Below are positions 1 through 64,000 of a DNA stretch of 64,000 nucleotides, piece after piece. Source of the stretch: an uncultured archaeon (lineage in GTDB: Archaea; Thermoplasmatota; Thermoplasmata; Thermoplasmatales; Thermoplasmataceae); the NCBI GenBank assembly GCA_000965745.1, contig CP009479.1, positions 310,001-374,000 on the forward strand, given 5' to 3'. A program made the translations under genes and the position numbers. The stretch's first letter is position 1, and each line of letters begins with the position of its first letter. Below the pieces are notes generated by a model. It worked only from the letters and a program-made list of their open reading frames with translations. It had not been told where the DNA came from and did no database searches.

Positions 1-389
1 AAGAATATTCTTCTGGCGATCTGAGGAGCTATGAACATCAGGAGCAGAACTGGCAGGAAGTAATACGGAGATATCGCGAGGAATTCTATTGATACGATGT
101 AAACACCAAGAAATACAGCGTATATAATCATAGGGAAAAACCTGTAAAGGCTCCCTTTGGTCTGAATGTTTATGGTATCCCCGGCTGCAACGTTTGGTGC
201 GGTCCTGACCGGTTCGGCCTCAGAAACTTCCTCTTTCTGGATGACCGTTTCCTGAGTGACCGGCTCCTGAGGGGTGGATCGCGTGTTTCCGCTAACAGTG
301 CCCTCGCCCAAATAATTGCCGCATTCACCGCAGATCATGTCTGTTGACTTTACTTTGTGCCCGCAATTGGAGCACGTGATTTTGGCCAT
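1..389 (-). CDS. Zinc-ribbon membrane protein (3' end outside window)
   Basis: The reading frame starts at an ATG whose first base is 389 and runs leftward off the window, giving 129 residues of an incomplete protein. The N-terminus is a four-cysteine zinc ribbon (CSNCG near residue 6 and CGEC near residue 20). A Ser/Thr/Pro/Glu-rich linker follows, then two hydrophobic stretches near residues 85-105 and 110-125 that read as membrane segments. This architecture is common in archaea and usually uncharacterised; no function can be assigned. A TATA-like box 22-31 bases upstream supports this start and a leaderless transcript. Confidence 0.75.
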   Translation of the reverse strand, partial: MAKITCSNCGHKVKSTDMICGECGNYLGEGTVSGNTRSTPQEPVTQETVIQKEEVSEAEPVRTAPNVAAGDTINIQTKGSLYRFFPMIIYAVFLGVYIVSIEFLAISPYYFLPVLLLMFIAPQIARRIF

Positions 390-410
390 GGGAATCAATG
401 TAGTTCTGAT

Positions 411-420
411 ATTTATACTT
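411..420 (-). promoter_or_regulatory. TATA-like box of the zinc-ribbon gene
   Basis: On the minus strand the sequence reads AAGTATAAAT. It lies 22-31 bases upstream of the ATG at 389, the usual archaeal spacing for a leaderless mRNA. Confidence 0.5.
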
Positions 421-1014
421 TGTAGTCTCAATACACTGCGGCTCGGGAAGAGATTTCTGACCTGTCAAGGTTTGCAAGCAGAAATAAACATCGGGTTGTG
501 CTGAAAGCAGGATGAAACCTGTAAGGCGGTAATCCCTTCCCATGGAGTGGCCCAGCGGGCGGTAGGTTACTGTTTCTTATCTGACCATGCCTCCGCAAAC
601 AGGACACTCTTCTTGGGTACTGGCCAGAATGAGGCCGACACTGTTCTCCAGACATGCCGTGAATTTTCCTGCACGGAAACCAGGGGCAGGCCTCTCTTTG
701 AGTGCTGTCTCCCCCGGCAGTCATATTTCCCCTACGCCCGTACCTCTCCCGGATCGTGTGGCCTTATCTGTTCGTGACTGCAAAGAAAACCCCAATGAAG
801 CGGATTATAACATACAAACCGTGGAATATCCTGCCCTTCACCTGTAACACCTGGCCCGTCTCCTTTCCTGAAGACTGCAGTTAGTTCATGACTTAAATTG
901 CAAGACATTTTGGTAAACACTGTGATGGGCTTTCAAGGCAGGAAAAAGCGTTTTCAAGGGCCCGGCATAAGATTTACTGCCAACTTTTTTTAGCCAAATT
1001 GGCATCATGCAGCC
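421..1014. other. Long stretch without a convincing gene
   Basis: Several short open frames exist on both strands, but none has a convincing start, composition or recognisable domain. One minus-strand frame ending near 577 contains a Cys-Pro-Val-Cys-Gly-Gly motif close to its stop, which could be the tail of a decayed zinc-binding protein; it has no start codon in frame. The stretch is GC-richer than typical spacers here, which would fit decayed coding sequence. Confidence 0.4.
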
Positions 1015-1027
1015 GAGGGGAGGTATA

Positions 1028-1252
1028 ATGGAGATCGAAGATTTTCTGGAGTCAATCTCGGAATCAGAATATGTGTATTATGACCCAGATACCGGCCTGT
1101 TCTTCAGCTGGAACGGTTTGCAGGTCGTGACGGTGTGGACGACGGATGAGGACGACTACGAGAACATCGATATGTTCACGATCGAGTCGGGGCATGACAC
1201 TGATTTTGTTCAGGAGAAAATTGACGGATACCTGGAATCAATTGAAGAATGA
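1028..1252 (+). CDS. Small acidic protein, function unknown
   Basis: A 74-residue, strongly acidic protein rich in Asp, Glu, Tyr and Ser. The start is placed at the ATG at 1028 because a purine-rich Shine-Dalgarno-like run (GAGGGGAGG) lies just upstream; a frame-compatible ATG at 1007 would place that run inside the gene. No domain is recognised and there are no membrane segments or cysteine motifs. The composition (two Trp, a Tyr pair, many acidic residues) is that of a soluble folded or inhibitor-like protein. It stands alone, upstream of an insertion sequence. Confidence 0.6.
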   Translation: MEIEDFLESISESEYVYYDPDTGLFFSWNGLQVVTVWTTDEDDYENIDMFTIESGHDTDFVQEKIDGYLESIEE

Positions 1253-1401
1253 ACAGGATGTTTGTAATCCTTTTGTGGCGGATCGAAAATGTTCAACTGC
1301 GGAATCTTAATGACATACGGGGAGAAGATGGCCCCCAATGTTGCATCAATCCATGCAGGAATTATGGAGATTGAATAAACCTGAAGATATGGACTCTTAA
1401 T

Positions 1402-2925
1402 CCTTAACTCTTTAGTTTTTACGTAACATGTTGAGGCTCACTCCAAGATCCGTCACCAGCTCTCTCGCCTTCTTCGGTATCTCTCCCATGATTTCCCCTC
1501 CCTCCAGGGCGTATATCTTGATCCTTGACAGGATCAGGAGAATGTCTCTCACGCTGTATTTCCCATCGGTCCTGTTGAGTATCTGGAAGTGAATGTTCAG
1601 TGCGAGAAGGTTGAGGAAGAGATAGGAAAAGAGCATGTGATCGTCCCCGAGATATGACCGATCCGCCTCCAGATCATTCTTGAACACATTGAATGCGTAT
1701 TCAACATACTCTCGCTGCTTGTACAGCCTGTATATCCTCTCCGGGCTCTCTTTGAGGTCGGAGAGAAGATGCACCTTCCCGAATACTTGTGAACCCTCCA
1801 GGAATTGCTTCCGGCTTCTCTTTCCCTGCATGACCCTCTCGAGATAGTCCTTCTCCTCCTCCATCCTCAGTACCGGATCCTCGAATGCATACACTCCACT
1901 CACTGGATTCCAGTATTTCACAGGCCTGCCATCATAATCGAAAACGCCGGTGAACTCACTCGAAGCAGGGATCAGCGATGAGTTCCTCTTCAGCGGAATT
2001 ATGTAGTCAAGATGCAGTTTCCTGAGCTTCTTTATGTTATCAGCCGAGTAAAATCCCTTGTCCGCTATGATCACGCACCGCTCAACCCCGGCCATGATCA
2101 TGGTAGCCTTCATCGTGGAAACATCCCTGATCGAGCCCGGAATGATCCGTATGAATGTTGGCTCTCTCCTCGTGGATGAAAACAGCATCATCAGGTTGAT
2201 CTGTGGCAGATGTGTTCCATGGGAGTTGTGGCCCATCTCCAGAATCGGTATGCTGGAGGATCTGGAGAATATTGCCGTGCTGTCGATGAGTATGTATTCC
2301 CCTCTTGCGCACAGTGATCGCATGACCTCAATCATGCTTTCCTCCGGAAGGGATGAAAGCATTCCAGAGATCGATTTTGCAGTCATGCCTTCATTGAAGA
2401 CCTTGGATAACCATGTCTTCTCGAAGAGATATCGTACCGACTTCATGGGGAGAGGTTGTATCTCCCTGAGAAGCACGTAGATCATGATCCTCTCATGCAG
2501 GTAAGGAAATACCTGCCTCAGCATGGGGAGGATGCTCTTCTCGGCGATTCCGTAGAGAAGGGCAATGTTCCCGTATTCGTAGTCTCCCCTTATCCCCGAT
2601 ATCGCCTGCTTCTTCACGATGCCCCGGGGAGTGACGACTCCAAGGTACTCCGGTGGAAGCGATACTGTCTTCTTCCTTACCCTGTCCCACTTCGTTCTGG
2701 GCCTGTATGCGTAATAATTGTTGCCAAAGTTCCTGATCTGGATCCTGGGTCCCTTGTATTTCTGCACCCAGTCAGGTAATTCATCCATGATACGTACATA
2801 TACATAACATGCATATAAGAATTCCGCGAGGGAAGCATATTCAGAAAGAACTCGAAAAGGCCGACAGATAAAACGAAGTCACGCGATAGGGAACAAACTG
2901 TTATGTAAAACTGGAAGAGTTAAGG
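1402..2925 (-). mobile_element. Complete IS1634-like insertion sequence
   Basis: The element is 1,524 bp and holds one transposase gene. The left end (from 1402) and the reverse complement of the right end (to 2925) match over about 28 bases: both begin CCTTAACTCTT and then share AGTTTT, AC and TAACA. It is flanked by a 6-bp direct repeat CTTAAT (1396-1401 and 2926-2931), consistent with IS1634-type target duplications. Joining the flanks restores the 3' part of a tRNA-Lys gene, so the element jumped into an attachment-site remnant. Intact ends, duplication and gene suggest a recent insertion. Confidence 0.85.
1412..2788 (-). CDS. DDE transposase, IS1634/IS4 superfamily
   Basis: A 458-residue transposase that fills its element. 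The catalytic triad can be read as Asp in the LIDSTA segment, Asp in the IADKGF segment, and Glu in a Y-[QR]-x-R-E-x-x-E-x-A-F context near residue 375, the classic Y-R-E signature region of IS4-like transposases. The reading frame is intact and ends about 10 bases inside the left terminal repeat. A diverged C-terminal fragment of a related transposase lies at 25.4-25.74 kb. It should catalyse cut-and-paste movement of this element. Confidence 0.85.
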   Translation of the reverse strand: MDELPDWVQKYKGPRIQIRNFGNNYYAYRPRTKWDRVRKKTVSLPPEYLGVVTPRGIVKKQAISGIRGDYEYGNIALLYGIAEKSILPMLRQVFPYLHERIMIYVLLREIQPLPMKSVRYLFEKTWLSKVFNEGMTAKSISGMLSSLPEESMIEVMRSLCARGEYILIDSTAIFSRSSSIPILEMGHNSHGTHLPQINLMMLFSSTRREPTFIRIIPGSIRDVSTMKATMIMAGVERCVIIADKGFYSADNIKKLRKLHLDYIIPLKRNSSLIPASSEFTGVFDYDGRPVKYWNPVSGVYAFEDPVLRMEEEKDYLERVMQGKRSRKQFLEGSQVFGKVHLLSDLKESPERIYRLYKQREYVEYAFNVFKNDLEADRSYLGDDHMLFSYLFLNLLALNIHFQILNRTDGKYSVRDILLILSRIKIYALEGGEIMGEIPKKARELVTDLGVSLNMLRKN

Positions 2926-3085
2926 CTTAATCCATAGGTCGGGGGTTCGAACCACCTCGGACCCGCCATATCTCTGTTTATTTCTGTGAGCATTTTCATT
3001 ATTGGATTTTTATTGAATATGAGAAAGTAGTCCATCTTTCAGTTTTGAATGTGGGAGAAACTTGGATTAGGCCAACTTGAAAGAA
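2926..3085 (+). repeat. Attachment-like repeat 1: tRNA-Lys 3' remnant plus flank
   Basis: Together with 1393-1401, from which it is separated by the IS1634 insertion, this restores the anticodon loop (CTCTTAA, anticodon CUU), variable loop, T arm and acceptor 3' strand of a tRNA-Lys, ending with G-CCA at 2965-2968. The T stem has a mismatch (ACCACC instead of ACCCCC), so the copy is decaying. About 115 bp downstream is shared with repeats 2 and 3, including segments reading CTGTGAGCATTTTCATTA and CATCTTTCAGTTTTGAATG. There is no 5' half. The arrangement matches attR-type remnants left by archaeal elements that integrate in tRNA genes. Confidence 0.8.
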
Positions 3086-3214
3086 ATTGCGATAATAATT
3101 TTAAATAAAATTGAATAAAGTGATGCGTCCAATTTATAAGGAGACTTCGTGATAGTTTGTCCACATCCTGTAAATCGTTCCCATTAAAAGTAGTTCCAAG
3201 TATCATTGCTTAAT

Positions 3215-4009
3215 ATGACAATAACCCAAGCTTTAAGGTGTCAAAAAACCCCATCAGGTTTACCTGCTTATTCGCAAAGTGAAATTAAAATATGTACAAC
3301 ACTATATGTGATAGTGGAAAAACCAACTCAGGATGACCAACAGAAGAAGAAAGAAATCATAGTATTAGATCCGTCTGCCCTTCAATACTTGATTGACATT
3401 AGTCTGACTTTGCAGGATGGTTATGAGGTATTTCTACCGGATGAGTTGTATGAGGACTTGGATGAACAGAAAAGATTTTTCTTGATTAAGTTGTTAAACT
3501 ATTGGAACGGCTATAAGTTGTCAGATAAAAGAATCGACAAACTAATATCAGACATTAGAGGTGGGAAAAGAATTCATAAATTTTCAGAATTGGAGTTTGA
3601 ATATAATGATGAGGGAGACCTAACCCTTGAAGAACTTATCAAAAGCAGAAAGGGCCCCCGCGATAGGGAACTAAGATATTGGATTTTTAAAATCATTTCC
3701 AAAACTATAGCGTTTGCTAAGAAATTTCAAGCCTCTATCGTTTCAATGTCTAACAAATTGTTCGACTTACTTTCATCCACATCTATGAATATCTTAAACC
3801 TTTCAAAGGGGTATGTGAAATCTCTGAAAGAATTGCCAGTACTTGTCAGACTGTTGAAGGATAACAAATGGATCAAGAAGAGTAAAAAATACATATCATA
3901 CATAATTGATATGATATCTGGCATAATCGGAGCTTCTAGTATACATCCCATTCTGGGTGGGGCACTTGGAGTAACTGTCCCGAATGTTTTACTCGTGATG
4001 GACCCTTGA
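3215..4009 (+). CDS. PIN-like domain protein with hydrophobic C-terminus
   Basis: 264 residues from the ATG at 3215; a TTG at 3206 would add three residues, and an AT-rich TATA-like tract lies upstream. The N-terminal part reads like a PIN-type nuclease fold: a leading strand ending in Asp (VLDPSAL), a later FLPDELYEDL segment, and a strand with a polar end (SIVSMSNKLFDLL) near residue 180. The last 35 residues are hydrophobic and Gly-rich and could be membrane-associated. It is the first gene after attachment repeat 1, upstream of two other unknown genes on the same strand. The PIN call rests on pattern only; the nuclease role and any antitoxin partner are unproven. Confidence 0.55.
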   Translation: MTITQALRCQKTPSGLPAYSQSEIKICTTLYVIVEKPTQDDQQKKKEIIVLDPSALQYLIDISLTLQDGYEVFLPDELYEDLDEQKRFFLIKLLNYWNGYKLSDKRIDKLISDIRGGKRIHKFSELEFEYNDEGDLTLEELIKSRKGPRDRELRYWIFKIISKTIAFAKKFQASIVSMSNKLFDLLSSTSMNILNLSKGYVKSLKELPVLVRLLKDNKWIKKSKKYISYIIDMISGIIGASSIHPILGGALGVTVPNVLLVMDP

Positions 4010-4131
4010 ATTTATTAAGTTGCTGGCACATCGAGGCCAGGGGTTTAAAGCTTAATCAAACGAAATTCAGCATAATTTATTTATACCGTTGAGTAAATGT
4101 TTCATTAAGTAGGAGTTTACCAAGATTTAGA

Positions 4132-4788
4132 ATGAACAGTGGATTCAGATATAAGAAGAACAGTGGATTTCATTACAGGCCTTACAAAAGGCCCAAAAGA
4201 AATAGGCGTCATGGTACTGTAACATGCTGCTGGTGCCACCAGCCCTTGTCAGACCCCTTAGCAAGGAGTAGGAGGATGGGATCAGATTGTTTTGCAAAAC
4301 ACAACGGTAGGTGCCCACCAGTGAGTTCTACATTTGGTGAGGTTTATTCACATAATCCTTTCGAAGATTCTGGTCTGGAACATCTCTACAGGGTTAGAAA
4401 ATCCCTTAAATTTCTATTTACGACAAAACTTGGTAGGTCTTTACTGTCAAATGCCATAGTTCATGCTTTGTCTCCTATACCAGGCATGGCTCCAGTTGTA
4501 GTAGCATATGATGTCTACAAGGCGTATAAATACGCAAAAATGGGGCATGAAGTCTATACCGCTGTTGAGCGTTGGAGGCAGCACGACAAAAAAGATTTGC
4601 TTAAGACGGAGGGAAACCTCCAAAAGGAAAGCGTTGATGACATAATGGAGAGAACACAAAGTTCAATAATGGATATGGCAACGGTAAATAGAATGGACGC
4701 AAGTTCTTATTCTGATATGATGAGAGGGACACTTTCGGAATCAGCAAGGCATGGATTTGATGAGTTTGCAGGGTTTGTATTGTCATAG
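4132..4788 (+). CDS. DUF6011-like zinc-binding protein
   Basis: 218 residues. The N-terminus is basic (many Arg, Lys, Tyr). It is followed at about residues 30-60 by a Cys/His cluster of the type C-x2-C-H-x-P-L-x-D-P ... G-x-x-C-x-x-K-H, which resembles the small zinc-binding DUF6011 motif found in phage and plasmid proteins. The middle (residues 100-145) has hydrophobic helices, and the C-terminus is polar and helical. The function is unknown. It lies 14 bases upstream of the next gene, suggesting one transcript. Codon use is AT-rich like the rest of this island and unlike the core genes at the right of the window. Confidence 0.6.
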   Translation: MNSGFRYKKNSGFHYRPYKRPKRNRRHGTVTCCWCHQPLSDPLARSRRMGSDCFAKHNGRCPPVSSTFGEVYSHNPFEDSGLEHLYRVRKSLKFLFTTKLGRSLLSNAIVHALSPIPGMAPVVVAYDVYKAYKYAKMGHEVYTAVERWRQHDKKDLLKTEGNLQKESVDDIMERTQSSIMDMATVNRMDASSYSDMMRGTLSESARHGFDEFAGFVLS

Positions 4789-4802
4789 GTGGGAATATAT
4801 AT

Positions 4803-5084
4803 ATGAGTAAAGAATCTGAAATAATAGGGGTAATCTCTGCGAGGAAATACGCACTTTTCGAAACGATCAAAACAGAGCTTTTGGGAAAAAGTGAATTGCA
4901 GGGGTATGACAAAGAAGAGCTTCAAGCAAAATTAAGAGACGCGATATCTACCCTTCCCAATATGATGTTTCTTAGCGAAGAGGAAAAGGAGACTAATAAA
5001 ATAAGACAAGAACTAAAACTTGAACAAATTGGAATTGCCGAGAAAGAAGTTTTTGAGAGGATCAGTAAATACTTGTCGAGTTAG
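4803..5084 (+). CDS. Small helical protein, function unknown
   Basis: 93 residues, charged and predicted mostly helical from its Leu/Glu/Lys pattern, with no cysteine motif or membrane segment. It starts 14 bases after the stop of the preceding zinc-binding protein and probably shares its transcript. The next genes are convergent on the opposite strand, with about 170 AT-rich bases between the two groups. No family is recognised. Confidence 0.55.
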   Translation: MSKESEIIGVISARKYALFETIKTELLGKSELQGYDKEELQAKLRDAISTLPNMMFLSEEEKETNKIRQELKLEQIGIAEKEVFERISKYLSS

Positions 5085-5252
5085 ATTCCCTTCTTAAAAA
5101 GTCTCTTTTAAATTTTACTTTGTATTAGTCCATTTTGGCAAACGATAGATTTTTTGGGCATTTAATGGCCTTTTGCCATCATGCCGCATTGTAAGTGATG
5201 GGGGAGTGGAAGATTAGCGGAACCACGTTGACTTTGTAATGACAAAATCAAT

Positions 5253-6245
5253 CTATTTAAACAACAGATCCAGTATATATGGGGACGGCCCCAAAAGATA
5301 TTGATCCTCCTGGATCTTTCCTAAGTTCATCCCAATCCGAAAGGTTGGTCTTGGAGGGCTATTCTCTAGCGTTTCTATCACACGTTTTACTCTCTTATCT
5401 TCTTCTGAATATCCCACTACGAATACAGAGAAAAATTCCTCATTTATTCCTTGTTCAGACATATATTTTTCAAAATATTTGAACACGTAACCGTCTTCAT
5501 CGGGGAATACCCAACCTAGATTGCCTACTACATTATTTTCATCAAATTCCTCAACATCTCCATGAAATTTCCAAAGATTTCCCCTTGAAGCTACATGAAT
5601 ATTTTTGTTCACTTTTTTAAACTCTTTTGGAAGTCCCCTAATGGCTTTTTCTAATAGGTCGTCCCAATTGAGACTTATTATCTCCTTAATCTTGTTGGGA
5701 AAGTTTTCTGCAATTAACTGATGAGATATGCCGGGAGATTTTTTATCAAGCATTTCTCTAAAAACCTTCTTGAATTTGTAGCATTTTTTAGGGTCGTTTC
5801 GTAGGTCTACATAATCGATAGCTCCACAAAAACGTAATATATCTTTCAACTCATTAGAAAGAGGCATTCCACTTTCAAAAGAAAGTCCAGCACCTGCAAT
5901 GAAGATAGCTCCTTCAACATCGATCTTTTGTTTTGCAGCGCTCATCTTTGTATGCTGACCCAATATAGCTTGAAGAAACGTTCGAGAATACTCTTCAACT
6001 GTCTTAAGTTGTAATGAAGGGTTTAGTTTTCCAATTGTTTTGTCCTCTTCCGAGTACTTCTCCTTCACTTGGTCAAAAATTCTATGCAATATTGGCTCTA
6101 GATTCTCAAGGTTTTCTCTTATATTCGTCAGATAATTCTTCAAGAAACGCACAGTAGAACCTCGCAGAGCCTCAATTGAGGCATCACTTGTGCCAAAACT
6201 CATTAAAATCGCCATGGACCCCCAATAGTCTCTTCGAGTATTCAT
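5253..6245 (-). CDS. SIR2-domain protein, candidate defence effector
   Basis: 330 residues. Residues 1-105 are helical with no recognised fold. A SIR2 Rossmann domain follows: the nucleotide-binding motif AGAGLSFESGMP at 117-128, SLNWDDLLE at 191-199 (typical of prokaryotic antiviral SIR2 proteins), LWKFHGD at 224-230 with the likely catalytic His228, and a final VVGYSEED segment near residue 277. No zinc-binding Cys4 module is visible, which separates it from deacetylase sirtuins. Related proteins in Thoeris, DSR and short-Argonaute systems hydrolyse NAD+. The ATG at 6245 is supported by GGGGTGAT 8 bases upstream, placing the start inside the end of the preceding gene and implying translational coupling. 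NADase activity is inferred from the family. Confidence 0.85.
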   Translation of the reverse strand: MNTRRDYWGSMAILMSFGTSDASIEALRGSTVRFLKNYLTNIRENLENLEPILHRIFDQVKEKYSEEDKTIGKLNPSLQLKTVEEYSRTFLQAILGQHTKMSAAKQKIDVEGAIFIAGAGLSFESGMPLSNELKDILRFCGAIDYVDLRNDPKKCYKFKKVFREMLDKKSPGISHQLIAENFPNKIKEIISLNWDDLLEKAIRGLPKEFKKVNKNIHVASRGNLWKFHGDVEEFDENNVVGNLGWVFPDEDGYVFKYFEKYMSEQGINEEFFSVFVVGYSEEDKRVKRVIETLENSPPRPTFRIGMNLGKIQEDQYLLGPSPYILDLLFK

Positions 6246-7092
6246 CGTGGCTAATCACCCCATTTAGAAATTTCTTTCTCAACGCTGATGAAACGTTATC
6301 CACTTCGTTCAAAATTATCATCCTAAATTTGAAGTTGATTTGACTCTGTATTTTTTCAATTTCTTTAATGTTCTTTGACTTTTTTTCCACATTATTCTCC
6401 TCTAGCTTAGATTTCTCATCCTTGTATTCGATTGCAGAGTCCAATTCATCTAACTCTTTTTCGAGGTCCACCCCATATAGCTTTCTTCTATTGTCAAAGT
6501 CCTTGTTTAAAATTTTTTTAATGTATTGAAGATGGTTTCTTGAATACTTGTACAACTCAATAGCTTGGTTAAGTAATACTATGTTAGACAATGTTAGCAA
6601 AGTATTTTCCTTTGCCTGAGCATATGCCTTGGAAAGAGATTGATCCACAAAGTATTTGTCCAAACCGGAAAATCCAACTAACGTTGAATTTATCAATAAT
6701 TTCTTGTCTGTTGAATGTGTGATTGACGAGTCATTAAATCTTAGACCCGCTAAAGATGCAGACGGCCCGCTACTTTCCTTCTCAAGTGTCGTGCTTCCCG
6801 CCAATTCTTGAAGTTCTATGGCAGTTTCGCTCACTTTTTTTATTTTCTTTATGTTCTCCATCAGGTCAACTTTCTTCTCTTCTATCGCTTGCCTTTTTCC
6901 GCCCAACCTTTTAGTTCTGTACTTCTTAAGAGCAATACTTGAATCTCTCGGGCTATCAACTTTCTCAATGACCTCAAGTTGAAACTTTGTAGAATTCAAT
7001 AGCGTCGATAACCTCTCATATAACTCTTTTTGATCATATTGAGGGTATAGGCTGTACAAACGATCAATCAACTGACTGATGTCCATGTTCAT
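6184..7092 (-). CDS. Unknown coiled-coil protein of the SIR2 operon
   Basis: 302 residues, mostly helical, with no recognised domain. A very charged stretch at about residues 205-255 (Lys/Glu-rich heptad-like pattern) reads as a coiled coil. The region around residues 125-190 is more hydrophobic and could form a globular bundle. The start is ATG 7092, or ATG 7086 two codons later, which fits the GTGAT motif better. It begins 4 bases after the stop of the 304-residue gene, and its 3' end overlaps the SIR2 gene by 62 bases, so the three genes are tightly coupled. In family terms it could be a sensor or scaffold for the SIR2 effector, but nothing in the sequence proves this. Confidence 0.7.
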   Translation of the reverse strand: MNMDISQLIDRLYSLYPQYDQKELYERLSTLLNSTKFQLEVIEKVDSPRDSSIALKKYRTKRLGGKRQAIEEKKVDLMENIKKIKKVSETAIELQELAGSTTLEKESSGPSASLAGLRFNDSSITHSTDKKLLINSTLVGFSGLDKYFVDQSLSKAYAQAKENTLLTLSNIVLLNQAIELYKYSRNHLQYIKKILNKDFDNRRKLYGVDLEKELDELDSAIEYKDEKSKLEENNVEKKSKNIKEIEKIQSQINFKFRMIILNEVDNVSSALRKKFLNGVISHDEYSKRLLGVHGDFNEFWHK

Positions 7093-7096
7093 TGCA

Positions 7097-8011
7097 TCAC
7101 TTCAATTCTCTTTTTAAGGTCTGTGACATTAATTCTGATAATTTGTTTCTGAACTCTGGGGGTAGTTCAATTACTCCTTCCTTTGATTTGGAATCTTGGT
7201 TGATTTCCATGAACACAATGAAGGCTTCCCTCCATTTTCTGAGATATTCCCACACAGTCTTAGTCGTTCGTCCTTCATCTTCAATTATATCTTTCAAATT
7301 GTTTATGGTCTCAAAGTAGGCTGATTTTACTTTTTCTTGATAAAGCTTCGTATCCATTTTCAAAAAGCTTTTTGTATAATCAAATAACCAATCCATAGAC
7401 ATCAAAAGAGCGAGAAATAAGATGTCTCCCTTTACATACCCGGTTAGATTTCCAATTCGTTGTGCTTCGTTAATGACTCCTTTAAAGAGATTGTTTGAGG
7501 GAAAGAGGAGATATTCCTTAGAAGAAATCAAGAAATCAATCAACCACTTAAAGGACGCTTCTGTATGTAATATGTCAATTTCTCTTTCATAGTATGCTTC
7601 ATCTTCTCTAACATCATGTTCGAACTTCCTAAATGCATTCCTAAAGTTCAAGAAGAGGTTCCATAAATTTTCAGTCGCATTCTTTCCTCTTAAATCTAAT
7701 GAGCCTAAGTGAGTGAGTAGTTCTGTCCCAGGGAGCCTTGCTTGGCTTAGATATTCTGTCTCAAGCTTAGTTGGGTCTTGATTCGAAAATGCTGTATAAT
7801 TTATTGCGGCAATTCTAATTATAAAGCCAGCTATACCGGAATTTATGTCATTTGAAATCATAGCGTCCGAGAGAACTCTATTGGAGTATATTGTCATAAA
7901 AAAGTAATCGGACTTATCGAAAGCAGCTTGAGCAGCTTCAATATGATCTCTTATCACCCCATGATCTTTTGTGCTAGACACTCCTAAAACCACCAAGTTA
8001 TCGACAAACAA
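7097..8011 (-). CDS. Unknown helical protein, first gene of the SIR2 operon
   Basis: 304 residues, predicted almost entirely helical, with alternating aromatic and charged residues and one hydrophobic helix near residues 195-215 (FLALLMSMDWLFDY). No motif is recognised. There is no ATG at the 5' end; TTG at 8011 is the best start because a TATA-like box lies 30 bases upstream, which fits a leaderless mRNA. It is followed after 4 bases by the coiled-coil gene and then the SIR2 gene. The composition suits a partner, sensor or immunity protein; no function is assigned. Confidence 0.7.
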   Translation of the reverse strand: MFVDNLVVLGVSSTKDHGVIRDHIEAAQAAFDKSDYFFMTIYSNRVLSDAMISNDINSGIAGFIIRIAAINYTAFSNQDPTKLETEYLSQARLPGTELLTHLGSLDLRGKNATENLWNLFLNFRNAFRKFEHDVREDEAYYEREIDILHTEASFKWLIDFLISSKEYLLFPSNNLFKGVINEAQRIGNLTGYVKGDILFLALLMSMDWLFDYTKSFLKMDTKLYQEKVKSAYFETINNLKDIIEDEGRTTKTVWEYLRKWREAFIVFMEINQDSKSKEGVIELPPEFRNKLSELMSQTLKRELK

Positions 8012-8040
8012 TAAAGTGAGTCTATGTTTGCCATCTTGTC

Positions 8041-8050
8041 ACAATATAAA
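8041..8050 (-). promoter_or_regulatory. TATA-like box of the SIR2 operon
   Basis: On the minus strand this reads TTTATATTGT. It begins about 39 and ends about 30 bases upstream of the TTG start at 8011. It implies that the 304-, 302- and 330-residue genes are transcribed together, separately from the winged-helix gene that ends at 8256. Confidence 0.45.
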
Positions 8051-8255
8051 CTGCAATATTAAAATTTAGCAGACGGCATACACTCTAGTGCATGAATGTG
8101 CTATGGCATTTTCAAAATCTTTGAATGGCCCATAAACTATGAGACAATAACCCCGTTTAGGACCATGACTAAATTTGGCTCAAGTCAAGGATTTCCAACC
8201 TTAGCAAGCATTTTGATAAACAGTAATTTTTTTGGACTAAGAGTATAGCTAGATA

Positions 8256-9440
8256 TTATTTTGTTTCTGCATGATGTAATTCGAAGAATTTTCTTTTCAA
8301 TAACCTGTCATCTGTGCCATGAGTCAAATAATTCTCAAGCATACCTAATTGAAAGATACTATTTGTGAAGTCAATAGCTCTCAAAATCGAATCAAGAATG
8401 TCACTGATTGCAAGAATGCTACTTCCAACAATCTTAAACTCTGTCGATTTCGTTTTGGACCCCTTGGCAAATTCATTTATGCCTTCAAGGTGAATCCTTT
8501 CCTTTTTGGTTCTGAGTATCTTCACGAAATGACATAGAATAGGGTCAAATTCCCCATTTATTTCCCTTTCATCTGGTCTTTCAATCGTTATCCAATCAAA
8601 GAAGGCTTTAGTACTATCTGGAAATGTCAATATTGCTCTTGAAATGACTGACCCACGCTGGTCTTCATTTATTAATCTAATAATGCTTGCAATTACATCT
8701 TCAGGTGGATATTTTTCGAACCCCAATAATAAAGCTGTTCCAAGGGCTTGATCCGAGCTAAGTTTCCATGATTCTTTTAATTCCAGAGCCCTTCTCTTTC
8801 TCTCTTCTGTGGATTTTTCCAAATTTTTGACGCTTCCTCTGAATTTAGGCATTTTTTCACGGAAAAAATTAGCTTCATTAAGATTAGAACTTCTTTTGAT
8901 TAAGTCCTCTAGGTGATTAACCACAAGGTCTGGAAAGATTAGGGTATCCTCGTAGGGAGTGTTTGAATTCATGTCTTCTGTTAGAACCCGGTGAATATCA
9001 ACGTCGGGAATGAGTTCTTCACTCATGATATACTTAGCGGCATCGGCGAATCTTAGTGAATAAAGGACAGCAAACTGCCTAAACCAAGGAGAAACCATAA
9101 AATCATGTAAAATATCATTTCCCAATGCACACATATACTGAAAAGTCAAGGGCACACGGACACTTCCCTTAAAGGATAGACTGTAGTGGATTTTCTTCTT
9201 ACTTTGAGATCTTGTTCTATTATACTCATCTTTTTGGTTACCATCGGAGTGTACTATTCCTTGAGAAATTAGAACAGATAAGTGATTTCTAATTGTCCTT
9301 TGTTGAGATATACCTATTTCCTTCGATAGAATTGTTGTTATTTCCTTTAGACTCTTATAGCCAGTTGCCAGAGCATTTATGATATACCCCCTAGTCTCAT
9401 TCGGGAGGCCCCTTTGACCAACCTTTCGCTTTGTAACCAC
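8256..9440 (-). CDS. Winged-helix protein upstream of the SIR2 operon
   Basis: 394 residues from a GTG at 9440. Residues 10-70 form a winged helix-turn-helix: GYIINALATGYKSLKEIT, then a recognition-helix region with Gln-Gln-Arg-Thr and HLSVLISQGIV, then a charged wing. The remaining 320 residues are helical and unrecognised, far longer than a simple ArsR- or MarR-type regulator. It lies 244 bases upstream of, and in the same direction as, the SIR2 operon, so it may regulate that operon or be a DNA-sensing part of the same system. A separate promoter downstream argues against simple co-transcription. The next upstream feature is an insertion sequence. Confidence 0.65.
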   Translation of the reverse strand: MVTKRKVGQRGLPNETRGYIINALATGYKSLKEITTILSKEIGISQQRTIRNHLSVLISQGIVHSDGNQKDEYNRTRSQSKKKIHYSLSFKGSVRVPLTFQYMCALGNDILHDFMVSPWFRQFAVLYSLRFADAAKYIMSEELIPDVDIHRVLTEDMNSNTPYEDTLIFPDLVVNHLEDLIKRSSNLNEANFFREKMPKFRGSVKNLEKSTEERKRRALELKESWKLSSDQALGTALLLGFEKYPPEDVIASIIRLINEDQRGSVISRAILTFPDSTKAFFDWITIERPDEREINGEFDPILCHFVKILRTKKERIHLEGINEFAKGSKTKSTEFKIVGSSILAISDILDSILRAIDFTNSIFQLGMLENYLTHGTDDRLLKRKFFELHHAETK

Positions 9441-9653
9441 TGGTGATTAGTCAGATTGAGTATTTTAGCTTTTGTAAATTTAACATATGATTCTTTTTCT
9501 CCTAATTTACATAAGTCTCTTTCATATCCCGTTATACCTTACAGAATTGTTAAAACATGCATAGGATTCATCTATAAGTGATCCCCGCCCATTCAAAAAA
9601 ATTGCCATATCTGTTGTGGATAACATTAGCATTGATTTCGTTTTTCTTATTTT

Positions 9654-10921
9654 GACATTGTCAACTTCCGGTTGATAAGTACCGGTGATACCAGTAGGAT
9701 GTCCGCAGGAGACCTTCTTCAGTCTTGAACCGGTGCTTAAAAAGCCATGACTGTACTGAGAAATGCTGTTCCGCCTTGTCTGAGGTCTTCTCCACATCAG
9801 GATTCTCAAGATACAGGAACACCTCCTTCCTGTGCTTTTTCACCCATTTGAGGAAGGATGCCATGATACTGTCACCGCCATAGAGGCTGTTGATCCTGTC
9901 AAGCATTATTTCAACGATCTCCCTCTCACTCATGCCCTCAGTGAGCTTCAACACCGCATCCCGGTTCTTTCCCAGCTTCTTCAGGTTTGTTCTATTCTGG
10001 AAAAACATGTACTTGACCAGTCTCTTTGCCATGTCCAGATGACCTTCCATCTTTGCATCGGCTATCCTGTGCGCAAGATCCTTCTCAATGTGGAAGAGGC
10101 ACCTCTGCCTCATTATCCGTATATTGAGGCTTGAAGATACCTTTTCCAGTGCGGATTCGTAATGGTACCCGTCTGTTGTGATGAATATATGATCCGGGAT
10201 GGCGAACCTCGAGAGCGACCTGATTAAGAATCCTGCCAGTGTATCCTCCTTCAGGTCGTCAAGTATCTCTTCCACAAAGTTTCCGTTCTTTGAATCCTTC
10301 AGGAGTGCCCTGTATTTCTCCATTCCGTCAATGTGTGCGTACTGCTCGTCATACACGAAATATCCGGAAGAATCCATCACCATGTCTGGTAGGGAAGGAA
10401 CATATTTCCTGATGGTTTCATGGGATATGATCACGTTTCCTATGATGCGGAAGAGGTCTGCTGCCTTCCTCAGGGATGTCTTCACCCTGGTCTTGACGCC
10501 CTTCTCCCTGACATCCTCAGGGTAATGCTTTCCGTAACCGTAATTTGGAGGCCTTGCAACGAATGAATATCTGCAGTCCCTGCAGATATATCTCTGCACC
10601 CTGAATACAGTACCATTCTCCAGGGTCCTGAGGCATGTTCCGTTTCGAACCACGTTCTTTGAGCGGCACTGCGGGCACATGGGATTCATGAAGCTGATCA
10701 GATCGTTTTCCTTCAGTTCAATGTCCATCATGGGAATGTTGTTGACCAGGAAGAGAGGAGAAGAATCAACTGAGGCATAATCGTCAAGGGATGTGGAAAC
10801 CCTCTTGAATTCAGTGTAGGGCGCCTTCCTCAGTCGCATGTGATGGAATACTACAATCATATTTCATGATTTCGGTTACGTGATGAGGGCTGAGTGGAGT
10901 CAACTAAATTTTGACAATGTC
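9654..10921 (-). mobile_element. Complete insertion sequence with 8-bp target duplication
   Basis: 1,268 bp. Left end and reverse-complemented right end share GACATTGTCAA, then TT and GTTGA, as a 22-base imperfect inverted repeat. The element is bracketed by a perfect 8-bp direct repeat CTTATTTT (9646-9653 and 10922-10929). It carries one intact transposase gene, so it is probably young and possibly active. Relics of the same family lie at 25.74-26.14 kb and at 32.35 kb. Confidence 0.9.
9661..10860 (-). CDS. DDE transposase with N-terminal zinc ribbon
   Basis: 399 residues. A zinc ribbon lies at about residues 60-95 (CPQCRSKN and CRDCRYSF), followed by a helix-turn-helix-like segment and a DDE domain. 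Likely catalytic Asp residues are in YAHIDG and TTDGYH, and the Glu is near AEQHFS close to the C-terminus. The CLFHIEKD segment between them resembles the C-x2-H motif of MULE/IS256-like transposases. The 8-bp target duplication also fits that broad group, but the exact IS family is not assigned. The frame is intact. Confidence 0.8.
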   Translation of the reverse strand: MIVVFHHMRLRKAPYTEFKRVSTSLDDYASVDSSPLFLVNNIPMMDIELKENDLISFMNPMCPQCRSKNVVRNGTCLRTLENGTVFRVQRYICRDCRYSFVARPPNYGYGKHYPEDVREKGVKTRVKTSLRKAADLFRIIGNVIISHETIRKYVPSLPDMVMDSSGYFVYDEQYAHIDGMEKYRALLKDSKNGNFVEEILDDLKEDTLAGFLIRSLSRFAIPDHIFITTDGYHYESALEKVSSSLNIRIMRQRCLFHIEKDLAHRIADAKMEGHLDMAKRLVKYMFFQNRTNLKKLGKNRDAVLKLTEGMSEREIVEIMLDRINSLYGGDSIMASFLKWVKKHRKEVFLYLENPDVEKTSDKAEQHFSVQSWLFKHRFKTEEGLLRTSYWYHRYLSTGS

Positions 10922-10929
10922 CTTATTTT

Positions 10930-11674
10930 GGAGATGGGGAAATACGGACGATAAATTTGCTCTGTATCTTGTAATAATCAATTGGTTTTTTGAATTAACC
11001 CGTAATACACGGAAAACGTGACATAATTGGCATCTGCAAGGAAGAAGAGTTGAACTACCTTTTTTATGACTTCACAACGGCTTTTCGATGGTAGGAATCA
11101 AGTTAAGAGGAAGGGTATCAAAGCATATTCTCTGACTTGATTCTCCTTGGGGTAATAGATCGTGATAGACGACACCTGCAGATTTTTGATGAGTTAGCAC
11201 CACTTGTTCAAGAAGTGATAGGTGAATCATGACATCAGTTCAGTCAAGACAATCACTTATACTTGAGTGCCTTCTGGAGATAACCAGAGCCTCGACATTG
11301 ACAATTGAGGTTAGTAGTTAATAAATAATATTTCCAAGATATTTGAAATAAATCTGACATGTGGTAGTCTCTTTTACAACTTCCAACATAAACCTAATAC
11401 CTTAATTTTGAGACTCTTAAGTATTTAATAATATTATGAATTTGGGTTAAATTCATCCTCAACGTGACTCATCAAAATACCATTGCTATTACTAGCGGAA
11501 TTAAAAAAGCCAACCATCTAGAAGTGGGAATAAAAATGAGATTGCATTCTGTTATTGTATAGTAAGGAGATAATTAAAAATGCGAAAATAGTAATTGCGA
11601 AATCCCTAAAACAAAGGGTTTCCAAGCACTCAAAAATTCAGTAAATATTTAAATATGTGTAGTAAATTTTAATC
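10930..11674. other. AT-rich non-coding stretch, possible replication or control region
   Basis: About 740 bases with no plausible gene on either strand. It is AT-rich and contains short inverted sequences such as a CCCGTAATACACGG segment near 11000, a half-match to the TGTATTAC..GTAATACA palindromes in attachment repeats 2 and 3. It lies directly before the ribbon-helix-helix and replication ATPase genes, where plasmids and viruses often keep their origin, but no iterons are clear. A TATA-like ATTTAAATAT at 11646-11655 serves the next gene. Confidence 0.4.
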
Positions 11675-11857
11675 ATGAAATACCGCAAAAATAGGTATGA
11701 TGAAGGAGAGACTTGTCGGTCCACAATACTGACAGTCTCCCTCCCAAAGGAGATGCTGGCCACAATAGATGAAGCGGTACGAGTCCTTAAGACCGACCGC
11801 TCGAAGGCTGTGAGATACGCCATAGAACAGGTGTACGGGCTCATGAAAAAGGAGTGA
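11675..11857 (+). CDS. Ribbon-helix-helix (CopG-like) DNA-binding protein
   Basis: 60 residues. After a basic N-terminus comes a strand (STILTVSLP) followed by two helices (EMLATIDEAVRVLKT and DRSKAVRYAIEQVYGLM), the standard RHH/CopG layout. It probably binds as a dimer to its own promoter; a TATA-like tract sits 20-30 bases upstream of the ATG. It starts 7 bases before the replication-ATPase frame, and the pairing is typical of archaeal plasmids and viruses, where such proteins control copy number. The specific target is inferred. Confidence 0.75.
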   Translation: MKYRKNRYDEGETCRSTILTVSLPKEMLATIDEAVRVLKTDRSKAVRYAIEQVYGLMKKE

Positions 11858-11864
11858 AAAAAAG

Positions 11865-13387
11865 ATGGTAGAAGGTCAAGTTAATATACCAACCACGAAT
11901 ATAAATTTTTCCGATAAGAGGCTCTGCTACCGGCTGGACAGCAAAGTAAGTCTTGCATTCGAAAAGGGATCATTCTTCAAGGTTACGGAAAGGAATGGCC
12001 AGCAGAAGATGGAGACACTTTGCTCTTATCCACTCTCGATTATAGGTCTAGTCAAGCAAGGAAATCAGTGGAGAATCAAATACAAGTTTTCGGGAGAGGA
12101 GAGAACAGACACGATTCTTACAATGGGCGAGCTTATCAGACAGCAGATGAGCCCAACATCGAACATCATGTCTTACTTCAAACAGTTCATTCATAAATTC
12201 AGAGATGACTGTGAGCGCAATGGTTTATTCGAAGTCTGGCACGACTCTGTATCGGTACAAGATGGGTTAATGTAATCGCAGTAGAGAACTTACCAGAGCA
12301 GAATGCGAAGAATATCCTACTGATTCTCAAGAAGCTTGCAGAGTTGTCAACGAACAAAGACGCATTCCTTACGAGCATGTATTACAACCTGATGGCACCT
12401 CTTAGCTTCGAGATAAGGAACAAAGGCCAGAAGTTCCCATACAGGCTTAGTTCTGGAAGGACTCATGGAGGAAAGACGACCATAGAATCTCTTTTCACGC
12501 TACAAGGGTTCAACCAAGAATTGTCGCAGAGAAAGGAGACAATCAACACAGTGAAGACAATCTTTACCTTTGGACAGCAAGTTGAGAAGTCAAGTCTTCC
12601 CTTTGTCATTGACGACATAAAGAATGAATGGCTCGAAAAATACGCTGAAGAGTTGAAGGGAGCAACTGATGGGGTCAAATTCATGGCCAGAGGGACTAAG
12701 GCACAGACGCAGAATGAGTGGCGTATGCTTGGTATGCCAGTATTTACCATGAATGCTGAGCCAGACATACCCCTTGCCCTGATGGACAGGATAATCATTA
12801 GTCGGTACACGGAGGAGCACTCGAAGAGACAGGACAAGGCAAAGTTCGAATCCTTAAAGAGGGCATTGAAACCTGGGTTCATGCTTAAGCTCATAATGGG
12901 GACCTTAGCAGGTAAGAATCTGGAGGAGATCCTCAACAATGTGCACTACAGGGCCAACAACGACAACGAGGTCAATGGACTTCTTATCAAGTACTCTGAA
13001 GGGCTCACAGTCGAACTCTGTAAAAAGTACGGGATAGAACCACTCAGCACTGGGCTTGTTCTTGAGTCAGTGGAGCAATCACTCATAGAGAGATTTTGCA
13101 CATATGTCTACACAAAAGTGAGTACCTTATCTAATTGGGACAATGCTCGTTCTCTGAAGTACTGCGAAGTTAATAAGGGCAAAGATAAGAAAGAACAATT
13201 CATCTATATCTCCTCTGAAGGGTTCAACGATTTCGTTAAGGACCACAGACTGAAGAAGATGACCATGACTGACTTCGTAAATGAGGTGAACAGTCCTGAT
13301 ATAAGGGTCAAGACAGTCTACAACCGTTCTTGGGTCTTTCTCCTTTTAAGTTGTTGTCATAGTATATCCTACAGGGATTGGTTTTAA
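11865..13387 (+). pseudogene. Frameshifted replication helicase/ATPase
   Basis: The first frame (11865-12275, 136 residues) ends in TAA. The next frame is open through the same point and continues without a start codon as R-W-V-N-V-I-A-V-E-N-L, running on to 13387. Together they make one protein of about 500 residues with a shift near 12255-12270. The second part has a P-loop (GRTHGGKTT at 12455-12481), a Walker B-like FVIDD near 12610 and an N-polar sensor-like TMNAEP, resembling SF3/DUF927-type helicases of plasmids and viruses. The last residues look atypical, so the 3' end may also be truncated. No slippery heptamer is seen, so decay or a sequencing error is more likely than programmed shifting. 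Confidence 0.7.
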
Positions 13388-13508
13388 GACCACAATTTAC
13401 ACGCCTAACAACATTTTGTTTTATGATGTCTGTGGTGCAGATTCCTTTAAAACCTACGAATCTCTCAGGATTTCCGTCATTATAAGTAACCTTGAGTGCA
13501 ATATCCAT
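13308..13508 (-). CDS. Small protein downstream of the HsdR-like nuclease
   Basis: 66 residues starting at ATG 13508, preceded by a purine-rich ribosome-binding stretch (GGAGAGGCGAT). It contains two cysteines and basic residues, and ends with a Gly/Asn/Arg-rich tail. It follows the nuclease gene by 27 bases and probably shares its transcript. Its 3' end overlaps the tail of the oppositely oriented helicase pseudogene by about 80 bases, so one of the two termini is probably not native. No family is recognised. Confidence 0.4.
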   Translation of the reverse strand: MDIALKVTYNDGNPERFVGFKGICTTDIIKQNVVRRVNCGLKTNPCRIYYDNNLKGERPKNGCRLS

Positions 13509-13535
13509 TTTTATCGCCTCTCCTGAAGCAAAGGA

Positions 13536-14609
13536 TTATCTGAAGATGCTCGAAGTGTCCTTAGCCTTAAGCATTTCTTCAAGCGTTTCCACAAATCTAA
13601 TTCCGGGCATAAAGAAATCTGGCCCCCTCTTAATTGGCTTAAAATCTTTAATCTCTTCCCCCAGGGAAAAAAAGACAGTTTTTCCACTCGAGTAATCATC
13701 ATTATCTTCGAGTGCATCAAAACAATTCTTCCAGCTTTTGGCTATTGACATATCACCTCGTTTTATTTCTTTAATAGCGTATAAATGGGTTATTGCACTT
13801 TGTTCTGGTTCGTAGGTCGCGAGATACTTTGGTTGCCTGTTTCTCCTCAATTGGAAAAATCCATAGCCTCCCGTTTCTTCAATGAAGTTTATCCCAGTGC
13901 AGGGACTATAGGTATTAGCAGAACAAACAACTACTTCCGGAGAATTAGCAGCCTTACTGTTATTATTATCGTAGTTATATGTACCGTTTTGCTCTGCTTG
14001 TGGGCCCTGTGGGGCCAAAGTAACTTCTATGTCCAGATTATCAACTATAAAATCGGGTGAAACTTTCAATTTATCCGAAATATAATCTAATACTTGGCTT
14101 CTTATTTGTGAAAAATCTTCCTTTATAAAACTAGATAATTTGTCTCTTAGACCCTCTTGCTTTTGAATGGAATCCAGGAAGTTTGGATATGAATCTTTTG
14201 ACAGGCCAAAAAATATCTCTATGCTCTGCCCACTTACCCACCGATAAATTGGGGTACTTTTGTCTATATGGTATACTAACAACTCCCTTCCGTTATAGAG
14301 ACAACCATATTGGGCCCTGACAACCCCAATATATGAGTTTACTTGGTCAGAATAGGCTTCCAAATCATACTCCTCTGGACCTTTAGCTTCAATTACTAAG
14401 CGAGAGTTTCCATTTTCAAGAACATAATCTGGGGTGATCCAATTGCCAGAGCCCACAGGATAGGATTCCTCAATTTTTACGTCTTCAACAAGATCCCAGC
14501 CCAGTTCCTCTATCAATTTAGTGAGCACCAACTGTCTTAAGCGACTTTCTTTTCCCAATATTTCTTCACCTAGTTTTACAAGTCTTGCTACTTCCATTCT
14601 ACGTTCCAT
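13536..14609 (-). CDS. HsdR N-terminal-like PD-(D/E)XK nuclease
   Basis: 357 residues from ATG 14609, chosen over a GTG at 14627 because GGGAGG lies 8 bases upstream. Residues 20-110 match the type I restriction R-subunit N-terminal nuclease domain (HSDR_N_2 type): a leading RQLVLTKLIEELGW helix, a TPDYVL motif providing the active-site Asp, and VIEAKGP providing the E-x-K. There is no helicase domain, so this is not a full R subunit. Residues 215-357 are an unknown C-terminal domain rich in Asn, Tyr and Gly. No methylase or specificity gene is adjacent. Stand-alone proteins of this type occur in mobile elements; the role is probably nucleic-acid cleavage but is untested. Confidence 0.75.
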   Translation of the reverse strand: MERRMEVARLVKLGEEILGKESRLRQLVLTKLIEELGWDLVEDVKIEESYPVGSGNWITPDYVLENGNSRLVIEAKGPEEYDLEAYSDQVNSYIGVVRAQYGCLYNGRELLVYHIDKSTPIYRWVSGQSIEIFFGLSKDSYPNFLDSIQKQEGLRDKLSSFIKEDFSQIRSQVLDYISDKLKVSPDFIVDNLDIEVTLAPQGPQAEQNGTYNYDNNNSKAANSPEVVVCSANTYSPCTGINFIEETGGYGFFQLRRNRQPKYLATYEPEQSAITHLYAIKEIKRGDMSIAKSWKNCFDALEDNDDYSSGKTVFFSLGEEIKDFKPIKRGPDFFMPGIRFVETLEEMLKAKDTSSIFR

Positions 14610-14825
14610 GTATTTATCCTCCCGCACTCATTTTAGCTATGTTTTCTAGACTCATAATATCCAGCACCCACTTGTCGAAATACAAGGTATTTTTTCCGTC
14701 AGCAAATTTGCCACGAGTGTAAAGTGAGAGAAATATTGCAAGTCATTCTCATTACTCAAAAAAATAATATAAAATTTCCTATGTTTTACAAGACTTAATG
14801 AATTCAAAAACCAAATTAAAGATCG

Positions 14826-16072
14826 TGTGCATAAAGTGATGTAATTTTAAAGAGGTCCCGCAAAATTTGGAATTAGGAGGACCAAAAGATGCAGGACCAG
14901 TTGAACATGGTAGAGGAATTAATAAGCACTTTCCTGAATGACAATCAGGAAGGGAAGAAACAGCTGATCGAGTGGTTTCTGAACGAAGTCATGGACAGGG
15001 AAGCGATGGATCAGATCAGGGCGGAGTGGTATGAAAGATCTGAGCAGAGGAAAGCACACAGGAATGGCAAGAGGAAGAGATCACTGAAGACATCGGACGG
15101 CGATCTGATGCTGGAGAAGCCCCAGATACCTGAGTTTCCATTCGAAACACAGGTATTTGACCGGTACAGCAGAGTCGAGAGAGCAGTTGAATCAGCAATC
15201 CTGGAATCGTACATACAGGGTGTCTCAACAAGGAGAGTGAAGAGCATTGTTGAGACCCTTGGGATACGAAAAGTATCCCCGTCCTATGTCTCATCACTCT
15301 CCTCCGATCTGGATCAAAAGGTGAAGGAATTCCTTGAGCGTCCCATAGAAAAGGAGATCAGGTACATGTATGTGGATGCCACATACATCAAGGTACGCCA
15401 GGATTCAAGGTACAAAAGCATGGCGCTGTACATTGCTGCTGGCGTGAGAGAGGATGGATACAGGGAAATCCTGGGAGCAAGGCTTTATGACTCTGAGACA
15501 GAAATCGACTACGAATCATTCTTCGATGATCTTAAGGATCGCGGTCTGAGAGGCTTAGAGCTGGTGATATCAGATGGCCATAAGGGAATCAGGGAGGCTG
15601 TACTCCGATCTTTTCCGGGTGCATCATGGCAGTTCTGCCATGTGCATTTCATCAGGAACCTGATGAAGAAGATTCCAAAGAAAAGATGGGGGTCAGTATC
15701 ACTCATAGTGAAGGAATCACTTGAGAATCCTTCACTCATGCCTCTGGCACAGCAGGCATTGATGGATCATGGAATGGACAGGGCTGCTGAGATGTACGAG
15801 CGATGGTCGGATTCACTGTACAACTATCAGTCCTGTCCACAGCAGCACTGGCGCAGGATAAGAACAACAAACATGATGGAGCGTCTCAATTACGAGATCA
15901 AGCGTCGTACAAAGAAAGTGGGTGCGTTTCCATCTGAGAAAGCGTTGATCAGGTTGGCAGGAGCGGTGTTGATGGACGTGAATGAGGAGTGGATCACTGG
16001 GCGAAAGTATTTGAGAATGGAGGAGTTGCACGGTGGGGGAGTCCCTCTTTAATTTACAGCACTTGGTGCACA
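14826..16072 (+). mobile_element. IS256-family insertion sequence
   Basis: About 1.25 kb. The left end (from 14826) and the reverse-complemented right end (to 16072) align over about 30 bases with shared blocks TGTGCA, AAGTG, TGTAA and TTAAAGAGG. It carries one intact transposase. No 8-9 bp target duplication is visible, so the exact outer ends are uncertain or a flank was rearranged. The right end cuts into a ribbon-helix-helix-like gene read from the other strand. Confidence 0.75.
14889..16052 (+). CDS. IS256-family transposase
   Basis: 387 residues, about the normal length for the family. The DDE residues are visible: Asp in YMYVDATYIKV (near 159), Asp in LVISDGHKGI (near 229) and Glu in TTNMMERLNYEIKRRT (near 331). 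The C-x2-H motif (WQFCHVHFIRN) lies between the second Asp and the Glu, as in IS256 and MULE transposases. AGGAGG lies 8 bases upstream of the ATG. The frame is intact, and its stop lies inside the right inverted repeat. Confidence 0.92.
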   Translation: MQDQLNMVEELISTFLNDNQEGKKQLIEWFLNEVMDREAMDQIRAEWYERSEQRKAHRNGKRKRSLKTSDGDLMLEKPQIPEFPFETQVFDRYSRVERAVESAILESYIQGVSTRRVKSIVETLGIRKVSPSYVSSLSSDLDQKVKEFLERPIEKEIRYMYVDATYIKVRQDSRYKSMALYIAAGVREDGYREILGARLYDSETEIDYESFFDDLKDRGLRGLELVISDGHKGIREAVLRSFPGASWQFCHVHFIRNLMKKIPKKRWGSVSLIVKESLENPSLMPLAQQALMDHGMDRAAEMYERWSDSLYNYQSCPQQHWRRIRTTNMMERLNYEIKRRTKKVGAFPSEKALIRLAGAVLMDVNEEWITGRKYLRMEELHGGGVPL

Positions 16073-16408
16073 TGACCTGCGAGATAGGTATTCCACTATG
16101 TTTTGTGGTGAACTCAATATCAAGCCCTTAAAGTATTTATTGAGGTAGTTTTCAAGGCTCTTTTGGTAGTTTTTCTCGTATCTATTGGCCTTCATCCAGG
16201 TCATAAAACCTTCAGACATATTCACAACTAATTGGACTTGTGGTTTCACTTCATTTGAAGAGGGTTGACCAAATGGTGTAAAGCCACCATTGAAAAACTC
16301 ATTCAATCTTGCGTTCACCCATTGGTATAAGTTGATGCCAAAATCCTGTGCTTTTTCAACTAAATCCCCTCTTAGATTTAGTGTGGTAATTTTATTGCCT
16401 CTTTCCAT
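16049..16408 (-). pseudogene. CcdA/RHH-like antitoxin gene truncated by IS256
   Basis: 119 residues. The N-terminus (residues 7-35) reads as a strand followed by two helices (TTLNLRGDLVEKAQDFGI, then WVNARLNEFF), the layout of RHH or CcdA-like antitoxins. A second helical part follows from residue 60. The last few residues and the stop are encoded by the end of the IS256 element, so the original C-terminus and any downstream partner were lost. A TATA-like TTTTAAATAC lies about 20-30 bases upstream of the ATG. The protein may still fold. Confidence 0.55.
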
Positions 16409-16642
16409 ATTACTTATTATCTCGCAGTATTTAAAACGTTACAAAATTTTTGAGTTCCTTTATTGTGGGAAAATGCCTATTTGATGGGGTGAGAGAAAGA
16501 ATATAAGAAAAATTATATTTGCAATAAAGCAAGTTTGACAGATACAGAGCACCAAACAAGTTTGGATAACGAACTTATTTTACCGCAATAATAAATAAAT
16601 ACCACTAAATTGTATTCTTTTGGCTACAAAGGGAATGCGGAA

Positions 16643-18394
16643 ATGACTTTATCTGAAGACATCGAGGAATTATATTTATCAGAAATACTCAAAATGACTG
16701 GAAGGGAGGAACGTTTAACTAGAAATCCTTTACTAACTGAATACCAAAAACAGGGTTTTAAAAATGTACTAGCTTCATTGATAGATAAGAATGCTCAAAA
16801 TAGGGATTATCTAGCTAAATGTGATTTATTTAATAGAAGTCTTTTAATTTTAGGGATAAAACCTGTAAGAAACTCTTTTTTTGAAATAGTATTTGAAAAT
16901 ACAGATTTTTCTAACATTGACCAAGTAAAATTAGCAGTAAAAAGGTTCAGAGTCATTGCCATGTTAGAGTATGGTAGTTTTAGATTCGCTTACAAGATTC
17001 TAAAATTTGGTGAAGACAAACTTAGAGATATCACTCTGAAGGAAATATATGAAACATATTTTCCCAAAGGTGAGAAGTTAAAGGAGAGGAACAAGAAATA
17101 TAATGATAAAGTGGAACCAATTGGATTGAGGAACATTCCTCCAAGCACATTATTCGTATTGGGGTACTTGGCAGGTGAGCAGTCGAAGAGAGTCAATGAT
17201 GCAAGAGTCAAGCTCAAAGAAATACTAGAAGATGCTCTCACCAAGCAGAACATGAAGAATTTTGCCGATTTGAAAAAACTTGCAGAGAAGCACAATGAGA
17301 AAAATTTGAACCTTCTGGCAACTAATGCGGAAATTTCTGGTATGGAACGGTTATTGCTCCCTTCTTTCTATGCACCAAACGAAACTTATTCTGATGTGAT
17401 AAGGGGCATTCTAAAGGACTGCATCTCAATAGGTCAAGATGAATTTGATCAAGCGAGGAGGAACGGAAGTTTGAATACCACTACATATCTTGGATTGCAG
17501 GAAATTGATGCTTATCTAGCAACTTCTATGAGAGACCCGCTTCACTTTACCACAAATCATGCGTTCATCAAATCTTTGTTCTCAAATCCTCAATTAAAAG
17601 ATTGGAAAATTCATTATTTCGACCCTACCCAATCATACATGGAGAATAGAATAGAGAAAGGTTTAGTAGAGTCCTTAATGATTAAACGGTCTAAAGTAAC
17701 GATTTACAATGCTCAAGAATCTGATACCTTCGGGAAAGATTCAGAAGCTGCAGTAGCACTAGCTCAAGGTAAAGAAGTGATCGTATATGTTAGCAGGCTA
17801 TTCTCCAAATCACCTGAATTTAAGGAATTATATGAGATAATAGATAAAGCTACTGAATTCGATACACCTGATGAACTTGTAAATATCTTCGTTGAAAGGA
17901 AATTTTTGACCTCGGAAGAGGCTAAACAACTTTTAGTTCCTGGGAAATCTAAGGGAGATGCAATAGAACGGGTGTCTAGTGAGTATTCAAACAAGATCTT
18001 ATCAAAATTTGATGAACTCCAAATTGCAACTGAACTTATGTATTATGGTTATGATCCAGAATGGGAAAAGGGCTATCCTGCAAGTAATGCTTCTAAACAT
18101 ATTTCAAAGTTAGAGAGGAGGGCACTAACATTTAAAGATGTTCACCCATTATCATTTCAGGTATCGGCACTAGATGGTGTCGCTAGGGGCGTTATCGTCA
18201 CACGTTCTGTTGATGATACTGCCCATGTACTCAAAGGACTCCTTGTGGGAAATCTAAGTTATGATATTATAGATAATGATTCAAATGCTATTCTTTTGGA
18301 GCAAAAAACTCGTTCTCCTATGAGGGTGGTCACAAAAGAGCCAACCTTAACAACTTCATTCTGGAGTGAGTTTTCGCGTGAAACCCGAAATTGA
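16643..18394 (+). CDS. Large protein with deoxyribosyltransferase/TIR-like core
   Basis: 583 residues from ATG 16643; a TTG at 16610 is in frame but too close to the TATA-like tract at 16587-16602. Residues 1-280 are helical and unrecognised. Residues 288-385 look like a nucleoside 2-deoxyribosyltransferase (DRHyd/TIR-like) Rossmannoid: strand AYLATSM with an Arg-Asp-Pro following, HYFDPTQSY, a GLVESLMIKRSKVTIY strand-helix unit, and DSEAAVALAQGKEVIVY. In that last segment Glu368 matches the catalytic Glu of the family. A C-terminal part (HPLSFQ ... GVARGVIV) is conserved in similar large bacterial proteins as I recall them. Such cores cleave N-glycosidic bonds of nucleotides or NAD+, and several are defence effectors. 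The biological role here is inferred. Confidence 0.65.
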   Translation: MTLSEDIEELYLSEILKMTGREERLTRNPLLTEYQKQGFKNVLASLIDKNAQNRDYLAKCDLFNRSLLILGIKPVRNSFFEIVFENTDFSNIDQVKLAVKRFRVIAMLEYGSFRFAYKILKFGEDKLRDITLKEIYETYFPKGEKLKERNKKYNDKVEPIGLRNIPPSTLFVLGYLAGEQSKRVNDARVKLKEILEDALTKQNMKNFADLKKLAEKHNEKNLNLLATNAEISGMERLLLPSFYAPNETYSDVIRGILKDCISIGQDEFDQARRNGSLNTTTYLGLQEIDAYLATSMRDPLHFTTNHAFIKSLFSNPQLKDWKIHYFDPTQSYMENRIEKGLVESLMIKRSKVTIYNAQESDTFGKDSEAAVALAQGKEVIVYVSRLFSKSPEFKELYEIIDKATEFDTPDELVNIFVERKFLTSEEAKQLLVPGKSKGDAIERVSSEYSNKILSKFDELQIATELMYYGYDPEWEKGYPASNASKHISKLERRALTFKDVHPLSFQVSALDGVARGVIVTRSVDDTAHVLKGLLVGNLSYDIIDNDSNAILLEQKTRSPMRVVTKEPTLTTSFWSEFSRETRN

Positions 18395-18611
18395 AGCACA
18401 ACTATATGAATTCACAATCACCTAAATTATAGAAACTCTCAAAGGGTATTTAGGGGTCCAAAACACTGAATGTTATTTACACGCAAAGAGAAGGATACCT
18501 TTCCAAATTATCAAAGTAAATTTTTCAATCATTTCCTCTATCAGTTTGATAACTCATTGCCATGTAATACTCATTGGACAAAACAGTCAGAAATGCTTCC
18601 AGAAGTAAGTC

Positions 18612-18800
18612 GGACTCTTAATCCATAGGTCGGGGGTTCGAACCCCTCCGGACCCGCTAAATACCTGTTTGCTTCTGTGAGCATTTTCATTAGTAGAATT
18701 TTTTAAGACGGCAGAAAGGTATCCATCTTTCAGTTTTGAATGTGGGGGAACTTAGGATTATGCCAGCTTGAAAGTAATTCTTGTATTACGGGTAATACAG
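18612..18800 (+). repeat. Attachment-like repeat 2: tRNA-Lys 3' remnant plus flank
   Basis: Bases 18612-18657 repeat the tRNA-Lys(CUU) 3' part from the anticodon stem to the discriminator, with one change in the T stem. The following 140 bp match the flank of repeat 1 (GCATTTTCATTA, CCATCTTTCAGTTTTGAATG) and repeat 3 (GGCAGAAAGGTATCC). The end contains a perfect palindrome TGTATTAC-GG-GTAATACA (18782-18799) that recurs with one base changed in repeat 3. No 5' tRNA half is present. It closes the 15.6-kb segment on its left and opens the 2.6-kb toxin-antitoxin segment on its right. Confidence 0.85.
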
Positions 18801-18942
18801 ATTGGAAGGCAAATATTTATGAGAACTTCTCACTAATTTATTCAACCATAGAAAATAACGGTTCAAATATCGACTGAGGCCCTACAACCGACGTCTTACA
18901 GTCACTTATTCCACTGACTTGGAAAGACCTAATATTATACAC

Positions 18943-18956
18943 ACACATATATGTGT
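18943..18956. promoter_or_regulatory. Palindromic operator candidate of the first VapBC
   Basis: ACACATATATGTGT is a perfect 14-bp palindrome located between the TATA-like AATATTATAC (18931-18940) and the ATG at 18963. Toxin-antitoxin operons are normally repressed by the antitoxin at such sites; binding here is inferred. Confidence 0.45.
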
Positions 18957-18962
18957 GATATC

Positions 18963-19202
18963 ATGGGAAGCAAAAACATTTCTATCTCCGACGAAGCTTA
19001 TTCCAGACTGAAAAAGTTCAAGGGAAAGAATGAGAGTTTCACAGACGTGATAAACAGGTTGACAAACAAAGCCACTCTGCTGGACCTCAGGGGAACACTA
19101 ACACAAGATGAGGCAGAATCTATGCTGAAAAATATAAACGAAGCGAGGAAGTTGAGCGGGAAAAGATACCAGAACATTAGCGAGATGCTGGAGCATCAAT
19201 GA
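18963..19202 (+). CDS. vapB: VapB-type antitoxin (DUF217-like)
   Basis: 79 residues from ATG 18963, placed about 25 bases after the TATA-like box. The N-terminus (KNISISDEAYSRLKKFKG, then ESFTDVINRL) matches the archaeal VapB/DUF217 antitoxin pattern: a DNA-binding N-terminal half and an acidic C-terminal tail that wraps the toxin. It overlaps the toxin gene by 4 bases (ATGA), giving translational coupling. It should neutralise the neighbouring PIN toxin and repress its own operon. Confidence 0.8.
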   Translation: MGSKNISISDEAYSRLKKFKGKNESFTDVINRLTNKATLLDLRGTLTQDEAESMLKNINEARKLSGKRYQNISEMLEHQ

Positions 19203-19591
19203 TTGCTGATACCACATTCCTCATAGACATAATGAGGGGAGACCGTTCAGCCATAGAAAAGGGAGAGGAACTGGAAAGAGATGGGGTGCAGGTCAACATA
19301 ACTACAGTTTCCGTATTTGAACTATACGTGGGGCTTAACTCAAGTATCAGGCCAATAGAGGAGAAGAACAAAATCGACAAGGTTCTTGGAAATATTGTCG
19401 TTCACCACTTCGATTTTGATGCTGCAAGAGAGGCCGGAGAAATATTCGCAGACAAAAAACGCAGGGAGCTAACCATTGATCCAGAAGACGCTATGATAGC
19501 AGGGATATGCATCTCCAATGAAGAACCCATTCTGACTAGAAATGTCAACCATTTCTCAAACATTGGCAGACTAACAGTTGAGTCTTATTGA
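19199..19591 (+). CDS. vapC: VapC PIN-domain ribonuclease toxin
   Basis: 130 residues, normal VapC length. The PIN acidic residues are visible: Asp4 in IADTTFLID, Glu41 in SVFELYVG, and Asp97 in DPEDAMIAG. A strand ending in TRNVNHF follows, as expected for the conserved C-terminal site. VapC toxins cut structured RNAs, usually tRNA or rRNA, in a Mg2+-dependent manner; the target here is unknown. It follows the antitoxin with a 4-base overlap. Confidence 0.88.
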   Translation: MIADTTFLIDIMRGDRSAIEKGEELERDGVQVNITTVSVFELYVGLNSSIRPIEEKNKIDKVLGNIVVHHFDFDAAREAGEIFADKKRRELTIDPEDAMIAGICISNEEPILTRNVNHFSNIGRLTVESY

Positions 19592-19771
19592 ATTATGGTG
19601 ATATCAGTTTGACTCTGTTTCTTCAAACTTTGGTACCCTACTGCAAGGGGCTTTAATCACATGGACTGAATATCAGACAAAGGGCCTGACGGGAACTGAA
19701 TACAATTACCCCAGTTACGTATATCCTACAAGCAATCAGTACGACAGTTTCCATATAGCATATGAGTTGTC

Positions 19772-20314
19772 ATGACCTCTAATAAACCTAAATTCCTTCA
19801 CCTTCTATTTTTCTTTTTTGCTCTAGCATCAGTTGCCTTTATTCTCTATTATCAGGGTTATGTACTACGCCCCGTTTATTCCTCAGATTACTTCATCTTT
19901 TCGACACCCCGTATACTCAAGCTGTCGTTCCTATTGCCCTCAATACTGACTTTGTCGTTTTATCTTGAAATCTACTTGGGACTGTATGCATCTTTATTGA
20001 TTCTCTTGAAACATCATAGAGTAACATTCTTTTCGTTCTTCGTATCATTAATTTTGATTGATGTGATTACGTACCATCAATTTGAATATTTCTGGGGAAC
20101 TGCCTCGGGATATCAGGGTTTCCCACAAGGAGCGGGGTCTTGGCTAGTCCAGTATTATCATATATCTGGATACTATGCAGCCATTTTCAACGCTTCGTTT
20201 ATGATATCCATAGGAACTGCACTGGCCGGACTTGCTATTGGAATTAAATTGTTAATAGATAAATATAGAAAGGCACACACTGAGAAAGTCCCTGAAAAAT
20301 CTGGAAAAACATAA
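19772..20314 (+). CDS. Membrane protein, function unknown
   Basis: 180 residues with about four hydrophobic segments (near residues 9-28, 48-76, 82-98 and 133-161), many Phe and Tyr, and a short charged C-terminal tail rich in Lys and Glu. There is no signal or domain that I recognise. It lies between two VapBC modules, and the 180 bases upstream contain no gene. In style it resembles the two small membrane proteins at 24.77-25.36 kb, but clear homology is not visible. Confidence 0.6.
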   Translation: MTSNKPKFLHLLFFFFALASVAFILYYQGYVLRPVYSSDYFIFSTPRILKLSFLLPSILTLSFYLEIYLGLYASLLILLKHHRVTFFSFFVSLILIDVITYHQFEYFWGTASGYQGFPQGAGSWLVQYYHISGYYAAIFNASFMISIGTALAGLAIGIKLLIDKYRKAHTEKVPEKSGKT

Positions 20315-20432
20315 GAAAACGACAACAATCGGAGAATACGGAGAGTTGAGACACTCTATTCTGTTAAGACAGATTGATTACGGCAAGGACCTTCTGTTGA
20401 AATTTTCGTTTTACTACATGAAAAATGCTTAA

Positions 20433-20446
20433 TACGGCTAACCGTA
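20433..20446. promoter_or_regulatory. Inverted-repeat operator candidate of the second VapBC
   Basis: TACGG-CTAA-CCGTA overlaps the TATA-like GCTTAATA (20427-20434) and lies 11 bases before the ATG at 20458. The position suits autorepression by the ribbon-helix-helix antitoxin. Confidence 0.45.
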
Positions 20447-20457
20447 TATACGCCTGT

Positions 20458-20742
20458 ATGGTTAAGAAGAAAATAACCGTATCAATAGACAAACCTGTTG
20501 TTGACAGCGCTAAGTTGGCACTGTTGAAAAAAGGGAAAACAATGAGCGATTACATCGAAAGAACACTGAGATCACTCTCTACTTCAAGTATACTTAATGA
20601 TATTTGTGAAGAGCTCAACTTAAATTGCAGATATGTGACCGGAGAAGAAGTGGAGAGGCAAAGGCCCGATCTTACCGGGAAGGTACTGTCTGAAATGGAG
20701 GTCAGGGAGATGCGGGATGAGCGTAGCTCGCGTTTATCTTGA
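20458..20742 (+). CDS. vapB: RHH-type VapB antitoxin
   Basis: 94 residues from ATG 20458; the earlier in-frame start at 20425 would overlap the TATA-like region. The N-terminus KKITVSIDKPVVDSAKLA, then MSDYIERTLRSL, is a ribbon-helix-helix DNA-binding module. The acidic/basic C-terminal half is the likely toxin-binding tail. It overlaps the toxin gene by 26 bases. It belongs to a different antitoxin family from the module 1.5 kb upstream. Confidence 0.75.
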   Translation: MVKKKITVSIDKPVVDSAKLALLKKGKTMSDYIERTLRSLSTSSILNDICEELNLNCRYVTGEEVERQRPDLTGKVLSEMEVREMRDERSSRLS

Positions 20743-21157
20743 TACCAGTATATTGGTTAAGAGATACATAAAAGAGGCTGACAGCGAAATAGCTGATGCT
20801 GTTTTCCATCAGGCACAGCGTGGAGAAGCAGTTATCTGTTCCTCAGAAATCAATCTTGGAGAAGCGGCAGTTGTTTTCGATAAATACTCAAGAAAAGTCG
20901 GGATTGATGCACGAGACCGCTTACAGACCATGTTGAGTGAGTTGAATTCTCTGGAAAGATCTTCTGCTTTTGAAATCTATCCGGTTAGTAGCCATATAAT
21001 CAGGAAATCAATTAGTACTTTACTGGAGCATCATATTTACATTGTGGATGCGGTTCAACTTGAAACGTGTGTTGAGGCAGAAGGAACAGTTTTCTTCACC
21101 GCAGACAGGGAATTAAAAGCAGTGGCTGAAAGAATTGGTTTAAAAACACAATTGTGA
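20717..21157 (+). CDS. vapC: VapC PIN-domain ribonuclease toxin
   Basis: 146 residues. The PIN acidic residues are Asp9 (YLDTSILVKRY), Glu44 and Glu49 (SSEINLGEA), Asp111 (YIVDAVQLE) and Asp130 (FFTADREL), matching the widespread COG1848-like subgroup. It overlaps its antitoxin gene, and its stop lies about 110 bases before attachment repeat 3. It is probably an RNase; the target is unknown. Confidence 0.87.
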   Translation: MSVARVYLDTSILVKRYIKEADSEIADAVFHQAQRGEAVICSSEINLGEAAVVFDKYSRKVGIDARDRLQTMLSELNSLERSSAFEIYPVSSHIIRKSISTLLEHHIYIVDAVQLETCVEAEGTVFFTADRELKAVAERIGLKTQL

Positions 21158-21268
21158 TCTCCCGGAATAGTACATTGCAAGCGTTTTCAAAAGACCACCA
21201 TTTCTTGGAAATTAGTAAGTTTCACAGAGCACTTGTAATAATGAGGCCACAGACTTAGGTGCTGAGGT

Positions 21269-21455
21269 ACTCTTAATCCATAGGTCGGGGGTTCGAACCC
21301 CCTCGGACCCGCTTAATCCCAGTTTACTTGTGGGAGGACTTTCATTATGGGATTTTTGTGAGCTGGCAGAAAGGTATCCGTCTTTCACTTTGTATTGCGG
21401 GAGAATTTAGGATTAGGCTGGTTTGAATGTAATTTTTGTATTACAGGTAATACAG
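21269..21455 (+). repeat. Attachment-like repeat 3: tRNA-Lys 3' remnant plus flank
   Basis: Bases 21269-21312 carry the best-preserved copy of the tRNA-Lys(CUU) 3' part; its T arm, GGGGG-TTCGAAC-CCCCT, is fully paired. About 140 bp of flank is shared with repeat 2, ending in the palindrome TGTATTAC-AG-GTAATACA (21437-21454). The downstream flank is somewhat more diverged from repeats 1 and 2. No 5' tRNA half is present. This is the rightmost of the three copies. Confidence 0.85.
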
Positions 21456-21538
21456 GCAATATAATTTCGATGTGAAATTTTCGCGGAGTAATGGAAGTAG
21501 TTTGCCCATAATCTTTAATCCTATCAGAATAAACAAAT

Positions 21539-22039
21539 CTAAAGCGATTTCAGCATTGTTATTGCTGACTCACGAAATCCGGCTTTAGAGTAAAGGTTTC
21601 TAGCCACTGTATTAAGCGAATATACGTTTAGGAAAATTCTTGTTGCACCTTTGTTCTTGGCAAATGCCTCAATCTCAACTGTTGAATTCTTTACATAACC
21701 CTTTCCCCTTCGGTCTTCACCAATAAAAATATCCCAAAGGTATGCCTCTGTTGATCTCCTTTTCATTAGTTGCAACCAAAAAGAACCGATGCTATTGCTT
21801 TCCTTTACAGTGTGCATAAAATAGTGTCCTGGGGCCTTTATTCCATTAGTGACAAACTTTGTCAATTGCTGTTCCGCTTCTTGAAATGTAATGTCTGTGT
21901 CCATCATGCCTGCTTCCTGCATATGACCCATGCCTAAATTTACTATACGCTTCCAGTATTGAGGAAATTCATTCTCTCGAATCGGACTAAAATGAGCTAT
22001 GCAGGAATTATATTCGGAATATTCATAAATTTTGTCCAT
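21539..22039 (-). CDS. GNAT-family N-acetyltransferase
   Basis: 166 residues. The acetyl-CoA-binding motif A is clear near residues 110-120 (an IGEDRRGKGYVKNS segment, of the R-x-x-G-x-G/A type). It is followed by a helix and the typical LNVYSLNTVARNLYSKAGF motif B region with the conserved Tyr and Gly-Phe. It should transfer an acetyl group to an amine of a small molecule or protein; the substrate is unknown. It is a single gene with its own promoter. Confidence 0.85.
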   Translation of the reverse strand: MDKIYEYSEYNSCIAHFSPIRENEFPQYWKRIVNLGMGHMQEAGMMDTDITFQEAEQQLTKFVTNGIKAPGHYFMHTVKESNSIGSFWLQLMKRRSTEAYLWDIFIGEDRRGKGYVKNSTVEIEAFAKNKGATRIFLNVYSLNTVARNLYSKAGFRESAITMLKSL

Positions 22040-22221
22040 TGTTCTGACTATAGTCTGTTAAAACCTGTCCAACCCCAGAGAATAACGGGTTAAATATAGA
22101 CTGTGCATTAATCTACTTGGTAAAAAGCAGCCTAAGAGAGGACCTATGAATAAAAGAGTCACATTTTTCTAGAATTTTATTACCCGAGCAAATTGTTACA
22201 TTTATGATTTTATACAGTGAT

Positions 22222-22536
22222 TTATGAGTTAAGGCTCTCTAACTTTTCCATGAGTTCTTCCAAAACAATGTCTTTCTTCTCTTTGCTCAAATGAAAAACC
22301 GTCTTGATTATAGTGTCACTCGTTATTGTGAAGATATAGTTCAGTTTGATTACACTATCTTGGGCAGCCCCTTCTCCCTTTGTGATTAGAACTCCTTTCA
22401 TTCGTAAATTTGTAGATATGCCCGCTATCACTATATTACCAAGTTCTTCAAACAACACCAGGGCTGGTCGAATTTTTGAGCCTTCGTTATCTGCGAAACG
22501 AACCCTGGTGATGATTACGTCTCCAGCTTTAGGCAT
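22222..22536 (-). CDS. MazF/PemK-like endoribonuclease toxin
   Basis: 104 residues, normal MazF length. The N-terminus (KAGDVIITRVRFAD, then KIRPALVLFEE) matches the conserved G-D-[IV] and [KR]-x-R-P-[AV]-[LV]-V motifs of the MazF/PemK beta-barrel. A typical ISTNL strand follows. It starts inside the last 8 bases of the upstream antitoxin gene. Known relatives cut single-stranded RNA at short sequences; the specificity here is unknown. Confidence 0.8.
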   Translation of the reverse strand: MPKAGDVIITRVRFADNEGSKIRPALVLFEELGNIVIAGISTNLRMKGVLITKGEGAAQDSVIKLNYIFTITSDTIIKTVFHLSKEKKDIVLEELMEKLESLNS

Positions 22537-22750
22537 TTTCCCAACCGCTGTAGTCTCCCTCGCTCCAGAGCTCTTTCATTTTAGTCTCCTGGGCCTTCTG
22601 TACAAAAATACCCAACTCTTGAGTTTCCTTTGCTTCAGTAATCAGCCTCAGTATAATCTCATTGTATGTTTCTCTAGGGTATCTTTTAACATTTTTGAGT
22701 GCCTGCACAACAGACTTCTTAAGCTGTATGGTTGTTATCTCTTCCTTCAC
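22529..22750 (-). CDS. Antitoxin partner of the MazF-like toxin
   Basis: 73 residues from a GTG at 22750, selected by AGGTGAT five bases upstream. The N-terminal TTIQLKKSVVQALKNVKR, then TYNEIILRLI, reads as a ribbon-helix-helix or VapB-like DNA-binding half. The acidic/Trp-containing tail (ELWSEGDYSGWENA) is the likely toxin-binding segment. It overlaps the toxin gene by 8 bases. The pairing of this type of antitoxin with a MazF-like toxin is seen in archaea. Confidence 0.75.
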   Translation of the reverse strand: MKEEITTIQLKKSVVQALKNVKRYPRETYNEIILRLITEAKETQELGIFVQKAQETKMKELWSEGDYSGWENA

Positions 22751-22963
22751 TATATATCACCTATATGCAAACTATAGTATCTTATGTATTAGTAGTTTTT
22801 GTTTCTAATTCAACCGAGAACTAGCCCGATGTGATGAGTCAATAGCCTGGGTCGGAATGCATCTTTAAAAGAGTTTATCAACCTTTGGAGCCGCGGCACA
22901 AACCATTTATTCTTCCTGTAAACACAACTTTTATAAATTTACGTCAGTGGGTACGGTATTACT

Positions 22964-23233
22964 ATGAGCTATAGGGCGCATATGTCAGATGGGGAAGCCA
23001 GTTTAAGGAGAGAATGGCACTAAAGGGCATATCTGAAAATGGAAAACCAGAAAACCATTCGCAGACAGTACCTCGGGAGAAAATTGGTGGTTCCAAAAGA
23101 AGTCATGCCCCCGGCTTGGATGAGCAAACTTCTAGGCAAGACCATTCTGGAGGAAGTGAAGGAGAATGATCGGGTCCTTGACATGGGTACTGGAAGTGGC
23201 ATCAATGCCATACTGGCTGGCTTCAATAATTAA
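22964..23233 (+). pseudogene. Broken SAM-dependent methyltransferase
   Basis: From ATG 22964 the frame reads about 19 codons, hits TAA at 23021, and continues open in the same frame to 23233. The second part contains RRQYLGRKLVVPKEVMPP and then motif I, RVLDMGTGSGINAILA, typical of PrmC-like class I methyltransferases. The coding sequence stops right after motif I, so motifs II-IV are missing. Both an internal stop and a 3' truncation make this a non-functional remnant. Confidence 0.7.
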
Positions 23234-23384
23234 GTTTGCTGTTACTAAGCCTGCCAACGGACTCCTTGAGGTATTGCATGTTGCATGCATTGAATTTCCT
23301 GCAGTGCTCTTCACATTTCTGCGCTATTGCAAGGGTTTCGTATACTGCCCCACATTCCTCGCACTTGAATAGAGATTGAACCAT
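23223..23384 (-). CDS. Small zinc-finger-like protein
   Basis: 53 residues from ATG 23384. A C-x2-C (KCEECGAVY) is followed by C-x2-H-C (QKCEEHCRK) and another Cys, a compact zinc-binding pattern like those of small archaeal C2H2-type proteins. It overlaps the end of the broken methyltransferase by about 10 bases. Function unknown; proteins of this size and motif are often DNA- or RNA-binding. Confidence 0.6.
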   Translation of the reverse strand: MVQSLFKCEECGAVYETLAIAQKCEEHCRKFNACNMQYLKESVGRLSNSKLNY

Positions 23385-23638
23385 ATTTTCCAAATGATAG
23401 ATCAATAGATATTTTTAACCATGCACGATAGAAATCAATCTGATCGCAGACAGATCGGCAGAGTGGAAAAAAGCTTCAAGGTGGGTTGGCCCGAGCAGGC
23501 GCAGGGTAAGGGCATCTTGTCTCAACAGGGTTTTTGGCAGAGGGCAATTTTTTTGCTTTGCATAGATGGTGTTCCATCAATTCAACTTACATATGATAGA
23601 GGAAGTGATGTTAACAGGTGTAATTTGGATTGCACTTT

Positions 23639-24394
23639 TCATTTCTCTGATGCAGTTTTCAAATAAGCCTTGAGGATCGAAAGTGTGGCAACGCAACCCC
23701 CGAAGAGGGAGAGAGTTTCGGATGAATCCGGGAATATGTCAAGTCGATTTGAAAGATAGTCCATTGCCTTCCTGTTAGCCTCAATCACTGCATCCTTTGC
23801 GCCGCTCATGTCATTTTTCAAAGCGCCATTTTCTGCGAGTTTTTCTATCCTTTCTTCTATCGATTTTCCTTCGACCTGATTCAATGCGTAATCAATAATC
23901 TTCCCAAGTACCAGGGCGCCTCCCAGGAACTGTCCGTTTTCAATTGCTTCTTTTGCCACCTCAATGTTCCTTCCATAACTGCTGTCGAGACCCTCACAGA
24001 TCTCTCTTGCTTCAGAGGCGAATTTGGCCAGACTGTTGTTCTCCTCTGTGGATAAGTTTGAGTTTGGTGCCCCCAGATAACCTAGGATCTTGTCACAGTC
24101 GACCATTATTTCCCTGAGGTAGCCCCTCACGGGGAGAGATTGGGGAACCTGATCAATCAGCAGATGCTCATCTGAAAGCTGCCCAATAGCAGAGTTGAAG
24201 TGGGCCAGCAGGGTTTTTGCCTGGGACAGGTAGTCCCTGAGGACCTCCAGATACCGGCTCCTGAGAGCCAGACTGCCACCCGAATTCTTGATCAGCCCAT
24301 GATCAACCCACGATATCCCGTCTCTTATGCTGGCAGCGTGCTCTTTGATGCTGCTGAACTCGTTGATTAGAGACCTTGTTTTTGCTTTATCCAC
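23639..24394 (-). CDS. Unknown helical protein with DUF4145-like C-terminus
   Basis: 251 residues from a GTG at 24394, predicted all-helical. The C-terminal half (a GGALVLGKIIDYALN segment, then IEERIEKLAENG, and IEANRKAMDYLSNR) resembles the helical DUF4145-like bundles often found in or beside restriction and defence proteins, but the match is weak. There are no catalytic motifs and no membrane segments. It is a single gene. Confidence 0.5.
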   Translation of the reverse strand: MDKAKTRSLINEFSSIKEHAASIRDGISWVDHGLIKNSGGSLALRSRYLEVLRDYLSQAKTLLAHFNSAIGQLSDEHLLIDQVPQSLPVRGYLREIMVDCDKILGYLGAPNSNLSTEENNSLAKFASEAREICEGLDSSYGRNIEVAKEAIENGQFLGGALVLGKIIDYALNQVEGKSIEERIEKLAENGALKNDMSGAKDAVIEANRKAMDYLSNRLDIFPDSSETLSLFGGCVATLSILKAYLKTASEK

Positions 24395-24764
24395 AGATCA
24401 ACCTGTTGGTATCAGCCAAATGGTATATCAAGAGTGGCACGTTGTTTTGATATTTCGCGAGTTCCTTCCCAACCGGTGCTTCGTGAATTTTATAATGCAA
24501 AGTGGTTTAGGTTGCAGCAAGGCAACACCCCATTATTGCACAGAAAGAGCGTTTCAATTGGCCGGCAGATCTGAATTCCGTCCATACGCCTGTGCATGGC
24601 GAGTATTCCTACAGAGAGCAATATGTGTGTAATTACGACTCCCTAATATATACAGCCACTCAATAAAAGTGATCCAATAAAGATAATCTGGGGAGGCAGG
24701 GGGTGAGGAGGTAAGGGATTAATTCTTGTGCGCGCATTTTTTCCATTTTTTGTAAGTTCCGTGG
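24395..24764. other. Spacer without a clear gene
   Basis: About 370 bases. A plus-strand frame of about 100 codons crosses it but has no recognisable motif and an implausible composition. No repeat, tRNA or IS end was found. Confidence 0.35.
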
Positions 24765-25044
24765 TTATTTCACTATCTTCATTTGCTTATTCTCTAAGAC
24801 CTCATCCGATTTTCTCACTTTTCCAAGAGCGTAAAACAGCCCCAAGAACACAATAGTCCATACCGAAAAGTCAATTAAGAATAACCTGAGAGACAGGATC
24901 AACACTGCGGAAAAAGTGTCTCCATACTCTAGAAAGTGAAACGGAAATCCTAATGAGTAAAATGCATTCAAGTTGATATAGCCTGGATAGCGTATAGGAG
25001 CTTCTGGGCTCAAAAGGGTAACAATTGCACCAAAAATTATTCCC
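24765..25044 (-). CDS. Small membrane protein, pair member B
   Basis: About 82-92 residues. The frame is open back to base 25044, encoding a hydrophobic GIIFGAIVTLL helix, but has no ATG or GTG there; a TTG at 25013 is the only standard start. It overlaps the end of the upstream gene, so coupling is possible. A second hydrophobic segment (LFLIDFSVWTIVFLGLFYAL) is followed by a charged tail. Its layout parallels that of the upstream 103-residue protein (Ser-Pro, then Tyr-Pro, then Phe-rich loop, then Leu/Phe helix), so the two look like diverged duplicates. Function unknown. Confidence 0.45.
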
Positions 25045-25356
25045 TTAACTAACTATCACTTTTACATTTTTTATGTCCCGATTCTCAATGACAGTTAAGC
25101 AGCCTATCAGATATATGGTGGACCAGAAAAATATAGATAGGAACAGGCTTAATATTTTGACGTACGGGTTGAGGACCTGATAAGGGGGAAGGTCGAAGAA
25201 ATATGTAAGGTAAATCTTCGGGTATCCCGAGGTAAGATTGACTGGAGAATGTATTATTAAAGTGCTAATGACATACGAACTAATAGAAGCGAAGAACAGG
25301 AAAGAAAAAACTTCAAATTTTGAGGAGAATAGGCTATTTAAGCACATGTCGATCAT
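25045..25356 (-). CDS. Small membrane protein, pair member A
   Basis: 103 residues with two hydrophobic segments (near residues 15-35 and 67-88) separated by a loop containing Ser-Pro, a Tyr-Pro and a Phe-Phe-Asp motif. It is followed immediately by a similar but diverged protein on the same strand. No family is recognised. Confidence 0.5.
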   Translation of the reverse strand: MIDMCLNSLFSSKFEVFSFLFFASISSYVISTLIIHSPVNLTSGYPKIYLTYFFDLPPYQVLNPYVKILSLFLSIFFWSTIYLIGCLTVIENRDIKNVKVIVS

Positions 25357-25405
25357 CTAGCTGTTCTGAAACGTTATAGTGAAACTCTGATCGTCAGTTA
25401 ACACT

Positions 25406-25741
25406 CTAACTCCCCAAGATTTTGGGGAATAACTTCATCCCAATGACTTCTTCGATATCAGCGGCTTTCTTTGTCACCTCTGAGAGAATTCTCCTGGCTC
25501 CCATTGTTATCATATAGACCTTTGAAAGCTCCATCAGGACCCCGTTCACTGAATACTTTCCATTCATGGCTCTGTCCTTCAGGATGTTCAGGATCCTGTA
25601 CCTGATATACAGGGCAACCAGGATGGTGGGGAAATACCCCCGCACCGCATCGTCGTCCTGCAGGTATGTCTTGTCCTCCTCAAGGTCGTTCTTCATGATG
25701 TCGAATGCCTCCTCCACTTCCTCAAGGATCTCAGGAGGAAG
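25406..25741 (-). pseudogene. C-terminal fragment of an IS1634-like transposase
   Basis: About 110 codons matching the end of the transposase at 1412-2788: an E-E-A-F-x-x-x-K-N-D-L-E-x-D stretch, then a Y-L-x-D-D segment and a GKYSV motif. The catalytic Glu region is kept, but everything N-terminal is missing. At about 25741 the sequence switches abruptly to another transposase relic on the opposite strand, so one element was cut by insertion or recombination. Confidence 0.75.
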
Positions 25742-26142
25742 GTGCGAGATTCAGGAAGGAAGGATGAACTCGCTTCAGCACTGGATCTCATGAACTTCGC
25801 GTTCTTACAGACACCAGAGAATCTGGAAAAGCTGGGAAAGAATTCCAAGCCTGTAAAGAGGAAGGTCTCCGGAAAATCCGAGAAGGAGGCTACATTCATC
25901 CTCCTTGACCTTGTAAGGGGTCTCTATTCCGGCGATCCTCTCATAGGCAAATTCCTGAGGCAGGTGAGGAAGAACAGGGGGAGGTATTCCGGTACCTTGA
26001 AGATCCAATGGTCAACAGGACAAACAATGTTGCAGAGCACCATTTCTCTGTGAGATCTGAACTCCTGAAGATGAGGTTCAAGACCGATGATGGCCTGCTC
26101 ATGACATCATACTGGTACCACAGACTATCAACGGGGATTTGA
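25742..26142 (+). pseudogene. C-terminal relic of the 8-bp-TSD transposase family
   Basis: Similar to residues 270-399 of the intact transposase at 9661-10860: an L-x-K-L-G-K-N segment, a LYSGDPLIGKFL stretch, and then in another frame HHFSV, MRFKTDDGLL and SYWYHRLSTG, ending in TGA at 26142. At least one frameshift is present near 25985-26000, and the first two thirds of the gene are missing. The matching IS end (ATTTGACAAT) follows. Confidence 0.8.
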
Positions 26143-26317
26143 CAATCTCGATTCCAGGCAAAGATTTTGACAATAATCCTGTTGCGCACATTTACGGTAT
26201 ACAAAAGAGGTGAACATTCTGAGGAAATCTCAGCAGCTCGCAGTTAGCGGAGGAATATTTGTGTTCTGCTATAGAGCCGTAGGGTGAGCATTTCGCTGGC
26301 AATGCATGTCATTAATC

Positions 26318-26746
26318 TTGTAATTGGATTAATGAGAAGCCCGGCCTCGTCGTGAAGAGAAAGAACAATGCAATCTCGAAGAGGCTGCACAGGATGGGTC
26401 GCATGATCCTCATGGGCAATTCGGAGATGCAGTGGAACGACATGCTTGACCTGTACCGCTCACGGGAGAGGGTGGAGAAAGGATTCCGAGACATGAAATC
26501 AGATCTTGAGGCACTTCCAATGGGCACGCACACAGATGAGACAATGCATGGATATCTCCTGGTGCAGTTTGTTGCACTCATCCTGGATCTGAGATGAGGA
26601 GGAGGATGCACGAGATGCTCATGGAGCTGAGAAAGCTCAGGGCGGTAAAGCAGGACGGCTCAAGGTTCCTCACATATATCTCAAAGAAACAGAGGGAAAT
26701 ATTTCAGGGCATGGGAATCAAGGAAGAATCCATTGTTATTAGCTGA
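26318..26746 (+). pseudogene. C-terminal relic of another IS4-like transposase
   Basis: An open frame covering NEKPGLVVKRKNN, then LYRSRERVEKGFRDMKSDL (a Y-R-E-type signature with the catalytic Glu) and a MHGYLLVQFVALIL helix stops at 26597. The adjacent frame continues with MRRRMHEMLMELRKL, then FLTYISKKQREIF, ending at 26746. So a frameshift and loss of the N-terminal two thirds have killed it. The family differs from both intact elements in the window. Confidence 0.75.
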
Positions 26747-26852
26747 GGCGGGAATTCAGGATAGTGATTATTTACGCCAGTGTTGTCAACTATTAACTCC
26801 TGATACTCTTCTATCTCAGACAGTTAGCGAGGAAAAAGTGAGAACTATTGCC

Positions 26853-27233
26853 TCACATTCCTCTTTCCTCTAAAAGCTCTTCTAATGCTTCTTTTCCAAA
26901 GAGTTCCTGGTATATTGATAGAAAACCAAGCAGTTTATCGGCAAGAGTTCTTTTGGTTTTTTCTTTATCGTTTACAAATTTTTTGTGTGCATTTTTGCCC
27001 TTTGGTGTAAGTTCATAATATACTCGGCCTGAGGCCCCATCTCTTGTAGATACGACAAGCCCACTATTTTCCATCCGTCTCAGAATTGGATAAACCGTTC
27101 CAAAGCTTATCTTGATGTGCCCCCTAGCCATTTTTTCTATTTGACCAGACAGTTCGTACCCATAGACCGGGCCATCTTTCATTAGCCACAGAAAGAGTGG
27201 CTGGTATATCTTAGAGGAGAATCCCTTAATCAA
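26853..27233 (-). CDS. PadR-family transcriptional regulator
   Basis: 126 residues. The N-terminal winged helix carries PadR hallmarks: LFLWLMKDGPVYGYELSGQI, then GTVYPILRRMENSGLV and the wing RVYYELTPKGK. A C-terminal helix for dimerisation follows (residues 95-120). It is divergent from the amidohydrolase and molybdenum-hydroxylase genes, with 111 bases between, so it probably controls them. PadR repressors commonly respond to phenolic compounds, which would fit an aromatic-acid role of the neighbours; that ligand is inferred. Confidence 0.85.
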   Translation of the reverse strand: MIKGFSSKIYQPLFLWLMKDGPVYGYELSGQIEKMARGHIKISFGTVYPILRRMENSGLVVSTRDGASGRVYYELTPKGKNAHKKFVNDKEKTKRTLADKLLGFLSIYQELFGKEALEELLEERGM

Positions 27234-27308
27234 GTTGATGACACCTCATTTCTGTTATATCGAATAGATATATTCATATATCGCGTAAGAATTGTTTCAG
27301 ATAGTATC

Positions 27309-27318
27309 GTATCGATAC
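27309..27318. promoter_or_regulatory. Palindrome between padR-like and amidohydrolase genes
   Basis: GTATCGATAC is a perfect palindrome nested in a longer imperfect one (GTATCGTATCGATAC). Further AT-rich dyads lie at 27258-27283 (ATATCGAATAGATAT and ATATTCATATAT). PadR proteins bind dyads of about this kind in divergent promoters; binding is inferred. Confidence 0.45.
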
Positions 27319-27344
27319 AATCAAAAGAAAGTGGATGAGATAGG

Positions 27345-28322
27345 ATGCGAATCATAACGCTTGAAGAACACTATGCCACTGGCGCACTGATGGCGAGCCA
27401 GCGACGAAACATGCAACAAGGTTCGAGCATGCCCATAGGATGGGACCCATCCAAGTTCATGAACAGGCTTTTAGACATCGGAGATTCGCGAATCACTGAA
27501 ATGGACGATGCTGGCATCGATGTGCAGGTTCTTTCCTCGGTTGGTGTAGAAGATATTGAGAATGAAGAGAAGGCATTGGAACTTGCGTGCTCGTCAAATG
27601 ATTATCTCGCGCTTGCAATCAAAAAACATCCTGCCCGTTTTGGAGGTTTCGCCATCCTACCAATGTCGACGCCACAAAAAGCAGCAGATGAGCTCGAACG
27701 AACTGTTAAGGAATATGGATTCAAGGGAGCCATGATTCTTGGCCACAGTCGTGGGCGCTATCTTGACGATAGATTCTTCTGGCCAGTACTTGAACGCGCC
27801 CAAGACCTTGATGTCCCACTCTACCTCCACCCCGCGGTTCCCCCGGACGCTGTAGTCAAAGCTAGCTATGTGGGCAATTATTCAGGAGAAGTGGCGAACA
27901 TACTTGCTGGCCCGGGATGGGGGTGGCACATCGATACTGCAACTCACATTCTTCGAATAATTCTGAGCGGAGCGTTTGATACTTATCCAAGACTTCAGCT
28001 AATCATTGGGCATCTAGGTGAAGCGCTTCCCTTTATGATGCCGAGAACTGATCATATGCTACCGGCCAAAATAACCAAGTTGAAACGCCCTGTTGGAGCA
28101 TACCTGCGCGAGAACGTTAACTATACTGTCAGCGGATTCAACTACACTGCCTCATTTCTGGACCTGTTTCTCCAGGTAGGATCTGATAGAATCATGTTTT
28201 CTACAGATTACCCTATTTGGTCCATGAAAGAAGCGCACGACTTTCTGGATCGATTACCCATAAGTCCGGGTGACAAAGAGCGAATCGCGCATAGTAACGC
28301 AGAGCGTCTACTGCAAATTTAG
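27345..28322 (+). CDS. Amidohydrolase/decarboxylase of the ACMSD-resorcylate type
   Basis: 325 residues, a TIM-barrel amidohydrolase. Metal ligands follow the decarboxylase pattern: Glu7/His9 in TLEEHY instead of the usual H-x-H, a His in YLHPAVP, a His in IIGHLGE, and Asp in FSTDYPIW. This E-x-H form matches gamma-resorcylate and 2,3-dihydroxybenzoate decarboxylases and related ACMSD-like enzymes, which remove CO2 from aromatic or semialdehyde acids. It is first in a same-strand cluster with molybdenum-hydroxylase genes and divergent from a PadR gene, suggesting degradation of an aromatic or heterocyclic acid. The exact substrate cannot be read from the sequence. Confidence 0.82.
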   Translation: MRIITLEEHYATGALMASQRRNMQQGSSMPIGWDPSKFMNRLLDIGDSRITEMDDAGIDVQVLSSVGVEDIENEEKALELACSSNDYLALAIKKHPARFGGFAILPMSTPQKAADELERTVKEYGFKGAMILGHSRGRYLDDRFFWPVLERAQDLDVPLYLHPAVPPDAVVKASYVGNYSGEVANILAGPGWGWHIDTATHILRIILSGAFDTYPRLQLIIGHLGEALPFMMPRTDHMLPAKITKLKRPVGAYLRENVNYTVSGFNYTASFLDLFLQVGSDRIMFSTDYPIWSMKEAHDFLDRLPISPGDKERIAHSNAERLLQI

Positions 28323-28419
28323 GACTGTGATTTTATATGTGGAAAATAACTGAATTAAAGACAAGCCTTGTGGGAAAAGAGCCCGATAGGATGATCAACA
28401 GCCATGGGAGGTCTCTTTG

Positions 28420-29307
28420 ATGATCCCCAAAAGATTTGATTATTACTCGCCCACCTCACTTCAGGAGGCTATCCAGCTACTTCATGAGAATACCGAGGCC
28501 AAGGTCCTGGCTGGAGGCCAAAGTCTCCTGCCAATGATGAAGCTTAGGATGTTTGAACCAAGCGCTCTCATCGATATATCCAGGCTTACAGACCTTTCCT
28601 ACATTCGAGATGAAGGTGAGTATCTAGCGATTGGCTCTCTGACAACTCACGATGTCGTCGAGCATGATGAAACAATCAAAGATAGGCTTACACTCCTCTA
28701 CGAAGCGGTCTACCGACTTGGCGACAAGCAGGTTCGGAACCTTGGGACGATTGGAGGGTCAGTCTGTCATGCAGATCCCGCAGCAGACCTCCCAACCGCA
28801 CTGCTTGTAGCGGACGTGAGTTTTGTAATGGAAGGAAAGAGCGGGAAACGGGTGGTGCCTGCGCGAGATTTCTTCCTAGACTTCTATACCACCGCTCTTG
28901 CGCATGACGAGATACTGACAGAGATACAAGTTCCATACCTCCCCCGGCGGTCGGGATCAGCTTACATAAAGCACAGCCTCCGAGAGGCTGATTTTGCAAT
29001 TGCAAACGTAGGCACAATTGTTACAATTGAAGAAGACGGAAAGACGTGCAGAGAAGCAAGAATAGGGCTGGGAACTGTCGGGACGACACCTCTGAGGTCT
29101 TCTCCGGCAGAGCAGTACCTGAAGGGGAGAGAATTTGACGAGACGAGTATTGCCGAGGCCGCGGAGAGATCGATCGAAGGTGTTGACCCACCGTCTGATG
29201 TACATGGAAGTGGAGAATACAGGTTGAAAATGATAAAGGTCATTACTAAGAGGGCACTTCGGCTGGCCTCGAGGAGGGCGGGAGCCAGGGGTGAGATTGC
29301 AAGATGA
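28420..29307 (+). CDS. Molybdenum hydroxylase, FAD-binding medium subunit
   Basis: 295 residues from ATG 28420, preceded by GGGAGGT. The N-terminal FAD domain is clear: an AKVLAGGQSLLPMMKLRM motif near 30-47 and a RNLGTIGGSVCHADPAAD motif near 107-124, both characteristic of CoxM/xanthine-dehydrogenase FAD subunits. It passes electrons from the Fe-S subunit to an acceptor. It overlaps the next gene by 4 bases (ATGA), so the three subunits are made together. Confidence 0.9.
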   Translation: MIPKRFDYYSPTSLQEAIQLLHENTEAKVLAGGQSLLPMMKLRMFEPSALIDISRLTDLSYIRDEGEYLAIGSLTTHDVVEHDETIKDRLTLLYEAVYRLGDKQVRNLGTIGGSVCHADPAADLPTALLVADVSFVMEGKSGKRVVPARDFFLDFYTTALAHDEILTEIQVPYLPRRSGSAYIKHSLREADFAIANVGTIVTIEEDGKTCREARIGLGTVGTTPLRSSPAEQYLKGREFDETSIAEAAERSIEGVDPPSDVHGSGEYRLKMIKVITKRALRLASRRAGARGEIAR

Positions 29308-29834
29308 AAGGAAAAAATGTGAAAGTTGCGAGGGCAGATGAGTTGACAGAGGTGTCCATGAGGATAAACGGAAATGAGTACAGCGGTAATGTTGAGCCGA
29401 GGACTCTGCTGGTCTATTTCCTCCGGGACGAGCTGAATCTTACAGGAACCCACGTGGGGTGCGATACAGGCCACTGCGGTGCTTGCACCGTCATCATGAA
29501 CAGTAAAGCCGTAAAATCCTGCATGGTCCTTGCTGTTCGGGCAGACGGTTCTGATATACTGTCGGTCGAGGGGCTGGCCGAAGATGATAAGCTACACCCA
29601 ATCCAGGAGGCCTTCACGGAAAACCACGGTCTTCAGTGTGGTTACTGCACTCCCGGCCTTCTGATGTCTAGCCTTGCCCTATTGCAGGAAAATCCTGACC
29701 CGACTGAAGCGGACATTCGCAGAGGAATCGAGGGCAACCTCTGCAGGTGCACGGGCTATGTGAACATAGTAAAATCCATAAGGGCTGCTGCTAAAACATC
29801 AAAGAAAGGGGGGATGGAGGTAGAACTTCGATGA
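29304..29834 (+). CDS. Molybdenum hydroxylase, [2Fe-2S] small subunit
   Basis: 176 residues. It has the two Fe-S motifs of the family: a plant-type cluster in GCDTGHCGACTVIMN followed by a further Cys (KSCMVL), and the four-Cys helical domain GYCTPG with EGNLCRCTGY. It transfers electrons from the Mo centre to FAD. It overlaps both neighbours by 4 bases. The N-terminal extension of about 17 residues before the ferredoxin fold is ordinary for archaeal members. Confidence 0.92.
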   Translation: MKGKNVKVARADELTEVSMRINGNEYSGNVEPRTLLVYFLRDELNLTGTHVGCDTGHCGACTVIMNSKAVKSCMVLAVRADGSDILSVEGLAEDDKLHPIQEAFTENHGLQCGYCTPGLLMSSLALLQENPDPTEADIRRGIEGNLCRCTGYVNIVKSIRAAAKTSKKGGMEVELR

Positions 29835-32248
29835 TCCCCGAAGCTGTGCAACAGGAAGTGGGCGAATCCCAGGAGGAGAAAGTGAGCGTCGACCAGGGAG
29901 CGAAAGTCGGGGAATTAAAGAGGAGGTTGGAGGATCCACGGCTCCTGACAGGCAAGGGGAAATATTTGGACGATCTTAAGATGGAAGGGCAGGCTTTCAT
30001 GGGGATCGTAAGAAGTCCTTATCCCCATGCTAGGATAAAAAGCATTGACCTCTCCAAGCTGAAATCTTCGCCTGACTTCATAGCTGCGCTAACTGGAGAG
30101 GACTTAGTCAGAGAGGGAGTGGGAAAGGTTGCTGATGCACCGTTTCTACCACACAAGCCTGCAAATCGGTACCAGCTTGCGGTAGGCAAGACCAGATTCG
30201 TTGGAGAGGCAGTGGCAGCAATACTGGTAAAACGCAAGAACGCAGTAGAGGACTTGATTGAGGAGATAGAGGTAGATTACGAAGTGCTGCCCGCCGTGCC
30301 ATCGATAGAAGAATCGAAGAGGGGAGGTACGCTGATTTACGAGGACTGGGGTGATAACATCCCTAGTTCTCAAACGAAGAGGCGAGGGGATGCTGAAAGT
30401 GCAATTGCAGCTGCACCTCACCTGATCAGTGCACGGGAAGGAATTGCAAGGCAGGAGGCTGTGCCGATGGAGCCCCGCTCGGTGCTAGTTAAATACGATG
30501 AGGAGCCTGATATATACGAGGTTTACGCAACCACGCAATCAGTGCATTTTCTCCGCCAGAATCTCTCTACCGAACTCAAGATTCCACAGTCCAAATTTCA
30601 TGTGAAAGTAATGGACATGGGGGGCGGGTTTGGAAGCAAGGGGGGGCATTCGTATCCTGAGCCCGTGCTCGCCTGCTTGCTTTCCAGGCAGACAGGAATT
30701 CCTGTGAAATGGACAGCCACGAGATCGGAGGAATTCATGGAGTCGGCAGGGGGAAGGGATGAGTATTGCGACGTTACCCTGGCTTGCGACAAGAATGGGA
30801 GAATTGTTGCGCTGAAGGGGAGAATGGAATGTGATGTCGGTGTTTCCGACGGTATGTCCTTTATGTCTTTTGCAACCGTAGGATACATGCTTGGAACATA
30901 CGAGATACCAAATCTCGATATGAGTGTCCAGAACTATGCGACCAACAAGATGCCTGTCGGTCCTTTAAGGGGAGCCGGGAGACCTGAGGGTGTCTACTTC
31001 ATTGAGCGTGCCCTGGACATAATGGCAAAGAAGATAGGAATTGATCCAATCGAGTTCAGGCGCCTCAATATTGCCAACCCGGAATCGACCGATTCTGTAG
31101 GCTACCTAAGTCTTCTGGACACGCTTATGGAATCAGGACATTATAAATATGCCCTGCGCTGGAGGGATGAATTCAACTCAGGAAACATGAAAGAGAATGA
31201 TGCGGGAAACCTAATCGCGGGGGTCGGAATATCACTTCTAGGAGGATCGGCAGAGATTTTCTCGATGCGAACCATTCTGCGGGGGATGACATTGCGAGGG
31301 TTTGTCGGGTTAGTCAGGATGTTGCCGAGATTCAGGTCCTTCATGAGTGAGTATGGCAGAGCTGCTGTAAACAAGAATGGGGAAGTGTACATCTATACAG
31401 GCTCTTCATCCCACGGACAGGGTCACGAGACAGCATTTGCCCAACTGGCGTCCGAAGAGCTCGGAGTCCCAATTGACAAAGTGAAAGTGGTGTGGGGAGA
31501 CACCGATCAAGTTCCCCGAGGAGTGGGAACGTTTGGAAGCAGATCAGGTGCAGCGGGAGGAAGTGCTGTAGTTGACGCATCACGCAGGCTCAAGTCTGAA
31601 ATCCTGAAACGTGCCTCGAAGATACTCAGGAAGGATAAAAGTTCTCTTGACTTTTGCAATGGCAATATTGTGGAAGCGAATCATCAGCAGAACGTTCTGA
31701 TTAAGATAGGGGATATCCTGGAAAAACTGGGAGTTAAGGAAATATCAGCCATTTCAAAATACTCTTCACGCTCGGCACGCGACGCAAGCGCTGCACATCT
31801 CTGTTCCGTGACACTTGATCCCGAACTTGGCACAGTCAAGATTGTGAAATATCTCGTTGTCCAGGATAGCGGGAGAATCATAAACAAGACCATTGTCGAG
31901 GGGCAGTTGCATGGTGGCGTGGTACATGCAGTAAGTGGGTCGTTGTTCGAAAAGGTTGCTTACGATGACCAGGGGAACCTCCTGACAGGTACCATGATGG
32001 ACTACAACATCGCAACGGCACTTGATAGCCCTGATATAGAAATTATTCACAGGGGAACCCCCTTTGCTGGTGCACTAAATGGCGTCAAGGGAGTGGGGGA
32101 AAGCGGCACGATGGCGGGCTATGCGGCAGTGATGAATGCCATAAACGATGCTCTTGACCATGTGCGACCTGGAGCCCGCATAGACCTGGCTCCTGCGACC
32201 CCGGATGCAATCATTGCAGCGATTGAAAGACACAACATCCAATCTTGA
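29831..32248 (+). CDS. Molybdenum hydroxylase, molybdopterin large subunit
   Basis: 805 residues, normal length. The MoCo motifs are visible: MGGGFGSKGGH near 258-268, PLRGAGRPEG near 378-387, a QGHETAFAQ segment near 530, and the catalytic Glu in KGVGESGTM near 755. The active-site loop is of the aldehyde/xanthine oxidoreductase kind and lacks the CO-dehydrogenase AYRCSFR signature. Likely reactions are oxidation of an aldehyde or hydroxylation of an N-heterocycle or aromatic. In Sulfolobus the homologous complex is a glyceraldehyde oxidoreductase, so a sugar-pathway role is an alternative to the aromatic role suggested by the decarboxylase and PadR neighbours. Confidence 0.9.
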   Translation: MIPEAVQQEVGESQEEKVSVDQGAKVGELKRRLEDPRLLTGKGKYLDDLKMEGQAFMGIVRSPYPHARIKSIDLSKLKSSPDFIAALTGEDLVREGVGKVADAPFLPHKPANRYQLAVGKTRFVGEAVAAILVKRKNAVEDLIEEIEVDYEVLPAVPSIEESKRGGTLIYEDWGDNIPSSQTKRRGDAESAIAAAPHLISAREGIARQEAVPMEPRSVLVKYDEEPDIYEVYATTQSVHFLRQNLSTELKIPQSKFHVKVMDMGGGFGSKGGHSYPEPVLACLLSRQTGIPVKWTATRSEEFMESAGGRDEYCDVTLACDKNGRIVALKGRMECDVGVSDGMSFMSFATVGYMLGTYEIPNLDMSVQNYATNKMPVGPLRGAGRPEGVYFIERALDIMAKKIGIDPIEFRRLNIANPESTDSVGYLSLLDTLMESGHYKYALRWRDEFNSGNMKENDAGNLIAGVGISLLGGSAEIFSMRTILRGMTLRGFVGLVRMLPRFRSFMSEYGRAAVNKNGEVYIYTGSSSHGQGHETAFAQLASEELGVPIDKVKVVWGDTDQVPRGVGTFGSRSGAAGGSAVVDASRRLKSEILKRASKILRKDKSSLDFCNGNIVEANHQQNVLIKIGDILEKLGVKEISAISKYSSRSARDASAAHLCSVTLDPELGTVKIVKYLVVQDSGRIINKTIVEGQLHGGVVHAVSGSLFEKVAYDDQGNLLTGTMMDYNIATALDSPDIEIIHRGTPFAGALNGVKGVGESGTMAGYAAVMNAINDALDHVRPGARIDLAPATPDAIIAAIERHNIQS

Positions 32249-32352
32249 CCATCCTTCCATCTTAATTTCCGCATAAATGAAAAAGGAGATCAAACCCGCT
32301 GTTCCAGGGATTGGCAGAAAACACAGGTTAGGATTGAACACGACATCATTTC

Positions 32353-32380
32353 CTGGTTATCAACGAGGATTTGACACCCT
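32353..32380 (+). repeat. Solo right end of the 8-bp-TSD insertion-sequence family
   Basis: TTATCAACGAGGATTTGACA resembles the 3' ends of the relic at 26.13 kb (CTATCAACGGGGATTTGACA) and of the intact element (TTATCAACCGGAAGTTGACA on its coding strand). It would encode the final Leu-Ser-Thr of the transposase. No other part of the element is present. It lies just upstream of the glycosyltransferase gene. Confidence 0.5.
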
Positions 32381-32421
32381 CATGTCAGTATAAGCTTTAT
32401 CTGGACTTAGATATTAACTAC

Positions 32422-33663
32422 ATGAAAATGCACCCAATCATCCTCGAGGTCTTCATCGGCCTGGGCATTCTTACACTGACAACCTTCATTTACTACGTCA
32501 TAAACATACATGGTTCCCAGCGTTTTTCCCGGGAAAACACACGGAATGATCTCACTCCTGAAGATGTGACAATATGTATTCCGGTCTACAATGAGGACCC
32601 GGATATCTTCAGGGAGTGCATAGAGGCTGCTTCCTCCCAGGGAAGTAAGCTGGTTGTGGTAGGCGACTCAAGCTATGAGCCATACAAGACCATTGTTGAG
32701 GCCCATGGCGGGCTCTTCGTCCACAAGAAAAAGAGGGAAGGGCAGAAGCGGGCAATAGCAAGGTCAATGGACTTTGTAGAAACTCCATACGCACTAATTA
32801 TGGACAGCGACACGATCCTGCCTGAAAGTGGTGTCTCCAGCATGGTTTCCCACTTCGTTGGGGGAGTGGGTGGAGTTGGCCCGAACATAGGGATAAAGAA
32901 CACTGGAACACCAGTTGCCTATGGTGCTGAATTTGTTGAGAGGGCCAGGGAGATAGTGTACCGTTCCATGTCGGCACATGGAAGCGTGATGCATCTCGAC
33001 GGGCCCTGCGTGATGTACCGGACAGACCTGATAAAACCGTTCATACAATCCGATGCCTTCCTTGACTTCAGGATATTCGGAAATAAAACGCAGTTGGGCG
33101 AGGATTGGCTGATGGCACTCCATGCCCTCACTTCCAATTACAAGCTTGTGAAGGATTACGATGTCAGGGTGCAAACCTATCCCCAGAAGACTTTCAAGAA
33201 ATTCTACAAGCAGAGTCTGCGCTGGTCAAGATCGGAATGGGTTCGTTTCGGAATGGAATTCAAGACTGGAAACGCCTTCAAGAAGGGGAAATTCTATGCA
33301 TTTGAACTTGTCTATACCTACATGCTGCCCTTCATCGGGATTATTGCATTCTGCCTGAGATACCTTCCAATTCTCTATTTTCGTCTGCATCAACCGGATC
33401 CTGGTCTGGTCGACTTTATTCGCTCTGTCATATTCTTGAACTTTGACCACCACAGCTTCGGTTTTGGGGCACTATACAACTCTTTGCTTCTGGCCATAAA
33501 CGGCATAGGCTCCGCCGGTTTCGTCCTGACTGTGGCAGGAAAAATCAACAAGGAGAGAATAAGGACAATCGCATACGGCGCCCTTGCCATGGGGATTCTC
33601 TTCGTTACAACTGTGTACGGGGCATTCACTTTCTGGAAAGAGCCAAAATGGGGCACCAGGTGA
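32422..33663 (+). CDS. Membrane-bound family 2 glycosyltransferase
   Basis: 413 residues from ATG 32422; an in-frame TTG at 32371 lies within the IS relic and is rejected. An N-terminal membrane helix (residues 7-28) precedes the GT-A domain: CIPVYNEDPDIF, then ALIMDSDTILP (the D-x-D metal site), LGEDWLM (catalytic ED), and QSLRWSRSEW, the Q-x-x-R-W motif of processive hyaluronan/cellulose-synthase-like enzymes. Four hydrophobic segments follow from residue 290. It probably polymerises or transfers a sugar at the membrane to make a surface glycan. The AT-rich TATA-like region is at about 32390-32400. Confidence 0.88.
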   Translation: MKMHPIILEVFIGLGILTLTTFIYYVINIHGSQRFSRENTRNDLTPEDVTICIPVYNEDPDIFRECIEAASSQGSKLVVVGDSSYEPYKTIVEAHGGLFVHKKKREGQKRAIARSMDFVETPYALIMDSDTILPESGVSSMVSHFVGGVGGVGPNIGIKNTGTPVAYGAEFVERAREIVYRSMSAHGSVMHLDGPCVMYRTDLIKPFIQSDAFLDFRIFGNKTQLGEDWLMALHALTSNYKLVKDYDVRVQTYPQKTFKKFYKQSLRWSRSEWVRFGMEFKTGNAFKKGKFYAFELVYTYMLPFIGIIAFCLRYLPILYFRLHQPDPGLVDFIRSVIFLNFDHHSFGFGALYNSLLLAINGIGSAGFVLTVAGKINKERIRTIAYGALAMGILFVTTVYGAFTFWKEPKWGTR

Positions 33664-33817
33664 GGAGATTTTATTTCCTTACACCTTGAAGAAGCATATT
33701 ATGGGAGTTTCTCCCGGAAGATGCCGTGAGCCGGCATTAGTAGTTAGGTTTAATACCCTTACAAAGACTCGAAAAATCTGGAATCAATAAAGCTGCAAAG
33801 GACAAGATCATAAAATT

Positions 33818-34759
33818 TTGTCATACTTGGAAACCAGAGAGGAACGGTCAGTTTCCAGGCTTTATTACTATGCCATCAGACTCAGGCTGATTGCTGAGAA
33901 CATGGGTGAGTCATTCGTGTATCCCACAGACAAGGACATCGAAAAAGCACTGTCTTATCAGAAAAAGAGAGGCCTTTCTGAGTGGTCAATCAAGGATAAA
34001 TAGACAGTCTTCAAGAAATTTTACCACTGGCCTGGGAAGAGTGAAGAAGTAGCTTGGATCAAACGAAACAGGAGGCCGAATTACAAAGTAAAACCTGATT
34101 TTAATATCTCACAAACTGAAATTGATCTGTTAGTGAATACTTGTGATAATGCAAGAGACAAAGCAATCATAACTGTCCTTTATGACACAGGAATAAGAAT
34201 CGGTGAGCTTCTGACACTTAAGCTGAAAGATATTGTGTTTGACTACGCTGGGATAAAGCTGTTGGTCACAGGCAAGACGGGTACGAGACAGGTCCGGGCT
34301 CTGGGAGAAAGTGTGGCATTCACCAGAGTTTGGAAAGATTCCCATCCCGATCAATTCAACGAGGAGGCATGGCTATTTTGTGGTATTGGTCATGATATGA
34401 GAGCGAAATCTACCATTGGTGAGCCAATGAATCACTATCTGATTTACAACATGCTTTCGAAAGTGAAGAACAGAGCAGTTAAGTCTGGATTCCCGGAATC
34501 GAAGAGGATATGTCCATACAAGTTCAGGCATAACAAAACCTCTCAACTGGCTAGCAAGGTCAGGGAACCAATTCTTGAAAAGACAATGGGATGGGTTCCA
34601 TCTTCCAGAATGACAAGCGTATATTTGCATCTCAATGACGAAGATATGGATTCGGCCATTCAGATAAGCTCCCATACCGAAATGATTCTTTCGCAGAGAT
34701 GGATTAGGTGCTCTGTGCAAGCAGCGATTGTAAATCGCAGAACACATTTATCAAGATAG
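33818..34759 (+). pseudogene. Tyrosine recombinase/integrase broken by one TAG
   Basis: An N-terminal SAM-like core-binding domain (61 codons) runs to TAG at 34001 and continues in the same frame as TVFKKFYHW and so on to 34759. The catalytic domain keeps Arg in TGIRIGELLTL, Arg-His in YKFRHNKTSQLA (first His replaced by Tyr), the G-W of MGWVPSSRM and the nucleophile Tyr in SVYLHL. This is the archaeal XerA/phage-integrase pattern. A single nonsense codon is the only defect seen, so inactivation is recent or the base is an error. It is about 12 kb from the nearest tRNA-Lys remnant, so a link to those integrations is not shown. Confidence 0.8.
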
Positions 34760-34899
34760 AACACAAGCTTGCTTAAATGGGATATCTTAACTTTTTCGCC
34801 GCCAATGATTCCCCAAGAGAATACGGGAATGGCATCAAATAATTTTGAGACAAAATTTTGGGGGTTTTATCACGGAATATAATTCCGGATATGCACTAA

Positions 34900-35340
34900 T
34901 TAACTTCTATAGAATTCAATAAATTCTTCTGAAGTCAATACCTCAAGTTCATCTTGATCTTTCAATTCATTTTTCATTGAAATCAAATCCTTGTCATACG
35001 TAATGATGAAGTCAGCGGAAATGCTTCTTCCTATTGCTATCAGGTACCAGTCATTTCCAATTCGGTTTAACATCTTCTGGTCATGTTCCAGGTTTTTCAT
35101 AGGAACATAACTGAACCAATTGTCGAGATCATCCATGAATTGGCGGAAATAGACTGGATCAATTTTTCTTAGCTTCGGATCGCTTTTGACAATTCTTCCA
35201 ATTTCACCCATCAAGACGTCGCATGTGTATGGCTGAACCCTCCCATCTCTGATTAGACTTATCACGTACTTGCTTGCCGTACCTGCTTTCCTGCCTAGAA
35301 TTGCGCGAAAAAAGACATTTGAATCAGTGACTACTTTCAT
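34900..35340 (-). CDS. PIN-domain toxin
   Basis: 146 residues. The leading strand VVTDSNVFFRAI carries the first Asp, and Asp in ADFIITYDKDLI marks the C-terminal acidic site. The arrangement fits the COG1569-like 'putative toxin component near PIN domain' family. It overlaps the upstream gene by 17 bases, an arrangement typical of a toxin-antitoxin pair. Probable RNase; the target is unknown. Confidence 0.75.
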   Translation of the reverse strand: MKVVTDSNVFFRAILGRKAGTASKYVISLIRDGRVQPYTCDVLMGEIGRIVKSDPKLRKIDPVYFRQFMDDLDNWFSYVPMKNLEHDQKMLNRIGNDWYLIAIGRSISADFIITYDKDLISMKNELKDQDELEVLTSEEFIEFYRS

Positions 35341-35860
35341 TTAATGGATGCCTAACCCTGTCAAATGCGTTATCAATGTCTTCTATTGTAATCTCGTTCT
35401 CCTCAGCGAATGATTCAAAGTAGTCGTACAGGTTCTCAAGGATCACTGCAGATTTTACAGTGTATTTCTTAAATTTGCCATACACGTAATCTATGAGCAA
35501 TTCCGAGCCCATTCTGTTGTAATTTTCCTTAATTCTTATCAGAGCAGATTTATGTGTTTGGTCTAGCTTGTTCCAAAGCTCGTTCGCTTCACTGAATCCA
35601 ACCGGGGTGAGTGTGTACCCTTCAGTATCATCAACTTTGCCAGATACTGTCAATTCAACAAGATCGCTGTCAAGTTCTCTTGAAAATGGGCCATAGTAGT
35701 GTGGAACAAAACCGTATCCGTCTATCTTGGAGAAAACAGTTTCCTTGAGAAGAAGAAACATTTCCTTCTGAAAGTGGGTCTTGGATGGTATGCTCTCATT
35801 GTCCCTCATAGTGGACCCTCTTGCGTAGATGAGTAATTTGAGTAGGTCCTGGTTACCCAT
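35324..35860 (-). CDS. Panacea/SocA-like antitoxin candidate
   Basis: 178 residues from ATG 35860, 21-30 bases downstream of a TATA-like TTATTATAAA. The core HFQKEMFLLLKE, FVPHYYGPFSRELDSDL, then YTLTPVGFSEA matches the Panacea/DUF4065 (SocA/YwgA-like) pattern, a domain known as a broad antitoxin partner for many toxins. Here it precedes a PIN protein and overlaps it. The pairing is read from context; neutralisation is inferred. Confidence 0.6.
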   Translation of the reverse strand: MGNQDLLKLLIYARGSTMRDNESIPSKTHFQKEMFLLLKETVFSKIDGYGFVPHYYGPFSRELDSDLVELTVSGKVDDTEGYTLTPVGFSEANELWNKLDQTHKSALIRIKENYNRMGSELLIDYVYGKFKKYTVKSAVILENLYDYFESFAEENEITIEDIDNAFDRVRHPLNESSH

Positions 35861-36083
35861 AAGTATCATTATCGTCCACGTTTATAATAACTTCCTCTAT
35901 TCACCTGTTGCACGTTACAGTCTAATCTGAATTCAAAAAAGAAACTACTTTATCACCGCTTGATCCAAGCTTACAGAACAGTCTACTAGAACCATAATCC
36001 GAATTCCCAAAACGGTCCTGTTGTGAATCCGCCTGATGATTTGAAGGAAAACCATTGAAAAGTTCTAAAATATTTATTGTGAG

Positions 36084-36551
36084 TCAGAATAAACATAATT
36101 CATCAAACGTGTTACGAAGTTCCGCGAGTTTATCTGATGAAATTTCAGAATCTTTAAGCCTTTTAAGTACATTTAATGGCTTTAAATCATTACGGGATAC
36201 TTTTTTAATTTGTAAAAATTTCTCAAAATCTGAATCGAAAGTGTAAATTTTCTTTGTATTATCATTTCTATTAGAAGTGATAAAATCGTTAACTATCTTA
36301 TGTATGTCTTCGTCAACATCTTCATCATACAAGACTGAGTGAGTGATTCCGAGCTTTCCTGTAATATCCCGAGAAAAGTTTCTATATATACCCAGGTTTG
36401 ATTTATCATAGAATCCAATATGTATATATGCTTCCCTATGAGCAGAAGCGTCTACGATTATTTCAACAGAGTCGAAGGTTTTCGTCAGAGTTTCTTCAAC
36501 TGCCAGTATGTTAGAAAGCCTAGCTTTTTTGTCATTGATATTAAAGGGCAA
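36084..36551 (-). CDS. Unknown protein, probably N-terminally truncated
   Basis: About 155 residues; the only standard start near the conserved part is a TTG at 36551. A VEIIVDASAHREAYIHIGF stretch is followed by GKLGITHSVLY and a TFDSDFEKFL segment, and the C-terminus is Leu/Lys/Glu-rich. The first part faintly resembles an RNase H-like fold (strand ending in Asp, then more strands), but this is weak. The upstream sequence is the beginning of an oppositely oriented gene, so the two collide head to head and at least one has lost its native 5' end. Possibly a pseudogene. Confidence 0.4.
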   Translation of the reverse strand: MPFNINDKKARLSNILAVEETLTKTFDSVEIIVDASAHREAYIHIGFYDKSNLGIYRNFSRDITGKLGITHSVLYDEDVDEDIHKIVNDFITSNRNDNTKKIYTFDSDFEKFLQIKKVSRNDLKPLNVLKRLKDSEISSDKLAELRNTFDELCLF

Positions 36552-37197
36552 ACCCGGGGAGTCTGAAAAGGATAAGAGTGAGGATGAAGCAATTGAAGAA
36601 TCCATAAGGGCACTCATGGGATATTCAGATAAGGTTGGTGTAACTGTCACTTCTATTGTTGTGAATGAAGACAGTGTTGATAATATACGGGACGCGGTCC
36701 TAGAGCGTCAAAGGGTTCATCCACTATCAGAGTGTTTTTTCAACATAACTGGTGGGAAAAAAGTACTTTCTCTCAACTTGTTCACGATGGCAGTTTGGAT
36801 GGATGCGACTCCGTATTATGTTGACATAAGTGGACATATCTCTGAGTTTTCAATTCCACGTATACATCCTGACAATCTTGATCCAGAAGGACCATATTTC
36901 TCTATACTGTCGATAATGTACTCTTTGAGTAATGAAGGAAATGATTCAGTACTTTACTCAGATGTTTTCCTTAAACTTGGTGAATCATACCGCCCAACGG
37001 TACAAAGAACCAAAGGACGGTATCCCAACCTCAGGAGAGGCACTTTTTCTAAACTGATTCGATACCTTATAGAGCGCGGCCTCCTTGAGGAAGATTTTGT
37101 CGGGGCAGGTCATAGGAGCAAGGAATTGAAGATCACGCGGGATGGAGTGTTCACTTTCAACTTCATTAATGGCCACAATAGTAAAGATAGTCAATAA
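36508..37197 (+). CDS. CARF-like/winged-helix protein, possibly N-terminally truncated
   Basis: 229 residues from ATG 36508. Residues 70-110 contain FFNITGGKKVLSLNLFTMAV, then a TPYYVDI strand, the pattern of the CARF-domain ligand-binding loop (T-G-G-[TK]-K). The C-terminal 90 residues form a winged helix ending RGLLEEDF and KELKITRDG. This architecture recalls Csa3/Csx-type regulators that bind cyclic oligoadenylates. The usual first CARF strand is not visible, so the N-terminus may be lost. No CRISPR array or cas gene lies in the window, so the regulator is an orphan here. Confidence 0.55.
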   Translation: MLESLAFLSLILKGKPGESEKDKSEDEAIEESIRALMGYSDKVGVTVTSIVVNEDSVDNIRDAVLERQRVHPLSECFFNITGGKKVLSLNLFTMAVWMDATPYYVDISGHISEFSIPRIHPDNLDPEGPYFSILSIMYSLSNEGNDSVLYSDVFLKLGESYRPTVQRTKGRYPNLRRGTFSKLIRYLIERGLLEEDFVGAGHRSKELKITRDGVFTFNFINGHNSKDSQ

Positions 37198-37240
37198 GAC
37201 GCCCCATGCAGAAATGTAGGCACTGCAGCAAATTAGATAT

Positions 37241-37312
37241 GCCGTGAGCCGGGATCGAACCAGCGACCTCCAGATCTTCAGTCTGGCGCTCTCCCTACTG
37301 AGCTATCACGGC
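37241..37312 (-). tRNA. tRNA-Phe (GAA)
   Basis: 72 nt on the minus strand. The acceptor stem GCCGTGA pairs with TCACGGC, the D arm is AGCTCAG..AGAGC, the anticodon stem is CCAGA-CTGAAGA-TCTGG with anticodon GAA, and the T arm is GCTGG-TTCGATC-CCGGC. CCA is not encoded and no intron is present. A TATA-like TTAAATAA lies upstream. Confidence 0.96.
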
Positions 37313-37492
37313 CTGCTTGTTGATTAGGTGCGTTTATTTAATCCTTCGCAGGGTCCACTGACACAGCGCTCCGATAACCATGAAAGGAGTGTGCATCTGC
37401 CATGTCGGAGAATAGCGAAATACAAGTACAGTTATCGTCGTGAAGTATAAAAACATAAGAATTATACCTTAAAGAAAAGAAAGTGGTACTGG

Positions 37493-38725
37493 TTGTATTC
37501 AAACGTGAATTATCAGCGGTTTGAGAAGAGAGTTTTCATAATCCTCTCAGGTTCAGCGCTAATCAATGCCACTCTAGTTGTAGTGATGGTATCGCTTCCT
37601 TTCCTTCTTGTCACCATGGGACTATCCCTCGCCTTCATGGGTGTTATCGAGGCGGTGGGCCTTCTCACAAACTATGCGGCAAGGATCCCCGCAAAGATAT
37701 ATGTGGAACGCAACGGGTCGGAAGCAGGCATTGCCTCCGGTCTTATAGCCATGGGAGTATCCATGAGCTTCCTTTTCCTTACAAAGAACCTTTCCCTGAT
37801 AATTGCTGCGGTATTCCTCATCAATGTCTCATACACACTTTTCCGGTACGGAATCAGGCCCAAGCTTACCAGAAAGCTCCAGGGGTCCGAAGATGACAGA
37901 ATCCCGTCCTCATACCAGCTCTTCAATGCCATAGGGCCATTCGCCGCCCTTGTGGTTGCAGGCCTTTACACGGGATCGGATGTAAGGCCGATATACGGTG
38001 GAATTTCACTCATCCTCCTCTTCGCGGGCGTTCTGAGCCTCTTTCTCCTGATTTTCAACAAGCCTCCCAGGAACACGAAGCCTCTCAGTTCAAGGTTCAA
38101 CGAACTCATCAGGAAACCAATGATGACCCTGAATGAGATAGGGAAAATAAAGGAAAAAGAATTTCTCCTGGCACTCACGGTAATACAGCTTGTAACCACA
38201 CTGTCCATCGGCGCAGTGCTTGTATTCTTCCCTGCCATGGCAATCAAGGACGGGCTTGGCAGAACAGAGATCTTCTTCCTCTTCGCCATAGTTGGAATTG
38301 CATCGTTCCTGCTCAGTTACGTTGGCAGGCTATTCAGGAGCGAGTTCATCGGAAGGATGTTCTTCCTCACCAGGCCCTTGTTCCTGCTGATCAGCCTGAT
38401 AATAATATCGCTGGGCTACGACCAGATGCTCTTCCTCACAGGATACGCAATAACTGCAGTCTGGTACATGCTGGAGCCGGGGTCAAGATATTTCGCCATG
38501 AGGCAGTTCGAGTACGGGGACCCTGACAAGATAGAGTACCTTTCAGCCATATTCTCAAGGCCAGTGGCCGTCATAGCACCGCTCATGGGGGCACTCCTCT
38601 GGCTTGCATCACCAAGGCTTGTGTTTGCTGTTGCAATATTCCCTACTCTTGTGGCGCTCCTTCTTGCCCACCTTATTGTCAACAGGCCGGAAATCTTCCA
38701 GGGCATCAACCCGGGCAAAAACTGA
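37493..38725 (+). CDS. Major facilitator superfamily transporter
   Basis: 410 residues from a TTG at 37493; a GTG at 37505 is the alternative. About 11-12 hydrophobic segments with a central charged loop near residues 185-220 give the two-bundle MFS layout. The helix 2-3 loop (near residue 60) has a weak form of the G-x-x-x-D/R-R motif (NYAARIPAKIYVERNG). The substrate is unknown. A TATA-like AGTATAAAAA lies at 37443-37452. Confidence 0.8.
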   Translation: MYSNVNYQRFEKRVFIILSGSALINATLVVVMVSLPFLLVTMGLSLAFMGVIEAVGLLTNYAARIPAKIYVERNGSEAGIASGLIAMGVSMSFLFLTKNLSLIIAAVFLINVSYTLFRYGIRPKLTRKLQGSEDDRIPSSYQLFNAIGPFAALVVAGLYTGSDVRPIYGGISLILLFAGVLSLFLLIFNKPPRNTKPLSSRFNELIRKPMMTLNEIGKIKEKEFLLALTVIQLVTTLSIGAVLVFFPAMAIKDGLGRTEIFFLFAIVGIASFLLSYVGRLFRSEFIGRMFFLTRPLFLLISLIIISLGYDQMLFLTGYAITAVWYMLEPGSRYFAMRQFEYGDPDKIEYLSAIFSRPVAVIAPLMGALLWLASPRLVFAVAIFPTLVALLLAHLIVNRPEIFQGINPGKN

Positions 38726-38764
38726 TCACATTTATTTATCTATACTGGATTAACAGGTTGTATT

Positions 38765-39133
38765 ATGATACCCGGAAGAATGAATAACAGAGAAATGAAG
38801 AGAATGATGGCGCAGATGGGCATCAAATCCTCGGAGATGCCGGACGTTAAGACCGTGATTTTCCAGGGGGAGACAAAGGACTACATGATCACCGATGCCC
38901 AGGTCACAATGGTAGAGGCGCAGGGCCAGAAGACTTTCCAGGTAGTGGGAACCTTCAAGGAAATCCCCAAATCCGCAAAGCCGGGCCAGCAGGCAGAAGC
39001 GCCGAAGTACAGCGATGATGACATATCGCTTGTCATGGAAGGGGCGCATGTGGACAGGAATAAGGCCATAGAAGCGCTGGACAAGGCCCAGGGTGAGCCG
39101 GCACAGGCCATAATAGATCTGACCGGCCAATGA
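38765..39133 (+). CDS. nac: Nascent polypeptide-associated complex protein
   Basis: 122 residues. The N-terminal basic helix (RMNNREMKRMMAQMGI) that contacts the ribosome precedes the NAC beta-barrel domain (VIFQGETKDYMITDAQV, then KTFQVVG). A C-terminal UBA domain follows (DDDISLVMEGAHV ... AQAIIDLTG). Archaeal NAC is a homodimer that binds nascent chains at the ribosome. It overlaps the CCA-adding enzyme gene by 4 bases. Confidence 0.93.
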   Translation: MIPGRMNNREMKRMMAQMGIKSSEMPDVKTVIFQGETKDYMITDAQVTMVEAQGQKTFQVVGTFKEIPKSAKPGQQAEAPKYSDDDISLVMEGAHVDRNKAIEALDKAQGEPAQAIIDLTGQ

Positions 39134-40428
39134 TAACCGACTATTCCAGTGCCATAGAGAAGTACACCCCCTCTTCGGAAGAGAGAAAGAAGCTCAGCTC
39201 CATTTCGGATAAAGCAAGGGACTTCATTGATTCGTACTGCTCCAGCGAGGGCATAGATGCAGACGCAGTGCTCGTCGGATCAGTGGCCAAAGGGACAAAC
39301 CTGAAGGGTGCGGACCTTGATCTGTTCATACGGTTTGACAGGAAGTATTCCAGGAAGGAGATGGAAACGTTGGGCCTGGATATAGGCCACAAAGTGCTTT
39401 CCAACGGCATCGAGAGGTATGCGGAGCATCCCTATGTTACAGGGTTCATGGAAGGCGTCAAGCTTGATTTGGTGCCCTGCTACAGGATACTGCCCGGGCA
39501 GAAGAAGGTGAGCTCGGTTGACCGGACTCCCCTGCATACCGAATACGTGAAAACAAACCTTGACAGGTCCCAGCTCTCTGATGTCCTCCTCCTGAAAGTG
39601 TTTGCAAAGAGCATAGGAGTCTATGGTTCAGAGGTTACGACGTCAGGCTTCTCAGGATATATCTGCGAAATTCTAGTGATAGAATACGGATCCTTTGTGA
39701 ATGTCCTCAAGACCTTCGCGGGATGGAAGGGCAGCTTCAAACTGGGAAAGAATGAATATGTCGGGAAATTCAGGGACCCTGTAATCATCATCGACCCGGT
39801 TGACGATGACAGGAATGCCGCAGCTGCAATAAGCCGCGAGAACCTTTCAAGGATGATACTCGCTTCAAAGCTGTTCCTAAAGGGGAAGGAAAAGGATTTC
39901 TTCAATCTGGAGCGGCCCATGGGGCCCTTCAAGAGAGATGACAGGGGTACAGCTATCAGAATATTCTCAGTCCCCAGGCCCGACCTCATTGATGACGTGA
40001 TCTACCCGCAGGCCCTCAGGATGAAGAACTCAATTTGCAGCATACTTGAGAGGGAGGGTTTTGAGCCAATGGACAGCGAGGTGGAAGTCTCTGACAGAGT
40101 GAGGATACTCATAGAATGCAGGAGGGACAGGCCACCTGCTTTTGTCCTGCACAGGGGACCTCCCGTGGACTCGGACAACGTTCTTGACTTCATAGAGACC
40201 TGGAGACACAGGGATGTCCTTCGCGGGCCCTACATAAAAGAGGATAGGCTTTACATAGACCTCAAGGGGGGCAGGAAAAGCATTGAGGAGGCTGTTCTCG
40301 GGGATATCGGCCCGCTCAATATCGGGAAGAGCCTGAACAGATACAAGAGGGAGATCGGGATAGAATCGCCGGACCTCAGTGCCGAAGACCCGCTTCTCCA
40401 GAGATTCCTCGCGAGAGGGCTCTTCTGA
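39130..40428 (+). CDS. cca: CCA-adding enzyme (class I)
   Basis: 432 residues. The nucleotidyltransferase motif LVGSVAKGTNLKGADLDLFI near residues 47-66 gives the G-S ... D-x-D catalytic site of archaeal class I enzymes. The downstream regions (DLVPCYRI, HTEYV, LKVFAKSIGVYGSEVTTSGFSG) fit the archaeal CCA body and tail domains. It adds CCA to tRNA 3' ends, which agrees with the tRNA genes here lacking encoded CCA. It is co-transcribed with nac (4-base overlap). Confidence 0.93.
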   Translation: MITDYSSAIEKYTPSSEERKKLSSISDKARDFIDSYCSSEGIDADAVLVGSVAKGTNLKGADLDLFIRFDRKYSRKEMETLGLDIGHKVLSNGIERYAEHPYVTGFMEGVKLDLVPCYRILPGQKKVSSVDRTPLHTEYVKTNLDRSQLSDVLLLKVFAKSIGVYGSEVTTSGFSGYICEILVIEYGSFVNVLKTFAGWKGSFKLGKNEYVGKFRDPVIIIDPVDDDRNAAAAISRENLSRMILASKLFLKGKEKDFFNLERPMGPFKRDDRGTAIRIFSVPRPDLIDDVIYPQALRMKNSICSILEREGFEPMDSEVEVSDRVRILIECRRDRPPAFVLHRGPPVDSDNVLDFIETWRHRDVLRGPYIKEDRLYIDLKGGRKSIEEAVLGDIGPLNIGKSLNRYKREIGIESPDLSAEDPLLQRFLARGLF

Positions 40429-40430
40429 CC

Positions 40431-40628
40431 CTATCCTCCCGAGAATACTTCCAGGAAGACCACCTCATCACTTTCAGAAACCGTCTCTTCATCAGTGGCC
40501 GGAGAGCCATTGACCAGCGATATGTACTGGTCTTCACGCAGCTTCATGGATTCCCGGAGAGCGCCGACTTTAACGTTCCCGTCTATGTTTTTGCGAACCT
40601 GTTCCCTTCCTACAACTTTTACCGGCAT
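40431..40628 (-). CDS. MoaD/ThiS-like ubiquitin-fold sulfur carrier
   Basis: 65 residues ending in Gly-Gly, with a beta-grasp pattern (VKVVG, a helix, YISLVNGSPA, EVVFLEVFSGG). The C-terminal Gly-Gly is the site of adenylation and thiocarboxylation in MoaD, ThiS, TtuB and archaeal SAMP proteins. Which role it has (molybdopterin, tRNA thiolation or protein modification) cannot be read from the sequence; a molybdenum enzyme operon 8 kb away makes MoaD possible. It is next to tRNA-Gln on the same strand. Confidence 0.82.
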   Translation of the reverse strand: MPVKVVGREQVRKNIDGNVKVGALRESMKLREDQYISLVNGSPATDEETVSESDEVVFLEVFSGG

Positions 40629-40643
40629 GAAAGTCTCCCTGAC

Positions 40644-40715
40644 AGCCCCGGACAGATTCGAACTGTCGTCGTCGGATTCAAAGTCCGATATGCTTGGCCT
40701 CTACACCACGGGGCT
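40644..40715 (-). tRNA. tRNA-Gln (TTG)
   Basis: 72 nt on the minus strand. The acceptor stem AGCCCCG pairs with CGGGGCT, the anticodon stem-loop TCGGA-CTTTGAA-TCCGA gives anticodon TTG, and the T arm is ACAG-TTCGAAT-CTGT. CCA is not encoded. A TATA-like AAAATATATATG lies at 40739-40750. Confidence 0.95.
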
Positions 40716-40781
40716 ACTACCTGCGTTAATTTGTGTCACATATATATTTTCATCGGGTGACGGTTTTCCTGCATCACACGT

Positions 40782-41957
40782 TCAGACTCTTTCAACAATT
40801 GCACCGTTTGCCATCCCTCCCCCTTCGCAGATAGCGATCAGGGCCCGGTCCTTTTTGTCCCTCATCATGGTGTTCAGGGTGGTGGCAAGGATCCTCGTTC
40901 CTGTTGCCCCCAGCGGGTGGCCCAGAGCAATCGCTCCCCCATGCGGATTCAGTTTGCCCATGGGAACATCGAAGTGTTTCTGCCATGCAAGGACTACCGG
41001 CGCAAATGCCTCATTCACCTCGAATACATCAATATCATCAATTTCAAGCCCCGCTTTCATGAGCACTTTCTCAGTAACCGGAATCGGCCCCTTGAGCATC
41101 GTAACTGGATCAACCCCGACTGCTCCCAGTGAGATTATTTTCGCCTTGGGTTCCAGGCCATGCCCGCTCAGTGCATTTTCAGACGCAATGACAGAAATGC
41201 TGGCCCCGTCAGAGATCTGGCTTGAGTTTCCCGCTGTTATCAGGTCCAGCCCTTCAAAGGCGGGCTTCAATGAGGCGAGTTTTTCAAGGCTTGTATTCCT
41301 CCTGACACCCTCGTCCGTGTCCATGACCTTCATTTCACCCGGCCCGGATGGATCTTCCACTTCCACCGGAACAATCTCGTGCTTGAAATGCCCTGATGAA
41401 TCCCCTGCATTAACGTGGCTCCTCAGGCTTAACCTGTCAAGCTCTTCCCGGGATATTTCAAACTCCCTGGCAATCATTTCAGCACCCGCTGCCTGGCTGA
41501 ACCATTTTCCCCCCAAGCTGTACCTGTTTTCCAGTGAATCGGTAATTGGGGAACCCCTGGTTTCGATATTTGAGAACATGGGCACCCTTGTCATGGATTC
41601 CACGCCGCCCGCAACGACGAGGTTCTGCATCCCGGACATTATTCCGGATGATGCGAACTGGACGGCCTGAAGGCTTGAACCGCACTGCCTGTCCACGGTT
41701 ACTCCGGGTGTTGTCTCGGGATAACCTGAAGAGAGCCATGCATTCCTCGCGATGTTCGCACCCTGCTCTCCTATCTGGTCTACACAACCGATTATGACAT
41801 CCTCCACCTGTTCCGGCGCAACACCATTTCTTGTGAGCGTCTCCTTCATGAGTCCTGAAAGGAGATCCACAGGGTTTATGCCCCTGAGTGCACCGTTCCT
41901 CCTGCCGAGCGGCGTCCTCAGAGCATCCACAACGTAAGCAGTTTTTATCTCAGCCAT
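40782..41957 (-). CDS. Acetyl-CoA C-acetyltransferase (thiolase)
   Basis: 391 residues, full thiolase length. The nucleophilic Cys92 lies in VDRQCGSSLQ, the conserved NPHGGAIALGHPLGATG near 335-351 supplies the catalytic His, and CEGGGMANG near 376-384 gives the second Cys. It catalyses reversible thiolysis or condensation of acetyl-CoA, in fatty-acid breakdown or isoprenoid supply. Archaeal thiolases in mevalonate operons usually lie next to HMG-CoA synthase and an OB-fold DUF35 protein, which are absent here, so a degradative role is as likely. Confidence 0.92.
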   Translation of the reverse strand: MAEIKTAYVVDALRTPLGRRNGALRGINPVDLLSGLMKETLTRNGVAPEQVEDVIIGCVDQIGEQGANIARNAWLSSGYPETTPGVTVDRQCGSSLQAVQFASSGIMSGMQNLVVAGGVESMTRVPMFSNIETRGSPITDSLENRYSLGGKWFSQAAGAEMIAREFEISREELDRLSLRSHVNAGDSSGHFKHEIVPVEVEDPSGPGEMKVMDTDEGVRRNTSLEKLASLKPAFEGLDLITAGNSSQISDGASISVIASENALSGHGLEPKAKIISLGAVGVDPVTMLKGPIPVTEKVLMKAGLEIDDIDVFEVNEAFAPVVLAWQKHFDVPMGKLNPHGGAIALGHPLGATGTRILATTLNTMMRDKKDRALIAICEGGGMANGAIVERV

Positions 41958-42025
41958 TTAAATGCCCCTATTATTGACTGGATTACTACAAAACCTTATA
42001 ACTCTTTAACGGGCTGAGTGAGACC

Positions 42026-42484
42026 ATGGCACTTAGCATGGGCACCAGGGCCCCTGATTTTGAGGGAAAGACGGATGAAGGCAGCCAGATAAGGCTTTAC
42101 GAGGTTCTGAACAGCGGACCGGTAGTGCTCTATTTCTATCCAAAGGACGAGACTCCCGGCTGCACAAAAGAGGCCTGCACCTTCAGGGACAATTGGGATG
42201 AGATAAGGGAGCTGGGAGGCACAGTTCTTGGCGTGAGCTCGGATTCCGTCGAGTCGCACAAATCATTCAAGGAGCACAGGAAGCTTCAATTCACCCTCGT
42301 ATCGGATCCGGACGGGAAGATCAGGTCGATGTATCAGGCAAAGGGGGCTCTTCTCCCCGACAGAATAACCTATGTGATAGACACCGACGGAACGATAAAG
42401 CACGTGTACAAATCACAACTGAATGCATCAAGGCACGCAGACGAGGCAATAAATGCCCTTAAGGTACTGAAGCCCGAAAAGTGA
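42026..42484 (+). CDS. Peroxiredoxin, Bcp type
   Basis: 152 residues. The peroxidatic Cys46 lies in YPKDETPGCTKEAC, with the resolving Cys51 five residues later as in BCP/PrxQ atypical two-Cys enzymes. It reduces hydrogen peroxide and organic hydroperoxides using thioredoxin-like donors. Two further paralogues lie in tandem at 61.9-62.8 kb. It is divergent from the thiolase gene. Confidence 0.93.
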   Translation: MALSMGTRAPDFEGKTDEGSQIRLYEVLNSGPVVLYFYPKDETPGCTKEACTFRDNWDEIRELGGTVLGVSSDSVESHKSFKEHRKLQFTLVSDPDGKIRSMYQAKGALLPDRITYVIDTDGTIKHVYKSQLNASRHADEAINALKVLKPEK

Positions 42485-42522
42485 ATAATTGTAAAAGCTG
42501 AATAATAAAAAATGGTGTTTGT

Positions 42523-42954
42523 TTATGGTGTTATCTTAATAGCTCTGGTAGGACAAACACTTTCACAAGCCATGCAGAAAATGCACTCGCTCTCTCTGAT
42601 AGGGTCGCACTTGTCAGTTCTGTATTTGTCATAGAGTTCTTTATCGCTGGAAATGTCCTTGTCGTTTCCGGTGCCCATCTCGCCTGAGTTGAGCTCCCAT
42701 TCGAAGAGACTGACCGGGCAGACATCCATGCATGCTCCGTCAGCTATGCATGCTTCCCAATCTACAGCAACGTGACTTCCATGTATACCGAACTTTGTGG
42801 GGTTAGGGTTTCCCTCTGCATCGGTTCTCTGAACTCCCTCTGCCCTGACCTCGTGCTCGTGATGGTTTCCTGTTACCGGATAGTTGTCCTGATCATCAAG
42901 GAAATTCTCATCTATGGGTTTGGGCTTATAGTCCAAGGACTCTAATTTGACCAA
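42523..42954 (-). CDS. Zinc-containing archaeal ferredoxin
   Basis: 143 residues. The C-terminal part has two cluster motifs, CIADGACMDVCP near 88-99 and CIFCMACESVCP near 124-135. The N-terminal extension with His residues (NHHEHEV) and later sites fits the isolated Zn centre of Thermoplasma and Sulfolobus ferredoxins. It is the likely electron carrier of 2-oxoacid ferredoxin oxidoreductases. A TATA-like TTTAAATAA lies about 30 bases upstream. Confidence 0.92.
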   Translation of the reverse strand: MVKLESLDYKPKPIDENFLDDQDNYPVTGNHHEHEVRAEGVQRTDAEGNPNPTKFGIHGSHVAVDWEACIADGACMDVCPVSLFEWELNSGEMGTGNDKDISSDKELYDKYRTDKCDPIRESECIFCMACESVCPTRAIKITP

Positions 42955-43073
42955 ATAATCACCATTACCTTATCGTCAGGAAGTTATTTAAATTCTACGT
43001 TGTGGAATCCGTGAAAATAAGTCTATTACACAGTGCAAGCGCAAAAACACGTTACAGTATAGCCAGAGAGACT

Positions 43074-43151
43074 TGCCCGGAATTCGGATTGCCCTGTGTC
43101 CTGGAAATCTGCTCCCTTAAGGGTTTAAGCGAATTTTTGCCGAATCCTGGC
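43074..43151. other. Candidate structured RNA or dyad upstream of purM
   Basis: GCCCGGAATTCGG (43074-43086) pairs with CCGAATCCTGGC (43140-43151) except for one bulge and one mismatch, closing a loop of about 53 bases. It is GC-rich in an otherwise AT-rich divergent spacer between ferredoxin and purM. Because the purM TATA-like box lies downstream (about 43175), this is not part of the purM leader; it could be a small RNA gene or a decayed element. No family is recognised. Confidence 0.3.
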
Positions 43152-43207
43152 GGACCGGTCCCGGCATTCTCTGATAAAATTTTATTTGATGGTTTGATAC
43201 GGATAGT

Positions 43208-44224
43208 ATGCCGAGTGCCAATCAGAGATCAGTAGATCGAAAAGCGCAGGGGGAATTCATAAGCACATTCATAAGGCAGCTGAAATTTAAGAGGGAGGAC
43301 TTCAGAACCATAGGCAGTTTTGGAGGGTTTACGTCTCTTGTTGACCTTGGTAATTTTGCTGTATCAATAAACACCGACGGTGTGGGGACCAAGACCATGA
43401 TAGCTGAAGAAGCCAACAGGTGGGACACCGTGGGAATAGACTGCATTGCCATGAACGTGAATGATGCCATTACAGCCGGATCTGAGCCAATAGCCATGGT
43501 TGATTACCTGTCCACAAAGGAGCCGAACCAGGAGGTGGCAAGGCAGCTTGGAACAGGTTTCAATGTCGGGGCACAGATGTCCAACCTGACAATTGTTGGC
43601 GGCGAGACTGCAATAGTTCCCGATCTGGTGAAATACCTCGATGTTTCCGGAACTGTATTCGGGATAGTGCAGAAGAGCCAGATAGTCAATGGGGAGGGCA
43701 TAAGTGACGGTGACCTGATATTCGGGCTCCAGAGCAGCGGTTTGCATTCAAACGGCTTTACCACTGTGAGGGACATTCTCAAGAAGAACGAAATTGACAT
43801 ATTTGACACCTTCCCGGGCGACAACAAGAAGGGTGTGGACGTTCTTCTCGAACCGACCCGGATCTATGTCAGGGAGATACTTGACGTAATGAATATAGTC
43901 AGGATCAAAGGGATGGCCAACATAACGGGAGGCGGCATAAGGAACCTTTCAAGGATGAAGGACATGCTTTATGTCCTTGATGACCCGATTGAGCCCCAGA
44001 ACGTTTTCAGCAAGCTCATGGAGATGGGCGATCTCACTTACGGGCAGATGTTTGAGATTTTCAACATGGGAACAGGATTCACCGTTGTAGTGGACCAGGA
44101 CAGCAGGCTTGATTTCATAAACACACTGAGAAACAGGGTACCGTTCAAGGAGATAGGCCACGTTGAGAACGGCACCGGAATTCAGATACCGAAGTATTCA
44201 GTGGAGTTTTCTGGATACTACTGA
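43208..44224 (+). CDS. purM: Phosphoribosylformylglycinamidine cyclo-ligase
   Basis: 338 residues, normal length. The PurM/AIRS family motifs are visible: SINTDGVGTKTMIAEE near 57-72, the glycine-rich IVGGETAIVPDL near 131-142, and GLQSSGLHSNGFT near 175-187. The enzyme closes the imidazole ring to form AIR in purine synthesis, using ATP. The start is ATG 43208, with an AAAATTTTATTT TATA-like tract about 30 bases upstream, so it is probably leaderless. No other pur gene is adjacent. Confidence 0.93.
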   Translation: MPSANQRSVDRKAQGEFISTFIRQLKFKREDFRTIGSFGGFTSLVDLGNFAVSINTDGVGTKTMIAEEANRWDTVGIDCIAMNVNDAITAGSEPIAMVDYLSTKEPNQEVARQLGTGFNVGAQMSNLTIVGGETAIVPDLVKYLDVSGTVFGIVQKSQIVNGEGISDGDLIFGLQSSGLHSNGFTTVRDILKKNEIDIFDTFPGDNKKGVDVLLEPTRIYVREILDVMNIVRIKGMANITGGGIRNLSRMKDMLYVLDDPIEPQNVFSKLMEMGDLTYGQMFEIFNMGTGFTVVVDQDSRLDFINTLRNRVPFKEIGHVENGTGIQIPKYSVEFSGYY

Positions 44225-44288
44225 ATTCAATTTTTTGTCATTGTTTATAAAACGAACAGCTTAAATGTTAGAATGATCTGTAGAAATC

Positions 44289-44639
44289 ATGAAAGTCATA
44301 GCTGTTGTAGATGAAGAAAACTACATAACTCCTCTGGAGTACGGAAACTCAATCATGGAAATTGATTCTGAGAGCAAAGAGATCAGGGAATATGAGAATC
44401 CTGGATTCGGCGCTCCCTTCGGAGGCAAGGAAAGAGCAATGCAGGGGATCCTTGGCCTTAATGCGGATGCGATGATTGTCAAGGAAGGTGTTCTCTGCCC
44501 TGGATCATACCATATGTCACTTGGCAAGATGAAGTACATCCCCGTCGAGGAGGAGAAACTCGACGATGTATTGAAAAACCTGAACGAACTCGAAGGCAAA
44601 ACGCAGCCTGAGCTCGATATAACAATGTGGAGAGAGTAA
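44289..44639 (+). CDS. NifX/NifB-like RNase H-fold protein
   Basis: 116 residues. A KVIAVVDEENYITPLEYGNSI N-terminus is followed by GFGAPFGGKERA and LNADAMIVKEG, resembling the dinitrogenase iron-molybdenum cofactor-type domain found in many non-nitrogen-fixing archaea. The usual cluster-binding Cys/His are mostly absent (a single Cys in VLCPGS), so an iron-sulfur carrier role is doubtful. Function unknown. It converges on the DUF99 gene one base away. Confidence 0.6.
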   Translation: MKVIAVVDEENYITPLEYGNSIMEIDSESKEIREYENPGFGAPFGGKERAMQGILGLNADAMIVKEGVLCPGSYHMSLGKMKYIPVEEEKLDDVLKNLNELEGKTQPELDITMWRE

Positions 44640-44640
44640 T

Positions 44641-45216
44641 TCAACTTCTCCCTTTATTTTCCCCTTTTTTCATAGCGCCTGCGATCATGTGTGCGAGCCT
44701 CACCGGTTCCGGTATGTTGCCCCTTATTATCGTCCTGTTGACAAGTTCTGTTGCTTCACCCTCTGAGATTCCGGCCAGATTGGCATAGACTGATTTCTTT
44801 GACTTGAGTTCAATAGGTACAGTTTCTGTTTTTTCAAGTATGTGGATCCTGGCCTCATAATCCGAAAAGTGTTTTTTCAGTGCGGCCTTCATTTCTTCCA
44901 GGCTGGGTTCCTTCCTTGTGACCGAAACCACGGGCCTTCCTGTCCTGGCATAGACCTCCGTTATATCACAGATATTGAAGCCGGCAAAAGTTATCCCATT
45001 CAGCATAATGTAATCTATCTGGCTGGAAAAGTGGGTTTCAAACATGGACAGTATCTGTTCAGTGGAGTCAAGGCCATCGATTGATACCCTGCGGGTGGCC
45101 ACCCCCTCGACATAACCATCCAGCCTTGCCATGACCCCGGCAAGATAGGTGTGCGTATCTACATCCCTGTCAAACGGGCCGTCATCCACTCCCAGAACGC
45201 GCTTAAACTCTTTCAT
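44641..45216 (-). CDS. DUF99 family protein (endonuclease V-like fold)
   Basis: 191 residues. The LGVDDGPF start, the SIDGLDSTEQIL segment, IMLNGITFAGFNICDI and a PVVSVTRKEPS strand are characteristic of archaeal DUF99 proteins, which share the RNase H/EndoV fold. The function in archaea is unknown. The gene is divergent from 23S rRNA, with about 270 bases between them. Confidence 0.85.
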   Translation of the reverse strand: MKEFKRVLGVDDGPFDRDVDTHTYLAGVMARLDGYVEGVATRRVSIDGLDSTEQILSMFETHFSSQIDYIMLNGITFAGFNICDITEVYARTGRPVVSVTRKEPSLEEMKAALKKHFSDYEARIHILEKTETVPIELKSKKSVYANLAGISEGEATELVNRTIIRGNIPEPVRLAHMIAGAMKKGENKGRS

Positions 45217-45352
45217 GGATAGGTCATGATCCCGTTAATGTGGTATAACTTTGACTTTTTTGCGCACTTATGAAAAATTCCGGCCTTTTGGAAATCATGA
45301 TCGTCTTATTCGCAGGAACCTTCCAAAAGTCTATTATACCCTCTATGTTCGT

Positions 45353-45370
45353 TACCAAAACGCTTATATC
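45353..45370 (+). promoter_or_regulatory. BRE/TATA-like promoter of 23S rRNA
   Basis: CCAAAACG followed by CTTATATC gives a BRE plus TATA arrangement, about 120 bases before the mature 23S. It is the best promoter candidate in this spacer. Upstream, an inverted repeat (CTTTTGGAA near 45287 and TTCCAAAAG near 45321) may be regulatory. Confidence 0.5.
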
Positions 45371-45407
45371 AGCGCAAGATATACCAAGTTTACACGCGCC
45401 AGATGCA

Positions 45408-45430
45408 CCTTCTAAAGACGCTTTAGAAGG
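45408..45430 (+). other. Perfect hairpin in the 23S leader
   Basis: CCTTCTAAAG-ACG-CTTTAGAAGG is a 10-bp perfect stem with a 3-base loop in the transcribed leader, followed by purine-rich sequence. The RNA processing stem ACGCCAGCCTA (45458-45468) lies downstream and pairs with 48424-48434. The hairpin's role is unknown; it may act as a leader antitermination or processing element. Confidence 0.5.
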
Positions 45431-45484
45431 GAAGGGTAAGAGGTTTAACGACCAATGACGCCAGCCTAATTAAAGTCACAACAA

Positions 45485-48410
<2,926 letters not shown>

Positions 48411-48457
48411 AAAGGATCATAAATAGGCTGGCGTTTTAAATCTTACCAAGCGTCGTG

Positions 48458-48481
48458 TATTTTTATTTTTTTATTATTTTT
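48458..48481 (+). terminator. T-rich terminator after 23S rRNA
   Basis: TATTTTTATTTTTTTATTATTT follows the processing stem. A run of oligo-T without a required hairpin is the usual archaeal terminator. Confidence 0.6.
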
Positions 48482-48641
48482 ACTGCATGTGCTGTACTCG
48501 AGTCAAAAAACAGATATTGGAATGTTATATGTGTGCTGCTTCACATCCGGGAATGAAAATTTCAGTGTAGTGCAAATTTATTTGCTTTTTATATTAATGT
48601 GCTGGTGTAACCGCAACGATCGGGCGAACCTGCAAAAGGAA

Positions 48642-48843
48642 ATGTTCTTAAAATCCCGTATTCATCGCGCTTTTTTCTGGCTCAGTCCTGTCAGCGACAG
48701 GAGCTTCAGCGGCTGGAATAGCCATATTATGGCTGGCTTATTCCTCCCCAGGATCTGCAATAGATATTGTATATGCAGGAATAGCTCTGATCGTCCCGAC
48801 GATCATATTCGGCCTCTTATCCGGAGGGCTGAACAAAGATTGA
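48642..48843 (+). pseudogene. Small membrane protein with a frameshift
   Basis: ATG 48642 starts MFLKSRI. After a one-base shift near 48660 the sequence runs as IALFSGSVLSATGASAAG, two hydrophobic helices with Gly/Ala, and ends LLSGGLNKD at TGA 48841. Without the shift the second part has no start codon and the first part reads into nonsense. It would be about 67 residues, a two-helix membrane protein of unknown function. The frameshift could also be a sequencing error. Confidence 0.4.
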
Positions 48844-48956
48844 TCGGCCATCATTCAACAAAATTGAGCTGGAAACCCACTTCCGAAAGGGAGGGGATGA
48901 AAGCGAAATCTTTCCCTATTTTCCAGAAATAATACATTGCTCACCAGCAGACAGAA

Positions 48957-49129
48957 TTGAAGAAGGGTCGGATAACGTGTAGCTCCATGCGTTCCTGTGT
49001 CCGTAAAGTCAGGTGGCTGAGCATGGAGGACATAGTACCTTCGGGCCGAGGGGAATTCAAGCCTGTGGAGATTCCGCTGGTAACCGTGGAAGCAGGAAGC
49101 CCCTTTCGAAGGATAGGGGAGCAGGTCAC
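48957..49129 (+). mobile_element. IS200/IS605-type tnpB 3' relic and right end
   Basis: The plus-strand frame reads PSGRGEFKPVEIPLVTVEAGSP, the tail commonly found at TnpB C-termini (PVE ... VEAGSP). It is followed by a compact hairpin (GCCCCTTTCGAAGGATAGGGG) and the sequence AGCAGGTCAC, the typical right end of IS200/IS605 elements. In intact elements the 3' part of tnpB overlaps the guide (omega/re) RNA scaffold. The rest of tnpB is missing, so any RNA from here would be an orphan. Confidence 0.6.
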
Positions 49130-49177
49130 TCGACAAGAAATCCTAATTGCTTATATTAGAGACCTGTCTGTTTAAAT

Positions 49178-49585
49178 GTGAATCCTGTTGGAAAACCGCG
49201 CGGTAGAGGCTTTTTAGCAGTCACAGCCATTTGGCGCGCCTTGTCGCTGGCCTCAGTTATCATGACAATAGTGGGTCTAGCTTACGCAACATGGTTCAAC
49301 CAGGTAATGGCTGGAGCCAATCCCGTTAATTTCATTCTGAGGTATGATCTTATTGTAGCTTGTCTGCTTTTGTTACCGCCTGTGATGTTACTGCTGAAGG
49401 TGAGTGTTGGCCTCTGTTCAATACCAGTTATGTTAGTTGCCATTGCCTTAACCTGGACTTCATTTGTTGCTGGAACTCAACTCCTTGTTATTGCATCAGT
49501 CTTCAACTTCATCCTGTTGAAGCCCATAGTAGACCTGCGCGACCAACGCCTTGTACAGAAAAAGATTCGAGAAATGCGTCAATGA
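49178..49585 (+). CDS. Membrane protein, function unknown
   Basis: 135 residues from a GTG at 49178. About four hydrophobic segments (residues 20-40, 57-73, 80-95, 97-115) follow a basic N-terminus, and a charged C-terminal tail (DLRDQRLVQKKIREM) ends it. No recognised family. The start lies 48 bases after the IS605 relic, so the 5' end could have been altered by the insertion. Confidence 0.55.
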   Translation: MNPVGKPRGRGFLAVTAIWRALSLASVIMTIVGLAYATWFNQVMAGANPVNFILRYDLIVACLLLLPPVMLLLKVSVGLCSIPVMLVAIALTWTSFVAGTQLLVIASVFNFILLKPIVDLRDQRLVQKKIREMRQ

Positions 49586-49670
49586 GGGATCTCCATTATT
49601 CTCCCTCAATTTTGGTCCTTTTCCATTTAATGCCTCTTCAGCCAATATTAATATATTCCACGAAGTTGAG

Positions 49671-50171
49671 ATGATCGTGGAAGGTGGACAAACCATTAAT
49701 TGCCCCAACTGCGAGGCCCCGGTGCCCGAAGACGCAGCTTACTGTCCCTCATGTGGCGCACCTCTTGCTGTTCTCACAGAGAGAGTTTCCCTTCCTGCAG
49801 GCGTGCTTCTTATTGCTTTCTTCCAGATAATCGGGTCTTTCCTCTTCCTTCTGTCAAGTTATTCAGCAGGTTCAATAATCTTTATGCTGCTCGATTTCCT
49901 TCTAATCCTCCTGGGTTTCGCCTTCTTCATGGGATACGCCGTGGCGAGATGGGTGATGGTTTTTGTATTCCCTGTGGTCATCTTTTCGCTGGTAATCTAT
50001 GCAGTGAACTTTCTTTCCCTCTACAGATCCCCTCCTGTTTCTGGTGCTGACATTGCAGCACTTGTTATCTCAGCCATATCGTTTATCTACCTTCTGACAC
50101 CTGGTGTCGGGATGTATTTCGAGCTGGCTGCAAAAAGAAGGGTAGACAGGATGGAAAACACAATGGGTTAG
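49671..50171 (+). CDS. Zinc-ribbon membrane protein
   Basis: 166 residues from ATG 49671; a TATA-like ATTAATATATTC at 49646-49657 supports this start over the earlier in-frame 49551. Residues 6-30 hold a zinc ribbon (CPNCEAPVPEDAAYCPSCG). Four hydrophobic segments follow. The architecture (N-terminal ribbon plus membrane helices) matches the partial gene at the left edge of the window and is common in archaea. Function unknown. Confidence 0.7.
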   Translation: MIVEGGQTINCPNCEAPVPEDAAYCPSCGAPLAVLTERVSLPAGVLLIAFFQIIGSFLFLLSSYSAGSIIFMLLDFLLILLGFAFFMGYAVARWVMVFVFPVVIFSLVIYAVNFLSLYRSPPVSGADIAALVISAISFIYLLTPGVGMYFELAAKRRVDRMENTMG

Positions 50172-50183
50172 TGTTCCCTGATA

Positions 50184-50636
50184 TCAAGCCTGACCGTTTT
50201 CTGACGATTTTGGCCCATTGTCATTGGAACTTATCGAGCTATTCATGGCTTTCATCAACTCGCTTGCATTTTCACCAACTGCAGTAAGATTAACGGTGTA
50301 CGTTCCCCGGCCATTCCGGACGATATCCAGGTAGATCCTGTTCCAGGGGGAAGAGAAGTAGGCGATCAAGATCATGATTGCAAAAACGATGTCGAGAATG
50401 AATGCAACGACAAACCAGGGAGAGTTCATGTCTGAAAATGTGTAAAGAAGAGAGCCAAACTGCCCCAGAATAAGTATGGCGAAAAGAATTCCATTCAGGT
50501 TCCTCAGGCCGGTCGCCTCAATGTGTGAATCTTTGATCCTGTGAACGATCCTGTACTTTTTTCCGAGAACAAGTTCCTCGGCTTTCAGGAAAGCCCTGGA
50601 CGGTTCCGATCCGATCTCAAAATCAGCCGAAGGCAC
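50184..50636 (-). CDS. Membrane protein, function unknown
   Basis: 150 residues. A soluble N-terminal part (residues 1-45) precedes two hydrophobic segments (50-67 and 75-95), then a beta-rich segment (YLDIVRNGRGTYTVNL) and a Ser/Asn-rich tail. No recognised family. It converges on the zinc-ribbon protein 12 bases away. Confidence 0.55.
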   Translation of the reverse strand: MPSADFEIGSEPSRAFLKAEELVLGKKYRIVHRIKDSHIEATGLRNLNGILFAILILGQFGSLLYTFSDMNSPWFVVAFILDIVFAIMILIAYFSSPWNRIYLDIVRNGRGTYTVNLTAVGENASELMKAMNSSISSNDNGPKSSENGQA

Positions 50637-50690
50637 ACAAAAGTACTCATATTTTCATATATAATAATTTGCCGGATAAAAATAAGGGGA

Positions 50691-51551
50691 TCAGGAAGCC
50701 TCCTTTGACTTCCTTTTGTTGAGGCTCTCGTTCAGTTCGGACGTTATTCCGTCGAAGATCTGCTTAAGAGTGTCGTTGATCTCCACTGCAGGGATTCCCT
50801 CGTCGGCTTTCTCGACAACCTCCGTCACGAGCGGGATCCTTCCAAGAAATGTGACGTTGTTCTCCTTTGCGGACTTCTCCCCGCCGCCTCTCTTGAATAT
50901 GTCAATGGTCTCGCCGCAGTGTGGGCAAACAAATCCGCTCATGTTCTCAACTATCCCAAGAACAGGCAGCTTCAGCTGGGACGCGAAGTTCATCGCCTTC
51001 TTAGCATCGAGAAGTGCAACGTCCTGGGGCGTAACTACAACTACAATTCCATCCGCGTCCGGAACAAGCTGGGACACGGTAAGGGCCTCATCGCCGGTTC
51101 CAGGTGGCATATCCAGGATGACATAATCCATGTCTTCCCATACTACATCCTCGAGGAACTGCTGGACGGCCTTGTGCCTGAGCGCCCCTCTCCATATGAC
51201 TGCCGTCTCTTCCGAAGGCAGGAGGAAAGCCATCGAGATGACCTTCACGCCATATTTTGTCTCGAGGGGGAGTATCTCCCCCTTCTCGGTGGCGTAGACT
51301 TTCTCCTTGTCCACGCCGAGCATTTTGGGGTCATCAGGCCCGTTGATATCGGCGTCGAGAAGGCCAACCTTGAAACCCTGCTTCGCAAGCGTAACCGCAA
51401 GATTGACTGCAATCGTTGATTTTCCGACTCCGCCTTTTCCGCTCATCACCATGATGGTGTGCTTGACTCCCCTGTACTTCTCCGATTTTCCCGGAGGCTG
51501 AACCATGGGAGTCGGGGGCGGTTTATTCATTTTGATTGTACCTGTAGGCAT
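50691..51551 (-). CDS. Mrp/NBP35-type Fe-S cluster carrier ATPase
   Basis: 286 residues from ATG 51551; an earlier in-frame TTG at 51566 is less likely. The deviant Walker A MSGKGGVGKSTIAVNLA near residues 37-53, GLLDADINGPD, and the MPPGTGDEALT switch region are typical. Near the C-terminus CPHCGE gives the C-x2-C that holds a bridging cluster in the dimer. It loads Fe-S clusters onto target proteins in the cytosol. Nearby genes give no further hint. Confidence 0.92.
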   Translation of the reverse strand: MPTGTIKMNKPPPTPMVQPPGKSEKYRGVKHTIMVMSGKGGVGKSTIAVNLAVTLAKQGFKVGLLDADINGPDDPKMLGVDKEKVYATEKGEILPLETKYGVKVISMAFLLPSEETAVIWRGALRHKAVQQFLEDVVWEDMDYVILDMPPGTGDEALTVSQLVPDADGIVVVVTPQDVALLDAKKAMNFASQLKLPVLGIVENMSGFVCPHCGETIDIFKRGGGEKSAKENNVTFLGRIPLVTEVVEKADEGIPAVEINDTLKQIFDGITSELNESLNKRKSKEAS

Positions 51552-51675
51552 GGTTGAAAATAACAACTTACTATTTTATCTTAAGCGATTGATTTCCGCG
51601 ATTCTGCGGATTCTTCAACGCCTGTGCAGGCCTCCTGCACAAATTTAAAACGTGAGCGGCGATTCTGCATCCAAC

Positions 51676-52116
51676 ATGTTCAAGAACGGCTGTGTTTTCT
51701 GCGACGATGTTGTGAGGCATCACAGGGCTTCCATCGTGTACGAGGACGATTACACCATGGCATTCATGGACATAGCCCCTGTCGAGAGCGGGCATGTGCT
51801 TGTGATTCCCAAAGACCATTTTGTGAACATTTTCGATATCGATTCCTCAAGGTTCGCAAAGGTCCACGAGCTCTCAAGGGTCCTTTCAAAGGCCGTCATG
51901 AAGGCAGTCGGTGCGGACGCCATAAACATCGGCCAGAACAATGGCCCCTGCGCAAACCAGAGAGTGATGCATTACCATCTCCACATCATACCGAGATGGT
52001 GCGACAGGCACCTGAACTGGGAAAGGGGAGAGGCCGACGGGGATGAACTCGATTCGGTCGCCGGAATGATAAGGGACGTATTTCAGGAATTTGAGGAAGA
52101 ACTGAATTTTCAGTGA
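51676..52116 (+). CDS. HIT-family nucleotide hydrolase
   Basis: 146 residues from ATG 51676, about 28-35 bases after a TATA-like AATTTAAAA; a GTG at 51652 is nearer than usual. The histidine triad MHYHLHIIPRW near residues 104-114 supplies the catalytic His. A C-x2-C (NGCVFCD) with a later His matches the zinc-binding N-terminus of Hint-like members. It probably hydrolyses adenosine phosphoramidates or dinucleotides. Confidence 0.9.
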   Translation: MFKNGCVFCDDVVRHHRASIVYEDDYTMAFMDIAPVESGHVLVIPKDHFVNIFDIDSSRFAKVHELSRVLSKAVMKAVGADAINIGQNNGPCANQRVMHYHLHIIPRWCDRHLNWERGEADGDELDSVAGMIRDVFQEFEEELNFQ

Positions 52117-52194
52117 TAAGTTAGCCAAAATTCTAATATTTAAAGAAGATAGGCTCAATGATCATAATCCATCGAAGTGAACAGAGTGATTAAA

Positions 52195-52791
52195 ATGAAG
52201 AGCGTGGAAGACCTCTACAAGAGGGCCCTGGAGCTTAAGAACAAGGGCATGTCGGATAAGGAGATATCAACGGAGCTTCACCTTTCCGTTAACACCGTTA
52301 CATGGCTCCTCAGTAAGGATTTCCTCAAGGAATCCTCCGTGCAGGATGTCAAGATCGGGTGGAGAAGTGCCGGCGTATTCGGCAACAGGATATACAACCT
52401 TTCAGAAGTTATAGCTGACATCATACAGGAAGAATCAATAATAGGCGACTATGAAGTCGACTCGATCCTCGGCGTTTCGATAAACGGCATTCCCTTCGCA
52501 ACAATGGTATCATTCATAATGGAGAGGGAAATCACCGTGTACAGGCCCCACCCCTCAAGGGAAGAGGGCTTTTTCAGCAGCAATTTTGCCGGAGTAAAGG
52601 GGAAGAACGTGGTCGTGCTGGACGATGTTGCCAGCACAGGCGAGACCCTCAAGAGGGCGATATTGGATGTCCAGAAAGCCGGAGGAAAAGTTGTCCTTGC
52701 CGTCGTCCTTGCATCCAAGATGGCAGGCGAGGAAATAAGCGGCGTCAGGGTAAGATCAATATTGAGGACAAGGCTGGTCGGAACTCAGTAG
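52195..52791 (+). CDS. PRTase-type transcriptional regulator (GfcR/PyrE-like)
   Basis: 198 residues from ATG 52195. An N-terminal helix-turn-helix ([25 protein letters not shown], the second half being the recognition helix) is followed by an orotate-phosphoribosyltransferase-like domain with the PRPP motif [14 protein letters not shown] near 139-152. Related haloarchaeal proteins (GfcR) regulate sugar metabolism, and others respond to PRPP or purines. It is 9 bases from lysS, probably in one transcript. Confidence 0.85.
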
Positions 52792-52800
52792 GTTTTTGAA

Positions 52801-54315
52801 ATGCACTGGGCAGACGCGTTCGTCAGGAATCTTAGCGGAGATCAGATCTTCTCCACCGGAATATCGCCTTCGGGCCCCATTCACGTGGGCAACATGAGGG
52901 AAATACTCACTGGAGACATACTTTACAAGGCTGCAGTTGACAGGGGACTCATGAGCAGGTTCATGTACCTCTGCGACGACCTCGATCCACTCAGGAAGGT
53001 ATACCCGTTCCTCCCCGATACCTATGAGGAACATGTGGGAAAGCCGCTGAGCAGGATACCTGCTCCACAGGGGGAAGGAACGTACTCCGAGTATTTTCTC
53101 AGGCCTTTCCTCGAGACCCTTGATGTGATAAACGTCAGCGTGGAGGTCGTCAGGACAACTGACCTGTACGACCGGGGAGTTTTCGCGGAAGCCATTGACG
53201 TGGTCATGAGGAGGAAGAATGATGTGGCGCGCATTCTGGAAGAGATATCAGGCAGGGCAGTAGGAAAGGACTGGTACCCATACAACCCGTTGTGCAGCAA
53301 TTGCGGGAGAATAACAAAGGCGAAGGTTGAGTGGTACAGGTTCCCTGAAGTCGGCTACAGGTGCCAGTGCGGCCATGAAGGCGTCTCAGATATAAGGAAG
53401 GCAGAGGGGAAGATGCCCTGGAGAGTGGAATGGCCTGCCAAGTGGTATGCACTCGGAGTCACGGTGGAGCCTTTTGGCAAGGACCACGGCGTCAAGGGAG
53501 GGTCATACGACACAGGCAAGGGCATTATGGAAGAAATATTTGGGGCAAAGGCCCCCGAACCACTCATCTACGAGCACATCTTCCTCAAGGGAAAGGGTGC
53601 AATGCATTCATCGACCGGAGTGGTGATAGATGCCGCAGACATGGTGAAATTTGCCCCACCGCAGATACTCAGGTTCCTGGTGGCAAGGTCACAGCCTTCC
53701 AGGCACATAATGTTTGATCCAGGGGCGGGCCTTCTCAACCTCATAGACGAGTATGAAAAATACGAGAACCTGTATGCCTCAGGAGGAGAGCTGGACGAGG
53801 ATGCGAGAAGGGCGTACGAGCTTTCGAGGCTTGAGCAGAGCACGGAGAAACTGAGCAGCATAGGTTTCAGGCACCTTGTAACTCTTGTACAGATATACCC
53901 GCGTGAAGGGGATCTCCTCGAGGCCCTCCGCAGAACAGGGGAGGGTCTGGATGAAATAACCCCTGTCGTCCGCTCAAACATCGATGCAATAAGGAGATGG
54001 CTGGACAGGTACGCACCAGACAACGTGAAATTCAGCCTGCTTGAACCACATGAGAAAGTGGTCATCAATGATCAGGAAAGAAAGCTGATCGCCGGATTCC
54101 TTGAATCCGCAGGCAGCATCCAGTGGACGCCTGAGGCAATACACGACATGATACACGAGCTTATCAGGAACTCAGGAATGCAGCCAAAGTCCGGTTTCGC
54201 CGCTTTCTACAGGGTGCTTGTCGGAAAGGAGAGGGGGCCGAGGCTTGGGTACTTCCTTTCAACCCTTGGCAGGGAATTCACAATGAACAGGCTCTCTTCT
54301 GCAATCAACATGTAA
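52801..54315 (+). CDS. lysS: Lysyl-tRNA synthetase, class I
   Basis: 504 residues. The HIGH-like motif SGPIHVGNMRE (residues 22-32), a zinc-binding CSNCGR/CQCGH pair near 176 and 199, and the KMSKS-like KGKGAMHSSTG near 262-272 identify the archaeal class I enzyme, not the class II form of most bacteria. It charges tRNA-Lys with lysine and ATP. The unusual MHSSTG form is normal for this class. Confidence 0.95.
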   Translation: MHWADAFVRNLSGDQIFSTGISPSGPIHVGNMREILTGDILYKAAVDRGLMSRFMYLCDDLDPLRKVYPFLPDTYEEHVGKPLSRIPAPQGEGTYSEYFLRPFLETLDVINVSVEVVRTTDLYDRGVFAEAIDVVMRRKNDVARILEEISGRAVGKDWYPYNPLCSNCGRITKAKVEWYRFPEVGYRCQCGHEGVSDIRKAEGKMPWRVEWPAKWYALGVTVEPFGKDHGVKGGSYDTGKGIMEEIFGAKAPEPLIYEHIFLKGKGAMHSSTGVVIDAADMVKFAPPQILRFLVARSQPSRHIMFDPGAGLLNLIDEYEKYENLYASGGELDEDARRAYELSRLEQSTEKLSSIGFRHLVTLVQIYPREGDLLEALRRTGEGLDEITPVVRSNIDAIRRWLDRYAPDNVKFSLLEPHEKVVINDQERKLIAGFLESAGSIQWTPEAIHDMIHELIRNSGMQPKSGFAAFYRVLVGKERGPRLGYFLSTLGREFTMNRLSSAINM

Positions 54316-54385
54316 AAGGTATATAATTGTGCCCCATTCCAGACTGTAATACAAGCCAATAACTGTCACGGAGGGAATATAAGAC

Positions 54386-56509
54386 TTGAAAATACTGGTG
54401 AACTGCGCACTCCCCTATGCAAACGGACCCCTGCACCTGGGCCACATCGCAGGTGCATACCTTGGGGCGGACATATTTGTAAGATTTCAGAGAATGAGAG
54501 GAAATGAGGTCCTGTTCGTTTCGGGCAGCGACGAGCACGGCACCCCGATAACCATGAGGGCGGACAGGGAGAATACCACTCCCGCAAGCATAGCTGACCG
54601 TTATTACAGGGAGCATTCCGAGACCTTCAGGAACCTCGGGATCGATTTCAGCATCTTCTCCAGGACAACCACCAAAGTGCACGCTGAAACTGTGAGGGAA
54701 ATTTTCCTGGAGCTAATGGACGGTGGCCTCCTTACCGAGAAGACGATGATATCCCCGTTCTGCCCGGGCTGCAACAGGTTCATGCCCGACAGGTACATCA
54801 CAGGAACCTGCCCCAACTGCGGCTTTGAAGAGGCAAAGGGCGACCAGTGCGACGAGTGCGGCAAGATCCTTGATCCCCAGGACCTGATAAGCCCGAAATG
54901 CGCAGTTTGCGGGACAGTCCCGGAATTCAGGGAGACAAAGCACATGTTCCTGAGGCTGGACCTCCTGCAGGACGGGATCCTGAAGTGGCTTGACACCAGG
55001 ACATTCTGGAAGCAGAACGTCCTCACATTCACGAAGAACTTCGTAAAAGGCGGCCTGAAAGAGAGGGCCATAACCAGGGATATCGAGTGGGGCGTGCCTG
55101 TTCCGCTTGAGGGCTATGAGAACAAGAGAATATATGTCTGGTTCGAGGCCCTTATCGGATACATATCGGCAGCAAAGATCTATTCAGAGAAGATCGGAGA
55201 CCCTGGCTACTGGAAATCCTTCTACATGGACCCGGAAGTGAGGAACTACTATTTCATCGGGAAGGACAACATACCGTTCCACAGCATAGTCTGGCCGGGC
55301 ATGATAATGGGCCTGAAGGGCATAAACCTCCCCTATGAGGTGGTGGCCAACGAATTCCTCAGGTTCAAGGGGAAACAGTTCTCCAAGAGCAGAGGCATAG
55401 GATTCACGGCCAATGAGATGCTGAACCTTGCTGGCAGGGATTACCTGAGATACTACCTTTCATCAATACTGCCGGAGAGCAGCGATGCTGATTTCTCGCC
55501 TGAGGATATGGCGGAAAAGGTCAATTCAGAGTACATCGACAAGTACGGGAATTTCATACACAGGGTCACGAGCTTTGCTTTCAACAATTCCCTGAAACTG
55601 GGCAAAGGGGAACTGGACGGGGACGACAGCATGATCCTGGAATACGCTGAAAAGAAGTTCACGCAATACTCCGGGAGGCTGGAGCGTGCAGAGGTCAAGA
55701 GGGCACTGCTGGAGTGGCTCGAGCTGGTGAAGGAGTCAAACGTATACTTCAACAGCTCAAAACCATGGGACCTGGTGAAGACAGACCTGAACAGGTGCAG
55801 CTCAAAGCTCTGGGTAGCATACAAGCTTGCACAGTACATGACGGTGATGGTATACCCCTTCACGCCGGATTCTGCAGTAAAGATGCTCTCCCGGCTTGGA
55901 GTCTCCCGGGAGGTTGAGAAAGCGGGATTCGATCTGCTGAAGAACGATGAGTTCACCATACCGGTTGAAAAACCTGCAAAACCCTTCAACAAGATGGAGT
56001 TTGAAGACGTGAACCCCAATCCGCTTGACCTCAGGGTTGCGAAGATAGTGGAGGCGAAGGATCATCCCAACGCGGATGCCCTGTATGTGATGAAACTGTC
56101 CGTTGGAGGCGAGGAGAGGCAGCTTGTTGCAGGCCTCAAGAAGCACTACAGCACCGAGGAGCTCATGGGCAGGAAGATCATCATAGTTGCAAACCTGAAA
56201 AAGGCAAAGTTAAGGGGAGAGGTATCCGAAGGGATGATGCTTGCAGCCGATGACGGCGATAGCGTCAAGTACCTCACTGTCCCGGATGAGATTCCGGAGG
56301 GGTCGAAGGTCAGCATAGGGGACTACGGCTACAACGGCACGGGGCAGATAGAGCTCAAGACGCTACAGGCGCTCGGGCTGAAGGTAAAAAAAGTAGACGG
56401 CCAGTTCAGGGCATCTGCTACACTCATGGACCATAACTATTTCCTGAACACAGGCGGGAAATTCGTTGAAGTGTCTGGGGAAAGCAGGGATGGGGCGACG
56501 ATCAAATAA
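54386..56509 (+). CDS. metG: Methionyl-tRNA synthetase
   Basis: 707 residues starting with TTG at 54386. The HIGH motif PLHLGH is at 15-20, a double zinc region (CPGCNRF, CPNCG, CDECGK, CAVCG) spans 125-180, and the KMSKS motif FSKSRG is near 333. The C-terminal 110 residues form a tRNA-binding Trbp/EMAP-like OB-fold (LRVAKIVEAKDHPNADALYVMKL). The gene follows lysS by 70 bases. It charges initiator and elongator tRNA-Met. Confidence 0.95.
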   Translation: MKILVNCALPYANGPLHLGHIAGAYLGADIFVRFQRMRGNEVLFVSGSDEHGTPITMRADRENTTPASIADRYYREHSETFRNLGIDFSIFSRTTTKVHAETVREIFLELMDGGLLTEKTMISPFCPGCNRFMPDRYITGTCPNCGFEEAKGDQCDECGKILDPQDLISPKCAVCGTVPEFRETKHMFLRLDLLQDGILKWLDTRTFWKQNVLTFTKNFVKGGLKERAITRDIEWGVPVPLEGYENKRIYVWFEALIGYISAAKIYSEKIGDPGYWKSFYMDPEVRNYYFIGKDNIPFHSIVWPGMIMGLKGINLPYEVVANEFLRFKGKQFSKSRGIGFTANEMLNLAGRDYLRYYLSSILPESSDADFSPEDMAEKVNSEYIDKYGNFIHRVTSFAFNNSLKLGKGELDGDDSMILEYAEKKFTQYSGRLERAEVKRALLEWLELVKESNVYFNSSKPWDLVKTDLNRCSSKLWVAYKLAQYMTVMVYPFTPDSAVKMLSRLGVSREVEKAGFDLLKNDEFTIPVEKPAKPFNKMEFEDVNPNPLDLRVAKIVEAKDHPNADALYVMKLSVGGEERQLVAGLKKHYSTEELMGRKIIIVANLKKAKLRGEVSEGMMLAADDGDSVKYLTVPDEIPEGSKVSIGDYGYNGTGQIELKTLQALGLKVKKVDGQFRASATLMDHNYFLNTGGKFVEVSGESRDGATIK

Positions 56510-56662
56510 AGGTAATATTTAATCGTCTTGTTCACAATACGATTTCATTACCGGGATCATACTGATTTCGTCAATCAGGCAACATGTATCATCGATGTGG
56601 CGATGTCCCTCAACATTTAGGTCAAAAAATTTAATATCGAGATTTTAATATCACATCTCCCA

Positions 56663-56851
56663 ATGATTTTTATGACATTCACTAAATTTGAAAAAGCAAG
56701 GATTATCGGAGCGCGAGCTTTGCAGATTGCCATGGGTGCCCCGGTTATAATAGATGTCCCCAGCAACCTTATAGATCCTGTTGATATCGCCATGCTTGAA
56801 TTCGAGAACAATGTCATACCAATTACCATAAAGAGGGCAGAATCCTCATAA
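56663..56851 (+). CDS. rpoK: RNA polymerase subunit K
   Basis: 62 residues from ATG 56663, or 59 residues from ATG 56672. The core [20 protein letters not shown] and [12 protein letters not shown] match RpoK/Rpb6, which stabilises the largest subunit near the clamp. Length fits the family. TATA-like TTTAATATC tracts lie upstream. Confidence 0.92.
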
Positions 56852-57216
56852 CACCATTGAGGGCACATTTTCCTAAAGCATTGTAATTTTCCATAAGTTT
56901 TCTTCAATTTTGACCGTGGGTTTGCATTATCATGGGTGTTGTATATTAAAACCCAGAATTATCCAATAATTAGCAGGCTCGCGAAACAGTTAAATAGATT
57001 TTAGTTATAAGGGACATTACGCACTAAAAGTGTAGGAATATAACACTAATAGCCAGCCAACAAGGCGGGTAAGGGACAATGCTAAGTGCATATGTGTGAA
57101 CTATACCATTCCAAGGCTGGTAAATATGAGGTTGTGAGTTTATGCTCACTTCTGAGAGGGAAAGGTGCAAACTATGGCTCGCCAATTTCTCAATAATATT
57201 GTGCAAATGACAGGAA
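56852..57216 (+). promoter_or_regulatory. 16S promoter and structured leader
   Basis: CGAAAC followed by AGTTAAATA (56983-56996) reads as BRE plus TATA, placing the transcript start near 57022. The leader of about 190 bases contains CCAGCC (57053-57058) pairing with GGCTGG (57115-57120), a GTGAG-TTTATG-CTCAC hairpin (57134-57149), and TATGGCTCGCC (57173-57183), which pairs with GGCGAGCCATA (58697-58707) to form the pre-16S processing stem. No protein gene is seen. Confidence 0.65.
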
Positions 57217-58690
<1,474 letters not shown>

Positions 58691-58818
58691 AGACACGGCG
58701 AGCCATAGGCACACTCAATCCCTTTATATTCCAACCACTAGTGCACATTTATTCATAATCCATACTTTGCTCGAAAGAGTTTTATTTATTATTCTACTTA
58801 AGTGAGGTAAGGTTTAAT

Positions 58819-59040
58819 ATGTCCTTTGACGAAAAGGCAATGGAAATCCAGGATAAAGTTGAGAGAAGATTCTCAAATCTTGGGAAAGGCAAATATTCGA
58901 GGCTGCTCAGAATGGCCAAAAAACCGGACAGAGACGAGTATATCAAAGTCCTGCTCATTACAGGCGCCGGTATAATACTGCTCGGGCTTCTTGGGTTTTT
59001 TATATATCTTATGATGGGATATTATTTCAAAATACCATAG
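58819..59040 (+). CDS. secE: Preprotein translocase subunit SecE
   Basis: 73 residues. A charged N-terminal amphipathic part with RLLRMAKKPDRDEY, the conserved SecE motif, precedes one membrane helix (VLLITGAGIILLGLLGFFIYLMM). It clamps SecY in the Sec61/SecYEG channel. It lies 11 bases upstream of the Spt5 gene, the usual secE-nusG/spt5 pairing. GTGAGGT 11 bases upstream is a weak ribosome-binding site. Confidence 0.93.
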   Translation: MSFDEKAMEIQDKVERRFSNLGKGKYSRLLRMAKKPDRDEYIKVLLITGAGIILLGLLGFFIYLMMGYYFKIP

Positions 59041-59051
59041 GTGAATCTTAA

Positions 59052-59933
59052 ATGCAGAATGCTAATGAAAACCAGTTTGAATGGATAAACTTCGAAGTTT
59101 CTGATGTGAAGAAGGGCAGTGGCAGAAAAGAAGATGTGCCTATACTGCTCAGGAACATTCAGAGCAAGAAGAGAAAATTTTCAATAAATATTCAGGTTGA
59201 ATTCGAGGAGAGAGATCCCCTGATAGAGTGGTTTTTTACTGTCGATGCCGGCAAGGCCAAGGATTACACACTCTCACCCAATGACAATTCCCCGATTACT
59301 GAAGAAGTGGAGCTCGATGCCCATCAGACGAAGAAAATAACACTTAACGTCACTACTCCGAAAGGTGGGTACATGGGAGATAAGGCTATCCTGACGGTCA
59401 AGATTGATTCCGAGGATGGTGTCCACTCGCTTACAAAGACTTTCAGCGTTACGATATCCCCTATAATTGTCGCCCTCAAGACAACCGTGGGGAACGAGAT
59501 ACCGGTTTCCCGCGACCTTGTCAATAGGGCTCAGAGAGACAAGGAGGAAAGGATGGAGACCAACCCGAATGCCATAAGCGAAATACTAGCAGTAATGTCT
59601 CCCTTCGAAGTCAAGGGGTACGTGTTCGTTGAGGCCATGCACTCCGATAGGATAGCATACATAGCCAGGGGGATAAGGGGCTTCAAGGGAATCGTCCAGG
59701 GAGATATTGATCTAGAGGAAATAGTGCACTACCTCACACCGAAACCAGCAGTCACCGGTCTTGAAATTGGGGCGTTTGTCGAGCTGATTGATGGGCCGTT
59801 CAAGGGGGAGAAAGCCAAGATTACATTCATAGACGCCGGAAAGGAGGAAGTTACAGTCCAGCTTATAGAATCAATGGTCCCAATACCTGTAACAGTCAAG
59901 GCAGAAGCAATCAGGATGCTTGACAAGAAATAG
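59052..59933 (+). CDS. spt5: Spt5/NusG elongation factor with large N-terminal extension
   Basis: 293 residues, about twice the usual archaeal Spt5 length. Residues 170-293 hold the normal NGN-KOW pair: VKGYVFVEA, IRGFKGIVQGD (NGN domain, which binds the RNA polymerase clamp) and GAFVELIDGPFKGEKAKITFID (KOW). Residues 1-140 form an unknown beta-rich domain of Ig/COG1470-like appearance (ITEEVELDAHQTKKITLNVT, then GDKAILTVKIDS). No stop or ribosome site separates the parts, so it reads as a true fusion. The role of the extension is unknown. Confidence 0.88.
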   Translation: MQNANENQFEWINFEVSDVKKGSGRKEDVPILLRNIQSKKRKFSINIQVEFEERDPLIEWFFTVDAGKAKDYTLSPNDNSPITEEVELDAHQTKKITLNVTTPKGGYMGDKAILTVKIDSEDGVHSLTKTFSVTISPIIVALKTTVGNEIPVSRDLVNRAQRDKEERMETNPNAISEILAVMSPFEVKGYVFVEAMHSDRIAYIARGIRGFKGIVQGDIDLEEIVHYLTPKPAVTGLEIGAFVELIDGPFKGEKAKITFIDAGKEEVTVQLIESMVPIPVTVKAEAIRMLDKK

Positions 59934-59941
59934 GACATCTG

Positions 59942-61345
59942 ATGAAGCTTAAAGTTGGTTCCAAGGAGAAAGAGAGGAAGTTTCTGCAACATCTCAACAA
60001 ATACTTCGAGGATCCTGCTTCAATTCTGCCGGACTGCATGGACAAAGGTTTCCTTTGCCCCTTCGAGTCCTACCGGAAAAAGATTGATGCCACAGGCAAT
60101 TATGAAAAATACTCCAGATCGGCTGACCAGTTTCTCAGCGCCCTTGGTGAGACTAAGAAGATCATAGAGTCCGACTCCGCCCCAATTCTAGGGTTCATAA
60201 CAACACCATACGGGAATGTGGAGTATGCCAAGAGAGGCAATGCAGATCCCGCTGTCCTTGCCGGGCTCCAGCACTATGACAATGAGATATGGAGGATGCT
60301 TGCATTTTCATCACTGGCGAAGTCGAAAAAGGCGAGGGTCTACTCTTCCAGGAACTTCTATCTGGCCTCGTGCAAAAACAGCGGACCCGGAATAGAGTTT
60401 TTCCAGGATGTATTTGAGGAGCATGGAATCCAGCATTCTGTTTCTGATGGCATCATAGAGATAGGCGACTCCGGGAAGAGCATGGTCGTGACGCACTTCT
60501 CGGGACAGGCAGTAAGGATCTATGAAAACAGCCAGGGAAGCACCCTGCATATACTGATCAGGCACTTCCTCACGAAGGATTACTATTCTGATTTCTCAAT
60601 ATCAAGCGACTATCTTGAAGATTTTGTGAAGACCGTCCCTGAGGATGCGACTGCTTCATATTTCAACGGGAAGATTGATGACAGGCAGATGATCAAGAAG
60701 ATAGCCAGGCACAGAATTGACGAGGCTGTGGGCCAGGGAATGTACGTCATTGGGGACATGTGCTATACCGATTCCGATGAGTTCATTTCACAATTTACTG
60801 ATGATGCGATCTCTCCTGAGCTCCTCAGGGACCCGGTGGAGGAGTACGGCAAAGGCATATATCTGGAGACAGGAAGCACAAGAAAGCTCCTCGAGATACT
60901 GTGGCAGAAAAGTGGAGACAGGATAATCAAGAAGATGTTCCCTGATATGGATGACGGGAAGATAAAATCGCTTAAGGGCAGTCCAATGGACAGGATCGAG
61001 AGTGCTAGGAAGCTGTATAATTCAGATGAGATAGAGTCCTCTTTCGATGTTGAGCCTTGGTCAAAAAATGCGCAGTACCTGGTGGATCTCCTGAAGAAAT
61101 ACCACAAGGAAGGTAAAGACAATGCCATCAGAGAAGGGGAGAGAATGCTCACAAATTCCCCCATAGTGAAGGCCATATATTACGGGTTCCTGGAATCGGT
61201 TGGCGAGACCGAAAATAAGGAGTGGATGTTCACTCCGAACGAGATTGATCTTGGAACGAAGATGAAAGACCTGATAAGAGAGCTACTTACAAACGTCAGT
61301 GAAGTGAATGAGAAAATTGTTAACCTGAAGTCGTACATACCGTGA
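59942..61345 (+). CDS. Conserved-looking protein of unknown function in the spt5 operon
   Basis: 467 residues, soluble, no recognised domain. Parts look enzyme-like: a FITTPYGNVEYAKRG segment near 84-98, GTLHILIRHFLTKDYY-like and YVIGDMCYTDSDEF stretches, and an acidic C-terminal helix. Three Cys in DCMDKGFLCPF (35-40) and SCKNSG are spaced too loosely for a clear metal site. It lies 8 bases after spt5 and overlaps the PUA protein gene by 4 bases if that starts at GTG 61342, so it is in one operon with secE-spt5. Function cannot be assigned. Confidence 0.7.
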   Translation: MKLKVGSKEKERKFLQHLNKYFEDPASILPDCMDKGFLCPFESYRKKIDATGNYEKYSRSADQFLSALGETKKIIESDSAPILGFITTPYGNVEYAKRGNADPAVLAGLQHYDNEIWRMLAFSSLAKSKKARVYSSRNFYLASCKNSGPGIEFFQDVFEEHGIQHSVSDGIIEIGDSGKSMVVTHFSGQAVRIYENSQGSTLHILIRHFLTKDYYSDFSISSDYLEDFVKTVPEDATASYFNGKIDDRQMIKKIARHRIDEAVGQGMYVIGDMCYTDSDEFISQFTDDAISPELLRDPVEEYGKGIYLETGSTRKLLEILWQKSGDRIIKKMFPDMDDGKIKSLKGSPMDRIESARKLYNSDEIESSFDVEPWSKNAQYLVDLLKKYHKEGKDNAIREGERMLTNSPIVKAIYYGFLESVGETENKEWMFTPNEIDLGTKMKDLIRELLTNVSEVNEKIVNLKSYIP

Positions 61346-61353
61346 GGGACCAG

Positions 61354-61824
61354 ATGCCTAAACACTTTATATCAAAAAAAGAGCTTAAAAGCCTGAAGGA
61401 CAGGGTGGATCAGCTTGGGCTGGATCCTGAGACCCTGGCTAATGTTGAAGTGGAAGAGATTAAGGACGAAAAGTGCTATTTTGTTGACAAGAAGCCATTC
61501 ATCTATGAAAAGGGGAAGGAAGCATTCGTTCCAACCCTGTTCTTGCTGAATGAAGCCAGGCCCTCCGCCGCTTATGTCAGCGTTGATGATGGTGCAGTGC
61601 CGCACGTCATGAACGGGGCAAACGTTTTTGCCCAGGGGATCACCGAGATTGACATGAAAGTCAAGACTGGCGACATGGTGTTCGTAAGGAACAAGGACGG
61701 CATATTCCTTGCAGTGGGAATAGCAGAAAGAGATGCCCGGGAAATCATGGAAAACAGGAAAGGGGAAGCTGTCAAGCTGATACATTACCCGGACGACAGA
61801 ATCTTCAAGACCTTTTACAAGTAG
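61354..61824 (+). CDS. PUA-domain RNA-binding protein (MCT-1/Tma20-like)
   Basis: 156 residues from ATG 61354; a GTG at 61342 is also possible. The C-terminal PUA domain is visible: PHVMNGANVFAQGITEID near 86-103 and GDMVFVRNKDGIFLAVGIA near 108-126. The N-terminal part resembles the pre-PUA domain of MCT-1/Tma20-like archaeal proteins. It probably binds tRNA or rRNA or assists translation initiation or recycling. It is the last gene of the secE-spt5 operon. Confidence 0.82.
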   Translation: MPKHFISKKELKSLKDRVDQLGLDPETLANVEVEEIKDEKCYFVDKKPFIYEKGKEAFVPTLFLLNEARPSAAYVSVDDGAVPHVMNGANVFAQGITEIDMKVKTGDMVFVRNKDGIFLAVGIAERDAREIMENRKGEAVKLIHYPDDRIFKTFYK

Positions 61825-61870
61825 GCAGGCATACCATAACACTTATCATCGGAAAGCTTATAATATCCCC

Positions 61871-62329
61871 ATGGTAGATTTACTGAGCATAGGGACAAAA
61901 GCTCCTGATTTTCATTCCGTGGATCAGGAAGGCAAAGAGATTAGCCTCAGCCATTTCAAGGGAAGGCCCGTCATACTTTATTTCTATCCCAAAGATGATA
62001 CTCCCGGCTGCACCAAGGAAGCATGCAACTTCAGGGACAACTACTCGCAGTATGAGGCCAGGGGAGTGAAGGTCCTCGGCGTCAGTGTTGACGATCAGGA
62101 ATCGCACAGGAAATTTGCAGAAAAATACAACCTGAATTTCACACTCGTTGCGGACGATTCAAAGGATATCTCGCGGAAATACGGAGCCCTTGGAGACAAC
62201 GTTGCAAAGAGAGTCACCTATATCATTGACAAGGAAGGTTCGATAGCTCACGTTTACCCAAATGTGAATCCGGACCAGCACTCAGATGAAGTTATGGCCA
62301 AGCTGCAGGACCTTAGGCTTGTCAGTTAG
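61871..62329 (+). CDS. Peroxiredoxin, Bcp type (tandem copy 1)
   Basis: 152 residues. The peroxidatic Cys47 lies in YPKDDTPGCTKEAC, with the resolving Cys52. Thioredoxin-fold strands surround it (PVILYFYP, VLGVSVDD). It should reduce peroxides. A close paralogue follows 42 bases downstream; the pair is a tandem duplication also related to the copy at 42 kb. TATA-like TTATAATATC is about 10-20 bases upstream of the ATG. Confidence 0.92.
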   Translation: MVDLLSIGTKAPDFHSVDQEGKEISLSHFKGRPVILYFYPKDDTPGCTKEACNFRDNYSQYEARGVKVLGVSVDDQESHRKFAEKYNLNFTLVADDSKDISRKYGALGDNVAKRVTYIIDKEGSIAHVYPNVNPDQHSDEVMAKLQDLRLVS

Positions 62330-62371
62330 CTAGAGAAAAAATCAATAAATATTGAGAAGGCTTTGATGGTT

Positions 62372-62824
62372 ATGGCAGAACAACTTGAAACTGGAACCAA
62401 GGCTCCGGATTTTGAATCTGTTGATCAGAACGGAAACCCCGTCAAACTGAGCGACTACGACGGAAAAGTGCGTGTTGTTTACTTCTATCCCAGGGATAAT
62501 ACCCCTGGCTGCACCAAGGAAGCATGCAACTTCAGGGATAATTATGAAGAGTACGAGAAGAATGGCATAAAGGTATTCGGAATTAGTGTCGACTCAGAAA
62601 AATCACACAAGAATTTCGCGGACAAGTACGAGCTAAACTTCACGCTGGTAGCCGACAAGTCAAAGGAAATATCTGAGAAGTACGGTGTTCTTGGGGTTTC
62701 TTCAGCAAGAAGAGTCACGTACCTCATAGACAGAGAAGGTACAATAGCTCATGTTTACCCCAAGGTAAGCCCAAAGGAGCACGCTACTGAGGTCCTTAAG
62801 AAAATTGAAGAACTCGGTCTCTGA
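62372..62824 (+). CDS. Peroxiredoxin, Bcp type (tandem copy 2)
   Basis: 150 residues from ATG 62372; in-frame ATGs at 62363 and 62366 add up to three residues. The motif YPRDNTPGCTKEAC holds both active cysteines. It is very similar to the upstream copy around the active site but differs at the N-terminus and in the GVLGVSSARRV region. It probably has a distinct donor or expression pattern. Confidence 0.92.
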   Translation: MAEQLETGTKAPDFESVDQNGNPVKLSDYDGKVRVVYFYPRDNTPGCTKEACNFRDNYEEYEKNGIKVFGISVDSEKSHKNFADKYELNFTLVADKSKEISEKYGVLGVSSARRVTYLIDREGTIAHVYPKVSPKEHATEVLKKIEELGL

Positions 62825-63079
62825 CCATTTTATTTTCATTGTTGCCTGAAAGTACTGGCAGAGGCAACACAGCATCCCTTCCACTAAAGTGAGGCGGAAT
62901 TGCTTTGCCGTTTAAAGAAATATATTATGTAGTTTTATTGCCAGTCTGCATCGAAAGAACAGACAGGATTATAGAAGACATAATCCAGACTATGGATACT
63001 ATTAGCAATAGCGGATTTGGATCTACCCAGGCCGCAACGATGAATAATGCTGCGGGGAGAAGATACTTTATCACTCCCC

Positions 63080-63097
63080 AAAAAAAAGGATAAAAAT
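63080..63097 (-). terminator. Terminator after the ribosomal stalk genes
   Basis: On the minus strand the region reads TTTTTATCC followed by eight T residues, just downstream of the P1 stop. Oligo-T tracts terminate archaeal transcription. Confidence 0.55.
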
Positions 63098-63104
63098 CCA
63101 TGGA

Positions 63105-63419
63105 TCATCCGAAAAGTGAGCTCAGACCTTCCATGGCCTCTTCTTCAGAGACTTCTTCCTTCTTCTCTTCTTTCTTTTCCTCTTTCTTCTTTTCCTTCTT
63201 CTCAGCCGGTGCAGCCTGTGGGGCAGCTGGTGCTACCGCAGCTGCTGCAGCGTTTTTAAGGACTTCTTCAATCTTGACCCCTTTCAGGCTTGAAACAAGT
63301 GTTTTGAGTCTTGCTTCATCTGATGAGACGCCAGCTTCTGCCAGAACCTTCTTCAAGTTCTCCTCGTCTATTTCCTTTCCGGCTGAATGAAGCAGCAAAG
63401 CTCCGTATATATATTCCAT
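63105..63419 (-). CDS. rpl12: 50S ribosomal protein P1 (L12-like stalk protein)
   Basis: 104 residues. The N-terminal dimerisation helices ([17 protein letters not shown], then [19 protein letters not shown]) are followed by an Ala/Pro hinge, a Lys/Glu-rich stretch and the conserved acidic C-terminus ending GLSSLFG that recruits elongation factors. The same C-terminal sequence recurs in L10 upstream (GLGSLFG). It follows the L10 gene by 19 bases, the usual operon order. Confidence 0.95.
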
Positions 63420-63438
63420 ATTTTCTTACCTCCTTACG

Positions 63439-64000
63439 TTATCCAAACAAGGAACCTAATCCTTCCGAAATGTTCTCGTCAACATTCCCTTCTTCTTTCT
63501 TTTCCTCTTGCTCTGGTTCTTCTTCTGCTTCCTCAGAAGCTTCTTCCTCGCCGCCAAGAGTGCCACTTAGGGCAGTGGCTTCCCTAATAGCTTTGAGTAT
63601 AAATAGTTCTATGTTGCTCTCATCCATGTATCCGCTCTCGAGAGCGAGCTGTTCAGCCTGGATCTTTGCCTTGAAAAGCAGATCGGGCAGAACCTCTGGG
63701 ACAATGAACATGGTTTCGAGTGCTACGCCTTTTGCTTCAGAGAATGCTTTTCCTATATCCCCAAGAATATCTTCCAGTTTGACTGAAAGGACATTCTTTG
63801 TGAATATAATGCCATCACTGTAAGCCCCTATTATATCGAGTCCAACGTTGATGGGCTTTATATCCAGTTTCTCCAGTATTTTCGCTTTGTCTCTGGGGAT
63901 TGGCTCTCCTTCCTTTACCAGAACGGTTTCCCCTTTGATCACTATCTTTCCCTTTTCAATTGCAGTCTTAAGACCCACTTTCTGGAATTCACTTATCATT
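63439..64000 (-). CDS. rpl10: 50S ribosomal protein L10 (P0), 5' part outside window
   Basis: About 187 C-terminal residues are present; the gene continues beyond 64000. A central part (PINVGLDIIGAYSDGIIFTK, then VLSVKLEDI) and the helical P1-binding region (AKIQAEQLALESGY) match archaeal L10/P0. The acidic hinge and the GLGSLFG C-terminal tag are typical. It anchors the P1 stalk dimers on 23S rRNA. The Met near 63999 is internal to the family's usual length of about 310 residues. Confidence 0.93.
   Translation of the reverse strand, partial: MISEFQKVGLKTAIEKGKIVIKGETVLVKEGEPIPRDKAKILEKLDIKPINVGLDIIGAYSDGIIFTKNVLSVKLEDILGDIGKAFSEAKGVALETMFIVPEVLPDLLFKAKIQAEQLALESGYMDESNIELFILKAIREATALSGTLGGEEEASEEAEEEPEQEEKKEEGNVDENISEGLGSLFG

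What the first reader, a model, noticed from the sequence alone, without database searches (positions are those of the whole stretch)
18657..21312. A 2.6-kb att-flanked cassette made almost only of toxin-antitoxin modules
Between repeats 2 and 3 lie two VapBC pairs with different antitoxin families and one four-helix membrane protein, and nothing for replication or integration. It looks like a minimal passenger element kept by addiction modules, or a larger element eroded to its stabilisers. Each pair has a dyad over its promoter (18943-18956, 20433-20446).
Basis: partly seen in the sequence, partly recalled or inferred. Interest (0 to 1): 0.6.

Follow-up and report, generated by a model that had tools for sequence, protein, structure and literature searches.

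The report
Toxin-antitoxin cassette in a tRNA-repeat array
In an acid-loving archaeon, a 2.6-kb stretch between two broken copies of a tRNA-Lys gene carries two toxin-antitoxin gene pairs and one membrane protein, and it is one unit of a wider array of such cassettes that recurs at tRNA-Lys and tRNA-Leu genes in many relatives, probably laid down by a virus-type integrase and kept because the toxins punish loss.

Summary
Two copies of tRNA-Lys(CTT) 3' half plus a ~190-230-nt arm ("X") flank two intact VapBC operons and a four-helix protein, with no replication or integration gene. The finding is larger than stated. X is a repeat family in 27 of 77 genomes of the host family (10 of 19 genera). 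It lies 3' of tRNA-Lys(CTT) and 5' of tRNA-Leu(TAG/TAA/CAG), often in tandem every 1-2.5 kb, and the intervals are loaded with TA operons. In four genomes 13 of 30 PIN-domain genes lie in X arrays; about 0.4 were expected. A second arm joins the arrays to elements carrying SSV-type integrases (PF16795). The neighbouring 15.7-kb element holds the broken N-terminal part of that integrase.

The closest VapBC1 relatives (89-91%) are also flanked by tRNA-Lys remnants, in two other genomes. Their homology to the window stops 5-7 nt after the toxin, so the window cassette is probably two TA cassettes fused at ~19597.

Best reading: a passive, CIME-like TA cassette accreted by an SSV-type integrase at a tRNA anticodon stem-loop and retained by its TA modules. 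Structure and recurrence are shown; mobility and addiction are inferred.

The parts
2921..3189 (+). repeat 1: tRNA-Lys(CTT) 3' remnant (2922-2967) plus X arm; left end of the 15.7-kb neighbour element
   Evidence: profile match E=4e-73; 82% to repeat 2
16049..16408 (-). N-terminal part of an SSV-type integrase, cut by a Mutator-type IS (14889-16052)
   Evidence: 86% identical to the N-part of the integrase of the G033 tRNA-Lys element, whose C-part is PF16795, E=3e-37; IS PF00872
18461..18612 (+). right arm (R arm) of the 15.7-kb element, abutting repeat 2
   Evidence: homologous to arms at rep4, own tRNA-Leu(TAG), G038, G040, G033 and, next to a complete integrase, G065
18613..18657 (+). repeat 2, tRNA-Lys(CTT) 3' remnant from the anticodon loop on (left att core of the cassette)
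18658..18880 (+). X arm of repeat 2, ending in a promoter-like AATAACGGTTCAAATAT
   Evidence: profile match to X family; recurs behind tRNA-Lys and before tRNA-Leu in 27 genomes
18941..18957 (.). palindrome ACACACATATATGTGTG, likely VapB1 operator
   Evidence: conserved in L068 and L013
18963..19202 (+). VapB1 antitoxin (PF02697)
   Evidence: overlaps VapC1 by 4 nt
19199..19591 (+). VapC1 toxin, PIN domain
   Evidence: E=1e-11; dN/dS 0.15 against L068
19596..19598 (.). point where homology to the two VapBC1 cassettes of G040 and G052 stops: inferred fusion joint
19772..20314 (+). 180-aa four-helix membrane protein; no clear relative in 77 family genomes
20432..20447 (.). palindrome ATACGGCTAACCGTAT, likely VapB2 operator
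   Evidence: motif conserved upstream of 11 relatives
20458..20742 (+). VapB2 antitoxin (DUF6364-like, below cut-off)
20717..21157 (+). VapC2 toxin, PIN domain
   Evidence: E=1e-10; 84% to L012, 73% to the G040 cassette
21268..21312 (+). repeat 3, tRNA-Lys(CTT) 3' remnant (right att core of the cassette); no R arm on its left
21313..21542 (+). X arm of repeat 3, opening the next unit
22222..22750 (-). MazEF-like TA pair of the next unit (PemK toxin 22222-22536, antitoxin 22529-22750)
   Evidence: 82% nt to copies in the G038 tRNA-Lys array

Best explanation
The 2.6-kb segment is a non-autonomous, CIME-like unit in a tandem array of toxin-antitoxin cassettes built at tRNA genes of Thermoplasmata. 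An SSV-type tyrosine integrase (PF16795) of larger elements recombines at the anticodon stem-loop. In tRNA-Lys(CTT) the incoming element restores the 3' half; in tRNA-Leu(TAG/TAA/CAG) it enters in the opposite orientation and restores the 5' half with its upstream region. The integrated end carries the tRNA half followed by the X arm; the other end carries the R arm next to int. Repeated integration, deletion and recombination between the repeats leave units bounded by tRNA half + X. TA modules remain because losing a unit frees the toxin. This unit arose when a VapBC1 cassette was fused at ~19597 to a membrane protein plus VapBC2. Shown: repeats, arms, cores, recurrence, TA enrichment, integrase linkage, purifying selection. 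Inferred: integration, excision, addiction, fusion.
For: Repeats far above chance. X in 27/77 genomes, 10/19 genera, in tandem, on the core-outward side of tRNA-Lys or tRNA-Leu where such a tRNA is adjacent (one array starts beside tRNA-Val). Right arm shared between tRNA-Lys and tRNA-Leu sites. In G033 an element between intact tRNA-Lys and a remnant carries PF16795 and the R arm; in G065 a complete 324-aa integrase abuts the R arm and a tRNA-Leu(TAG) half. The window neighbour holds the same integrase N-part. Occupied versus near-empty site: tRNA-Lys to the next shared gene is 4.5 kb in G040 and 0.18 kb in same-genus G039. VapBC1 relatives with tRNA-Lys remnants in G040 and G052 end at the same point. 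13 of 30 PIN genes in X arrays, expected ~0.36. Module order at tRNA-Leu(TAG) differs among G005, G038, G072, G073; RelBE and a methyltransferase occur in both Lys and Leu(TAA) arrays. dN/dS 0.10-0.15.
Against: No PF16795 integrase remains in this genome, and repeat 3 lacks the R arm, so the unit may be immobile today. The window array is ~234 kb from the intact tRNA-Lys, so a rearrangement or secondary site must be added. Most TA families stay at one tRNA type, which vertical inheritance would also give. Addiction was not tested. X function is unknown. Relatives are mostly draft MAGs, and no free circle or virus with this att was found.
Confidence: 0.68

Rival explanations
1. Eroded island: one larger integrase-bearing element between repeats 2 and 3 lost everything but its TA stabilisers by deletion.
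For: The adjacent 15.7-kb element is visibly decaying (truncated integrase, IS insertions); the cassette lacks an R arm.
Against: VapBC1 with X already exists as a small cassette in G040, ending at the same base as in the window; many other units are equally small, so small size is the norm, not an end state of this copy.
Confidence: 0.17
2. The arrays are inherited repeat clusters reshuffled only by homologous recombination between X/tRNA repeats; no site-specific mobility of TA cassettes has occurred since an ancestral integration.
For: The same VapBC sits at tRNA-Leu(TAA) in six genomes; repeats are long enough for homologous recombination; copies have diverged to ~80%.
Against: Patchy distribution (27/77), changing module order, near-empty sites in the same genus, and module sharing between different tRNA loci.
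Confidence: 0.12
3. The TA pairs are ordinary chromosomal VapBC genes that happen to lie between tRNA fragments.
For: Distant VapBC1 and VapBC2 relatives lie together without detectable repeats in G038 and G044.
Against: Strong clustering of PIN genes in X arrays and flanking remnants around the nearest VapBC1 relatives.
Confidence: 0.03

Closest known systems
CIMEs (cis-mobilizable elements) formed by tandem accretion of ICEs/IMEs (PMC5704250)
   Same: att-flanked, no integrase or transfer genes, in tandem with a decayed integrase-bearing element at a tRNA-Lys gene
   Different: archaeal, SSV-type integrase, 1-3 kb units centred on TA modules, many units per genome, a long conserved arm at each joint
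TA cassettes of chromosomal superintegrons (for example PMC11551772)
   Same: arrays of small cassettes in which TA modules are thought to prevent loss
   Different: boundaries are tRNA halves plus X, not attC hairpins; no integron integrase is linked; cargo faces both ways and the TA operons appear to have their own promoters
SSV-type and pTN3-like archaeal integrative elements (PMC8371274)
   Same: tRNA gene targets; anticodon-loop crossover for SSV1; pTN3-like integrases use the 5' half
   Different: here one arm family is found at the 3' half of tRNA-Lys and the 5' half of tRNA-Leu, and int is not split by att
TA-stabilised islands such as SXT with mosAT (PMC2654960)
   Same: TA proposed to counter loss of an integrated element
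   Different: TA is nearly the whole cargo here; stabilisation is not demonstrated

Membership tests
CIME (cis-mobilizable element) | lacks integration and transfer genes | tested here: met
   ORFs and Pfam of 18657-21312 show only VapBC x2 and a membrane protein
CIME (cis-mobilizable element) | retains attL and attR | tested here: inconclusive
   core + X at both ends, but repeat 3 lacks the R arm
CIME (cis-mobilizable element) | moves when a related element in tandem is mobilised | not testable with these tools
   needs an excision or transfer assay; the neighbour's integrase is broken
VapBC type II toxin-antitoxin | PIN toxin downstream of, and overlapping, a small DNA-binding antitoxin | tested here: met
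   PF01850 in both toxins, PF02697 in VapB1, 4- and 26-nt overlaps; VapB2 only sub-threshold DUF6364
VapBC type II toxin-antitoxin | toxin RNase activity neutralised by antitoxin | not testable with these tools
   no assay
Integron cassette | attC sites and a linked integron integrase | tested here: not met
   the joints are tRNA halves plus X, homologous to tRNA loci; the only integrase linked to the arms is PF16795
SSV-type integrative element | encodes PF16795 integrase | tested here: not met
   not in the cassette or this genome; N-part only in the neighbour

The most novel reading that the evidence does not exclude
Thermoplasmata carry an integron-like system of TA cassette arrays: an SSV-type integrase uses the near-symmetric anticodon stem-loops of tRNA-Lys(CTT) and, in reverse orientation, tRNA-Leu(TAG/TAA/CAG) to stack, shuffle and exchange 1-3 kb cassettes delimited by tRNA half + X, most of them holding a TA module. 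A more speculative extension, not tested and much less likely, is that the VapC toxins cleave the very tRNAs whose genes host them.
Probability: 0.35. Interest if true: 0.8.

Novelty: new variant of a known kind. Interest (0 to 1): 0.62.

Why it matters
If the arrays behave as inferred, they show that toxin-antitoxin modules can be the main cargo of site-specific tRNA cassettes, giving a direct test of whether TA modules exist chiefly to prevent loss of integrated DNA. They would also be a case of one attachment system using both halves of tRNA genes, with many natural occupied and empty sites to compare. The closest published survey found, on genomic islands of acid-mine archaea (PMC12302457), reports tRNA-flanked islands of 4-92 kb and TA genes; the parts read here do not describe such arrays.

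Tried and rejected
X as an ordinary chromosomal flank of tRNA-Lys: rejected, because it is missing in many genomes and also lies before tRNA-Leu genes. X as a known RNA: no Rfam match in 2800-23500 at E<=0.1. Search for an attP-bearing virus with the G065 integrase in viral contigs: none. Degraded X next to VapBC2 of G033 at tRNA-Leu(CAA): suspected by eye, not significant. Remains of an internal remnant or X between VapC1 and VapB2 in the window: none significant. Left tRNA end of the G065 element: not on the contig stretch read. Membrane protein as shared cargo: no clear relative. PADLOC gave only weak hits in the neighbour element (SIR2-like). Structure prediction was not used; it would not separate the rivals.

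Full report
Where it lies. The window is bases 310001-374000 of a single-contig 2.23-Mb genome. VapC2 relatives come mainly from Thermoplasmata MAGs, and 77 genomes of 19 genera were available as its family. The array region has 35-43% G+C against about 45-50% further right.

The observation. Two copies of the tRNA-Lys(CTT) 3' half lie at 18613 and 21268. They sit in a repeat that extends well past the tRNA: 187 nt at 82% without gaps and ~270-280 nt by profile. Other copies are at 2921 and at genome 1186703; the intact gene is at genome ~78.6 kb, also followed by a diverged X. Between repeats 2 and 3 are VapB1C1 (PF02697 + PIN), a four-helix 180-aa protein, and VapB2C2 (DUF6364-like + PIN). 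The dyads are at 18941-18957 and 20432-20447. Both are conserved just upstream of vapB in relatives, and conservation puts the starts at 18963 and 20458. All four TA genes are under purifying selection (dN/dS 0.10-0.15).

What the boundary is. Alignment of the copies defines the tRNA half followed by an arm, X. A sequence model of X finds it in 27 of 77 genomes and 10 of 19 genera: nine copies here, ten in G040, seven in G038. Copies are often in tandem 1-2.5 kb apart in one orientation. X lies after the 3' end of tRNA-Lys(CTT), or before the 5' end of tRNA-Leu(TAG), (TAA) or (CAG), on the antisense strand. In this genome the 5' part of tRNA-Leu(TAA) and its upstream region are duplicated around RelBE, VapBC and a membrane protein, and the 5' half of tRNA-Leu(TAG) is duplicated beside MazEF. 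The joints fall at the anticodon stem-loop: sense GGACTCTTAATCC for Lys and antisense GGACCCTAAATCC for Leu(TAG).

What made it. A second arm (R arm) is shared by repeat 2, by repeat 4, by the tRNA-Leu(TAG) site here and by sites in other genomes. In G033 the R arm ends a 6.7-kb element at the intact tRNA-Lys that carries an archaeal-phage integrase, PF16795, in two reading frames. In G065 a complete 324-aa integrase abuts the R arm and a tRNA-Leu(TAG) half. The 15.7-kb element left of our cassette keeps the N-terminal part of that integrase (86%), cut by a Mutator-type IS, along with SIR2-like and HSDR_N proteins. No PF16795 gene survives in this genome. The integrase is therefore a good candidate for building these arrays, but not an active one here.

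How this cassette formed. Homology between the window and the VapBC1 cassette of G040 runs from the tRNA end through X and VapBC1 to 19598 (84.9%). In G052 it runs from 18852 to 19596 (87.3%). In both relatives a tRNA-Lys remnant follows about 60 nt after the toxin; in the window the membrane protein and VapBC2 follow instead. VapBC2 is the last unit before the remnant in the G040 cassette behind the intact tRNA-Lys. The simplest account is fusion of two cassettes at about 19597 with loss of the internal joint. This is inferred: no trace of the lost joint was found.

Why TA modules. Of 30 PIN-domain genes in four genomes, 13 lie in X arrays that cover about 1% of sequence (Poisson ~2e-16; the window size was chosen by me and the array extents are approximate). 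By eye and clustering, roughly 35 TA operons sit in the arrays examined. Orders differ at tRNA-Leu(TAG). RelBE and a methyltransferase are shared between Lys and Leu(TAA) arrays. Same-genus G039 is nearly empty at tRNA-Lys where G040 holds about 4.3 kb. Retention by addiction is the natural reading, as shown experimentally for SXT (PMC2654960), but it is not shown here.

Limits. TA families mostly keep to one tRNA type, so vertical inheritance contributes. VapBC2 is common outside arrays, and VapBC1 and VapBC2 neighbour each other without detectable repeats in G038 and G044. Most relatives are draft MAGs. Repeat 3 lacks an R arm, and the array is ~234 kb from the intact tRNA, so today it may be a stranded relic.

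Placement. It works like a CIME in a tandem accretion (definition in PMC5704250), with the att criterion only partly met. It is not an integron cassette. In archaea, use of the tRNA 5' half was described as unique to pTN3-like integrases (PMC8371274); shared arms at 3' and 5' halves look new relative to what I could read.

Noticed in passing
L031 7790-7993; L170 7763-7966; L177 1021-1227; L065 8027-8188; DNA match at window 8121-8238: A conserved ~67-aa ORF without Pfam match recurs in the arrays, in several cases right behind the promoter-like end of X. It might be an accessory recombination factor or a regulator.
   Followed up: partly
window 2922-18612: A 15.7-kb decayed element with SIR2-like (5253-6245), HSDR_N (13536-14627) and several unknown proteins, interrupted by insertion sequences.
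   Followed up: partly
L179 3363-6239 and L122 9561-10758 (G065:C5): The stretch next to the complete SSV-type integrase and R arm carries a 958-aa protein that looks like a restriction-methylation enzyme (by eye, not scanned); a homolog follows X at tRNA-Leu(TAA) in G032 (L177).
   Followed up: no
window 34106-34642: A PF00589 integrase (251-aa frame) elsewhere in the window, 3 kb from tRNA-Phe at 37240.
   Followed up: no
L065 9027-9098 and 8932: In G038 a tRNA-Lys array starts ~95 nt downstream of an intact tRNA-Val(GAC) rather than tRNA-Lys.
   Followed up: no
L014 7646-8431; L074 5119-5953: A zinc-ribbon membrane protein (78% nt) lies beside tRNA-Lys remnants in both G040 and G043, another candidate cargo.
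   Followed up: no
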